Positions 1-41,346 of a stretch of 41,346 nt of DNA are shown piece by piece. The notes under the pieces are model-generated. The model searched no databases. It was given only the letters and a program-made list of their open reading frames with translations, and was not told the origin of the DNA. The stretch is from Clostridiales bacterium (lineage in GTDB: Bacteria > Bacillota > Clostridia > Lachnospirales > Lachnospiraceae). The stretch is taken from NCBI GenBank assembly GCA_020859985.1, contig JAJBVD010000044.1:1-41346 (forward strand). The letters run 5' to 3'. Made by a program: the position numbers and the translations under genes. Within the stretch, counting starts at the first letter, position 1; each line of letters opens with the position of its first letter.

Positions 1-2
1 GA

Positions 3-263
3 TGGGTGGACGACGATTATTGGGAATATAGAAGATGCTGCATCAATGTTGACTCAGTGGAAAGCCTGGTGAATATTGATTTTGATTATGTTTTGATAGC
101 AACCGTGGACTACGAGATCGCAGAACGAGAAACAGAAAGACTGTTGGATTGTGGCGTACCTGTGCAGAAGATACTAACTGTAAAATGTCCCGAAGGAATC
201 AGAGGACAATTACTGCTGCAGTATTTATACAAAAAACAGAAAAAAGGAAGAAAATGGGAATGA
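3..263 (+). CDS. C-terminal part of a probable glycan-biosynthesis Rossmann-like protein (partial)
   Basis: The reading frame is open from the first bases of the window, so the gene starts upstream and only about 86 C-terminal residues are visible. The segment FDYVLIATVDYEIAERE followed by a GVPVQKI motif resembles the nucleotide-binding C-terminal domains seen in proteins of Clostridia capsule and Lic clusters, where a sugar or cofactor-binding Rossmann unit ends in this alternating strand/helix pattern. The exact enzyme cannot be named. Its TGA stop overlaps the ATG of the next gene by four bases (ATGA, 260-263), which suggests translational coupling with the phosphorylase-like gene. Confidence 0.5.
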   Translation, partial: WVDDDYWEYRRCCINVDSVESLVNIDFDYVLIATVDYEIAERETERLLDCGVPVQKILTVKCPEGIRGQLLLQYLYKKQKKGRKWE

Positions 264-1555
264 TATCTGAAGAATTAGATACTGATCAGAAATATTATAC
301 TCAGAGACTTAAACGCATTGTTTATGAATTTTATCAGGAGCATAGGGAATCCTGCGCAGAGCAATATAATATGGCTGAGGCACCAGACATTGACCAATTA
401 TATGAGAACATTGAAAAGAAGGAGTTAAATCGTATATTAGCCCATGTAAGTGTGGTTGTTCTGACAGCCAATAAATATGAGAAAAATATTTTACATAGCA
501 ACTGGAGTAAACGAACGGATCATAAAAAGATATATAAGACTACTATTCCTGTTCTGGCAAGTGGTGGGGACGAATATGAACCTACTGCTTATTTGTTTGA
601 ATGGCATGGATATCAGGTGATGCATATAGCAGCCATATACACAGGGTCGTATACGATAGGAGGATCGGCGGATATAGTTCGTTATATTGTCGACAGTCCC
701 AGATTAAATCCATCAGTCATAATATCGTATGGTATTTGTTTCGGCCTTAACGAGAATAATCAAAAGATGGGTGATGTGATAATATCAGATAAGGTATATC
801 CGTATTTTATTGGATCAAAGATCAATGAAAATGGTTACTATGTGAAAGATGATAATGTTTTTCGAATTAGAAGAAAAATCAAAGGAAAACTGCAAAATGG
901 AATGGACGAGAATTATTTTAAAGATTTTGGTTTTTCAGTATCAATTGGGAATTATCTGACTGGTGAGGCGGTTGTAAGCGACTTTACCTTTCGCGAAGCG
1001 ATTAGCCGAATAACGACTCAAGATGTGAATGCAGGCGAAATGGAAGGATATGGGCTGTTTAAGGAATGCTACAGCCGCGATTGTATCATTCCATGTCTGA
1101 TCATTAAATCAATTTGTGATTGGGGAGCTTTGAAGAACACAAGAGATACTGATTTGTTTGAAGAAATCTGTGGAAAATCAGATAAATATGGATTAGATGA
1201 AATAAAAACGGTCAAAGATCGCATTCAGGCGTATGCCTCTTATCATTCATTTCTTGTCCTTGATAAACTTTTGGAAAAAAAAGTATTTCTTGGATCGCTA
1301 TATGAGCAGCTTAAGAGAAACATAATAGAAGATAAAAACGAAAATGGGATATACAATGTTCATGTACAAAAGAAATTGAAAGCACTATCAAAACTATACT
1401 ACCAAACGAACCGAGCAAATAAACAACGGACTACCAAAATCATTGATGCATTGGTTGCTGAAAAGGTGTTACAATCTCCGGAAAAATGTTTGGACGAGGA
1501 CATACATAAACGGGGCAAACGAAACAAAGATTTTTGGAAAATCAATCGTACATAA
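260..1555 (+). CDS. Nucleoside phosphorylase / MTA-SAH nucleosidase superfamily protein, probable defence effector
   Basis: A 431-residue protein. The start at 260 is preferred over upstream in-frame codons because it forms an ATGA overlap with the previous gene and has GGAAG at 246-250. After an N-terminal helical extension of about 60 residues, the phosphorylase fold shows a first strand SVVVLTANKYE (about 64-74), IISYGICFGL (about 154-163), GDVIIS (about 171), TGEAVVSD (about 234), the EME-type nucleoside-binding motif NAGEMEGYG (about 257-265) and IIKSICDWG with the expected catalytic Asp (about 281-289). It is longer than housekeeping MTA/SAH nucleosidases (about 230 aa) and followed 13 bp later by a P-loop NTPase. 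The superfamily is known to supply immune effectors that cleave nucleosides or ATP in several anti-phage systems. An effector role here is inferred from that and the neighbour. Confidence 0.75.
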   Translation: MISEELDTDQKYYTQRLKRIVYEFYQEHRESCAEQYNMAEAPDIDQLYENIEKKELNRILAHVSVVVLTANKYEKNILHSNWSKRTDHKKIYKTTIPVLASGGDEYEPTAYLFEWHGYQVMHIAAIYTGSYTIGGSADIVRYIVDSPRLNPSVIISYGICFGLNENNQKMGDVIISDKVYPYFIGSKINENGYYVKDDNVFRIRRKIKGKLQNGMDENYFKDFGFSVSIGNYLTGEAVVSDFTFREAISRITTQDVNAGEMEGYGLFKECYSRDCIIPCLIIKSICDWGALKNTRDTDLFEEICGKSDKYGLDEIKTVKDRIQAYASYHSFLVLDKLLEKKVFLGSLYEQLKRNIIEDKNENGIYNVHVQKKLKALSKLYYQTNRANKQRTTKIIDALVAEKVLQSPEKCLDEDIHKRGKRNKDFWKINRT

Positions 1556-1568
1556 GGAGAAACTGGTG

Positions 1569-3875
1569 ATGATTATAAGACGAAAATGTAGTCAGGTGAA
1601 ATTAAAAGATTTGTTAAAAGCCGATCCATTTTCAAGAGAATTGTTAATACGATATGATGCTCGGTATCAGTATGTCCCGGTTATGACAAAATCGGATTTT
1701 TTCGATCAGGTATATGCGGATGTTGCAGAGAAAAAAATTAAATGGAGAGATGGTTCACGAAATGAAGTTTACGATGAAGATATTGATGTATGGGAAAAAG
1801 AAGTCGCAGAAACGGAGAATTCGTTAGTCATTTTTATAGAAGGGTACGCTGGATGTGGGAAATCTGTATTTGTACAGCATTTTTTAAAGCAACAACTCGG
1901 AATAGATGGATATGAATATAACTATTATAATTATGATATTGCTGCATATCCTAGAGGAAATGTAGAGGAACACCATATTTTGCCATCTCTTGTGCAGGGA
2001 TTTATTAGTCACCTGACAACTTGTGTAATTGATAATCCAAATGTTGTGAGAAAATTTAAGGAACTGGTTTCTCAGGAAGAAATAAAATATATCGATAAAT
2101 CGTTAAAAATATCGAATAACTTTGTTAATTCCAAAGTGTTTGCTGAAGCAGAAAAACGCCTGAAAGCCGATCATAAGGCAGAAATGTTCCGTGTTGCTGT
2201 AAATACCCAACTGGAAAAAATGGGATGTGAACACATATTGGCACTTGATTTTGTTTTAAGGCTTGCGAATTATATTGAAAATGGAGAGAACCCCGTTATT
2301 TACATTTGTTATGATAATTTGGATGCTATTGAGGATATACAGGAATTATATGATTTTATCAATATGCTGATATCTTCCAGACGAAACGTTGATACTTATA
2401 TTAATAAGACGGAAAAAAATTACAGCAATTTGTCGACTCCTCGTATTGTTTTATTTTCAACCTATCGAAAAATTACTGCTGCAAGAGTTGAACTTGCAAA
2501 CCTGTCAGAACGCTGTGGAGATATCTCGGATGAACATGAGTTCATTCAGTATATTGAGGGATCGAACCTTTATAATTATCAAGACATTGTTGAAAATAGA
2601 AGAAAATTTTTTGATCCACTCTTGAATTCACGCCATATTGGAGGAGATAAGATTAGAAGACAATTTGACAAGGTGGCAGTTTTGTCAAAGCTTCATTTTG
2701 TCAAAGTTAAATATGCGGGACTCTGGAATAACAATTACCGCGTATGTAGCAATATTTTGAATGATATTTTTACTTATTATGAAAGAGATATCGATATTTG
2801 TATTGCCTTACAAAGGAATAAGACGGATGGGTTTGATGAAGAATCTTCATCCTATTATGGAGCCAGTGCTGTTTTCCTTTATGTTGTATGTAGGCTCTTT
2901 CAGAAAAAGAAATTATGGGGAAGAGAGCATCTCAATCTGGTTCCATTAAGGGAAGTACCATCAGTACCTGAGCCGAAATGTTCGGAACTTACATCTTTGT
3001 CCAGATTGATTCTAACCTATATATATAATAAAACTGAAGTGAGTGGAGAGCAGGAAACAGTTTCACTAAAGGAACTGTTCGATGAGTTTAATGGTTTGTA
3101 TTCCGGCGATGAAATATGCGCATGTTTAAATAATATGCTTACGAGAGACAGTACCGGCACGTGGAGGAGGCCGATTTATTATAGCCATAAAGCTATTCCG
3201 TCAGATAAAGATACAGCAGTCAGTCTGACTAATCAGTGGGATGCTTATATTTCAAATGGAAAGGATATACCTGATAATCTATATACCGAGTTTTCCTTAT
3301 GTGAGTGTGGTGAGGCATACATAAACCTGATGATTCCGGATTTTGAATGTTTTGCAGTGCGAGCAGGCAATAAACAATCTTTGTATATGACAACAAATCC
3401 GGCAGAAATAGAAGTAATGGCGGAGAATGTTGTAAACGCAGTTAAATGTTGCTGCAAGAACATGACTCTCTTTAGCCAAAAATATATGAATATAAAGTCT
3501 ATAGATAGCTATGACAAATATATAAAATGCAGTATCCATCCACGAACTGCAAGTGGGAATCCGCAATTGCATACAGAGCGGTTTATTTTTTCTCATATCT
3601 TTTATTTAGATAAATATAGACTATGCCACATCAGAAATATGAGTGGTACGGACAAAGAGAGAGCAAATACATGTATTATCAAGGTGATCGGTGAATACCT
3701 TGATCTGTATAATGATTATATTCGGACGAAAAACCCGGAGCGTGAATTAATTGCTGAAATGCTTCGAGATAAAATGTTAGTTGCTCAAAATGCAAATGAA
3801 GAGAAGGATAGGTTTATTTCGATTCAAGTAGATTGGAATGAGTATAGGAAACTTCAAGATAAAAAAGGGAAGTGA
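1569..3875 (+). CDS. P-loop (STAND-type) NTPase partner of the phosphorylase-like protein
   Basis: A 768-residue protein. The start at 1569 is chosen because AAGGAG lies at 1554-1559; longer in-frame starts overlap the previous gene deeply. Walker A is GYAGCGKS at residues 92-99. A Walker B-like strand VIYICYDNLD lies near 243-252, and a sensor-1-like strand RIVLFSTYRK near 299-308. The first 90 residues have no recognised fold. The large C-terminal half is predicted to be globular and shows no clear TPR or LRR repeats by eye. No transmembrane segment is evident. It directly follows the phosphorylase-like gene on the same strand. Such a small effector plus large P-loop sensor arrangement is typical of bacterial NLR-like conflict systems, but which trigger it senses is unknown. 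Confidence 0.7.
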   Translation: MIIRRKCSQVKLKDLLKADPFSRELLIRYDARYQYVPVMTKSDFFDQVYADVAEKKIKWRDGSRNEVYDEDIDVWEKEVAETENSLVIFIEGYAGCGKSVFVQHFLKQQLGIDGYEYNYYNYDIAAYPRGNVEEHHILPSLVQGFISHLTTCVIDNPNVVRKFKELVSQEEIKYIDKSLKISNNFVNSKVFAEAEKRLKADHKAEMFRVAVNTQLEKMGCEHILALDFVLRLANYIENGENPVIYICYDNLDAIEDIQELYDFINMLISSRRNVDTYINKTEKNYSNLSTPRIVLFSTYRKITAARVELANLSERCGDISDEHEFIQYIEGSNLYNYQDIVENRRKFFDPLLNSRHIGGDKIRRQFDKVAVLSKLHFVKVKYAGLWNNNYRVCSNILNDIFTYYERDIDICIALQRNKTDGFDEESSSYYGASAVFLYVVCRLFQKKKLWGREHLNLVPLREVPSVPEPKCSELTSLSRLILTYIYNKTEVSGEQETVSLKELFDEFNGLYSGDEICACLNNMLTRDSTGTWRRPIYYSHKAIPSDKDTAVSLTNQWDAYISNGKDIPDNLYTEFSLCECGEAYINLMIPDFECFAVRAGNKQSLYMTTNPAEIEVMAENVVNAVKCCCKNMTLFSQKYMNIKSIDSYDKYIKCSIHPRTASGNPQLHTERFIFSHIFYLDKYRLCHIRNMSGTDKERANTCIIKVIGEYLDLYNDYIRTKNPERELIAEMLRDKMLVAQNANEEKDRFISIQVDWNEYRKLQDKKGK

Positions 3876-4097
3876 TATTTAGGTTTTAAATGAAATTTTT
3901 TTCGGGTAGACCAGGCAGTGGAGTATCTTGCCCATGTTTCAGGACTCGAAACTGTCTTTTTTCCAGTGAGAACTGTTTGCTCAAGTCTCTTTTTTTCTGA
4001 TGAATCCTATCTATAAATAAATATTTACTGGGAAAATGGCATATCTTTTGGTAGTAGAAAAATGGCTCTATGAATGTTAGAGGAGGAGAAATAAAGC

Positions 4098-5690
4098 ATG
4101 AATGCCATTATTCTTGCAGCAGGGAAATCAAACAGATTTGCACCATTTACATATGAACGCCCAAAAGGATTGTTCCGAGTAAAAGGTGAAATTTTAATAG
4201 AACGACAGATAGAACAACTCACCGAAGCCGGAATTCAAGATATATATATCGTTGTTGGCTATATGAAAGAGAAGTTTTTTTATCTGGAGCAGAAGTACGG
4301 GGTAAAGCTCATTGTCAATAATGAATTTGGCAAGAAGGGAAATCTGTATTCGCTTTATGTTGCCAGGGAGCATCTTTCAGACACGTTTATCTGTTGTGCT
4401 GACCACTATTTTATAAATAATCCATTCTTGTATGAAAATGTGGACAATTGTTCATATAGAGCCTGTGCTTATCAGACAGGAAAATTCAGGGGTTTTTCTG
4501 TAGAATACTCTGACGCGCACGTAATTACGAGCATCAAGATTGATGGAGCGGATTCACTTGCGATGGTTGGGCATGCTTATATGAATGAGCGATGTAGTTC
4601 TGTTTTTCGCGGACTCATGGAGAAGGAAATCAATGACTTTGGTGTGTCCTCCATGTTCTGGGAAGAATTTTATGCGAAACATATCGGGCAGATTACTCTT
4701 TATATGAAGAATTTTAAGCCGGGAGATATTTTGGAATTCAATAGCATAGAGGATTTAAGAGAGTTTGATTCGGAATTTTTGATGAATGTTGACTCTGATA
4801 TTATTACAAATATTTGTAGCACACTTCATTGTGTTCCTAACGATGTAATAAACATTGCTGTAATAAATGCAGGGCTGACGAACGTGTCGTTTTCGTTTGA
4901 ATGCTGTGGCTCGAAGTATGTGTATCGACATCCAGGAGGCACGGCAGGTAATCTTATAGATAGACAAGCTGAACTGTTTATGCAAATGACTGCAAAGAAA
5001 AATGGGATTGATAAATCGGTAATCACTATGGATCTTTCCGGATGGAAACTATCGTACTATGTGCATAATGCTAAAAACTGTGACTTTGAGAAATATGATG
5101 AACAGTTGAAAATCGGAATGAAATACCTTCATATGCTTCATGCAGTTAAGCCTGATGATACGATCAAGATATTCGATGATGTATCCGAGGGAAAGAGGTT
5201 GATGGCTATCGCATCAGCAACGAAGGGCAACCTCGCACATGAGTTTGCAGATTTAATAGAGAAGGTTGATCGGCTTTATCCACTTGTGAAAGCGGATGCT
5301 ACACGATTGGGGTATGATCTGGTTCCTTGTCATAATGATACATATGAGCCGAATTATCTTTATGATGATAGTGGGGAGATATATCTGATAGACTGGGAGT
5401 ATGCTGGACTGAATTATGCAGCGAACGACATTGCCTGTATTCTGTGCCGTTATGACTGGACAGATGAGCAGATTGAGAGATACTTGAGATTCTATGTTGG
5501 ACGTGAGCTAACGAAAGATGAACACAGGTATTATATGGCGTTTATTCCTATCTCAGCATTCTATTGGTTCTGCTGGGGATTGTACAAAGGAAGTGTTGGT
5601 GATGATGACAGCTTTTTCTTCCTGCCAGCATATAGAAATCTTGTGAGGTTTATCGATACAGCATTAGAAAGTTATGAGGCGTCGGAATGA
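4098..5690 (+). CDS. LicC-LicA fusion: phosphocholine cytidylyltransferase plus choline kinase
   Basis: A 530-residue bifunctional protein with AGGAGGAG at 4081-4088. Residues 1 to about 230 are a nucleotidyltransferase of the LicC type, with the signature IILAAGKSNRF, the PKGL lysine motif and a CADHYF metal-site motif. Residues about 250-530 are a choline/ethanolamine kinase-like domain with the catalytic loop HNDTYEPN (about 412-419) and the metal-binding IDWEYAG (about 430-436). The family activates choline to CDP-choline for attachment of phosphocholine to surface glycans. An ATGA overlap couples it to the IspD-like gene downstream. The kinase could act on another amino-alcohol, so the substrate is inferred. 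Confidence 0.85.
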   Translation: MNAIILAAGKSNRFAPFTYERPKGLFRVKGEILIERQIEQLTEAGIQDIYIVVGYMKEKFFYLEQKYGVKLIVNNEFGKKGNLYSLYVAREHLSDTFICCADHYFINNPFLYENVDNCSYRACAYQTGKFRGFSVEYSDAHVITSIKIDGADSLAMVGHAYMNERCSSVFRGLMEKEINDFGVSSMFWEEFYAKHIGQITLYMKNFKPGDILEFNSIEDLREFDSEFLMNVDSDIITNICSTLHCVPNDVINIAVINAGLTNVSFSFECCGSKYVYRHPGGTAGNLIDRQAELFMQMTAKKNGIDKSVITMDLSGWKLSYYVHNAKNCDFEKYDEQLKIGMKYLHMLHAVKPDDTIKIFDDVSEGKRLMAIASATKGNLAHEFADLIEKVDRLYPLVKADATRLGYDLVPCHNDTYEPNYLYDDSGEIYLIDWEYAGLNYAANDIACILCRYDWTDEQIERYLRFYVGRELTKDEHRYYMAFIPISAFYWFCWGLYKGSVGDDDSFFFLPAYRNLVRFIDTALESYEASE

Positions 5691-6418
5691 TTACAGTTAT
5701 TGTCCTTGCCGGAGGAGTTGGCTCCAGAGTAGGTGCTGACATACCAAAGCAGTTTGTTGAGGTATTGAATAAGCCCATCCTTGCCTATACAATTGAGAAT
5801 TTTCAGAATTATTCGGAAATTGATGCTATAGAAGTAGTTTGTCATTCCAGCTGGATTGATTATTGCGAAAACATGGTGTGTGTGTATGGGCTTACCAAAG
5901 TAAAGTGGATTACGCCTGGAGGAGAGACGTTTCAGGATTCTGTGATGAACGGGATTAACAACTTGAAGGGTAAGATGCAAGAGAATGATTATGTCTTAAT
6001 TCAATATGGTGCAGCACCATTCACATCGGATAAGATTATTTCTGACGTAATCCAAGTCATGAAAAGAAATGGATCTTCTGTTTCGGGAACTCCGTGTTAT
6101 CAACTCATGGGAAGCAACGATGGAAACGGAGTGAGTAAGACCTGGATTGATAGAGATAAGTATATTCAGATAGCCTGTCCTTATGGATTTAAATTTGGTT
6201 ATTTATTGGATGTATATGAAAGAGCAACAGTTCAAGGACTCTTAGAAAAGATAGAACCGCATACGACTTCACTGATGTATGCATTGGGTGATGAACTTCA
6301 ATTAGCTTATGGAGATCAGACTAATATTAAGATTACCACAAAAGAAGATTTGGATTTGTTTGAAGGGTACGTTTTGATGAAACGTAGAAAAAAGGCTAAA
6401 TCTACAACAGGCGGTTAA
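5687..6418 (+). CDS. IspD/TarI-family cytidylyltransferase, copy 1
   Basis: A 243-residue protein starting inside the stop codon of the LicC-LicA gene (ATGA). The N-terminus VIVLAGGVGSRVGADIPKQF is the GxGxR...PKQ CTP-binding signature of IspD and TarI proteins. TFQDSVMNGI matches the conserved SVxNG segment, and NIKITTKEDL matches the C-terminal I(K)ITxxxDL motif. The usual H-D-A-A-R-P segment is altered to QYGAAPF, so the metal-site region is diverged from housekeeping IspD. Context with choline genes suggests a CDP-alditol or similar precursor for surface polymers rather than isoprenoid synthesis. The substrate is not determined. Confidence 0.8.
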   Translation: MITVIVLAGGVGSRVGADIPKQFVEVLNKPILAYTIENFQNYSEIDAIEVVCHSSWIDYCENMVCVYGLTKVKWITPGGETFQDSVMNGINNLKGKMQENDYVLIQYGAAPFTSDKIISDVIQVMKRNGSSVSGTPCYQLMGSNDGNGVSKTWIDRDKYIQIACPYGFKFGYLLDVYERATVQGLLEKIEPHTTSLMYALGDELQLAYGDQTNIKITTKEDLDLFEGYVLMKRRKKAKSTTGG

Positions 6419-6484
6419 TTGAGTGCAAAGCCAATAGCCGAGTTTATATTTTGTGGTCGGGGCAAAAAGAATGGAGATTACAAC

Positions 6485-7249
6485 ATGAATGTTGGAATTA
6501 TTTTAGCTGGAGGTACGGGCACCAGGATTGGTGCCAATATCCCTAAACAATTTATAGAGATACAAGGAAAACCAATTCTCGCTTATACGCTTGAAATTTT
6601 TCAGAACGATGAAAAAATTGATGCTATAGAAGTCGTGTGCCATAAGGACTGGGTAGATGAGGTGAAGAGAATTACCGATACATATGGAATTAGCAAATTA
6701 CGCTGGCTGTCCATAGGTGGGATAACATTTCAAGAATCTACAATGAATGGTATCTTTAATCTTAAAGGGAAAATAGCTGCTGACGATATTGCGGTTATTA
6801 GTTTTGGTGTTTCTCCTATGACAACAGCGGATATCATTGATGACAGTATACGGGTGTGCGAGGAGCATGGAAATGCAATTGCATCGGAAGATATAGTTCT
6901 TTGCACATGTATTAAAGATGATGAGTATAGTACAACACAAAATCTGATTAGAGAGAATATTAAAGGATTTAGTAATCCGTGGGCTTTTAAGTTCGGAGAA
7001 TTGTGCGAGGCATATGAAACAGCTGTAGAGAAAGAGATGCTGGATGACTTGGAGCCACACACTACTTCGCTTTATCTGGCACTCGGGAAAAGGTTGTGGT
7101 TTTCTAAATCAACGTCAACCAATATTAAAATAACCACCCCAGAAGATTTGGATATTTTCGAAGGACATCTTCTTTTAAAGGAAAAGAGAAGAAAAGAAGC
7201 TACAGAAACAGAAATAGATATAGCAAACGAAATGATGAAAAGTGAATAA
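6485..7249 (+). CDS. IspD/TarI-family cytidylyltransferase, copy 2
   Basis: A 254-residue paralogue of the preceding gene. The frame is open back to 6419, but the start at 6485 is chosen because GGAGA precedes it and the family's N-terminal strand (VGIILAGGTGTRIG) begins there. It keeps the IPKQF lysine motif, TFQESTMNGI and NIKITTPEDLD. The ARP segment is again replaced, here by SFGVSPM. It also shares the EPHTTSL motif with copy 1 and with the remnant at 9229. The tandem arrangement implies duplication followed by divergence, perhaps with different alditol-phosphate or phosphoethanolamine-like substrates. Confidence 0.78.
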   Translation: MNVGIILAGGTGTRIGANIPKQFIEIQGKPILAYTLEIFQNDEKIDAIEVVCHKDWVDEVKRITDTYGISKLRWLSIGGITFQESTMNGIFNLKGKIAADDIAVISFGVSPMTTADIIDDSIRVCEEHGNAIASEDIVLCTCIKDDEYSTTQNLIRENIKGFSNPWAFKFGELCEAYETAVEKEMLDDLEPHTTSLYLALGKRLWFSKSTSTNIKITTPEDLDIFEGHLLLKEKRRKEATETEIDIANEMMKSE

Positions 7250-7292
7250 GTAACAAATATAGTGCATACGAGTGCTTTAGGGAGGTCAATAT

Positions 7293-9113
7293 ATGATTAC
7301 TTACAAGGAGTTTGAAGTAATTCGGTCGATGCTTAAGAGCAAGGGGGGGCAACGTTCTGCAAAATCCATTTATGAAAATAAGCAGCATTATTATGTGTTT
7401 AAGTCAGAAGAAGAGGTTGCAAGATTGATTGAGTCTTTGGAACAGAAAGGCTATCTTTCCAACGGAGAAGTCACGCAAGAAGCACTAGACGAGATTGCTC
7501 CTCTCAAGGTTGATAATGGCGTAATTCTTGCTGCTGGCGGGTCAGATGTTTCAGCTAAGTCGGTATATTCAGTTCCAAAAGGTTTGTTTATGAAGAATGG
7601 TGAGACTCTTATTGAGCGACAAATTCGGCAACTGAGAGAGGCAGGAATTGATGACATCACTGTTGTTATAGCATACAAGCAGGAACTGTATTTCTTTCTG
7701 CAGGATAAGTGGGGTGTCAATCTCGAGATTAACCCCGATTTGAAGAAGAATAACATCTTCTCACTGTATACAGCAAAAGCTCATATCGGAAGCACTTACC
7801 TCTGCAATTGCGATAATTATTTTGAGGAGAATCCCTTCTCGCAGTATGAGTACAATGCGTTCCATGCAACAGTTTATAAGGAAGATGCTCACAACGAACT
7901 TGTTGTCCGCAAAAATTCTTCCGGTAGGATTCTGGAAGTTTACAGCGGCGCAAAGAGTGGGGAATGCATCTATGGACATGCTTATGTCGATAAGGCCTTC
8001 TCCCACAGATTACTGGAGTACATGGAAAAAGAGATTGATGATTTCCGTGTATCTGCTTTGTTCTGGGAGGAATTCGTTAGCCGCCATGCGGAAGATCTGG
8101 ATATGTATGTGCGTGAGTATGACGCTGATTTTCTGTATGAATTTGATCAGATTCAAGGTATTCAGAACATCGAGGGTCTTTTCCTTGGCAATGTAAGCGG
8201 TCGAATCAATACGAAAATCTGTGAAGTGTTAGACTGCACAGAAGATGAAATTGACCATATTGAAATCCTTGAAAAGGGCCTTACGAACATCCTGTTCACA
8301 TTCATCGTAAGAGGTGTAAAATATATCTTCCGTTATCCGGGTGACAGCAGCCAGTTTTTCATCTATAGGAAGAATGAGTGCATAGCACAGAGGTTAGCTG
8401 CAAAGGCTCATGCGGATGATACTTATGTTTATATAGATGAATCCGGCATCAAAATTTCCAGGTTTCGTGAGAACTGCCATGACCTGCACGGAGTGTACTA
8501 CGAAGATGTAGAATTGATGAAGCAGGTGGCTCGGAAAATCCGCGCTTTCCATGATGTCGGCTATGATATGCCTGATTGGGCGGAGTATAACTATGATCCA
8601 ATTTGGCAGTGCGAGAGACTTTTCAGGGAGGCTTCCAAGGTAAAGGGAAATTTGTTTATGATTTTCGAGAAAGAATGGACAATCATGCGGAAACTTCAGA
8701 AGTATGCGGATATGGATGGAGTCAAGCATACAATGTGCCACAACGATATTAATATTGATAATGTCATTCAGACGGATACAACCCTCGACATTATTGACTG
8801 GGAGTTTGCGGGATATAATGACCCTGGATATGACTTCGGACGTGTCATAGCCGGGCTTGATTATGATGTGGATGAGCCGAAAATTCTGGATATTTTGGAG
8901 GCTTACTTCGGACGTCCTGCAACTGAGAAAGAGCATCTTCACTGGATGGCATATTCGGCAATCCACAATTGGTACTATGTAGGTTGGGCACTGTACAAGG
9001 AAAGTATAAATGAAAGTAGTCGTGACTGGATGCTGTTCTTTTTCAAACAGGCGAAGAAACTGGCAGCATGGTGTATGCCTAAATATGAAGCAATATATGG
9101 AAAGATTGAATAA
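7293..9113 (+). CDS. LicC-LicA fusion with N-terminal winged-helix-like domain
   Basis: A 606-residue protein with GGAGGT at 7281-7286. Residues 1-65 resemble a winged-helix unit and are absent from the shorter paralogue at 4098. Residues about 70-300 are LicC-like, but the usual GxxxR signature reads ILAAGGSDVSAKSVY, so the Arg expected after the glycine loop is not in place. VPKGL and the CDNYF metal-site motif are retained. Residues about 330-606 are a choline-kinase-like domain with CHNDINIDN (about 483-491) and IIDWEFAG (about 500-507), both intact. This suggests the kinase half is active and the nucleotidyltransferase half may be altered. It belongs to the phosphocholine decoration cluster. 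Confidence 0.8.
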   Translation: MITYKEFEVIRSMLKSKGGQRSAKSIYENKQHYYVFKSEEEVARLIESLEQKGYLSNGEVTQEALDEIAPLKVDNGVILAAGGSDVSAKSVYSVPKGLFMKNGETLIERQIRQLREAGIDDITVVIAYKQELYFFLQDKWGVNLEINPDLKKNNIFSLYTAKAHIGSTYLCNCDNYFEENPFSQYEYNAFHATVYKEDAHNELVVRKNSSGRILEVYSGAKSGECIYGHAYVDKAFSHRLLEYMEKEIDDFRVSALFWEEFVSRHAEDLDMYVREYDADFLYEFDQIQGIQNIEGLFLGNVSGRINTKICEVLDCTEDEIDHIEILEKGLTNILFTFIVRGVKYIFRYPGDSSQFFIYRKNECIAQRLAAKAHADDTYVYIDESGIKISRFRENCHDLHGVYYEDVELMKQVARKIRAFHDVGYDMPDWAEYNYDPIWQCERLFREASKVKGNLFMIFEKEWTIMRKLQKYADMDGVKHTMCHNDINIDNVIQTDTTLDIIDWEFAGYNDPGYDFGRVIAGLDYDVDEPKILDILEAYFGRPATEKEHLHWMAYSAIHNWYYVGWALYKESINESSRDWMLFFFKQAKKLAAWCMPKYEAIYGKIE

Positions 9114-9228
9114 GGTAATATACAACATATCCACATGGGTATAGCACCAAGGAATTTGAGAAAATTCCTATGAAATACCAGAGAAATCGGAAGCCCCCTT
9201 TTTATATTCCATAGTAGAAAGTCGGCAG

Positions 9229-9453
9229 TTGTGCAGGACAGGCAAATTTATGCGTATTGATGATTTATATCGAGAGGCGGTTGAAACGGGGGTTATTCAC
9301 GAGGTTGAACCTCATACAACTACTTTGATGTATAAGATGGGGAAAAATATATTTTCCAAGGACTGTCAGACAAACATCAAGATTACACAAAAAGAGGATT
9401 TGGATTTGTTTGAAGGATATGTGATGATGAAAGAAAAGAGAAAGAATGGATAA
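9229..9453 (+). pseudogene. C-terminal remnant of an IspD/TarI-like cytidylyltransferase
   Basis: About 70 residues align by eye with the last third of the two IspD-like proteins upstream, including KFMRIDDLYREAVE, VEPHTTTLMYKMGK, NIKITQKEDLDLFEGYV and MMKEKRK. The N-terminal CTP-binding half is missing and there is no credible ribosome site, so this is a third copy that has lost its 5' part. The 115 bases before it contain no matching sequence, only a small hairpin (GGAATTT/AAATTCC, about 9150-9168). Confidence 0.8.
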
Positions 9454-9761
9454 AATGGAATTTGTGTTTTGATAGCGTAACTTATCAATGGCAGTAAAGT
9501 CTGACAGAAGGTTATTGCTCTGATTGATGATTATTTTTCAGGAGGAAATACAAGCGAGGAGATATTGATATGATCTCGAAGGAAATGTCGATGATTATTT
9601 CAATTCAGAACAGTTTCGGCAGTTGATGAAGTAGTGGGAGTTTTTGCCCGCCAAGTTGTAAGAAACAAGGCTCAATCACTGAAATTTTGTGGTTGACATA
9701 GTGAAATACCGATAGATTAACCAATTATAGCACCTATATATAACAAAAGAGGAAATGTACT
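9454..9761 (+). other. Gene-free stretch with scar sequence
   Basis: This segment begins with a sequence matching the end of the decayed rmlC locus (see repeat at 9461). It continues through a degraded stretch, about 9540-9660, in which short coding-like pieces are broken by stops, and ends with the leader of the 9762 gene. A TTGACA at 9693-9698 could be a -35 box, but no good -10 box sits at the right distance. Confidence 0.4.
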
Positions 9762-9790
9762 ATGGCTTTAAATACGAGAAAGTTTCCATA
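9461..9790 (+). repeat. Duplicated segment, copy A (scar plus leader of the 9762 gene)
   Basis: Two blocks here recur at 16085-16193. Block 1 (9461-9502) matches 16085-16126 with a handful of substitutions and starts at TTTrTGTTTTGATA, which in copy B is the last codons and stop of rmlC. Block 2 (about 9732-9790) matches about 16136-16193 almost perfectly and covers the ribosome site and first nine codons of the 9762 gene. Between the blocks, copy A has about 228 bases that copy B lacks. Confidence 0.85.
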
Positions 9791-10289
9791 TTTATTTTCG
9801 ATCGGAACGCAATTGGCTTATAGAATTAATAAAAAATATTATGGAGATGTTCACTATGTTTGGTGTACTACCGAATTCAATTCAAAAAAACAACCTCCTA
9901 CTTCAAATCCCGCTACTATATGCAAAAGATTATTAGAACAAATATCAACCGGAGACAGGCATACCCATGAAATAGCCGCTAATCAGGACGGAATTTTGAG
10001 AGGTGCTAATGAGCATATGAATCGTGGAACAATAACCTTAGCTTCAAGAGATGAAATCAGGGATATTGTCGCTGCTGCTGGATATGAGGCTTTTATGCCG
10101 GTGATATATATAGTTAATAGCAATAAAGTTAAGAGCAGGTGTGTCGAGGTAGACAGAAGTAAACGTGCCAGTGATAATGCGGTAGAATATAAAATAGAAG
10201 ATCTGAGAGCAGATGAATATATTGTAATTCCTCTTAAAGACTGCCTTGTTGGAGTTATGGAAATAGCAGATAAGAAAGCAGGTGAATAA
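9762..10289 (+). CDS. Unrecognised 175-aa protein (MALNTRKFP family)
   Basis: A soluble-looking protein with AGAGGAAAT upstream of its ATG. Noticeable segments are the aromatic HYVWCTTEFNSKKQPPTSNP (residues about 31-50), a DRHTHEI segment, and the pair VDRSKRASDNAVEYKIEDL near residues 125-143, which looks like a conserved core. No catalytic motif that I recognise and no transmembrane helix. It is followed 1 bp later by a lysine-rich protein. The first nine codons and leader are duplicated at 16137-16193, where they run straight into a stop, so a second copy once existed. Function is unknown. Confidence 0.75.
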   Translation: MALNTRKFPYLFSIGTQLAYRINKKYYGDVHYVWCTTEFNSKKQPPTSNPATICKRLLEQISTGDRHTHEIAANQDGILRGANEHMNRGTITLASRDEIRDIVAAAGYEAFMPVIYIVNSNKVKSRCVEVDRSKRASDNAVEYKIEDLRADEYIVIPLKDCLVGVMEIADKKAGE

Positions 10290-10290
10290 T

Positions 10291-10719
10291 ATGGCTCTGG
10301 CTGTGAAACCAATAGAAAAAATTGTTGTGAATAGAAAACAGATGTTACCAATAAATAAAACGAAACCAAAAACGGTAAAAGTTCGTATTTCTGCTAAACC
10401 TGCTAAAAAATCTTCCGGTAAGACTGCATTTCATAAAAGAAATAAATTAGCAGAATCGATGACGCTTGATGAAATGTTGGAAGCTTCTTATGTTTTAGAC
10501 TGTTGGGTAAATGAAGATGTTGTTGTTTTGGCGGATTCAAAAAAAGCTAGGGCATATGTGAAAGGAATAACCGGTACGAAAAGAACGAGCGCATCTGTAA
10601 AGATGGCAAAACGAGCGAAAATAATTCTTTCGGATCAGATTGTTTCCACTAACAAGAGAAATGCTAATAAAATCAAAGGGGAAAATTTGTATCTTTCATT
10701 AATGAATGAATCGGATTAA
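10291..10719 (+). CDS. Unrecognised lysine-rich 142-aa protein
   Basis: Starts at 10291, one base after the previous stop, with AGGTGA at 10280-10285. The first 55 residues are highly basic and disordered-looking (KTKPKTVKVRISAKPAKKSS). The remainder (about 60-130) is more ordered, with MTLDEMLEASYVLDCWVNED followed by a run of Lys/Arg. The basic character would suit nucleic-acid binding, but no known DNA-binding motif is visible. The tight spacing with the 9762 gene suggests they are made together. Confidence 0.65.
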   Translation: MALAVKPIEKIVVNRKQMLPINKTKPKTVKVRISAKPAKKSSGKTAFHKRNKLAESMTLDEMLEASYVLDCWVNEDVVVLADSKKARAYVKGITGTKRTSASVKMAKRAKIILSDQIVSTNKRNANKIKGENLYLSLMNESD

Positions 10720-10859
10720 AGCAATTTGACATAGAAGGCTGGAATTGATTACGGTAGTGCAAGTATCAGATTATTATAGAGATTCGGATGCGTGAAAATG
10801 TCATAAAATATGGATAGACGCCTGAAAATGTAATTGTTGTTTCGTCTAACGGGTGGTAA

Positions 10860-12056
10860 ATGATGAGTAAATGTATTAACAGAGATACGGGCGTATCTTA
10901 TTTACGGATTAATGATGGAGATTATGTTTCAGAAGATTATTTTTATCCTTATCCCACGGAGTTTATATTCATAGATCTGTTTTTTGTGTCATTGCTTTCA
11001 TCAAAAGGGGAATATTTTCTTTTGTTGGATTTTGCAGGATATATTGATCCTGTGAATCTTGAAAATAATAAGAAGAGCCTTTTCTCTGTGCCGTATACAA
11101 CAATGCCTGTTTTGATAAGCAAAGGTTCCGGTATTGATAGGCCATCTCAGTATGGAACAATATGGCAAGAGTTCCACGATTTCATGAAAAATAAAAGCAA
11201 TGAAATAGAAGCTGCTGAAGCACAACTTCGGTATGGTATGGGGATACAGCACTGGGTTACAGAAAAAGGGGATACTTATTTGGAGTACAAGTTTTCCAAT
11301 ACAGGTCGGGTGCAAAAATGTTATTGCGTTAGAGAGCATTTTGTGAGCAATGTTGAGGAAATTGGTATCTTAAATCTTAAAGATCCTGATTGCCTTTTTC
11401 ACCATTATTATCTTCCTTTAAAAAAATCGGAAAATTACGAATGGAACAAGGACAATGGACAAATAATTTTTTTGGATAAATGTATTCCTGAAAACGTTGT
11501 CTGTCAGATACTTCGTCCTGCAAAATTAAAAAAATATGCTATAGCTGTAGACGGAATAAATCAAGATTTTTCATATGATGAAACGGATTTATATGAATTG
11601 GATTTATTCTCTCCTAAGCGTAATTATAATATAAAACGGAAAAGTGATGGCTTATCTACTTTCGATAACCAAAAAGAAAAAGAACAGAGGTCATCTGGGA
11701 ACTCTTATAGTGTAAATATTTATGGAGCTCCTTCGGGTCTTCAGATTCAGCAAGGGACATCTGATTCTATGCAGACACAGCATAGCATCAAGCAAGAAGT
11801 AGATTATACGGAACTCCAAAACGTACTTGACAAACTTTCTGATTATAAGTCGATATTTAACCAGGAGTTTGGAGAACGGAGCGATGAACTGGAATTAGCT
11901 CTTGAAGAAGCAACGGAAGCTATAAAAACACAGAAAGTGAGTAATTTGCAAAAGGCACTTGGTTCGATAAAATCCATTATGGAGGGAGCAGCAGGCAGTT
12001 TTGTTGCTACAGGAGTGCTAACTGCGCTGTCACAAATTCCGCATATATTTGGGTAA
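10860..12056 (+). CDS. Uncharacterised protein with QQGT-motif C-terminal region
   Basis: A 398-residue protein with two adjacent ATGs (10860, 10863) and GGGTGG upstream. Residues 1 to about 260 contain no fold that I recognise. Residues about 284-303 carry an IYGAPSG/LQIQQGTSDS motif, a glycine-asparagine/QQGT turn that I associate with C-terminal modules of AbiTii-like and other abortive-infection proteins. It is followed by a helical acidic stretch (about 312-365) and a hydrophobic, Gly/Ala-rich tail (about 373-398). This tail could insert in a membrane or oligomerise. The assignment to that conflict-system family is tentative, and the 140 bases between this gene and the previous one carry no clear promoter. 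Confidence 0.6.
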   Translation: MMSKCINRDTGVSYLRINDGDYVSEDYFYPYPTEFIFIDLFFVSLLSSKGEYFLLLDFAGYIDPVNLENNKKSLFSVPYTTMPVLISKGSGIDRPSQYGTIWQEFHDFMKNKSNEIEAAEAQLRYGMGIQHWVTEKGDTYLEYKFSNTGRVQKCYCVREHFVSNVEEIGILNLKDPDCLFHHYYLPLKKSENYEWNKDNGQIIFLDKCIPENVVCQILRPAKLKKYAIAVDGINQDFSYDETDLYELDLFSPKRNYNIKRKSDGLSTFDNQKEKEQRSSGNSYSVNIYGAPSGLQIQQGTSDSMQTQHSIKQEVDYTELQNVLDKLSDYKSIFNQEFGERSDELELALEEATEAIKTQKVSNLQKALGSIKSIMEGAAGSFVATGVLTALSQIPHIFG

Positions 12057-12392
12057 GTTTAAATTTCAAAGAGATAGGGATGCAATAGCACTAATATCAC
12101 TGAAACAAGCTTGTTGACGACTATGAATTAATGAGAAACGTTCCGAATGTAAACACAAAAAATGGAAGGAAAAGGATGTAGAAGCATATATGGGTATGTA
12201 AATATTATCATTCATTTACAAATGAAAGGCAATGAAAAATGGAAAAGATATCTGAGAAGATAATAGAAGAATAAAGGTAATTCTCAAAACAACGATCCTC
12301 ATTCTAACTCAGGGGTTATTTGTTTAATAGGAAATAATAAAAATTAATCTCATTGTTGTAACGCTGAATGAGTATAAAAGGTGAAAATTTAC
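12057..12392 (+). other. Gene-free stretch, 336 bases
   Basis: AT-rich sequence with no open frame of note, no strong terminator and no convincing promoter. A short palindrome CATTTACAAATG lies in the middle. The end carries AAAGGTG (12377-12383), the likely ribosome site of the truncated gene that follows. Confidence 0.4.
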
Positions 12393-12704
12393 ATGAAAAG
12401 AATTTACAAATGGTTTAATGCTCTTTCAAAACGCCAACATGACAGCATATCTGGTTCGGTTGCTGCCATTGGTGTGGTTTCTACAGTATTATCTGTTTTA
12501 GGAATATCTCTGGGAGATTTGGATGGGATAAATATTTGGTTGAGGATCGCGATAGTTATTGCGGCTTTTGTAATTATAAGTGTGATGATCTATATGCTGA
12601 TCGGTGTGCTATTTAGTGACTCGGTAACAATGGATATTCGTAACACATCGGTAATTATTTGCCATGGAGATTTATTCCAAACTACTCATTACAATTATAG
12701 GTGA
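12393..12704 (+). pseudogene. Truncated two-TM macro-domain-like protein (DUF6430/ThsA-macro type)
   Basis: A 103-residue frame with start at 12393, after AAAGGTG. It has two hydrophobic segments (about 22-44 and 50-75 residues) and then MDIRNTSVIICHGDLFQT, which matches the first strand and GDLF motif with which DUF6430 macro-like domains begin in membrane-anchored proteins, including the TM-macro ThsA effectors of type II Thoeris. After GDLFQT the frame goes into unrelated residues and stops, only 15 bp before rmlA. So the effector domain is missing and the gene is cut at a recombination junction. A genuine short membrane protein is possible but less likely. Confidence 0.55.
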
Positions 12705-12719
12705 AGGGGTCATAATCAA

Positions 12720-13616
12720 ATGAAAGGAATTATTTTAGCGGGTGGCTCTGGCACACGCTTGTATCCACTTACAAAAGTTACATCGAAGCAATTACTTCCG
12801 GTTTATGACAAACCGATGATTTATTATCCGATGTCTGTTCTTATGAATGCAGGGATCAGGGATATCCTGATTATCTCTACGCCGCAGGATACTCCACAAT
12901 TTAAGGATTTGCTTGGAAACGGGCATCAGTTTGGTGTTGATCTTACATATGCGGTGCAGCCATCGCCGGACGGTCTGGCGCAGGCATTTATTATAGGCGC
13001 GGATTTTATTGGAAAAGATACTGTCGCTATGGTACTTGGCGATAATATATTTGCAGGGCATGGTTTGAAAAAGAGACTAAATGCGGCTGTAAAAAATGCA
13101 GAAGTGGGAAAGGGTGCAACGATATTCGGATATTATGTGGATGATCCGGAACGGTTTGGAATCGTGGAATTTGATGCAGAAGGAAAAGCAGTCTCGATTG
13201 AGGAAAAACCAGAATATCCAAAGAGCAATTATTGTGTGACCGGGTTGTATTTCTATGATAATCAGGTAGTTGATTACGCAAAGAATCTTAGACCGAGTCC
13301 GCGTGGTGAATTGGAAATTACGGATTTGAATCGGATTTATCTGGAAGACGGAAACCTGAATGTTGAACTGTTGGGCCAGGGATTTACATGGCTTGATACT
13401 GGTACACACGAAAGCCTTGTAGATGCTACAAATTTTGTGAAAACTATTGAGCAGCATCAGCATAGGAAGATTGCCTGTCTGGAGGAAATTGCATATTTGA
13501 ATGGATGGATCACTCGGGATGAGGTGCTTGCTGTGTACGAGGTTCTGAAAAAGAATCAGTATGGGCAGTATTTAAAGGATGTTTTAGATGGTAAATATCT
13601 GGATGTCCTGCATTGA
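12720..13616 (+). CDS. rmlA: Glucose-1-phosphate thymidylyltransferase RmlA
   Basis: A 298-residue protein, the normal family length. The N-terminus has [13 protein letters not shown] with the GxGxR dTTP-binding loop, then [16 protein letters not shown] with the conserved lysine. LGDNIFAG is the metal/sugar site and [16 protein letters not shown] is a family hallmark. It catalyses Glc-1-P + dTTP to dTDP-glucose, the first step of dTDP-L-rhamnose synthesis. It starts 15 bp after a truncated gene and is followed by rmlB, rmlD and a decayed rmlC, a normal operon direction with unusual content at the ends. Confidence 0.95.
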
Positions 13617-13639
13617 CTGAAAGAAAAGAGGATTTAAAG

Positions 13640-14659
13640 ATGACTATTATTGTAACAGGCGGCGCAGGTTTTATAGGAAGTAATTTTATCTTTCATATGA
13701 TGGATGCTTATCCGAATGACAGGATTATCTGCCTGGATAAGCTGACATATGCGGGGAATCTTTCTACGCTTGCTCCTGTCATGGGCAAAAAGAATTTCAG
13801 ATTTGTGAAAGCTGATATTTGTAACAGAGATGTAGTATATAACTTGTTTGAGGAAGAACACCCGGATATGGTTGTCAATTTTGCGGCAGAAAGTCATGTA
13901 GACCGTTCTATTGAAGATCCGGGAATTTTCCTGCAGACCAATATCATTGGAACGGCGGTTCTGATGGATGCCTGCCGGAAGTATGGGATTTTCCGTTACC
14001 ATCAGGTGTCAACGGATGAGGTGTATGGGGATCTGCCGTTAGACAGACAAGATCTGTTTTTTACAGAGGAGACGCCGATTCATACGAGCAGTCCGTATAG
14101 TTCCTCGAAAGCTTCGGCGGACTTGCTCGTGCTGGCGTACCACCGCACATACGGTCTGCCGGTCAGCATTTCCAGATGCTCAAATAATTACGGACCGTAT
14201 CATTTCCCGGAGAAGCTGATTCCGCTGATGATCGTCAATGCGTTGAACGACAAGCCACTGCCGGTATATGGGGAAGGGCTGAATGTTCGCGACTGGCTGT
14301 ATGTGGAGGATCATTGTAGGGCGATTGATCTGATTATTCATAAGGGAAAGGTCGGGGAGGTCTATAATGTTGGCGGACACAATGAGATGAAGAATATTGA
14401 CATTGTAAAGATTATCTGCAGGGAGCTTGGCAAGCCGGAGAGCCTGATTACCCATGTGGCAGATCGTAAAGGGCATGATATGCGTTATGCGATTGATCCT
14501 ACGAAGATCCATGAGGAACTGGGGTGGTTGCCAGAGACGAAATTCGAGGATGGAATTAAGGCAACGATCCGCTGGTATCTGGACAACCGTGAGTGGTGGG
14601 AGACCATTATCAGCGGAGAATACCAGAAGTATTATGAAACTATGTACGCGAACAGATAA
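13640..14659 (+). CDS. rmlB: dTDP-glucose 4,6-dehydratase RmlB
   Basis: A 339-residue protein. The start at 13640 is chosen because AGAGGA lies about ten bases upstream and the Rossmann motif starts immediately (TGGAGFIGSNF). AAESHVDRSI, the catalytic STDEVYGDL and the YSSSK (Tyr-x-x-x-Lys) are all present. RWYLDNREWW near the end is typical. It converts dTDP-glucose to dTDP-4-keto-6-deoxyglucose and lies between rmlA and rmlD. Confidence 0.95.
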   Translation: MTIIVTGGAGFIGSNFIFHMMDAYPNDRIICLDKLTYAGNLSTLAPVMGKKNFRFVKADICNRDVVYNLFEEEHPDMVVNFAAESHVDRSIEDPGIFLQTNIIGTAVLMDACRKYGIFRYHQVSTDEVYGDLPLDRQDLFFTEETPIHTSSPYSSSKASADLLVLAYHRTYGLPVSISRCSNNYGPYHFPEKLIPLMIVNALNDKPLPVYGEGLNVRDWLYVEDHCRAIDLIIHKGKVGEVYNVGGHNEMKNIDIVKIICRELGKPESLITHVADRKGHDMRYAIDPTKIHEELGWLPETKFEDGIKATIRWYLDNREWWETIISGEYQKYYETMYANR

Positions 14660-14737
14660 ACAGCAGTCAGCTGCGCAGCAGGCAGGTACATGGAAAATAG
14701 ATCGGCTGTATGCGAATATACAAGAGGAGATGGACAC

Positions 14738-15631
14738 ATGAAAGTTTTGGTGACTGGTGTTGCAGGACAGCTGGGGAGCGACGTTATCAGTGAATTGCAT
14801 TGCAGGAATATTGAATATGTTGGAACAGATTTAGGCCTTGCATCAGGGAACGATGATCGTTTCTTTGCTCTTGATATAACGGATGCAGAAAAAGTAGAGG
14901 AATCTTTCAAAAAATACAGACCCGACGTAGTAATTCATTGCGCTGCATGGACAGCTGTGGATGCTGCAGAGGATAACAGGGAAGGTGTTTTTCGTGTAAA
15001 CAGAGACGGGACGAAAAATCTGGCCGTTGCCTGTGAAAAATATGATTGCAAAATGATGTATATCAGCACGGATTATGTTTTTGACGGTCGGGGGACAGAG
15101 CCGTGGAAGCCGGACTGCAGGGAATTCAAACCATTAAATGTATACGGAGAGAGTAAGCTGGAAGGTGAAAAATGGGTTTCCGGTCGGCTGAAAAAGTATT
15201 TTATTGTACGTATTGCGTGGTTATTTGGCATCAATGGGAACAATTTTGTGAAAACTATGCTGAATGTCGGAAAGACACATGACACGGTTCGCGTGGTCAA
15301 TGACCAGATCGGGACACCGACATATACATATGATTTGGCAAGACTGCTTGTTGACATGATTGAAACTGAAAAGTATGGGTATTACCACGCGACAAACGAA
15401 GGCGGGTATATCTCATGGTATGATTTCGCGAAGGAGATATACCGGCGGGCCGGATATACAATGGAAGTGATTCCAGTGACCACGGAAGAATATGGACTGA
15501 GCAAGGCAGCAAGACCATTCAACAGCCGCCTGGATAAGAGCAAGCTTGTGGAGAATGGATTCGAACCGTTGCCGACATGGCAGGATGCATTAAGCAGATA
15601 TTTAAAAGAGATTGAATATTTGAAGAGATAA
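14738..15631 (+). CDS. rmlD: dTDP-4-dehydrorhamnose reductase RmlD
   Basis: A 297-residue protein. The frame extends upstream to 14690, but 14738 has GAGGAGAT just before it and begins with the NAD-binding MKVLVTGVAGQLGSD. The active-site segment STDYVFDG and the YGESKLEGE (YxxxK) are intact. It reduces dTDP-4-dehydrorhamnose to dTDP-L-rhamnose. Its TAA overlaps the first A of the next (degraded) rmlC start, showing that rmlC was once coupled to it. Confidence 0.95.
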   Translation: MKVLVTGVAGQLGSDVISELHCRNIEYVGTDLGLASGNDDRFFALDITDAEKVEESFKKYRPDVVIHCAAWTAVDAAEDNREGVFRVNRDGTKNLAVACEKYDCKMMYISTDYVFDGRGTEPWKPDCREFKPLNVYGESKLEGEKWVSGRLKKYFIVRIAWLFGINGNNFVKTMLNVGKTHDTVRVVNDQIGTPTYTYDLARLLVDMIETEKYGYYHATNEGGYISWYDFAKEIYRRAGYTMEVIPVTTEEYGLSKAARPFNSRLDKSKLVENGFEPLPTWQDALSRYLKEIEYLKR

Positions 15632-16096
15632 TGGCCAGATAAAAGTTACAAAAGCGCCGATTGACGGATTATTTGTTATAGAGCCTATGGTACATGGAGA
15701 CAGTCGAGGCTGTTTTTTGGAGACATATAATCAGAATGATATGCATGAAGCGGGACTTGATATGGTATTTTTTTAGGATAATCTGTCAACAAAAGGCGTA
15801 CTTTGTGGACCGCATTTTCAAAAGCAGTATCCTTAGGGGAAACTGGTGGCATAATAAAGGGAAAGGTGTTTGATGTTGCTGAATTCTGTTATAAATGTAC
15901 CGATTTTTATCATCCAGGTGATGAGAGCGGGTTTGCATGGAATGACCCTGAGATTGGGATAATCTGGCCAGATGTTGTCGGTGAATATAGGGGAAATGCA
16001 TCTGCCGATGGATATCGGATGAAGGATGGAATTGGGTCGAATCTGAGTGAGAAAGAACAGAAGTGGAGAGACTTGAATGAAACATTTATGTTTTGA
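15631..16096 (+). pseudogene. Decayed rmlC (dTDP-4-dehydrorhamnose 3,5-epimerase)
   Basis: Coding signals are clear but broken. After the ATG at 15631 one base is missing relative to M-G-Q-I-K. The frame then reads KVTKAPIDGLFVIEPM, followed by GDSRGCFLETY, with in-frame TAGs in the next 120 bases where Gln codons are expected (about 15775 and 15834). A frameshift follows near 15854, and an internal deletion joins FDVA directly to EFCYKCTDFYHPGDE, removing about 40 codons that include the middle of the cupin barrel. The C-terminus (SADGYRMKDGIGSNLSEKEQ to the end) is preserved. The enzyme cannot be made from this copy. Confidence 0.85.
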
Positions 16097-16193
16097 TAAA
16101 GTAGCTTAGCAATGGTAGTAAAGTCTTTAATATAATACCTATATGACAAAAGAGGAAATGTACTATGGCTTTAAACACGAGAAAGTTTCCATA
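16085..16193 (+). repeat. Duplicated segment, copy B, with a dead start of the MALNTRKFP gene
   Basis: This is the shorter partner of the 9461-9790 segment. It begins in the last codons of the rmlC remnant, contains the scar block, and then the same ribosome site and ATGGCTTTAAA start as the 9762 gene. Here the frame reads M-A-L-N-T-R-K-F-P and then TAG, so the paralogue is dead. A TATAAT at 16131-16136 may be a leftover -10 box. Confidence 0.8.
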
Positions 16194-16246
16194 GAGATGT
16201 CTTAGAAATTCAGCAACGAAAAGTCTAATTTGTGAGGTGAGAGCAT

Positions 16247-16780
16247 ATGAAACAGTTTACATTATTTCCGATAGATTTTGTCTTTATTGCTTTAATAATC
16301 ATTTGGGTGGTAGGCCTTGGAGCTGCTATTTCTCTTAAAATGAAATTTCCGAAACCGAAAAAGCCTGAAGAAAATGAGAGTGACGTGCGGTATATTGCAG
16401 AAAAGGCACGCAATTCGTGGTTAATAGTAAGTTGGGTGTGGCAGAGTATGTATTATCTAATGATTATTGGATCGCTTTTATGTACTATTATAGTGTTATA
16501 TGTAAGTTGCTATATGGATATCAATAATGATGGCGTGGTAGGCCGCATTTTCATTTATTCAGCGTTTTCCATTGTATTTGGAATGGTTCCATATATGGTT
16601 GATATAAAGAAGATATCGTCAGCTTTTCATGCTGCGCACAGACTGGCAAATGAAAGTCTGCTTACTGGTGATGGGATTGCGGAAGCGTTGATTAAAGGGG
16701 AAGAACTGATACGGGAAAGCTTTGATGGAGCCAATATTATGGTAAAACCATCAGATGATTCGAAAGGTAAGAGAGAGTAA
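16247..16780 (+). CDS. Unknown membrane protein with three TM segments
   Basis: A 177-residue protein with AGGTGAG before the ATG. Hydrophobic segments lie at about residues 9-29, 67-90 and 98-118. A proline/lysine patch (MKFPKPKKPEEN) follows the first one, and an acidic cytosolic-looking tail of about 60 residues contains helices (AHRLANESLL, AEALIKGEELI). No recognised domain. It is convergent with the 16854-18209 gene, 73 bp away, with no terminator seen between them. Confidence 0.65.
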   Translation: MKQFTLFPIDFVFIALIIIWVVGLGAAISLKMKFPKPKKPEENESDVRYIAEKARNSWLIVSWVWQSMYYLMIIGSLLCTIIVLYVSCYMDINNDGVVGRIFIYSAFSIVFGMVPYMVDIKKISSAFHAAHRLANESLLTGDGIAEALIKGEELIRESFDGANIMVKPSDDSKGKRE

Positions 16781-16853
16781 TTTTTATATCGAAATAATAG
16801 GAAGGGGTGTCGAGATTGCTTACCCAACGGCGCATGGTTTTACATTTACATTA

Positions 16854-18209
16854 TTAGTAACCGAATAAGGCTATATCGGTAGAGGTGTAGCCATTGTCCT
16901 CCAGATAGTGTTCGACAGATTGTGCTAAATATCCTGCAATAGAAACTTCTGGATTTGTTTCGGCTAACTCAGTAAAACTGAAGATTTTTTCATATACCAG
17001 CTTTAGGCAATTAAGGATCCTTGCAAAGTCATCGGAAGTTTGATCTGCGAATGACAATTCTTGCAATAAGTAGTATGCCGCATTGGAATAGCATCGAATG
17101 CCCATATCGCTGTCAGGATATTGTAAGAGAAATTCATTGCCAAGATGCCAGTAATCTATGTATAGCTCCTGTGCCAGATCTTTATCAGGATACTGGGAGA
17201 AGAAGATTTCCTGATCATTGATGAAAGATAGCAGGTTTACTGCATCTGGCAGTAGCTCGTACCATAATTGTGTGCCTTTGTATGCCGGAGGGTTATTATA
17301 TACGTAATCAAGATAATCAAGAAAATCAAAACAATCATTCGTGGTTGTAATGACCTTGTTCTGGTAGCTCTCGTCCGCATAAACAAGGCAGTTGGTCCTT
17401 TCAGAATATATCAGGGCAGTCAGCTGACCTGAGAAATCTGCATACGGAATTCCATTTTCATCATCTTCAGATTCGGCGGCATTTTCACTTAAATATTCTT
17501 CTGACAGGCCAAAATAAACATCGTTGTATTTTTCTGAAGAAAGCTCGGGAATGTCGAGGGCCGTTGAAAGGTTCATCAGACATTCCGAATTGTAGATTTT
17601 CATGCTATTGTTTTCTGCCGCATCATTGTTGTCCGCAGAATGTTGTTGCTCAGATTCTTCTGACGGATCCGAATCAATGTTGGACTTTTCTGAAACTGGT
17701 TCGGTCTCGAATGTATCAGAGTCAACCAGAATATCATCTGATAAAAAATTATTGATAGAAACTATTGCCTGAGAGACAGTGGTCACTGTATTGTATATAT
17801 TATTATGAAAAAAAATTCCCATAGTAATAGCGATTATCAAAAGGCCGCCTATTGAGGTGTTACAGGCTTTTGTTTCTTTGATGATTTGTTTGCTAAAGCA
17901 TGAAATTCTGGCTCTGTAATGGTTGAGATCCACCTGCAGGGATTCAGCAGTCATTTTGTCAATGTTCGGCTCCTTGAGCTTGGCTTCTGCTTTGTCGCTT
18001 TTGTTGATTAGCCAGGTTTGTGTTTTAATATGATTTTTTTTGCGCGTGGCATTACAGACATAGCTATATAAACCTACTAAGAATAATATGATTAAAGTAA
18101 GAAACAGTATGCTTTCGGGGAGAAATTCTTTGTTTTCTATATATGCGAAAAAAAGTCCAATGGCAAACTCAAAAATATAAGGATATGCATTTTGAAGCCA
18201 CTTTCTCAT
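16854..18209 (-). CDS. Unknown membrane-anchored protein, 451 aa
   Basis: Minus strand, start at 18209 with GAGGAGG about eleven bases before it. Hydrophobic segments lie near residues 8-25, 34-54 and 118-140. A Ser/Glu/Asp-rich linker (about 160-205) follows, then a globular C-terminal region rich in Tyr and Leu with helical pairs (YNSECLMNL, YIDYWHLGNEFLLQYPDSD). The layout suggests an N-terminal membrane anchor with a soluble extracytoplasmic or cytoplasmic domain held off by a linker. No family is recognised. It is divergent from the HTH regulator and separated from it by about 250 AT-rich bases. Confidence 0.65.
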   Translation of the reverse strand: MRKWLQNAYPYIFEFAIGLFFAYIENKEFLPESILFLTLIILFLVGLYSYVCNATRKKNHIKTQTWLINKSDKAEAKLKEPNIDKMTAESLQVDLNHYRARISCFSKQIIKETKACNTSIGGLLIIAITMGIFFHNNIYNTVTTVSQAIVSINNFLSDDILVDSDTFETEPVSEKSNIDSDPSEESEQQHSADNNDAAENNSMKIYNSECLMNLSTALDIPELSSEKYNDVYFGLSEEYLSENAAESEDDENGIPYADFSGQLTALIYSERTNCLVYADESYQNKVITTTNDCFDFLDYLDYVYNNPPAYKGTQLWYELLPDAVNLLSFINDQEIFFSQYPDKDLAQELYIDYWHLGNEFLLQYPDSDMGIRCYSNAAYYLLQELSFADQTSDDFARILNCLKLVYEKIFSFTELAETNPEVSIAGYLAQSVEHYLEDNGYTSTDIALFGY

Positions 18210-18285
18210 TATGTATTGCGCCTCCTCTCAGTAAAGCCATTGATGTATAAGGATAACCTATAATTCGACTAAAATATACATTATC

Positions 18286-18314
18286 TTTATACTGTAAATT
18301 TTATCTGATGTCCA
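18286..18314 (-). promoter_or_regulatory. Probable sigma-A promoter of the 451-aa membrane gene
   Basis: Read on the minus strand, TGGACA (18314-18309) and TATAAA (18291-18286) are separated by 17 bases, close to the consensus, about 75 bases before the start codon at 18209. Confidence 0.55.
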
Positions 18315-18461
18315 GTAGAAAATTGTATAAAAATAACAAAAAAAATTTAACAATGCGACTATAAACAGTAAAAAAGCACCAAATAATATTAATATAGTTA
18401 ATAATTATTAAAATCATTAAAATGAAATTATTATTTGTAATACGATGTTGTGGGGATAAAC

Positions 18462-19514
18462 ATGAACAGCCAAAATACTAAAACTTATTCTGCTCTTTTA
18501 AAACGGTTGGGTAATGAAATTCAAAAAGAAATGAGATACCAAAATATTGATCAGACAGAGCTTTCAGTACGGTCTGGTTTAAGTCAGTCAACTATTTCAA
18601 ATATGATAAATGGAAAAGAAAATGTTTCTATGAAGAAATATTTTTGGGTAATGGAAACGCTCCAAATAGATGCGATTGCTATGCTCACGCATTGCTCCGA
18701 TGAACTGCAAAGTAGTATGTCCAATGAGGAAAGTGCAAAACCATTTTGTTTTCCTGATGAATCCTGGAAAAACTTCATCAGCGATCCGGATGATTTTGCA
18801 TTTAACGGACAACTGGGAAAGTTCCACAGTTTGTTTCACTCTACGAATAGACATGACGATAAACTGATCCGCGGGACATTAAGTTTGTATCCGAAATATG
18901 GAAAATGTCAGGCAGAATTAGAAATTCTGGTTGAAAATAATTCAAAGGATATACCGGATGGAAAGAAAAAATATATAGGAACGGCAGTGATATCAATTAT
19001 ACAAAAAGCGGTGTATTTATTATTGGTGAATGAGGCAATAGGAGAATTGTGCTTTTTAACTTATCCTTATATGCAAATACTTGGAAGCGATACTTCTTTA
19101 GAATGCACTATGGCACTTGCATTGACAGTGTCATCCGGGGTTGACAGCAGAATGCCGACCGCACACAGGATGTTTTTGTCGCGCAGAAAATGCGATCAGA
19201 AAGCAGAAGAATTAATTTCGGCTCAGCTTATGATGAATAAGTCTTTGATACGAATTGACTCGCGGGAATTCGATGCAATTCGTAATAAAAACGGTTTCTC
19301 AGAGGAGTTTATTAATGTGTTTTATAAGCATTATGCAAAGAAGGAATATTATGAAATAGATGAAGATATTTTTAAACAATTAATTCGAGAAAATAAGAAA
19401 TTTTTCGAGGATTTGTGTATCCTAAGAGGGCATTCAACATCCCCAAAGAATAATAAAATAAGTGGAACAGCAATAAACGATATTTACCGTTGCGTCATAA
19501 ATGATTTGCCATAA
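18462..19514 (+). CDS. XRE-type HTH regulator with unknown C-terminal domain
   Basis: A 350-residue protein. A start at 18462 is preferred over 18450 because it has a GGGGA signal a few bases upstream and matches the usual start of such domains. Residues about 10-60 form a Cro/CI-type HTH: QTELSVRSGLSQSTISNMI carries the typical SxxTIS recognition helix. The remaining 290 residues have no recognised fold (segments PDESWKNFI and CTMALALTVSSGVD). It precedes the NACHT, RelA/SpoT and DUF4062 genes on the same strand, so it is a candidate regulator or sensor of that island. Whether it represses the island cannot be told from sequence. Confidence 0.75.
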   Translation: MNSQNTKTYSALLKRLGNEIQKEMRYQNIDQTELSVRSGLSQSTISNMINGKENVSMKKYFWVMETLQIDAIAMLTHCSDELQSSMSNEESAKPFCFPDESWKNFISDPDDFAFNGQLGKFHSLFHSTNRHDDKLIRGTLSLYPKYGKCQAELEILVENNSKDIPDGKKKYIGTAVISIIQKAVYLLLVNEAIGELCFLTYPYMQILGSDTSLECTMALALTVSSGVDSRMPTAHRMFLSRRKCDQKAEELISAQLMMNKSLIRIDSREFDAIRNKNGFSEEFINVFYKHYAKKEYYEIDEDIFKQLIRENKKFFEDLCILRGHSTSPKNNKISGTAINDIYRCVINDLP

Positions 19515-19541
19515 GGGGTTCCCATTTCCTATTGAACTGAT

Positions 19542-19697
19542 ATGGCGGCAGAACTTTCGGATGAAGTACATAGATCTCAGATTGCAAAAACTTCAGAGGC
19601 TGTAATTGGGGATTCGGTGGGTCTCTATATTATATTCAGATTGGATGCGGGGAATAAACCTGTTTGGCCGAAATCTGAAAGGAGAAAAAGAATATGA
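19542..19697 (+). CDS. Possible 51-aa protein overlapping the NACHT gene start
   Basis: An open frame of 51 codons from ATG 19542 to TGA 19697. Its stop overlaps the ATG of the NACHT gene at 19694 in an ATGA, which often marks translational coupling. Its start has no convincing ribosome site (weak AAGGGG far upstream), and the sequence (ending FRLDAGNKPVWPKSERRKR) matches nothing that I recognise. It may instead be just the leader of the NACHT gene. Confidence 0.35.
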   Translation: MAAELSDEVHRSQIAKTSEAVIGDSVGLYIIFRLDAGNKPVWPKSERRKRI

Positions 19698-21832
19698 AAA
19701 AAAACGAGCGGGAAAAAATAGATAATCTTTATAAATCATATGAATTTGAAAAGGTAAAAGAATGTCCTAGCTGCAATGTTTATACATATGATCAGGGCTA
19801 TTTTAACAATGCGGAGATTGTTGTTTTTGATGAATCAGAAGATAACATTGAAGAAATTAAAAATGAGTTTGGCAGAATGGGATATTCGATTTCCAAACGG
19901 AAAGCCAGTGAATATGAGATTATTAAACAGGAACTTTTTAAAGGCTTTTTTAGAATTGCTGCTTCAAATGAAAGGGTGATTCGGGAATATAACAGGTATT
20001 GCGATATTCAGTCGAAGCGAATAGGCGGCGGCTCTTATTCGTACATTGAATCTCACTATTTGCTGAATGGGCAGCCATGTGAAAAAAATATTCTGGAAAC
20101 AATTTATTCGCAGATTATGCAGGAAGGTTCACAGCTGATTATTCTTGAAGCACCGGCAGGATTTGGAAAAACATGTACCGCGTATGAAATTGTAAATTTA
20201 ATTGCGCGAGATAATGATGAGACAACCCCATTTTTGACAGAACTGTCGAAAAACAGAATGGCAAAGATATTTCGTTATGTATTGTTGGATGAATGTGATA
20301 AGAAATTTCCGAGGTTGTCTTATGATTTGGTAATTGGACAGATTAAGGCAGGAAATATTCCACTTATCATTGATGGATTTGATGAACTTCTTTCTAAAGC
20401 AGAAAATGATTCAGAAAATACGGATAGCTCTGACAATGAAGCGGTAACAATGTTGGACACGATCGCACAATTGTTTGGTAAAGACAGCAAAGCAAAGGTT
20501 TTGCTGACTTCTAGAAAAAACTCTATCTTTGCAGGAAAAGTGTTTGATAATTGGGTCGAAAAGAAACTTGATGGCTGCGTTGTAAACCGAGTTCAGATAC
20601 AGACACCAACCAGTAGGGATTGGATTGGAGCGGAAAAACTGGAGTATCTGAGTAAAATTGGAATTGAAGCAGATTATATTGCAAACCCGGTTTTACTGTC
20701 AATGCTTAGAAATATGTCACTTGAAGATTTTGAATCTAAATTTCGGACAGCAAAAGATATAGTTGATAATTACTATGATATTATGTTGGAAAGAGAGAAA
20801 GAAAGACAGCAATTGCTGATTAGCGTGGATGAGCAAAAAAACATTATGCGTAAATTAGCAACAATAATGGTATTATTGGATTTTTCATCTGATGATCCAG
20901 AAAATATGCAGGAATGGATAAAAGAAGTGGTATCTTCAGATGACATGGCAAGGTACTTGAAATTATATAGCGACAAGGCAGAGTATGATGATATTTTAGT
21001 TCCAAGCGAAGACGAGTTTATTATGAAACTTGTACATAATGCTCTTCTTGACAGGGTCTCTATTAATTCAAACAGTATCGGATTTATAAATGATTTTATA
21101 TTTGGTATTCTGATTGGGGATGCAATATACGAGAATGAATTGCAACCAAAGGATTTATCTGACAAATATGTAATCCTGATTTCTTCTGCATATATAGTTG
21201 AGGACAAGGACAGACGTGAAATTGTTTCGCGGAAGATTCACGAAGCGGATTTAAACCTAAGTATTGATCTCTGGCTTCAGCTTGATATGAATCTGCCGCA
21301 CTCACTTAGTGAAAATTATAAAAATGAATATATCCGGGATGTGGTTTTCTCGGGAGGTACAAATTTTACTATGGGAGGGAAATTTAATAATTGTACATTT
21401 GAATCCTGCACGTTTGAAAGCAATCGGATACCTAAAGACTTGTTTAGCGGATGTTGCTTTATTAATTGTAGTTTTTATGATGTGACGGTTATTGAAACTG
21501 GAAACCCGATGGAGAATTCAACGTTTATTTCATGCAAAGGAGTTGAACAGCTGCAGAAAAAATTGATGATCAATAATCCTGAGACTTTACAGAAGGACGA
21601 ACTATACTATGAAAAACTGGTATTAGAACAGTATTGGAAAAAAGGCGCTAAATTCGCGGAACCAAGAAAAACCCGCTTGACGTTGATGAAAGGGATTAAC
21701 CAGCGTGAACATGCACAGGTAGGACTGGCGATTGCGAATTTGATCAGTAAGGGAATACTTGTCGAACTAACCAATTGTATACAACTGGAGTTTTCGAAAA
21801 TCGGTGAGGTCAAATCCATATTGGGAAGATAA
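19694..21832 (+). CDS. NACHT-family NTPase with pentapeptide-like C-terminal repeats
   Basis: A 712-residue protein with GAAAGGAGAA upstream. Residues 1 to about 130 form an unrecognised N-terminal region that could be an effector or adaptor. The NACHT core has Walker A APAGFGKT (153-160), Walker B LIIDGFDEL (224-232) and sensor-1 KVLLTSRK (about 267-274). The winged-helix region follows. Residues about 545-615 contain short Asn/Cys/Phe-rich repeats (FNNCTFESCTFES and GCCFINCSF), like pentapeptide repeats that may form the sensor face. NACHT NTPases with C-terminal repeats are known bacterial immune sensors. Neighbouring RelA/SpoT and TIR-like genes support a defence role, which is inference. 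Confidence 0.8.
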   Translation: MKKNEREKIDNLYKSYEFEKVKECPSCNVYTYDQGYFNNAEIVVFDESEDNIEEIKNEFGRMGYSISKRKASEYEIIKQELFKGFFRIAASNERVIREYNRYCDIQSKRIGGGSYSYIESHYLLNGQPCEKNILETIYSQIMQEGSQLIILEAPAGFGKTCTAYEIVNLIARDNDETTPFLTELSKNRMAKIFRYVLLDECDKKFPRLSYDLVIGQIKAGNIPLIIDGFDELLSKAENDSENTDSSDNEAVTMLDTIAQLFGKDSKAKVLLTSRKNSIFAGKVFDNWVEKKLDGCVVNRVQIQTPTSRDWIGAEKLEYLSKIGIEADYIANPVLLSMLRNMSLEDFESKFRTAKDIVDNYYDIMLEREKERQQLLISVDEQKNIMRKLATIMVLLDFSSDDPENMQEWIKEVVSSDDMARYLKLYSDKAEYDDILVPSEDEFIMKLVHNALLDRVSINSNSIGFINDFIFGILIGDAIYENELQPKDLSDKYVILISSAYIVEDKDRREIVSRKIHEADLNLSIDLWLQLDMNLPHSLSENYKNEYIRDVVFSGGTNFTMGGKFNNCTFESCTFESNRIPKDLFSGCCFINCSFYDVTVIETGNPMENSTFISCKGVEQLQKKLMINNPETLQKDELYYEKLVLEQYWKKGAKFAEPRKTRLTLMKGINQREHAQVGLAIANLISKGILVELTNCIQLEFSKIGEVKSILGR

Positions 21833-21888
21833 GTAATTATTTTCTAATATGGATTTCGATAAACTGTTTAGAGAAAAGATAAAGAAGG

Positions 21889-22821
21889 ATGAAAAACATA
21901 ATGTACAATATGAAAGATGATGATATTGAACGCCTTGTAGGTGCTTTGGATGGCCCTATTGTTAGTGAAATCCGTAGACCAATCGAAAATAAACTGCAGA
22001 AATGTGGTATTATGTACCGCCTGTTTTCACGTGTAAAGTCAAAAGAGTCGATACGGGCGAAATTGAGCTGGAAAGCGGAAGAATATGAAAGAGATGGGAA
22101 AAAACTTCAGGATGCGATTGGATTTCGTATTGTTTTGTATTTTAGAGATGATATAGATATTTGCATCAAAATTCTCAACGAACTATTCGATGTAGATAAT
22201 TATGAGTATGATAAGCCGAACTCAGAAACTTTTAAACCTCAGCGTATTAACTATGTATTCAGAATTCCGGATGGCATAATAGGTTTCCCGAGTAATCCGA
22301 ATATAAGGAATATTATTGATGATACATTCGAAGTTCAGATACGTACAATTTTTTCAGAAGGATGGCATGAGGTAGAACATGACGTTAGATATAAATATAA
22401 ATCTGAATGGGAAAATGAAGGATTTATTTCCAGAGAATTAAATGGAATATTAGCTGTCCTGGAAGTGTGCGATAATAATATATTGGCTATATGTGACGAT
22501 ATGGCATACAAAAAATATAAAGAAAAAGATTGGGAATCTATGCTTCGACATAAGTTTAGACTTCGCCTGAAGAATGACCCTTTGGCTGACAATATCCGAC
22601 AGATTTTGAATGAAGCACCGGATATAGCAAAAGAATTATTTCGATTTGACAGGGGCGTGTTTATTGATTATTTATGCAGTTATTCAATTCCTTTGAATTG
22701 TAACAATATTGTATGTGTGGCAAATGAGTTTCTATCAAAAAATGAACAAATTCGTCAGATATCAACCAATAGAATTAAAGAAACATGTGCCAGGTATATA
22801 GAAAGCAAGGCTGTTTCGTAA
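21889..22821 (+). CDS. RelA/SpoT-domain nucleotidyltransferase-like protein, divergent
   Basis: A 310-residue protein. The start may be 21889 or 21901; AAGG sits right before the first. The RelA/SpoT synthetase-type fold is indicated by RVKSKESIRAKL (about 48-59), LQDAIGFRIVLYFRDDI (about 73-89), FEVQIRTIFSEGWHEVEHDVRYK (first catalytic Glu in EVQIRT, about 147-169). No HD hydrolase or ACT/TGS domain is present, so it is of the small-synthetase size plus a C-terminal helical extension. The G-loop Tyr-x-x-x-His usual in ppGpp synthetases reads FKPQRINYVFRI instead, so product identity is uncertain. Some relatives are toxins that modify tRNA or make alarmones. It follows the NACHT gene by 56 bp. 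Confidence 0.75.
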   Translation: MKNIMYNMKDDDIERLVGALDGPIVSEIRRPIENKLQKCGIMYRLFSRVKSKESIRAKLSWKAEEYERDGKKLQDAIGFRIVLYFRDDIDICIKILNELFDVDNYEYDKPNSETFKPQRINYVFRIPDGIIGFPSNPNIRNIIDDTFEVQIRTIFSEGWHEVEHDVRYKYKSEWENEGFISRELNGILAVLEVCDNNILAICDDMAYKKYKEKDWESMLRHKFRLRLKNDPLADNIRQILNEAPDIAKELFRFDRGVFIDYLCSYSIPLNCNNIVCVANEFLSKNEQIRQISTNRIKETCARYIESKAVS

Positions 22822-22929
22822 GATATCCGATAGATATTTGTTCCTTAGCAAATAAACTGAAAACAAGCTGCGGGTTTATGGAATTTTCAAATGTAAAAAT
22901 AATTATTTAAAACTCCAAGGAGGCACGAG

Positions 22930-24402
22930 ATGCTATCTCCGAAATACCAGATTTTTGTATCGTCTACATTTACTGACCTTAAAGGACCTCGAGCGAAGGT
23001 TCGCGATGCTATCTTGTCTATGTATAATTTTCCTGTTGGTATGGAAATGTTTGGTGCTGCAGATGAAGAACAATGGCAGATTATTAAAGAGACTATTGAT
23101 TCCTCGGATTATTATGTTCTGATTGTTGGACAGAGATATGGTACAGTTATTAATACAGGGGAATTTGCTGGGATTAGCTATACGGAGAGAGAATTTCGGT
23201 ATGCGTTGGAAAAGAAAATCCCGGTGCTTGCATTTATCGTAGATGAAGATGTGCTTGTCAAACCTGCTGACATGGAAAAAGAGAATTCGGAAAAGCTTAA
23301 GGCGTTTAAGGAATTTGTTAGGGATGGACGGCTCGTAGACACTTGGAAGAACGAGGATGAATTGGCGCGTAAGGTGATGGATTCCCTTTACAAGCAGATT
23401 GCCAGAACCCGGCGTCCAGGCTGGATCAGGGGAGATACAATAGATATTGAGAAAAGCCTGAAAATGCTTACGGATCTGAGTGCGCAGGTTCAGACCCTGA
23501 CGGAAGAGAATAAGAAGCTCTTCGAGGAAAACTGCGTATTAAAGCAGAATTCAGCCCGATCAGCCAGGAGACCGAGACTTGAAATTTCTTTTGAGGCGGA
23601 TGTACCGGATGATGTTGAAGAGGAATATACTCATTTATTTAACCGTAAGGATAACATCCGTACAGATGAAGATGGAAAGATTTATCTGAGGGTTCTTACA
23701 ATACATACAGAAGCAATCCGGCGAAAATATTTACCTGTGAGCATAGAGGGTTTTTCGGATGAAACCCGTGCATATATTACGGAAGAGGATATTAAAAAAT
23801 ATAATGGGGCTCTTCCGGATGAAGAGGAATTAGGGGTATATTTGAAAAAGTATAAAGCCTATCATCTGGCTCAGGATTGCGGAATTGCAGTGACTCTTTC
23901 AGTTTGGAATTCGGGAAATGCGAAAGCTACAGATGTGTTGGTTTCGATTGTTTTTCCGGAGGAAATTGCTGTTTTTGATATAGAAAACATAAAAGATATG
24001 AAAAAACCTGTTGAGCTGAAACGACCTCAGAATTTGGAGGAGCTTGCATACGAAAGAGCGCTTTTAGCCAAGAAACATATGTCAGAGAGCGTTATGGAAA
24101 ATGTTTTTGCGCAGTTTGACAAGTATACGCGGGCAGCGTATGGTAGAGAGAATGCCTTTGACTGGGCTTCTATTCCGCCACTAACGCAAATAGATGGTCA
24201 GCCCTTTGATGAAGCGCTTACGATTGCTGGTAATGTTGTGAAAGTTGAGTCTGATAATGGTATCTTGCACAGTACTTCTGGCTGCTTCGGGGGGATATAC
24301 ATCATTCCAAGACAGAAAGGCGAATTCAAAGCCAAGGTGACTTTGATGTGTGCGGAATACGAAGAACCAGAAGAGAGAGAATTGATTTTTGTCTGTGAAT
24401 AA
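22930..24402 (+). CDS. DUF4062 (TIR-like) protein with coiled-coil and C-terminal beta domain
   Basis: A 490-residue protein with AAGGAGG at 22917-22923. The N-terminus matches DUF4062 closely: KYQIFVSSTFTDL, then GMEMFGAADEEQW, SSDYYVLIVGQRYGT (residues about 4-75) and SYTEREFRYALEKKIPVLAFI. DUF4062 is related to TIR and usually sits in front of STAND or other sensor modules in bacterial conflict proteins. A coiled coil (about 170-205) and a C-terminal region with VWNSGNAKATDVLVSI (CARDB-like beta sandwich) follow. Whether it hydrolyses NAD is unknown, because the usual TIR catalytic Glu was not pinned down by eye. It is the last gene of the HTH-NACHT-RelA/SpoT run. Confidence 0.8.
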   Translation: MLSPKYQIFVSSTFTDLKGPRAKVRDAILSMYNFPVGMEMFGAADEEQWQIIKETIDSSDYYVLIVGQRYGTVINTGEFAGISYTEREFRYALEKKIPVLAFIVDEDVLVKPADMEKENSEKLKAFKEFVRDGRLVDTWKNEDELARKVMDSLYKQIARTRRPGWIRGDTIDIEKSLKMLTDLSAQVQTLTEENKKLFEENCVLKQNSARSARRPRLEISFEADVPDDVEEEYTHLFNRKDNIRTDEDGKIYLRVLTIHTEAIRRKYLPVSIEGFSDETRAYITEEDIKKYNGALPDEEELGVYLKKYKAYHLAQDCGIAVTLSVWNSGNAKATDVLVSIVFPEEIAVFDIENIKDMKKPVELKRPQNLEELAYERALLAKKHMSESVMENVFAQFDKYTRAAYGRENAFDWASIPPLTQIDGQPFDEALTIAGNVVKVESDNGILHSTSGCFGGIYIIPRQKGEFKAKVTLMCAEYEEPEERELIFVCE

Positions 24403-24606
24403 ATGAGTAAGCATCACAGATAATTGTTGTGAGTTATGCTAATATAGTTTATCAGAACTTCTAAGCACCATAGAGACTAACGCTGAAACATGAAACACTG
24501 TTTATTCTCTTATGATTTGTTACGAAAGACAAAGCGACGAGAGCTTCAATGGCAGAAGGAAGAGCTTGCATGTTTTTGTAGTACTGGTGAAAATCCGGCA
24601 CAAACC

Positions 24607-24615
24607 TGCTATAAT
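24607..24615 (+). promoter_or_regulatory. Extended -10 promoter upstream of the HNH gene
   Basis: TGC followed by a perfect TATAAT (24610-24615), giving the extended -10 motif TGnTATAAT 27 bases before the TTG start. There is no good -35 box at the usual distance, as is common for extended -10 promoters. Confidence 0.55.
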
Positions 24616-24642
24616 ACAACGTATGAATAAGGGAGTGAGTAA

Positions 24643-25350
24643 TTGAATTACGACTTAATGTTCAATTTGAGCCTTGCGGCGATAATTTCCATTGTTGTTG
24701 TTGTTATTTTATATTCTATTCTCAAAAATCCATATAAATTCCCATACTATACAGTGGATTTTGATGTATCCGGACGCAGGAATGTAGTAATGCTTGATGA
24801 GATAGAAAACTATCTTAACGTTCATGGTTTGGACGAGTTCGATCTGAGAAAAGATGAGACAGAGGAATGGAAGGTAAAATATTCCCAAAAGGCACACAAA
24901 TCCATACTTAGACCTTTAAGAGTTTGGCAGTATAACCGTACAATTGATGATGAAGCTCTGTTTGAATTTAATTTGTGTAGAAAGCAGATTAGGTATAGGC
25001 AGCGAAATTACATAAAGATGCCATATGAAGTAATGAACACAGTAGAAACTTTTGACTGTGATTATGATTATATTGTCGGAAGATATAGAGAACTGGAGAA
25101 GATTGGATTTGAAACAACCACATCGAGATATCGTGTGAAAAATCAAAGGAGACTAATGACGCAGGAAATGAGGGAACGAATTAAAATTCGTGATAATTAC
25201 ACCTGTCAGATGTGTGGAAAATATATGCCTGATGAGGTTGGATTGCAAATTGATCATATTGTGCCGGTATCAAAAGGCGGCAAAACATTAGAAAGCAATT
25301 TACAGGTTTTGTGTTCTGTTTGTAATGGCAGGAAATCTAATAAGTTGTGA
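24643..25350 (+). CDS. Membrane-anchored HNH endonuclease-like protein
   Basis: A 235-residue protein starting with TTG, supported by GGGAG at 24631-24635. An N-terminal hydrophobic segment (about residues 7-26) would anchor it. Residues about 180-235 are an HNH nuclease motif: CQMCGKYM, IDHIVPVSKGG, SNLQVLCSVCNGRKSN (two CxxC zinc pairs around the catalytic His). The middle (30-170) is charged and unrecognised. An HNH module with a membrane anchor is also seen in some defence proteins. It has its own probable promoter, so may be independent of the preceding island. Confidence 0.75.
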   Translation: MNYDLMFNLSLAAIISIVVVVILYSILKNPYKFPYYTVDFDVSGRRNVVMLDEIENYLNVHGLDEFDLRKDETEEWKVKYSQKAHKSILRPLRVWQYNRTIDDEALFEFNLCRKQIRYRQRNYIKMPYEVMNTVETFDCDYDYIVGRYRELEKIGFETTTSRYRVKNQRRLMTQEMRERIKIRDNYTCQMCGKYMPDEVGLQIDHIVPVSKGGKTLESNLQVLCSVCNGRKSNKL

Positions 25351-25667
25351 TTACTACAAAGTGGGGAGCCGATGCCATTGCGCTTGCGCAATTACACAGC
25401 CTTCCCAACTTACCCATCCAGCGAAGAATTTGTCTGGTGCATAGGAGTTGCATGGCACAGGGGCGTGTAACAGTATTGTCGCGAATGTTGACAGCTTGGT
25501 TTGTTTGCTGGTGCACTAAATTTGTCTTTGGATAGATACTTTGCATTTTTTGGCTTACATTCACTGTGTTAGGCATAAAACTCTAAAATTTTGTGTTATG
25601 GAATTGACAAATAAAATATACTAATTGATAGCATATGTATTACAGCAGGAGGAGGGCATTTGTAAAC
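25351..25667 (+). other. Gene-free stretch, 317 bases
   Basis: No credible gene; apparent frames here lack ribosome sites and show no motif. Slightly higher GC than its neighbours in the first half. Ends with AGGAGG (25648-25655 region), used by the KOW-domain gene. Confidence 0.4.
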
Positions 25668-26366
25668 ATGAGACAGAAGAAGGCCAAAATGCAAATGCCA
25701 GATTTCCGTACACTGCCACCGGAGCAACGTCCGGCAGTCGGAGAAAAAATTACTATAGCGTCGGGGCCATTAGAGGGCAAAGCTGGCATTGTGGTGAGTA
25801 GACTTTCCGTTAACCGAGTTTCGATTGAGATACCATTTTGTGGTAGAAAAGCCGTAATAAGGATGGGACGCGAGGCACTTTTAGATGAGGATGGGAAGCA
25901 GATGCCGAAATACTATACGGAAGAGGAAAAAAAGGAACATGTCGAGCAGTTCAGACGTTTGGAATTGGAAATGGGTGAAAACCGTCTGCATGATTACATG
26001 AAGTATAAAATGGGCCTCCGCAGCGAAACCAGGGAAAAATTAAAAAATGGCGAAGAGTGGGTAAGAGATTATTTTGATGAGGATATTTGCGAGGGGCTTG
26101 GAATTGGAATCGGATGGATACTGGACGGAGATAAAGCTTGTAAGGATTATCCGTGTGGAAACCAGATGAAGACATATTTGAACGAACGCCCAGAGAGACG
26201 TTCTCAGGTCTGGAAATGGATGCAAGAGGATGGATGTGAGGTGCTGGACTATTTCCACGGTTGTGTGGAAGATGACTGGCTCGAGGAAGAAGAGTATGAA
26301 GAATATGAAGAATACGAAGAAGAGGAATTTGAAGAGGGTAGTTTTGAAGATGACTTAGAGGATTGA
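25668..26366 (+). CDS. KOW-domain protein with acidic C-terminal tail
   Basis: A 232-residue protein, start 25668, with AGGAGG about 13 bases earlier; an ATG at 25635 is in frame but has no ribosome site. Residues about 24-72 resemble the NusG C-terminal KOW domain (VGEKITIASGPLEGKAGIVV, then IPFCGRKAVIRMG). There is no NusG N-terminal domain. The middle is unrecognised, and the last 30 residues are almost only Glu and Tyr (EEYEEYEEYEEEE). Such a KOW without NGN might bind RNA polymerase or ribosomes. A strong hairpin at 26429 follows. The family is inferred from a single domain. Confidence 0.6.
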   Translation: MRQKKAKMQMPDFRTLPPEQRPAVGEKITIASGPLEGKAGIVVSRLSVNRVSIEIPFCGRKAVIRMGREALLDEDGKQMPKYYTEEEKKEHVEQFRRLELEMGENRLHDYMKYKMGLRSETREKLKNGEEWVRDYFDEDICEGLGIGIGWILDGDKACKDYPCGNQMKTYLNERPERRSQVWKWMQEDGCEVLDYFHGCVEDDWLEEEEYEEYEEYEEEEFEEGSFEDDLED

Positions 26367-26428
26367 GAATGAAGATTTATGTTGATATATGTCGGTCAAC
26401 TACAACTTGCGTTGTGTTTTGCTGCAAA

Positions 26429-26463
26429 AAAGTGACGGATAATTAGGGATTATCCGTCACTTT
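26429..26463 (+). terminator. Strong hairpin, copy 1 (ACGGATA family)
   Basis: A perfect 15-bp stem (AAAGTGACGGATAAT / ATTATCCGTCACTTT) with loop TAGGG and flanking A/T tracts, 63 bases after the KOW gene. The stem could terminate in either direction. Confidence 0.8.
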
Positions 26464-26515
26464 ACAGAGTGATTCATATAGATTTCCCAAAATTCATTAA
26501 TAGAGACATAAGACT

Positions 26516-27403
26516 ATGGAAAATGAATATGCTTTAACGATTGTATTAAGCAGCCTCCAAATAGACTGCTTAAAGCGCAGAAGGATTGAACATTTTATTA
26601 AAAATAACGTAAATTGGTTTAAAGTTTTTCAAATAGCTACAAAGGAAAAAACAGTATTTCTGGTATATAAAAATTTGTTAGAACAACATTACTTATTTCT
26701 GCTGCCTTCCACCTTACGGGTTGTCTGGGAACGCGCATATTATGGTAATATCCAGCATAACCAATTCTTGATTTCGAGAACCTGTGAAGTCGAAGACACG
26801 TTTGCTCAAAATCACATCACTGCATATCCAATCAGAGGAATAATCATACTTCAATTGTTCCCAGAATGTACAGGCTGGCGTATATTACGGGATGTTGATT
26901 TTCTGGTTAGTTCTGATTGTGTAGAAAAAGCAAGCGAAGTAATGTTAAAGGAAGGATTCGCCAAGCTTTACATCAACGACGAAGATTTACTGCTAAATAA
27001 TAAGAACTCATTCAAAAGTTCTATTTTTTTCGAGAAAAAATATGAAAATCTTGGAGCCTTTGATTGTGACTTGTGCCAGGATATCAAACCTTATGAACAA
27101 TATGAACGAATTCTTTTATCCTTGTCAAAACAGGGATCAGAAGACTATTTCATTTCACATTGCATTTTGTTTTATTTATCAGCACTTGATGCAGTTGATA
27201 AAGAAACCATGAAACAGTCGAAAGCAGATAACTCTTACCGGCTTGCAAAATTATTGGATATTCAGTTGTTAGAACATTTATGTATAAACAAGGACATAAA
27301 ATCCGGCCTTGACAGAGAAATTGAAGCTTTCCAAATAGGAAGTCAGGTAAATATCATCCGAAAACTCATCACTCACTACTGGGAAGGAGGCGGAACCGTA
27401 TGA
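26516..27403 (+). CDS. Nucleotidyltransferase-family protein (NTP_transf_5-like)
   Basis: A 295-residue protein. Segments match the uncharacterised NTP_transf_5 family: VYKNLL near residue 60, VWERAYYGNIQHNQFL (about 70-85), YPIRGIIILQLFP (the usual KGI-type segment) and the metal-binding Asp pair in RDVDFLV (about 125-131). It is therefore a Pol-beta-type nucleotidyltransferase. Family members occur in lasso-peptide and surface-polymer clusters. Its stop overlaps the next ATG (ATGA). The start codon has only a weak ribosome site. Substrate unknown. Confidence 0.7.
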   Translation: MENEYALTIVLSSLQIDCLKRRRIEHFIKNNVNWFKVFQIATKEKTVFLVYKNLLEQHYLFLLPSTLRVVWERAYYGNIQHNQFLISRTCEVEDTFAQNHITAYPIRGIIILQLFPECTGWRILRDVDFLVSSDCVEKASEVMLKEGFAKLYINDEDLLLNNKNSFKSSIFFEKKYENLGAFDCDLCQDIKPYEQYERILLSLSKQGSEDYFISHCILFYLSALDAVDKETMKQSKADNSYRLAKLLDIQLLEHLCINKDIKSGLDREIEAFQIGSQVNIIRKLITHYWEGGGTV

Positions 27404-27867
27404 ATCACATATCTATAACAAATTATTCAAAATATCCGAATCTGGTCATTCTTCTGAATGGCCTGACCGGACCGGAGGAACGGATTGCTTTTTCACAAAG
27501 CGAAAAGCTATCTTTCAGCACACTGATTCCTTATATTCAGCAGATGCAATACAGATATCAGCTATTTCATCCACATGCTTCAAAAAAAGAAATAATGGAA
27601 TTTAATCCCACTATTATTATCTGTGAACCGGAACGATTTTTTGAATGGCACCGTTCTTTCAAAGTGTCAGGTTTGGAGAAACCTCCGCTGCTTCTCACTA
27701 TAGAAAGCGCAGATACAACCAGTTCGATCAAGGAAGATAGCGTTTTAAAAATCAGGCTATATAATGTAAATTCACAAGATGTAACCATTGTATTTTCCTC
27801 AGAGCCACAAGAACGTACGGATAAATTAAGGAATCTTAATGACTTTCCTACCGTTAAGATTCAATAA
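27400..27867 (+). CDS. Unrecognised 155-aa protein coupled to the NTP_transf_5-like gene
   Basis: Begins in an ATGA overlap (27400-27403) with the gene before it. Alternating strand/helix pattern: LVILLNGLTG, then PTIIICEPERFFEWH (about 67-81), then LLLTIESADTT and VTIVFSS. This looks like a small alpha/beta fold without a visible catalytic motif. It overlaps the end of the opposite-strand STAND gene by 14 bases (27854-27867), so the two genes converge. Likely functional partner of the 26516 gene. Confidence 0.65.
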   Translation: MNHISITNYSKYPNLVILLNGLTGPEERIAFSQSEKLSFSTLIPYIQQMQYRYQLFHPHASKKEIMEFNPTIIICEPERFFEWHRSFKVSGLEKPPLLLTIESADTTSSIKEDSVLKIRLYNVNSQDVTIVFSSEPQERTDKLRNLNDFPTVKIQ

Positions 27868-30316
27868 GAGTGAAAAATTTATTATACGTTTCCAACGTCT
27901 GGTCAAAATCTATCCATTCGAATTGCGAATGGATTTCATTAATTCTGATATAATCATTCTGCATTATCGCCACCGGAAGCCAAAGGAACTGGTAAACTTT
28001 TACTTTGTCCAGTAATAACCTGAAATTAGTTACCTGCAACGGTTGCCCTAATGCATATTGTAAATATAGTTCCACTAGCATTGGCGATAGGAGTCCCAGT
28101 TCATATCCATCTTTTTTGTTGTAATACAGGCTTTTATGAATATATTTGCGTGCCAGTTTATATTTTTTGAAATGAATACAGGCAATAGCCATTGAGTAAT
28201 AGATTTTAGCAATACTTTTTGCATCATCCAATGCTTTTGCCAGTTTTAAACCGGGAAAACAGTTCTCTTTATATAAAAGCTCAGGCAACAGGTAACAGTC
28301 CGTTTCACATAGATTTGTGCGGATATATACTTCCTGTATTGAATTTTTATATTTGTGATTAGTGTCTTGCGTTTCCAGATAAAAGCTCTTTGCATCATCA
28401 AAACATAGGTTGAAGCGATATATATGCCCCATATGCCTTAATGACTGGAAGATACTGTTTTCCTGTTCTGGATAGTTCCTTATATCTTTCTGAAACGGTT
28501 CAAGTATTGCTATCGCTTGCTTAAAATTGCCAATTATCGTATGATGGTCCGCCATGAAAATCAATGCCTGGGCAAAATACCATTCGCGAATTTCCGTAGA
28601 TTTTAATGTCGGAATGATATTTTGCAGATTCGAAACAAGTATTGTATCGTCTCCAAGCCACTGGTTAAGGTATCCGCTAATTATTTGTAGTGACTTATTA
28701 TGTTTGCCCAGATAATTGTTACTGCTGTCAATCTTCTCAAGATAAGATACTCTTACTTTTGTATCAGCCCGTTCTTCAGAAATTGCTTTAGTAAACCAGT
28801 AAACATCTTTGAGAGGTTCATATTTGGAGAATTCACTGATGTCAACAGGCATTATCACAATCTGGGTTTGCTTTATTGTAAAGAAAATGTCAAGCAATCG
28901 TTCCGTATCGTTTATCTGGAGATTGAATTCATTATCTATAATCAACTGAATCAGGTGTTTATACAGTATTATAATCTGGTTGTCACTTGCACCGAATATT
29001 GTCCTGCTCGCTATGTGATTTAAATATTTTTGAAAAATATCATAGCGCGTATTATAAGGAAGGATGTGGATTACGTTATTGTGAATTACATTATGTATCT
29101 TGTATAAGTTTTCTTCGCTTTCAATATTTGTTACGAGTGACAGGGAATGAATGTCATCATATGCCAGGCATGTAGTAATTGGAAACAGAGAGAGCAACAT
29201 TAAAAATATTTCCCGATCAAATATCTGTACAAATGATAATCCGAGCATGAATTCACGCTCATTTTCGGGCAGATGGCTAAAGAACCGATCAATTATTTCG
29301 CTTTTGTCCTTATAAAAGATCATCTCAGCTTTACGCGGACTATGAACCATATCTGTGTTTTGGTATGTATTAATTGCCAGCTCCAGATAGATAGGGATAC
29401 CATCTGAAATAGCAACAATATTCCTAACCGAGTTTGTGTCAATGCCAGATATACTTTCCAGTAAAAGCTTGCTTGCTTCCTCTTCAGGAAGTTCTTTGAG
29501 CTCGTAGGATATCAGCTCATTCTTTTTCAGAAAAGGAAATCTGATTTTTTCACGACCGGCTATAATAAAAAGGCCAGTATAAGAATATTCTACTAAATCC
29601 AATAACCAGTCTTTAACGGCTGTGTCAGAAAACTGTTTATATGCATCTATAATTAGAATCAATTTTTTGTCATGATAAAGACGGTTGATCTCCATTCCAA
29701 GCAACGCTCCTAATGTACTGTATAGTTCATTCGCAGTGAGACTTGAAATATCGAACATTCTACTATTAAAAATGCGGCTATAATAAGTTGTTTTTACTTT
29801 TTGAAATACTTCCCCTGCAATCTCCGCCATTTTATCTAATGGTATATTAATAAATTCCTGAAATCCAGATAAAGGAATACTTATAAGGGATCCAATGTCT
29901 TTAATATATTCCAACCATTGTGATTTCACGGTTTTAAAATAATCTTCATTAAGCTTTGTTATCTGGACCCGATTCCAATACGTAAAGAAAGCATAATCGA
30001 ATAATGGGCACGCATATGGGATTTGGCCTCGCAGATGTACAATCGCGTTTAACAAGATTGTACTGTCTGCTATTTCCAGAGAAAGGTTTAAAATTGTTAT
30101 ATTGGTATGGTCAGCCTTCATCCTTTCATTAAGGATTTTTTTTATTTCACTCAAAAGACGTGATTTCCCAATGCCGCCCATGCCATAGATAGAAAGCACT
30201 TTATAATAATTATTTTCAAAAGACAGGTGCTGATATTCATGTTTTACCGTTTCAATGATATCGGTCCTGTCCATAAATTTTATATCTTTTCTGTTAAATA
30301 TACTTTTAAATTTCAT
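27854..30316 (-). CDS. STAND/NB-ARC-like ATPase with C-terminal helical repeats
   Basis: Minus strand, 820 residues. Walker A is GMGGIGKS (45-52), the form typical of NB-ARC/AP-ATPases. A Walker B-like LILIIDAY lies near 220-228, and FIIAGREKI near 252-260 is a likely sensor-1. Residues about 560-800 form a helix-rich region with TPR-like pairs (AQALIFMADHHTIIGNFKQA and KIYYSMAIACIHFKKYKLA), fitting a superhelical sensor. The first 35 residues contain no separate effector domain, so an effector would have to be one of the neighbouring proteins. Its start is 32 bp from the start of the divergent kinase gene, giving a shared control region. Confidence 0.7.
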   Translation of the reverse strand: MKFKSIFNRKDIKFMDRTDIIETVKHEYQHLSFENNYYKVLSIYGMGGIGKSRLLSEIKKILNERMKADHTNITILNLSLEIADSTILLNAIVHLRGQIPYACPLFDYAFFTYWNRVQITKLNEDYFKTVKSQWLEYIKDIGSLISIPLSGFQEFINIPLDKMAEIAGEVFQKVKTTYYSRIFNSRMFDISSLTANELYSTLGALLGMEINRLYHDKKLILIIDAYKQFSDTAVKDWLLDLVEYSYTGLFIIAGREKIRFPFLKKNELISYELKELPEEEASKLLLESISGIDTNSVRNIVAISDGIPIYLELAINTYQNTDMVHSPRKAEMIFYKDKSEIIDRFFSHLPENEREFMLGLSFVQIFDREIFLMLLSLFPITTCLAYDDIHSLSLVTNIESEENLYKIHNVIHNNVIHILPYNTRYDIFQKYLNHIASRTIFGASDNQIIILYKHLIQLIIDNEFNLQINDTERLLDIFFTIKQTQIVIMPVDISEFSKYEPLKDVYWFTKAISEERADTKVRVSYLEKIDSSNNYLGKHNKSLQIISGYLNQWLGDDTILVSNLQNIIPTLKSTEIREWYFAQALIFMADHHTIIGNFKQAIAILEPFQKDIRNYPEQENSIFQSLRHMGHIYRFNLCFDDAKSFYLETQDTNHKYKNSIQEVYIRTNLCETDCYLLPELLYKENCFPGLKLAKALDDAKSIAKIYYSMAIACIHFKKYKLARKYIHKSLYYNKKDGYELGLLSPMLVELYLQYALGQPLQVTNFRLLLDKVKVYQFLWLPVAIMQNDYIRINEIHSQFEWIDFDQTLETYNKFFTLIES

Positions 30317-30348
30317 AACAGCTTAGCCTTTAAGGAGGTATTAATCGG

Positions 30349-31068
30349 ATGCTTGTTACAATCTTTGGACCGGATGGAGCCGGTAAAACAACCCAAATCA
30401 AAAGATTGCTGCAGGACTATGCAGCAAATGACTTTAAAATAGCTTCGGTATACGATGTCATGCCGGATTTTGATTATCAGGTTGGGAGCGATCTTAGCAG
30501 GTATTATAATTATTTCAAAAATTTTGATGTAATACATACTCGTTTTAGATTGCACTCAAATGAAAGCGATATTGTCATGAGCATACTGGAATCCATTCCT
30601 CAGGGAACGGATATTAAATTGACAGCTCTCTCGGCGTATATCGCATATTACTCTTATGTCCAGTGGAATAAATATGTCCTTGAGCCTTTATTGGCAGATG
30701 GCAAATTTTTAATCTGTGATAAGTATTATTATGATGATGTAGCTACAAAATCTGCGTTTGGATGTCCATATAAATGGCTTAAACAATTACATTACGACAC
30801 CCGGAAACCAGATTTATCATTTTATATAAAAGTCGATGGCTCTACGCTAATAGAACGGAATATGCATCGAGCTGATGGGCGAATCGTCCATTTTCAGTCA
30901 GATGTTGGTGTTAATCGGCTTCTATATTATTATGAGCAGATTGTTCAAGATGAAAACCTTATTGCAATCAACGGCAACAATAGCCAGGATGCCATTCATT
31001 CGGAAATCGTAAATGTTCTTGAGGAACATAAACTGGCGCCGTGGCAATATAGTAATAGTTCAGACTGA
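30349..31068 (+). CDS. Thymidylate-kinase-like P-loop protein
   Basis: A 239-residue protein with AAGGAGGT before its ATG. Residues 6-14 are the Walker A GPDGAGKTT of the thymidylate-kinase group. CDKYYYDDVATK (about 123-134) fits the DRYxxS-type lid/substrate segment, with Lys in place of the usual Arg. A KPDLSFYIKVD strand follows. It lacks the usual C-terminal lid sequence and is somewhat longer than a housekeeping Tmk. Position next to a nucleotidyltransferase and a STAND ATPase suggests a specialised role. Real substrate unknown. Confidence 0.7.
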   Translation: MLVTIFGPDGAGKTTQIKRLLQDYAANDFKIASVYDVMPDFDYQVGSDLSRYYNYFKNFDVIHTRFRLHSNESDIVMSILESIPQGTDIKLTALSAYIAYYSYVQWNKYVLEPLLADGKFLICDKYYYDDVATKSAFGCPYKWLKQLHYDTRKPDLSFYIKVDGSTLIERNMHRADGRIVHFQSDVGVNRLLYYYEQIVQDENLIAINGNNSQDAIHSEIVNVLEEHKLAPWQYSNSSD

Positions 31069-31124
31069 TTGAAGCTATCCATCATAGACTCATTTTTAGG
31101 TAAAACATACGCTTAGGACCACTG

Positions 31125-31159
31125 AAAATGACGGATAATCCCTAATTATCCGTCATTTT
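31125..31159 (+). terminator. Strong hairpin, copy 2 (ACGGATA family, inverted)
   Basis: A perfect 15-bp stem (AAAATGACGGATAAT / ATTATCCGTCATTTT) with loop CCCTA, followed by T residues. The loop is the reverse complement of that in the hairpin at 26429, so the two copies are in opposite orientation around the 26.5-31.1 kb cassette. Confidence 0.8.
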
Positions 31160-31264
31160 TACACGAGACAAAACATCCTTTTTTAGGCCCATGAAATCGC
31201 GTCTTGTAGCTATACGAAGAGCTGTAGTAAAGGAATTAAAAAATAGAATGGGACGGAAAGATAC

Positions 31265-31864
31265 ATGAATGATTTTTACGGATATATGAGAATATCAGAA
31301 GACCAAAGCGAGGAAAAACAGATCTTTGCATTGCGTGAATATGGAGTAGAAGATTCTTGCATTTACAAGGACAGACTGGAAGATTTGAATTATCCGGCAT
31401 ACTATGATCTTCTCGATGTCATCCGGCCGGGTGATACTGTTGTATTAAGAAGCCTGGACCAGCTGGGGGACAACTATGAGAACATTATCAGTAAATGGGA
31501 AAAAGTCACGAAAGAGCATGATGCGGCGATTGTTGTTCTGGACATGGAGCTTCCGGATATGGCGAAGGCATTGAGCGGGCAGTTTGTATCTGAATTTGTG
31601 CTTGATGTTATGAATTATGTTGAACAGAACAGGAAAGTGCTTCGCCGCCAGAAACAGCGGGAAGGTATCAGAGCGGCTCATGAAAGGGGTGTGAAGTTCG
31701 GCTCTCCCCCAAAAATGGTTCCGGAAGAATTTAAGATAATTAAAAGGGAATATGAACAGGGAAGATTGACAGTTACAGATGCTGCCGCCCGTTTACATAT
31801 CAGCAGGGCAACGTTTCGAAAATGGATGAAGAACGAAGAGATAATTCAGAAGGGAGGGTTTTGA
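31265..31864 (+). CDS. Serine-recombinase-like protein, probably catalytically inactive
   Basis: A 199-residue protein of the resolvase/invertase size. The N-terminus FYGYMRISEDQ has the nucleophile Ser11 and Arg9 equivalents. The usual DRLGR segment reads LDQLGDN (64-70), so two catalytic arginines are Gln and Asp, and the earlier D/NRP arginine is Tyr (LNYPAYYDLL). Residues about 160-190 are a resolvase-type HTH (VTDAAARLHISRATFRKWM). A DNA-binding regulator derived from a recombinase is the likeliest reading. Its stop directly precedes the TTG of the LoaP-like gene, so the two are coupled. Confidence 0.8.
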   Translation: MNDFYGYMRISEDQSEEKQIFALREYGVEDSCIYKDRLEDLNYPAYYDLLDVIRPGDTVVLRSLDQLGDNYENIISKWEKVTKEHDAAIVVLDMELPDMAKALSGQFVSEFVLDVMNYVEQNRKVLRRQKQREGIRAAHERGVKFGSPPKMVPEEFKIIKREYEQGRLTVTDAAARLHISRATFRKWMKNEEIIQKGGF

Positions 31865-32443
31865 TTGTTATACGCACTTTACAACGCATTTGCGGAAGAA
31901 CAGAATAAGGAAACTAAGTCAGTCAGGGAGCCATCGAAATTCGGAGAATGTTCGGAGGCTTCTTTTAGCTTCGAAACTTTTTCACTCCCGGTCGATTTAT
32001 TTCAGTTTACGATTGAACGTAAGCGACACATCCAAAGAGAATGGCGTTCGACTATAGCAACGTTGTTCCCGGAGTATTTCTTTTTTGATTGTGAGAAAGA
32101 TATGGCTTCTGAGGTGATGAAGAGACTGGATGAAGAGTTGAATCGGGATCAGCCGATAAAACAGCAGGTTCCATTGATTGCCATACCTCAGGAACTCTCT
32201 GACCTTTTATATGAACTTTGTGATCAGCAGCATCATATTCCAATGTCAAAGGGAGTCATTGTAAATGGCATGGCACATGTCACGGAAGGCCCACTTACGG
32301 GTCATGACAACAGGATCGTGCGGATTGACCGACACAAACGATTGGCCTGGTTGAAATATTCTGAGAATATTACCAGGGATTTTTCAAAGAATAGCACCAG
32401 TGTGCTGGTTGCCGGGCTGGAGATCACGGAGAGAGTGTCATAA
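31865..32443 (+). CDS. LoaP/NusG-like transcription antiterminator
   Basis: A 192-residue protein with a TTG start immediately after the previous stop and GGGAGGG at 31853-31859. The first strand LYALYNAFAEEQ and LFPEYFFFDCE are typical of the NusG N-terminal (NGN) domain. A long insertion occurs in the middle. Residues about 145-190 are the KOW region: VTEGPLTGHDNRIVRIDRHKR is close to the LoaP consensus. LoaP proteins in gut Firmicutes enable long operons of capsule or specialised metabolites. Pairing with the recombinase-like gene suggests a joint regulatory cassette. Which operon it controls is not visible here. Confidence 0.8.
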   Translation: MLYALYNAFAEEQNKETKSVREPSKFGECSEASFSFETFSLPVDLFQFTIERKRHIQREWRSTIATLFPEYFFFDCEKDMASEVMKRLDEELNRDQPIKQQVPLIAIPQELSDLLYELCDQQHHIPMSKGVIVNGMAHVTEGPLTGHDNRIVRIDRHKRLAWLKYSENITRDFSKNSTSVLVAGLEITERVS

Positions 32444-32482
32444 GAAAGCACAAGACGGCAGGAAGATGGAAGAAGCTTATAG

Positions 32483-32518
32483 AACTGACGGATATAGAGA
32501 GTTATCCGTCAGTTTTTG
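32483..32518 (+). terminator. Hairpin, copy 3 (ACGGATA family), after the LoaP-like gene
   Basis: A 12-bp stem (AACTGACGGATA / TATCCGTCAGTT) with an 8-base loop, followed by TTT; it ends the LoaP-like transcript 40 bases after the stop and lies in front of the convergent recombinase. Confidence 0.8.
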
Positions 32519-32599
32519 ATAGGAAGTTTTCTGAATGAATAAAAGGTTGCATGGCGCGATAGCTGTCAGCGTAAATGATGCAGAAAGCAGATGTTCCTG

Positions 32600-33520
32600 C
32601 TAGTGGATATCGAAATCCTTCCTCGGATGCTTATTTGTCAGGATGTCTTTCTGTTTTGCAGTGGACACATGTGTGTAGATTTCGGTCACGGAAATAGAAC
32701 TGTGTCCGAGCATACTCTGGATGTATCGGATATCTACACCTGCATCCAGTAAGGAGGATGCGAAGGTATGGCGAAACTTATGGGGCGTGATTTTCATTTC
32801 AATCGCCGCCTTGTTTACATATTTTTTTATCATTCGCCTCACGGACTGGTCTGAAATAGCTCTACCGTGTGGCCCGGGGAAAAAGAAGCCGCTTTCACGG
32901 ATACGATCTTCGTGAACCTGACGGTATTCTTTTAAAATATGGACAACATCGGTATTTCCAATCTGCAGGCGTCGCTCTTTGTTTCCTTTTCCTTCAATCA
33001 GGAGCTTGCCGCTGTTCAGATCAATGGCTGTACACCTCATCTGACATAATTCTGAGATTCGCATGCCGGTGGAAAAAAGCATCTCGCAGACAGCGATGTC
33101 CTGCAACGCTTTCCGGCGGCGGTAATCGGTCGTGGCTGAATGGTAGTCATCATAAATCTTTTTCAGAAAAATTTCTACGACATCGAGAGGAATAGACTTA
33201 GGAAGCGTGACAGGCTCCCGGAATTTGATGTGTACTTTGCTAAATGGATTGGTCAGAATAATATCCCGGAATTCAAGATAGCGGAACAGGGCTTTCACGG
33301 AGGCAATTTTTCGTTTCACAGTTTTAGGCCTGTATTTTTGGTGCAGTTTGGAGATATACTCCTCAATGACTGATGGGGTGATGGCCGCAATATCCTCTAC
33401 CTTGACTGTCGCCGCAAATTGGGAAAGATCTATCCGGTAGGCTCTTATGGTTTTTTTGTCAAGACGTTTCTGGTTCTGGCAGTATGCCAGATAATCGTTG
33501 ATACATGAGTGTAAGTTCAT
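32600..33520 (-). CDS. Tyrosine recombinase (XerC/integrase family)
   Basis: Minus strand, 306 residues. The start at 33520 is preferred because AGAAGG lies about eight bases upstream and this gives the normal Xer length; a longer frame extends to 33658. The N-terminal SAM-like domain (about 1-95) carries LDKKTIRAYRIDLSQFA. The catalytic set is complete: Arg154 (STGMRISELC), Lys178 (EGKGNKE), His247 and Arg250 (HKFRH), His273 (LGHSS) and nucleophile Tyr282 (EIYTHV). Such enzymes in gut Firmicutes drive promoter inversion or integration near capsule loci. An 11-bp direct repeat flanks the gene (32576 and 33628). No invertible promoter was identified here. Confidence 0.85.
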   Translation of the reverse strand: MNLHSCINDYLAYCQNQKRLDKKTIRAYRIDLSQFAATVKVEDIAAITPSVIEEYISKLHQKYRPKTVKRKIASVKALFRYLEFRDIILTNPFSKVHIKFREPVTLPKSIPLDVVEIFLKKIYDDYHSATTDYRRRKALQDIAVCEMLFSTGMRISELCQMRCTAIDLNSGKLLIEGKGNKERRLQIGNTDVVHILKEYRQVHEDRIRESGFFFPGPHGRAISDQSVRRMIKKYVNKAAIEMKITPHKFRHTFASSLLDAGVDIRYIQSMLGHSSISVTEIYTHVSTAKQKDILTNKHPRKDFDIH

Positions 33521-33774
33521 AAAATACGCCTTCTTTCTTTTTGCTATTGTAGAGCTAACAGAAAAAGAATAATATTTTATATGGGATACCGCAAGGGCGG
33601 ATGTTGATTTAGAAGAAGAGGTTTGAGTGATGCAGAAATGAAACAGAGTGTAGGGCATTTATGGAAAACAGATGTTGATTAAGGGTTTGCCTTATGGTAA
33701 GCTATGGCAACGGCATAATTTGTCATAAACAGAACATTAGTGCGGCAGAATGTCGAGATAAGGGGGTATCTTAC

Positions 33775-34098
33775 GTGCCGGTCATTAAATGGATTCATTT
33801 CTCAGATTTACATTTGAACAGTGATGGGATGGAGACGGAATTACTACGGGACGAACTGCCTGATTTCCTATTGAAAAGTGGGATTCGGTGCGACTATGCG
33901 TTCTGTACTGGTGATATTCGGTATGCGCCTGATGGAGCATACCCGAATGATACCGCAGAATACATTTTGTCATTGTGTACAGCAGCACACGTTCCAGTCG
34001 AGAACTTGTTTATTGTGCCGGGTAATCATGAAAAAAGCGGAAGGACTTATGAGGAGATTCTGGCTTTTTTGAGGGGAGACGAGGGAGAAACGTCATGA
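33775..34098 (+). CDS. Truncated calcineurin-like metallophosphoesterase
   Basis: A 107-residue product when started at the GTG at 33775, which has AGGGGGT nearby. It shows the first metal motifs of the calcineurin-like fold: HFSDLHLN, CTGDIRYA and VPGNHEKS. The second half of the fold, which supplies the remaining His metal ligands, is missing because the frame ends at a TGA. It is therefore likely non-functional or a remnant of a larger protein. The TGA overlaps the ATG of the next gene (ATGA). Confidence 0.65.
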   Translation: MPVIKWIHFSDLHLNSDGMETELLRDELPDFLLKSGIRCDYAFCTGDIRYAPDGAYPNDTAEYILSLCTAAHVPVENLFIVPGNHEKSGRTYEEILAFLRGDEGETS

Positions 34099-34505
34099 AA
34101 CAGTATACATTTAAGGTATATCCGAAAGGAAAAGGGCGGGAATGCTACCGGATAATTCATATATTAGGCAAAGAGACATTGGATAGATTATGCGAAGTTA
34201 TCCTCGATGCATTTGGTTTTGTGGATGAGCATCTGTATGAATTCTGCATGAATAACAGGATGTATGAAGAAGATAATTATCAATCAGATCCGGATACGGA
34301 ATATCAGGAATCAACAAAAGAAAAGATAGACCGGCTCCAGCTTGTAAAAGGGCAGAAATTTTCTTTACACTATGACTTTGGCGATGATTGGATGTTTGTG
34401 ATAAGTGTACAGGGAATTAACGAAACAGACGAAAATATCATGCCGTACATAACCCAAGAGAAAGGATTTCTCATACAATACCCTGATTGTGAGGAATTTG
34501 AGTGA
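34095..34505 (+). CDS. Plasmid pRiA4b ORF-3-like protein
   Basis: A 136-residue protein. YTFKVYPKGK at the start, a CYRIIHILGKETLDRLCEVI region, DAFGFVDEHLYEF in the middle and HYDFGDDWMFVISV near the end match the pRiA4b ORF-3 family, whose members occur with mobile elements and in short operons. Function of the family is unknown. It is coupled to the truncated phosphoesterase and followed by a CIRCE-controlled promoter. Confidence 0.75.
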   Translation: MKQYTFKVYPKGKGRECYRIIHILGKETLDRLCEVILDAFGFVDEHLYEFCMNNRMYEEDNYQSDPDTEYQESTKEKIDRLQLVKGQKFSLHYDFGDDWMFVISVQGINETDENIMPYITQEKGFLIQYPDCEEFE

Positions 34506-34542
34506 GAAAAATACAGGAAGTTAAGGAAGTGAAAGAAAAATA

Positions 34543-34569
34543 TTAGCACTCAATGCTTGACACTGCTAA
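34543..34569 (+). promoter_or_regulatory. CIRCE operator (HrcA site) of the hsp20 gene
   Basis: TTAGCACTC, nine bases, then CACTGCTAA. This matches the CIRCE consensus TTAGCACTC-N9-GAGTGCTAA with two mismatches in the second arm and the correct spacing. HrcA is the known repressor; the gene downstream is a heat-shock gene. Confidence 0.8.
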
Positions 34570-34585
34570 CAATTAATGTTATAAC
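34557..34585 (+). promoter_or_regulatory. Sigma-A promoter of hsp20
   Basis: TTGACA (34557-34562), a 17-base spacer, and TATAAC (34580-34585). The -35 box lies inside the CIRCE element, so HrcA binding would block RNA polymerase. The leader to the ATG at 34699 is about 107 bases. Confidence 0.75.
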
Positions 34586-34698
34586 TCTCATAGAACAAAG
34601 GAAGAGCGATGGAAAAATAAAAACAGATTCCATTTTGCCTCCGGTTCCAATACAGATAATAATAAAATTGTTTTGTTTAATAAAAGGAGAGATGACAT

Positions 34699-35139
34699 AT
34701 GTTGAGACCGAGTATTTACAGAGAGAATTTGTGGGATGAGTTCTTTGATGATTTCTTTAATGAGCCGTTTTACCGCACAAGCGTATCCAGAGGGCAGACA
34801 GACCTGATGAGAACGGATGTGAAAGAAAGCGACAGCGAGTATGAGCTGACGATGAATCTTCCGGGCATCAAAAAAGAGAATGTGAAGGCCGAACTGAAGG
34901 ATGGATATCTGACAATCCAGGCATCCACGAACACAAATAATGATCAGAAAGATAGCAGTGGTAAGTATGTTCGCCGTGAACGCTATGCCGGATCTTTCAG
35001 CAGATCGTTCTATGTGGGAGAGGATGTAAAGCAGGAAGACATCAAGGCAAAGTTTGAGAATGGTACCCTAGTCCTTACCGTGCCGAAGAAAGTCCAGCAG
35101 CCGGTAGTTGAAGAAAATAAGTATATCGCCATTGAATAA
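34699..35139 (+). CDS. Small heat-shock protein Hsp20
   Basis: A 146-residue protein with AAGGAG at 34683-34688. After a Phe/Asp-rich N-terminal arm, the alpha-crystallin domain covers about residues 35-135, with YELTMNLPGIKKENVKAEL, then the RRERYAGSFSRSFYVGEDV region and NGTLVLTVPKK, the usual end of the domain. The C-terminal IEN-type tail (NKYIAIE) completes it. It holds unfolding proteins in a soluble state under heat or other stress. Control by HrcA through the CIRCE element is likely. Confidence 0.92.
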   Translation: MLRPSIYRENLWDEFFDDFFNEPFYRTSVSRGQTDLMRTDVKESDSEYELTMNLPGIKKENVKAELKDGYLTIQASTNTNNDQKDSSGKYVRRERYAGSFSRSFYVGEDVKQEDIKAKFENGTLVLTVPKKVQQPVVEENKYIAIE

Positions 35140-35151
35140 TATAGCTTACAA

Positions 35152-35271
35152 GAATTTCGCTGCGCTTGTGGGCGTTGGACATCCGGTGGATGTCCGTTTA
35201 GCCTTCGCTGGGTGGCATCGCGTCCATTGGACGGGATATTCGCCGACCGAAGTGGAGCGTAGACGAAATTC
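35152..35271 (+). other. Structured 120-bp element
   Basis: The stretch begins GAATTTCGCTGCGCT and ends with AGCGTAGACGAAATTC, near-complementary outer arms (8 bp plus 4 bp with a small bulge). Inside are GGACATCC-ggt-GGATGTCC (35177-35195) and CGTCC-att-GGACG (35221-35233). This could be a folded RNA, a REP/BIME-like repeat or the remains of a MITE, and it may serve as the hsp20 terminator. The rest of the region up to 35464 shows nothing else. Confidence 0.5.
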
Positions 35272-35464
35272 GTAATCTAACGAGCAGATGATTTTTGCTG
35301 CGAATTTCTGCTACAGGCAGTGAAGATCTTGGCGAGTTAAATACCATCCGTATCCTTTTGATCGACTTACCGTATTTTTAATCAGAGCTACATTTTATGC
35401 GATGTACATCGTTTAATTGCCTTCTTTGCAACAAGCAACATAAGAGTGAATAAGTTAGGCACTA

Positions 35465-35662
35465 TTATACATGATAAATCACATAAACACCTACAATCAC
35501 AAGCAGTACAACTAACAGCACGAAAAAGACAATTTTTCCTATGCGCTGCTTGCCTTTTGACTTTTGTTCACTGGCATCCCGTTTTCTTTCATATTCTAAT
35601 GCATTTGCTTCCAGAGCCATATTTTGCATTATATTGTCTCTTCTTATTGGATTCATTCCCAT
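35465..35662 (-). CDS. Small tail-anchored membrane protein, 65 aa
   Basis: Minus strand. The ATG at 35662 follows GAGGTG about eight bases upstream. About 43 polar residues (ALEYERKRDASEQKSKGKQR) are followed by one hydrophobic segment of 20 residues (KIVFFVLLVVLLVIVGVYVI) at the very end, so it is predicted to sit in the membrane with its N-terminus in the cytoplasm. No family is recognised. Confidence 0.65.
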   Translation of the reverse strand: MGMNPIRRDNIMQNMALEANALEYERKRDASEQKSKGKQRIGKIVFFVLLVVLLVIVGVYVIYHV

Positions 35663-35870
35663 CTTTTCATCACCTCATCCATAAATCAGCCAATATTTCC
35701 TTTGGCATATCACTGGCTTCCTTTATATAAGAAACAATTATAGGAAGGATTATGTGATAAATTATTTTTATCCATTGATACAGTAAGTAATGCCTGAGCG
35801 TGATTAACATCAGCAACAATATCATTGAAAAACTATATTATATTTACAATAAGCAATATTGCACCATTGT

Positions 35871-36212
35871 CTACTCCTGTAAATACAGTGTCCCGTTAAA
35901 TGTTGCCGTGTAAAGTTTAGTTACGCTTGAATAAGACGTATCTTCGAAAACCAAAATTCCACCATACCATTCACCGTCTATGTATTCACGATAACTGAGA
36001 GCAGCGGGAATTGAAGTTATGTCTGTATAAGTTCTTTTTACGGTTTTGGATATTTTGGTTATATTATAATGTTTTTTAGATTCATTTGCTAAAAATCATT
36101 TATCTAATCAAGAATAGTTTTTCAGATTACTATCATGCGAAACTTTGTTAATATTATAAGGCTGGTCATTTTTGCGCACTGTTATCTGGATTTTTCTCTG
36201 AATGTCCGCATC
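35871..36212 (-). pseudogene. Remnant of a small unknown gene
   Basis: On the minus strand, 74 codons (36095-35871) are open without a start and read TVKRTYTDITSIPAAL, then YREYIDGEWYGGIL and ending TFNGTLYLQE. A second, upstream frame (36212-36108), QITVRKNDQPYNINKVSHDS, looks like the preceding part and is separated from the first by a stop and shift. Composition and Tyr/Thr pattern look like coding sequence. The family is not recognised. Confidence 0.4.
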
Positions 36213-36514
36213 TCATGACCGTCCCTATTGAGTATATTTTTATTGTATCATCGGAGAAAGATTAGTTTCGGAATTTTTTCTTAATTATTGTAATTCTGTG
36301 GCTGATAGAATTCAGTACCTTGAAGGCAGCGCTTTTGAACTATGAATTATGGGGCTTCAAAGTAATAATTGTATCGTCTGCAGAGACTGTTCCTGCTTAT
36401 CTGGCTGCATAAATAGTACCCCTCGTATCCCCTTATTTGTCAAAAACATACCATTATTGTCGAACCGTGTCAATGACCGATACTGGCAGCAACACGGATA
36501 TTTTGCGTGACTGC

Positions 36515-36580
36515 TTATTGCACATTGTCCGTCATTTGTCTGTGGAAGAACCGGAAAATTTGTGGTAGGATTGCATACAC
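36515..36580 (+). repeat. 66-bp repeat, copy 1, upstream of the PAP2 gene
   Basis: TTATTGCACATTG, then ATTTGTC, GTGGAAGA, and TGTGGTAGGATTG. It aligns without gaps with 38968-39033 at about 50 of 66 positions, best conserved in its first 13 bases and in the GTGGAAGA and TAGGATTG blocks. It may be a promoter or regulator site. Confidence 0.65.
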
Positions 36581-36608
36581 AGGAATTTGATAAGGTGGAT
36601 GCTGGCTC

Positions 36609-37280
36609 ATGAAAAAGGGGAAAATCGAAATTTTGAAAGAGTGGATTGCAGAACATAAATACTGTTACGCGATGCTGTACCTGGTGTTCTATCTGGTGGT
36701 CTTTTTTGCGCTCGACTTTACGATGGAGCCGAAGTATATTCTGCACTGTGCGCTGGACGACCGGATTCCGTTCTGCGAATATTTTATTGTATTTTATTTT
36801 GCATGGTATCCGGCGTTCTTCCTGTCGCTTGTGTGGTACATGCTGCGCGATAAAGAGGATTTTCAACAGCTTTGGTTTATCATATTTAACGGAATCACGT
36901 TCTGCCTGATCTGCTACATGCTGTTCCCCAATGGGTTAAATCTCCGGGAAGAAGTGCCGAACAGGAACCTCTTTTGTGTGCTGGTGAATCTGGTGCGTGG
37001 AGTGGACGCGCCGGTCAACGTATGTCCGTCAATCCATGTGTCCTCGTCCGTTTCCATTGCACTGGTAACTGCGAAGTCAAAGCTGTTTAAAGAACACAAA
37101 GGGCGTAAAGCTGCAATCATAGTGCTGATGATCTTGATCAGTATTTCTACGTTATTCGTGAAGCAACATTCGGTCATAGATGTGGTATGCGGCGCGGCAG
37201 TCAGCCTTGTTCTGTATGTGATTGCGTATTATACAAACTGGAGAAAGCTGCTGAAAGGCAAATTAAAAGTGCTCCTTTAA
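36609..37280 (+). CDS. PAP2-family phosphatase, integral membrane
   Basis: A 223-residue protein with AAGGTGG about ten bases before the ATG. Several hydrophobic segments (about 20-38, 58-76, 85-103, 163-182, 195-212) indicate five or six membrane helices. The PAP2 signature is present: CPSIHVSSS (about 138-146, the PSxH motif) and KQHSVIDVVCG (about 183-193, the distal catalytic His and Asp). The family dephosphorylates lipid phosphates such as phosphatidic acid or undecaprenyl diphosphate; which one is not decided by sequence. It follows a repeated promoter-like element. Confidence 0.85.
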   Translation: MKKGKIEILKEWIAEHKYCYAMLYLVFYLVVFFALDFTMEPKYILHCALDDRIPFCEYFIVFYFAWYPAFFLSLVWYMLRDKEDFQQLWFIIFNGITFCLICYMLFPNGLNLREEVPNRNLFCVLVNLVRGVDAPVNVCPSIHVSSSVSIALVTAKSKLFKEHKGRKAAIIVLMILISISTLFVKQHSVIDVVCGAAVSLVLYVIAYYTNWRKLLKGKLKVLL

Positions 37281-37606
37281 TCGTGAAGCGCTTTTGTATG
37301 GAAAGAGACTATTTAGAAATATTGGAATTTAATCTCGGAAAATGAGGGAGTGCCTGGCAGCGTGTGGCGGTTTTGTGTTTTGATAAATGCTGAAAGTCAG
37401 AACCGTGAAATCAGGAATGGCAGCGGCAGAATAAAGAAAGACGAAACGTTTGTTTTTTTGCTAATGAACCGAATAATAAGATGGGCGGCGCGAAAATGAC
37501 GCTGCCCATTTTTCTTGAAAAAAAGATGAAAAAAGTTGTGATAAAATTCATTGCCCAGTTGTTTACATAGTGTAAGGCCTTATAACATCAATGGAAAGGA
37601 TGTAGC
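37281..37606 (+). other. Gene-free stretch, 326 bases
   Basis: No open frame of note. It contains the terminator at 37481 and, near 37560, the upstream region of the sigma factor gene. No strong housekeeping promoter was found by eye. Confidence 0.4.
37481..37513 (+). terminator. Intrinsic terminator between PAP2 and sigma genes
   Basis: ATGGGCGGCG and CGCTGCCCAT pair over about nine of ten bases around the loop cgaaaatga, followed by a T tract. It lies 200 bases after the PAP2 stop. Confidence 0.65.
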
Positions 37607-38083
37607 ATGAAAACACAGGATTATCAGGAAGCTGCGGCTTTGTATACCGACATTCTGTATCGGGCTGCGTTAAGCTGTTGCAAGAACAAAGCGGATGCGG
37701 AAGACGCAGTGCAGAATACGTTTGTAAAACTGCTGAAATCAGATCTTTGCTTTCAGGATAAAGAACATCTGCGCAGATGGCTGATTCATGTTGTGATAAA
37801 CGAAAGCCGGAATATCTGGAAATCTTTCTGGCAGAGGAATACAGTGCCGATTGAAGAATGGGACGACGCTGTATCTGACGAAAACGACAGGAAGCGGGAA
37901 TTGTATGAAGCTGTTATGCAGCTTCCGGCAAAATACAGCGTTGTGGTCCACCTGTATTATTATGAGGGATATTCTGTGCGGGAAATTGGCGGAATCCTCG
38001 GAATATCGGAGAGTAATGTCCAGACCCGTTTAATGCGCGCCCGGAATAAACTGAAAAAACAGCTGAAGGAGGAGTGGCAGTGA
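37607..38083 (+). CDS. ECF-type RNA polymerase sigma factor
   Basis: A 158-residue protein with AAAGGATG before the ATG. Region 2 (about 15-75) carries DAEDAVQNTFVKLLKS and HLRRWLIHVVINESRN. Region 4 (about 100-155) has LPAKYSVVVHLYYYEGYSVREIG and the HTH ILGISESNVQTRLMRARNKL. There is no region 1 or 3, as in extracytoplasmic-function sigma factors. Its stop overlaps the start of the next gene (GTGA), a probable anti-sigma partner. Confidence 0.9.
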   Translation: MKTQDYQEAAALYTDILYRAALSCCKNKADAEDAVQNTFVKLLKSDLCFQDKEHLRRWLIHVVINESRNIWKSFWQRNTVPIEEWDDAVSDENDRKRELYEAVMQLPAKYSVVVHLYYYEGYSVREIGGILGISESNVQTRLMRARNKLKKQLKEEWQ

Positions 38084-38748
38084 ATTTGAAAGATAAAAAT
38101 CAAATGGAATCGAAAAAAGAAGAGAAAAATCAGACATACTATCGGGAAGTTTTTGATAGTGTGTATGCGTCAGAAGAATTAAAGAAGCGCATACAGAACA
38201 TAAACAGTAACAGCAGAAGAAAAACCTTTGCGCTTCGTAAGCTGGCGAACGTTGCTGCTGCCATTGTGATTGTGTTTTGCTCCATAAATGTGGTATCGTA
38301 TGCTGCGACGGGTGAGGCGTGGATCGCGACCGTGCTGGAGCAGACCATTGCGTATATAAATGAGAATCCGCAGGACGTGGAGATGATTAAGAGTGTAAGC
38401 GAGGATGGTGCCACGCAGTATTCGTATGTATATCCGGAAGATGATGGAGCAACATCGGTGTTTCTTGTCGGGAAAGAGGAATCCGGGGAGGAAGCATCCG
38501 AACAGGAATCCGAGACCCTGGATGTTCAGTTTCCAGATCCTTCGATTGTTACAGAGGCGGATAGGATTTATCTTGTAGTTGATGAGATAAGGATAGACAT
38601 TACAGACGACATCGCGGATGAAGAATGCGAAGGCACTTTTACTTGGCAGAATCAAATCTGGCGGTATGAAATCAAAGGGAATGCCGAGACGAACAGCATA
38701 AGTATAACTCCTGCGGCAGAGACAGAAACGGTGGAGGAGGAAAATTAA
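38080..38748 (+). CDS. Probable membrane anti-sigma factor
   Basis: A 222-residue protein. The GTG start at 38080 overlaps the sigma stop (GTGA) and follows AAGGAGGA (38067-38073). A cytoplasmic N-terminus (about 1-50) would bind the sigma factor. One transmembrane segment (about 52-72, LANVAAAIVIVFCSINVV) is followed by an extracytoplasmic part with an acidic stretch (EESGEEASEQESETLD). The pattern of one TM segment behind an ECF sigma gene is typical of anti-sigma partners. The exact sigma-binding family is not recognised by eye. Confidence 0.75.
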   Translation: MNLKDKNQMESKKEEKNQTYYREVFDSVYASEELKKRIQNINSNSRRKTFALRKLANVAAAIVIVFCSINVVSYAATGEAWIATVLEQTIAYINENPQDVEMIKSVSEDGATQYSYVYPEDDGATSVFLVGKEESGEEASEQESETLDVQFPDPSIVTEADRIYLVVDEIRIDITDDIADEECEGTFTWQNQIWRYEIKGNAETNSISITPAAETETVEEEN

Positions 38749-38799
38749 AAGTCTTGCAACAGGTGCAGAGGATTGCAATTTTGACGGAATGAGGCGTAT

Positions 38800-38904
38800 A
38801 TGAAAATACTTGTAGACGCGGATGCGCGTCCTGTGGTTTCAATCATAGAGAAAACCGCAAAAGAATACGGAATACCAGTGGTTTTGCCATACTGTTTGCC
38901 CTAA
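38800..38904 (+). pseudogene. N-terminal remnant of a UPF0178 (DUF188) gene
   Basis: 34 codons read MKILVDADARPVVSIIEKTA, then KEYGIPVVL, which is the start of UPF0178/YaiI proteins (MKILVDADACPV...). After VVL the sequence ends in LPYCLP and TAA, so the remaining 110 residues are lost. Cys in DACP is replaced by Arg. Confidence 0.75.
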
Positions 38905-38929
38905 ATATCAATATAAGAAATATAGCAGG

Positions 38930-38961
38930 AGCGCCCGGCCGTAACAGGTCTGGCGCTTTTT
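38930..38961 (+). terminator. Intrinsic terminator after the UPF0178 remnant
   Basis: AGCGCCcGGCC / GGTCtGGCGCT, about 11 bp with one mismatch and a G-T pair, loop gtaaca, then TTTTTC. Confidence 0.7.
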
Positions 38962-38967
38962 CAACGT

Positions 38968-39033
38968 TTATTGCACATTGCCCTTTATTTGTCCGTGGAA
39001 GATTCAAAGAAAATGTGATAGGATTGGATGTAT
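38968..39033 (+). repeat. 66-bp repeat, copy 2, upstream of the EamA fragment
   Basis: Second copy of the 36515-36580 sequence: TTATTGCACATTG, ATTTGTCCGTGGAAGA and TGTGATAGGATTGG. It sits right after a terminator, which supports a new transcription start here. Confidence 0.65.
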
Positions 39034-39060
39034 GCAATGATGAATTGATGGAATATTGCA

Positions 39061-39252
39061 ATGGAAGCTTCCTGGCTTTGCTATTATCGGGCATTGCAGA
39101 TAGGTGATGCATCTAAGGTAGTTCCGATTGATAAGCTGAGCGTTGTAATTACTCTTGTGCTTGCTTTTGTCTTTTTGCATGAGGAATTTACAGTGAAATC
39201 CATTATTGGCTGTGTGCTGATTGGTGCCGGAACACTGTGCATGGTATTGTAA
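39061..39252 (+). pseudogene. C-terminal fragment of an EamA/DMT-family transporter
   Basis: 63 residues: SWLCYYRALQIGDASKVVPI, then DKLSVVITLVLAFVFLHEEF and SIIGCVLIGAGTLCMVL, the final helices of an EamA half. A whole EamA protein has at least 140 residues in one domain and usually two. The 5' part has been replaced by a promoter-like repeat, so the gene is a fragment. Confidence 0.8.
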
Positions 39253-39284
39253 TGGAATAATAGTGTAAGGGACAGTGATGTGTA

Positions 39285-39902
39285 ATGGGCAGATTAATAA
39301 GCCTGCTGATCGGATATGCGTTTGGCAATCTCCTGACAGCGGAATTGGTATCCCGAAAGGTTTCCGGGAACAGTGTTTTTAATATAGGGACTGGGAATCC
39401 GGGAATGGCGAATATCGTAAACCAGTATGGCGTAAAATATGGCGCGGTGGTATTGGCCGGGGTTCTGCTAAAGACTTTTGTCCCCTGCCTGGTTTGCAGA
39501 GTGGCTTTGTTTCCGAATCTGGGTGCGACTGCTGCGGCTTTTGCGGGGTTCGGAGCAATTCTGGGGCATAATTTCCCCATCTGGCATCGGTTCAGGGGAG
39601 GAAAAGGCGTAACCTGTACCTGTGCTGCGCTGGTCAGCATTTCGTTTGGATATGGATTACTTGCCTGTGTGATTGGGCTGATTGGGGTTTTGATCAGTCA
39701 TTACCTGCCGATTGGCGCGGTTCTGATACCGGCTGCTTTCCTCATACCGGCGTTCTGCGTATATGGGCGCAAGGTGGGTATTCTTGCGGTCTTCATGGCA
39801 TTGCTGATGTTGCAGCGACATATGCCTGGACTTAGAAATATTCCCACAGGAACCGAACCGAGGAAGGATTTATTGAAAAAGTTGAAACGGCGGCAAAAGT
39901 GA
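39285..39902 (+). CDS. plsY: Acyl-phosphate glycerol-3-phosphate acyltransferase PlsY
   Basis: A 205-residue integral membrane protein. NIGTGNPGMANIVNQYG matches the conserved G(S)GNPGATN motif, and GHNFPIWHRFRGGKGV matches the second GHxFPxxxxFxGGKG motif, both essential for binding glycerol-3-phosphate and acyl phosphate. Several hydrophobic segments fit the usual five helices. It makes lysophosphatidic acid, the first step of phospholipid synthesis. The start follows AAGGGA with long spacing. A group II intron lies 28 bases after its stop. Confidence 0.85.
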   Translation: MGRLISLLIGYAFGNLLTAELVSRKVSGNSVFNIGTGNPGMANIVNQYGVKYGAVVLAGVLLKTFVPCLVCRVALFPNLGATAAAFAGFGAILGHNFPIWHRFRGGKGVTCTCAALVSISFGYGLLACVIGLIGVLISHYLPIGAVLIPAAFLIPAFCVYGRKVGILAVFMALLMLQRHMPGLRNIPTGTEPRKDLLKKLKRRQK

Positions 39903-39935
39903 TTTTGAAAGAAATTAAAAAAACGGAAAAATCGA

Positions 39936-40000
39936 GTAGGAGGCGGTGATTAGCCGCCGTCCTCTCACAGCACCGTGCGTACCGTTCGGTACACGGCGCT
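39936..40000 (-). ncRNA. Group II intron domains V and VI
   Basis: On the minus strand: AGCGCCGTG, TACC, loop GAAC, GGTA, a CG bulge, CACGGTGCT. This is domain V with its catalytic AGC triad and two-base bulge. Then a GGCGGCTAATCACCGCC hairpin carrying a bulged A is domain VI with the probable branch point. Confidence 0.8.
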
Positions 40001-40001
40001 T

Positions 40002-41332
40002 TCAATAGTTGATGTGCACAGACTGGTATGCTGTGGCTAAATCATAAAAGCCACTGCGTATCAGTCTTTCTTTTGTCATTGCTCTTTTGACTGTCGTCAG
40101 ATTCGAGTTAAACCAGTGTCCTTTTCTGCTATTTGCAGCCATATGTGCATAGTATTCCGGTATTCCCATTTTCCTTAGATTTCTCTCCTTAGTTCTGGGC
40201 TTCTTCCATTGTTTCCAGATACACATTCGGATTCTGTGATACAGCCATCCATTGATATCATCTATCGGATTCTTCATGCTCGCAATTCCGTAATAGTTCA
40301 GCCATCCTCTCGCATATACCTTGATTTTCTCAAGGCTCGGCTTGATGCTCTGTACTCGCCTCCGGGAAGACAGACTTTTCAGATTTGTCTTGAACTTCTT
40401 CCACGACTTCGGATGAACACGTATGTATATACCGCTCCCGTTCCTTCCCAGTGCGAAGCCGAGGAACTTAAAATTTCGGATTGCAAATACGCTGACTGTC
40501 CTGCTCTTGTCTCTGTTGACTGTCAGTTTCAGTCCTTCCTCCAGATATTTTGTACTGCTTTCCAACAGCCGTTCCGATGCCCTTTTACTCTTTGCAAGTA
40601 GAACGATATCATCTGCATATCGGATACACGGAACGCCTCGCCGCTGGTATTCCCAGTCAAACTCATTGAGGTATATGTTTGCCAGAAGCGGCGACAGGTT
40701 TCCTCCCTGCGGCGAACCCTCCTCTGTCTCCATGACCACGCCGTTCTCCATTACTCCGCTTTTCAGATATCTCTTTATCATCTGAATCACCCGTTCATCC
40801 TTCACGTCTTCCCGGAGGATGTTTAGAAGCCTCGTATGGTTTAGCGTGTCAAAGTATTTTGACAAATCAAGTGCTACCGCATAGGTATATCCCTGTTCCG
40901 CATACTCCTTTACCATGAGCATTGCGTCCTTGGCGCTTCGTCCCGGTCTGTATCCATAACTTCCTCTGCAAACTTTGGTTCATAAATCGGCATAAGCTGT
41001 TGCGCTATGGCTTGCTGTATGACACGGTCTGTCACTGTCGGAATGCCAAGCTTCCGCACTCCGCCATCCGGTTTGGGAATCTCAACCCGTCTTACCGGGG
41101 AGGGCGTGTATTTTCCCTTCTTAATTCTTCCGATAAGTTCTTTCTGATTTTCCCTCAAATACTGCGCCGTTTCGTCAATCGTCATTCCATCCACTCCCGG
41201 CGCGCCTTTGTTTGCCTTCACTCTCTTAAATGCTCTGTTTAGATTATCCTTATGCAGTATCTTTTCCAAGAGTTCCGGCTGTGCACTGTCTCTTTCCTTC
41301 CATATCCGGTTGAACGAACGATGCGCTCTCAC
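40002..41332 (-). pseudogene. Group II intron reverse transcriptase/maturase (LtrA-type), frameshifted
   Basis: Minus strand. The start is a GTG at 41332 with AAAGG nearby. The first part contains ANKGAPGVDGM and the RT finger YTPSPVRRVEIPKPDGG-type motifs. The frame breaks at about 40957: the expected SYGYRPGRSAKDAM is encoded one frame over, so one base has been lost. The second part keeps the catalytic YADDIVLLAK motif, GSPQGGNLSPLL, the maturase X domain (RGWLNYYG), and ends at 40002. There is no endonuclease (HNH) domain at the end. Because of the shift, an active protein is unlikely unless frameshifting or sequencing error applies. Confidence 0.85.
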
Positions 41333-41346
41333 ATACCCTTTACGTT

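What the first reader, a model, noticed from the sequence alone, without database searches (positions are those of the whole stretch)
18462..24402. HTH - NACHT - RelA/SpoT - DUF4062 run: candidate new defence or stress-response system
Four large genes on one strand: a regulator with a large unknown C-terminal domain, a NACHT NTPase with a new N-terminal region and pentapeptide-like repeats, a RelA/SpoT-fold nucleotidyltransferase and a TIR-like DUF4062 protein. NACHT and DUF4062 are common immune parts, and small RelA/SpoT proteins can be toxins that shut down translation. Linking an NLR-type sensor with a nucleotidyltransferase of this type and a TIR-like protein is, to my knowledge, not a described combination.
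Basis: partly seen in the sequence, partly recalled or inferred. Interest (0 to 1): 0.75.

Follow-up and report, generated by a model that had tools for sequence, protein, structure and literature searches.

The report
NLR sensor paired with RelA-like enzyme
Two neighbouring genes, one for an immune-receptor-like sensor and one for an enzyme of the stress-alarm family with an altered substrate pocket, travel together through very different bacteria, plasmids and prophages and are probably an undescribed anti-virus defence pair, while the two outer genes of the reported four look like separate neighbours.

Summary
The four genes are real, but the conserved unit is the middle two. A NACHT (NLR-type) ATPase with an N-terminal NA-iREase2 domain lies directly upstream of a RelA/SpoT-fold enzyme in 45 of 80 fetched genome loci holding a relative of the enzyme; each of the 6 plasmid records and 7 viral contigs found with the NACHT protein also has the enzyme (5 of those 7 contigs repeat other loci). 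At least 80% of a related pair is present in 54 of 5,426 E. coli genomes. The proteins co-diverge (Mantel r 0.78, 44 distinct pairs). No third gene recurs. In a same-genus genome RADAR-like genes occupy the slot beside DUF4062; in two prophages the pair follows the phage repressor. The NACHT model best matches animal NLRs. The enzyme keeps six ATP-donor residues, but the acceptor Tyr of known synthetases is Phe and a His is Asn in 103 of 103 sequences (82 distinct). Best reading: an abortive-infection pair in which the NACHT protein senses invasion and switches on a pyrophosphokinase with an unusual acceptor. Some E. coli keep an intact RelA gene beside a broken NACHT gene, against an antitoxin role. 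Activity, trigger and acceptor are untested.

The parts
18450..19514 (+). HTH (C1-type) regulator with a conserved C-terminal region of about 270 aa; narrow family seen near assorted defence genes; probably a local regulator, not part of the conserved pair
19694..21832 (+). NACHT/NLR-type STAND ATPase, 712 aa: core gene 1 of the conserved pair (predicted sensor/switch)
19715..20065 (+). NA-iREase2 domain (PF22723, NACHT-associated inactive restriction endonuclease 2)
20150..20176 (+). Walker A region (residues 153-161, APAGFGKTC); A153, A155, G158, K159, T160 identical in 49 of 49 pairs
20363..20386 (+). NACHT Walker B region (residues 224-231, LIIDGFDE); D227-E231 (DGFDE) identical in 49 of 49 pairs
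21299..21544 (+). Pentapeptide-like beta-solenoid region (residues about 536-617); with the C-terminus the least conserved part of the protein
21599..21829 (+). C-terminal domain (residues 636-712), winged-helix-like order of elements in the model (inference)
21889..22821 (+). RelA/SpoT-fold protein, 310 aa, only RelA_SpoT found by Pfam, helical C-terminal third: core gene 2 (predicted effector pyrophosphokinase)
22030..22113 (+). ATP-donor residues R44, K46, S50, K54 and Mg-binding D71 (A1 numbering; add 4 for the 310-aa ORF), identical in 103 of 103 sequences
22231..22251 (+). Altered acceptor (G-) loop: F111 in the Tyr column, two-residue insertion, N117 in the His column of YxSxH
22330..22332 (+). 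E144 of the EVQIRT motif, identical in 103 of 103 sequences
22822..22876 (.). Edge of the replaceable segment: DNA homology with same-genus contig G026:C340 begins at 22876; on the other side that contig has RADAR-like genes
22930..24402 (+). DUF4062 (TIR-like) protein, 490 aa: neighbour, Swarozyc-like candidate, not part of the conserved pair

Best explanation
A two-gene, horizontally moving anti-phage (or anti-mobile-element) abortive-infection system. Proposed steps: (1) the NACHT protein is a resting NLR-type ATPase; (2) its variable C-terminal part (pentapeptide solenoid and last domain), perhaps with the NA-iREase2 domain, senses an invader or its effect; (3) ATP-dependent oligomerisation follows; (4) the oligomer recruits or unlocks the separately encoded RelA/SpoT-fold enzyme; (5) that enzyme transfers pyrophosphate from ATP to an acceptor that is not bound in the classical way, most likely an RNA 3' end or an unusual nucleotide, and stops growth of the infected cell. 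Shown: conserved linkage, NLR-type model, intact ATPase motifs, six intact ATP-donor residues, altered acceptor loop, mobile and defence contexts, survival of intact RelA genes beside broken NACHT genes. Inferred: sensing, oligomerisation, activation, the reaction, its acceptor and the outcome.
Against: No activity, trigger or acceptor was measured. A fifth basic donor position (FaRel2 R77, tentatively K58) is Lys in only 19 of 49 pairs. Defence neighbours were picked by eye without a control set; other picked neighbours were ordinary, such as an aconitase, or had no Pfam family. RelA survival beside broken NACHT could reflect lost expression. The Mantel test does not correct for species history. 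In the window the two genes are 56 nt apart rather than overlapping.
Confidence: 0.62

Rival explanations
1. Toxin-antitoxin type pair: RelA is active by default and the NACHT protein holds it in check until infection removes or alters NACHT, as antitoxins do for toxSAS enzymes.
For: RelA-fold toxins with neighbouring or fused antitoxins are known (PMC11782079, passages; PMC9712102, passages); the NACHT gene comes first and often overlaps RelA.
Against: Full-length RelA persists with NACHT split, IS-interrupted, shortened beside an IS element or lacking its 5' part in six inspected E. coli records; in 4 of 45 genome loci NACHT is in two ORFs while RelA is full length; the Yersinia hibernica NACHT lacks its N-terminal part beside an IS1 gene with RelA 300 aa. 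The partner is a full ATPase, not a small antitoxin. Not excluded: RelA may be silent in those strains.
Confidence: 0.14
2. Signal direction reversed: the RelA-fold enzyme makes an alarmone-like messenger on infection and the NACHT protein (or a neighbour such as DUF4062) is the receptor and effector.
For: Related nucleotidyltransferases make immune messengers (recalled); other defence genes sit nearby; RelA occurs with CARF proteins near type III CRISPR loci (PMC10910872, passages).
Against: No active effector domain was found in the NACHT protein: its N-terminal domain is NA-iREase2, called inactive by Pfam, and no third gene recurs. Only RelA_SpoT was found in the RelA protein, whose helical C-terminal third was not folded or searched alone.
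Confidence: 0.13
3. Ordinary stress-response gene beside an unrelated NACHT gene, i.e. the RelA protein is a housekeeping small alarmone synthetase.
For: Relatives, fused in Lachnospiraceae and stand-alone in Bacteroidota, lie without NACHT in what look like ordinary chromosomal contexts.
Against: Recurrent adjacency in distant groups, plasmids and prophages, very patchy occurrence, altered acceptor loop.
Confidence: 0.06
4. One four-gene system as first proposed (HTH, NACHT, RelA, DUF4062 acting together).
For: All four are on one strand in the window; the HTH protein could regulate the following genes.
Against: HTH and DUF4062 proteins not found in L021-L104; DUF4062 and an HTH relative occur with RADAR-like genes in a same-genus genome.
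Confidence: 0.05

Closest known systems
Bacterial NLR-related bNACHT proteins (bNACHT25, bNACHT02 and others; PMC12169576, passages)
   Same: Central NACHT ATPase, NLR-type predicted structure, variable C-terminal part.
   Different: In that paper bNACHT25 and bNACHT32 carry an N-terminal nuclease effector in the same chain and bNACHT02 and bNACHT12 have no discernible effector; here the N-terminal domain is NA-iREase2 and a RelA/SpoT-fold enzyme is encoded next door.
CapRel and other toxSAS (PMC9712102 and PMC11782079, passages)
   Different: Partner is a NACHT ATPase, not a small antitoxin or pseudo-zinc-finger domain; the acceptor-loop Tyr needed by CapRel is Phe here.
Small alarmone synthetases RelP/RelQ
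   Different: GYxS..H acceptor loop replaced; extra helical C-terminal third; linked to NACHT.
Avs (STAND) defence proteins
   Same: STAND ATPase sensors; Avs4 is among the Foldseek matches (rank 13).
   Different: Avs carry their effector in the same chain (recalled); animal NLR entries fill the ranks above it.
Swarozyc (DUF4062 NADase; PMC13174449, abstract and Results part 1)
   Same: The neighbouring gene 22930-24402 has the DUF4062 domain.
   Different: Concerns the neighbour only; not conserved with the NACHT-RelA pair.
RelA domains in other conflict systems: vWA fusions (PMC7159879), CARF plus RelA near type III CRISPR (PMC10910872), polymorphic toxins (PMC3482391); passages of each
   Same: RelA/SpoT domain used as a likely effector in conflict systems.
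   Different: Other partners; no NACHT-RelA pair in the passages seen.

Membership tests
Bacterial NLR / bNACHT | NACHT ATPase with Walker A and B | tested here: met
   Pfam NACHT 27.3 bits against cut-off 26.7 in the window protein; below cut-off or not listed in the four relatives scanned; K159, T160 and D227-E231 identical in 49 of 49 pairs
Bacterial NLR / bNACHT | NLR-type overall fold | tested here: met
Bacterial NLR / bNACHT | N-terminal effector domain in the same chain | tested here: not met
   N-terminal domain is NA-iREase2 in the window protein and the 4 relatives scanned, named inactive by Pfam; its residues were not examined for lost catalysis. Clade 14 bNACHT proteins also lack a discernible effector (PMC12169576)
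Bacterial NLR / bNACHT | Anti-phage activity | not testable with these tools
   needs phage challenge
Small alarmone synthetase | SYNTH fold and ATP-donor residues | tested here: met
Small alarmone synthetase | Acceptor-loop Tyr and His of YxSxH | tested here: not met
   Phe in the Tyr column and Asn in the His column in 103 of 103 (82 distinct at 90%). The 10 canonical sequences were picked with a YxSxH pattern, so their Tyr and His are by construction; an eleventh, L119, left out by the other half of that pattern, also has GYRSLH
toxSAS / CapRel | Acceptor-loop Tyr required for activity | tested here: not met
   set against passages of PMC9712102 and PMC11782079
toxSAS / CapRel | Cognate antitoxin gene or domain | tested here: inconclusive
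   only the NACHT gene recurs beside it; full-length RelA persists without intact NACHT, but its expression there is unknown
toxSAS / CapRel | tRNA pyrophosphorylation or (p)ppApp synthesis | not testable with these tools
   needs biochemistry
Swarozyc (neighbour gene only) | DUF4062 domain | tested here: met
   PF13271 3.1e-26
Swarozyc (neighbour gene only) | Catalytic Glu and portal-binding auxiliary domain | not tested
   no alignment to KpSwz was made

The most novel reading that the evidence does not exclude
A bacterial NLR that works through a separate, activated pyrophosphokinase whose acceptor is new: not GDP/GTP, ATP or tRNA held by the classical tyrosine pocket, but another RNA end or nucleotide. 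It would be an NLR pathway whose output is pyrophosphorylation, and the same altered enzyme would also exist without the NLR, as genes of Lachnospiraceae and Bacteroidota.
Probability: 0.38. Interest if true: 0.87.

Novelty: new variant of a known kind. Interest (0 to 1): 0.72.

Why it matters
It would link two large immune themes, NLR-type sensing and RelA/SpoT-type pyrophosphoryl transfer, in one compact cassette found in several phyla and, nearly whole, in about 1% of complete E. coli genomes (54 of 5,426), so it can be tested at once in laboratory strains. The altered acceptor loop makes a sharp biochemical question: what does an alarmone-synthetase fold modify when its acceptor tyrosine is gone? 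The window also places the pair in a slot that RADAR-like genes occupy in a related genome.

Tried and rejected
Four-gene operon: rejected (see verdict). Operon signals: promoter and terminator scans at chance level. Known PADLOC system: no strong hit for the NACHT, RelA or DUF4062 proteins (best RelA matches Cas5a 0.005 and PDC-S33 0.007; the HTH protein matches PDC-M69A at 3.7e-6 through its HTH). NCBIfam: the NACHT protein's pentapeptide part matches HalA of Hailong weakly (21 bits, cut-off 250). INPHARED phages: no match for the L147 NACHT protein, three RelA matches of 26-27% identity. The Klebsiella pair has no E. coli match; the window DNA has none in E. coli. My first reading that the acceptor loop simply lacks an aromatic residue (notebook, entries 3 and 4) was dropped: the alignment puts an invariant Phe there. 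My notebook also counts K58 among conserved donor residues; one search shows that it varies. A reverse test on NA-iREase2 in another order could not be run; the family-wide run gave 2 of 397 genomes, the window's own and G666, both with the pair. CapRel, Tas1 and FaRel2 appear in the fold comparison with lower Z (11.8, 11.0, 8.0), which does not exclude a toxSAS-like function. The helical third of RelA and the last domain of the NACHT protein were not folded alone. Literature: ten searches (of these 27, 39, 47, 101, 102 and 126 combine NACHT or STAND with RelA, alarmone or toxSAS words, 27 with a space in 'RelA SpoT' and so blind to the slash form) listed no paper that I could recognise as describing the pair; I saw listings, and passages of the papers named here. 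PMC13092281 and PMC10440598 (passages) and PMC12691689 (passages) showed none; PMC11559606 had no passage for the acceptor-loop words tried. PMC9394441 lists NACHT and RelA/SpoT COGs among genes unique to one Pseudomonas isolate, without linking them (passages). Most subscription papers, among them the 2023 bNACHT paper, are not held, so priority is not shown.
Full report
What is in the window. The window is one whole contig (C6, 41,346 bases) of an unnamed assembly; the nearest named relatives of the pair are Lachnospiraceae, which suggests but does not show its family. Four intact genes lie on the + strand at 18450-24402: a C1-type HTH protein, a 712-aa NACHT protein, a 310-aa RelA/SpoT-fold protein and a 490-aa DUF4062 protein (Pfam values). 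The NACHT protein's N-terminal region is the known Pfam domain NA-iREase2. Gaps are 179, 56 and 108 nt, and promoter or terminator patterns are no more frequent than in shuffles.

The conserved unit is NACHT plus RelA. A scan of named genome contigs with an alignment of 26 RelA relatives confirmed 121 stretches and kept the best 80. HMM searches of their ORFs split the 80 into: 45 stand-alone RelA genes with the same NACHT family directly upstream on the same strand; 21 proteins of 606-837 aa, mostly titled Lachnospiraceae, with RelA fused to a further region and no NACHT; and 14 Bacteroidota stand-alone genes without NACHT. Gaps in the 45 run from -71 to +17 nt, 35 of them between -4 and +5 (starts were called mechanically, so the long overlaps may be start errors). 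In 4 of the 45 the NACHT gene is in two ORFs (L026, L079, L085, L087), and L057 is cut by its contig end. Of the 14 Bacteroidota loci 12 have over 7.8 kb upstream; L072 and L096 have under 0.7 kb, so they are not tested. By record title, with phyla assigned by me, the 45 come from Bacillota, Bacteroidota, Pseudomonadota, Campylobacterota, Spirochaetota and Myxococcota.

The reverse direction holds too. In viral contigs the NACHT alignment found 7 loci and the RelA alignment 7, on the same 7 contigs. They are not 7 independent cases: L142-L145 are 96-99.97% identical over 9-13 kb to the E. coli element L156, and L146 equals genome locus L095 over 13.4 kb; L147 and L148 are prophages 79% alike over 4.2 kb. 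In plasmids the NACHT protein found 6 records (Pantoea 2, Klebsiella 2, Yersinia 2), the same 6 that head the RelA list, four of them inspected; the RelA search had 14 records in all, the others being 2 Lachnospira/Eubacterium eligens records (35% identity) and 6 weak matches. Among the 120 listed relatives of each protein, 34 longest-contig lengths beyond the window's are shared, against 0-3 when one list is shifted by a few bases. NA-iREase2 is over its cut-off in 2 of 397 genomes of the family, the window's own and G666, both with the pair. Distances in 49 pairs (window, 3 plasmid, 40 genome, 5 viral loci; broken or cut NACHT left out) correlate with r 0.80, 0 of 9,999 permutations as high. 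With near-copies removed r is 0.78 (44 pairs under 95% RelA identity), 0.72 (37, under 80%) and 0.70 (35, under 65%), again 0 of 9,999 each. This does not remove species history.

The outer genes are not part of it. phmmer with the HTH and DUF4062 proteins found nothing in L021-L104. The HTH search found 14 proteins including the query, none on a contig length shared with the NACHT or RelA lists. In same-genus genome G026 the window's 22876-24565 (86%) and 25589-31159 (91% DNA identity) are present; just upstream of its DUF4062 gene (85% identical protein) stand RdrB-like and RdrA-like genes instead of NACHT-RelA (PADLOC 1.2e-35 and 4e-12), with a second RdrB-like gene and an HTH relative (28% identity) further upstream. 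HTH relatives were found in 6 of 200 family genomes including the window's own. Of the five others, G587 has RdrA-like and RdrB-like genes downstream, G582 has a SpbK-like TIR gene and a BovA-like CHAT-domain gene on the facing strand, two (G670, G669) have neighbours without a PADLOC match, and G662 was not scanned. So the HTH protein is plausibly a regulator reused by different defence operons. DUF4062 is described as a TIR-like NADase family that defends as Swarozyc (PMC13174449, a preprint; abstract and Results part 1).

Context points to defence and mobility. No neighbour family recurs in more than 3 of 49 loci. Of 8 neighbours of the pair picked by eye, 7 match PADLOC families: a type IV restriction-like protein, a weak BovA match, an Argonaute-like match, two type I methyltransferases, AbiEi and AbiEii; one has none. 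Of 6 others scanned with Pfam, one is OLD-type, one RhuM, one aconitase and three have no family. There was no control set. In viral contigs L147 and L148 the order is phage repressor (phrog_4, E 2e-49 and 2e-51), NACHT, RelA, with replication genes on the other strand. That is the place of lambda's rexAB exclusion genes (recalled), so the pair may be expressed in the lysogen. In E. coli 67 of 5,426 complete genomes have some match to the Enterobacter pair and 54 have at least 80% of it; one of the 67 is a short 71% match. Three inspected contexts carry integrase, recombinase, ParB and relaxase genes, two of them beside ssrA.

Why NACHT is more likely activator than antitoxin. Six inspected E. 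coli records carry a full-length 301-aa RelA (five with accession WP_000282312.1, which also stands beside intact NACHT in L156) next to a NACHT gene that is split in two, interrupted by IS2, shortened beside IS3 or IS66, or lacks its 5' part (H3 has a second matching place not inspected). Three records carry a full-length NACHT gene with a broken or shortened RelA. Each gene is thus tolerated without its partner. Loss of expression could give the same picture.

Literature. Ten searches (listed under Tried and rejected) showed no description of the pair. RelA domains have been noted in vWA-MoxR systems (PMC7159879), near type III CRISPR with CARF (PMC10910872) and in polymorphic toxins (PMC3482391), passages of each. 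The 2023 bNACHT paper is not held, so it may contain this clade.

Verdict. A real, widespread two-gene system, very probably defensive, that joins an NLR-type ATPase to an altered RelA/SpoT-fold enzyme; new variant of a known kind. Mechanism inferred, confidence 0.62.

Noticed in passing
L112:7869-13368 and L127:832-9334 (G026:C340): Same-genus genome with RdrA-like and RdrB-like genes and, upstream, a second RdrB-like gene (1055 aa) preceded by a 908-aa gene, an unknown 454-aa gene and an HTH relative: possibly two RADAR-like sets in tandem, with a SIR2-like gene beyond.
   Followed up: partly
window 18450-19514; L127:8258-9334; L137:5055-6140; L138:10259-11395: Narrow HTH family with a conserved C-terminal region of about 270 aa, found near NACHT-RelA, RADAR-like genes (two genomes) and a SpbK-like TIR gene: candidate regulator of several kinds of defence operon.
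   Followed up: partly
G000:C52:128976-129785 (L117), L002-L020 and 21 of L034-L077: Fusions of the same RelA domain with a further region (606-837 aa in all), mostly Lachnospiraceae; Pfam found only RelA_SpoT in the one scanned (L002).
   Followed up: partly
L037, L054, L070, L072, L073, L082, L086, L090-L093, L096, L101, L102: Bacteroidota stand-alone relatives without a visible NACHT gene, several near anti-sigma-factor-like, STAS-like or transporter-like genes (judged by eye from ORF starts).
   Followed up: no
window 27854-30316: 820-aa STAND-like ATPase on the - strand, 92% identical in G026; another candidate defence gene in the same region.
   Followed up: no
window 149-3875: PNP-superfamily protein (PADLOC PDC-M60C 2.4e-15) overlapping an 810-aa ORF with a weak ATPase match.
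   Followed up: no
window 24643-25350: HNH protein whose HNH region matches the IscB model (8e-13, far below its cut-off), in a stretch without DNA homology in the G026 contig.
   Followed up: no
window 39931-40001: Group II intron domain (Rfam RF00029) on the - strand.
   Followed up: no
L026 / L141 (G666:C25, 27,529 bp): Contig of the same length and gene content titled Bacteroidales in one collection but listed in the window's own family in the other; its NACHT gene is split in two ORFs.
   Followed up: partly
L104: NACHT-RelA lies between genes whose starts look like aroA and cmk (by eye), i.e. apparently inserted among housekeeping genes.
   Followed up: no
L142-L146 (IMG/VR contigs): Five of seven 'viral' contigs with the pair look like bacterial elements: four match the E. 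coli ssrA-type element L156, one equals Comamonas locus L095 and carries a Zot-like gene of filamentous phages.
   Followed up: yes
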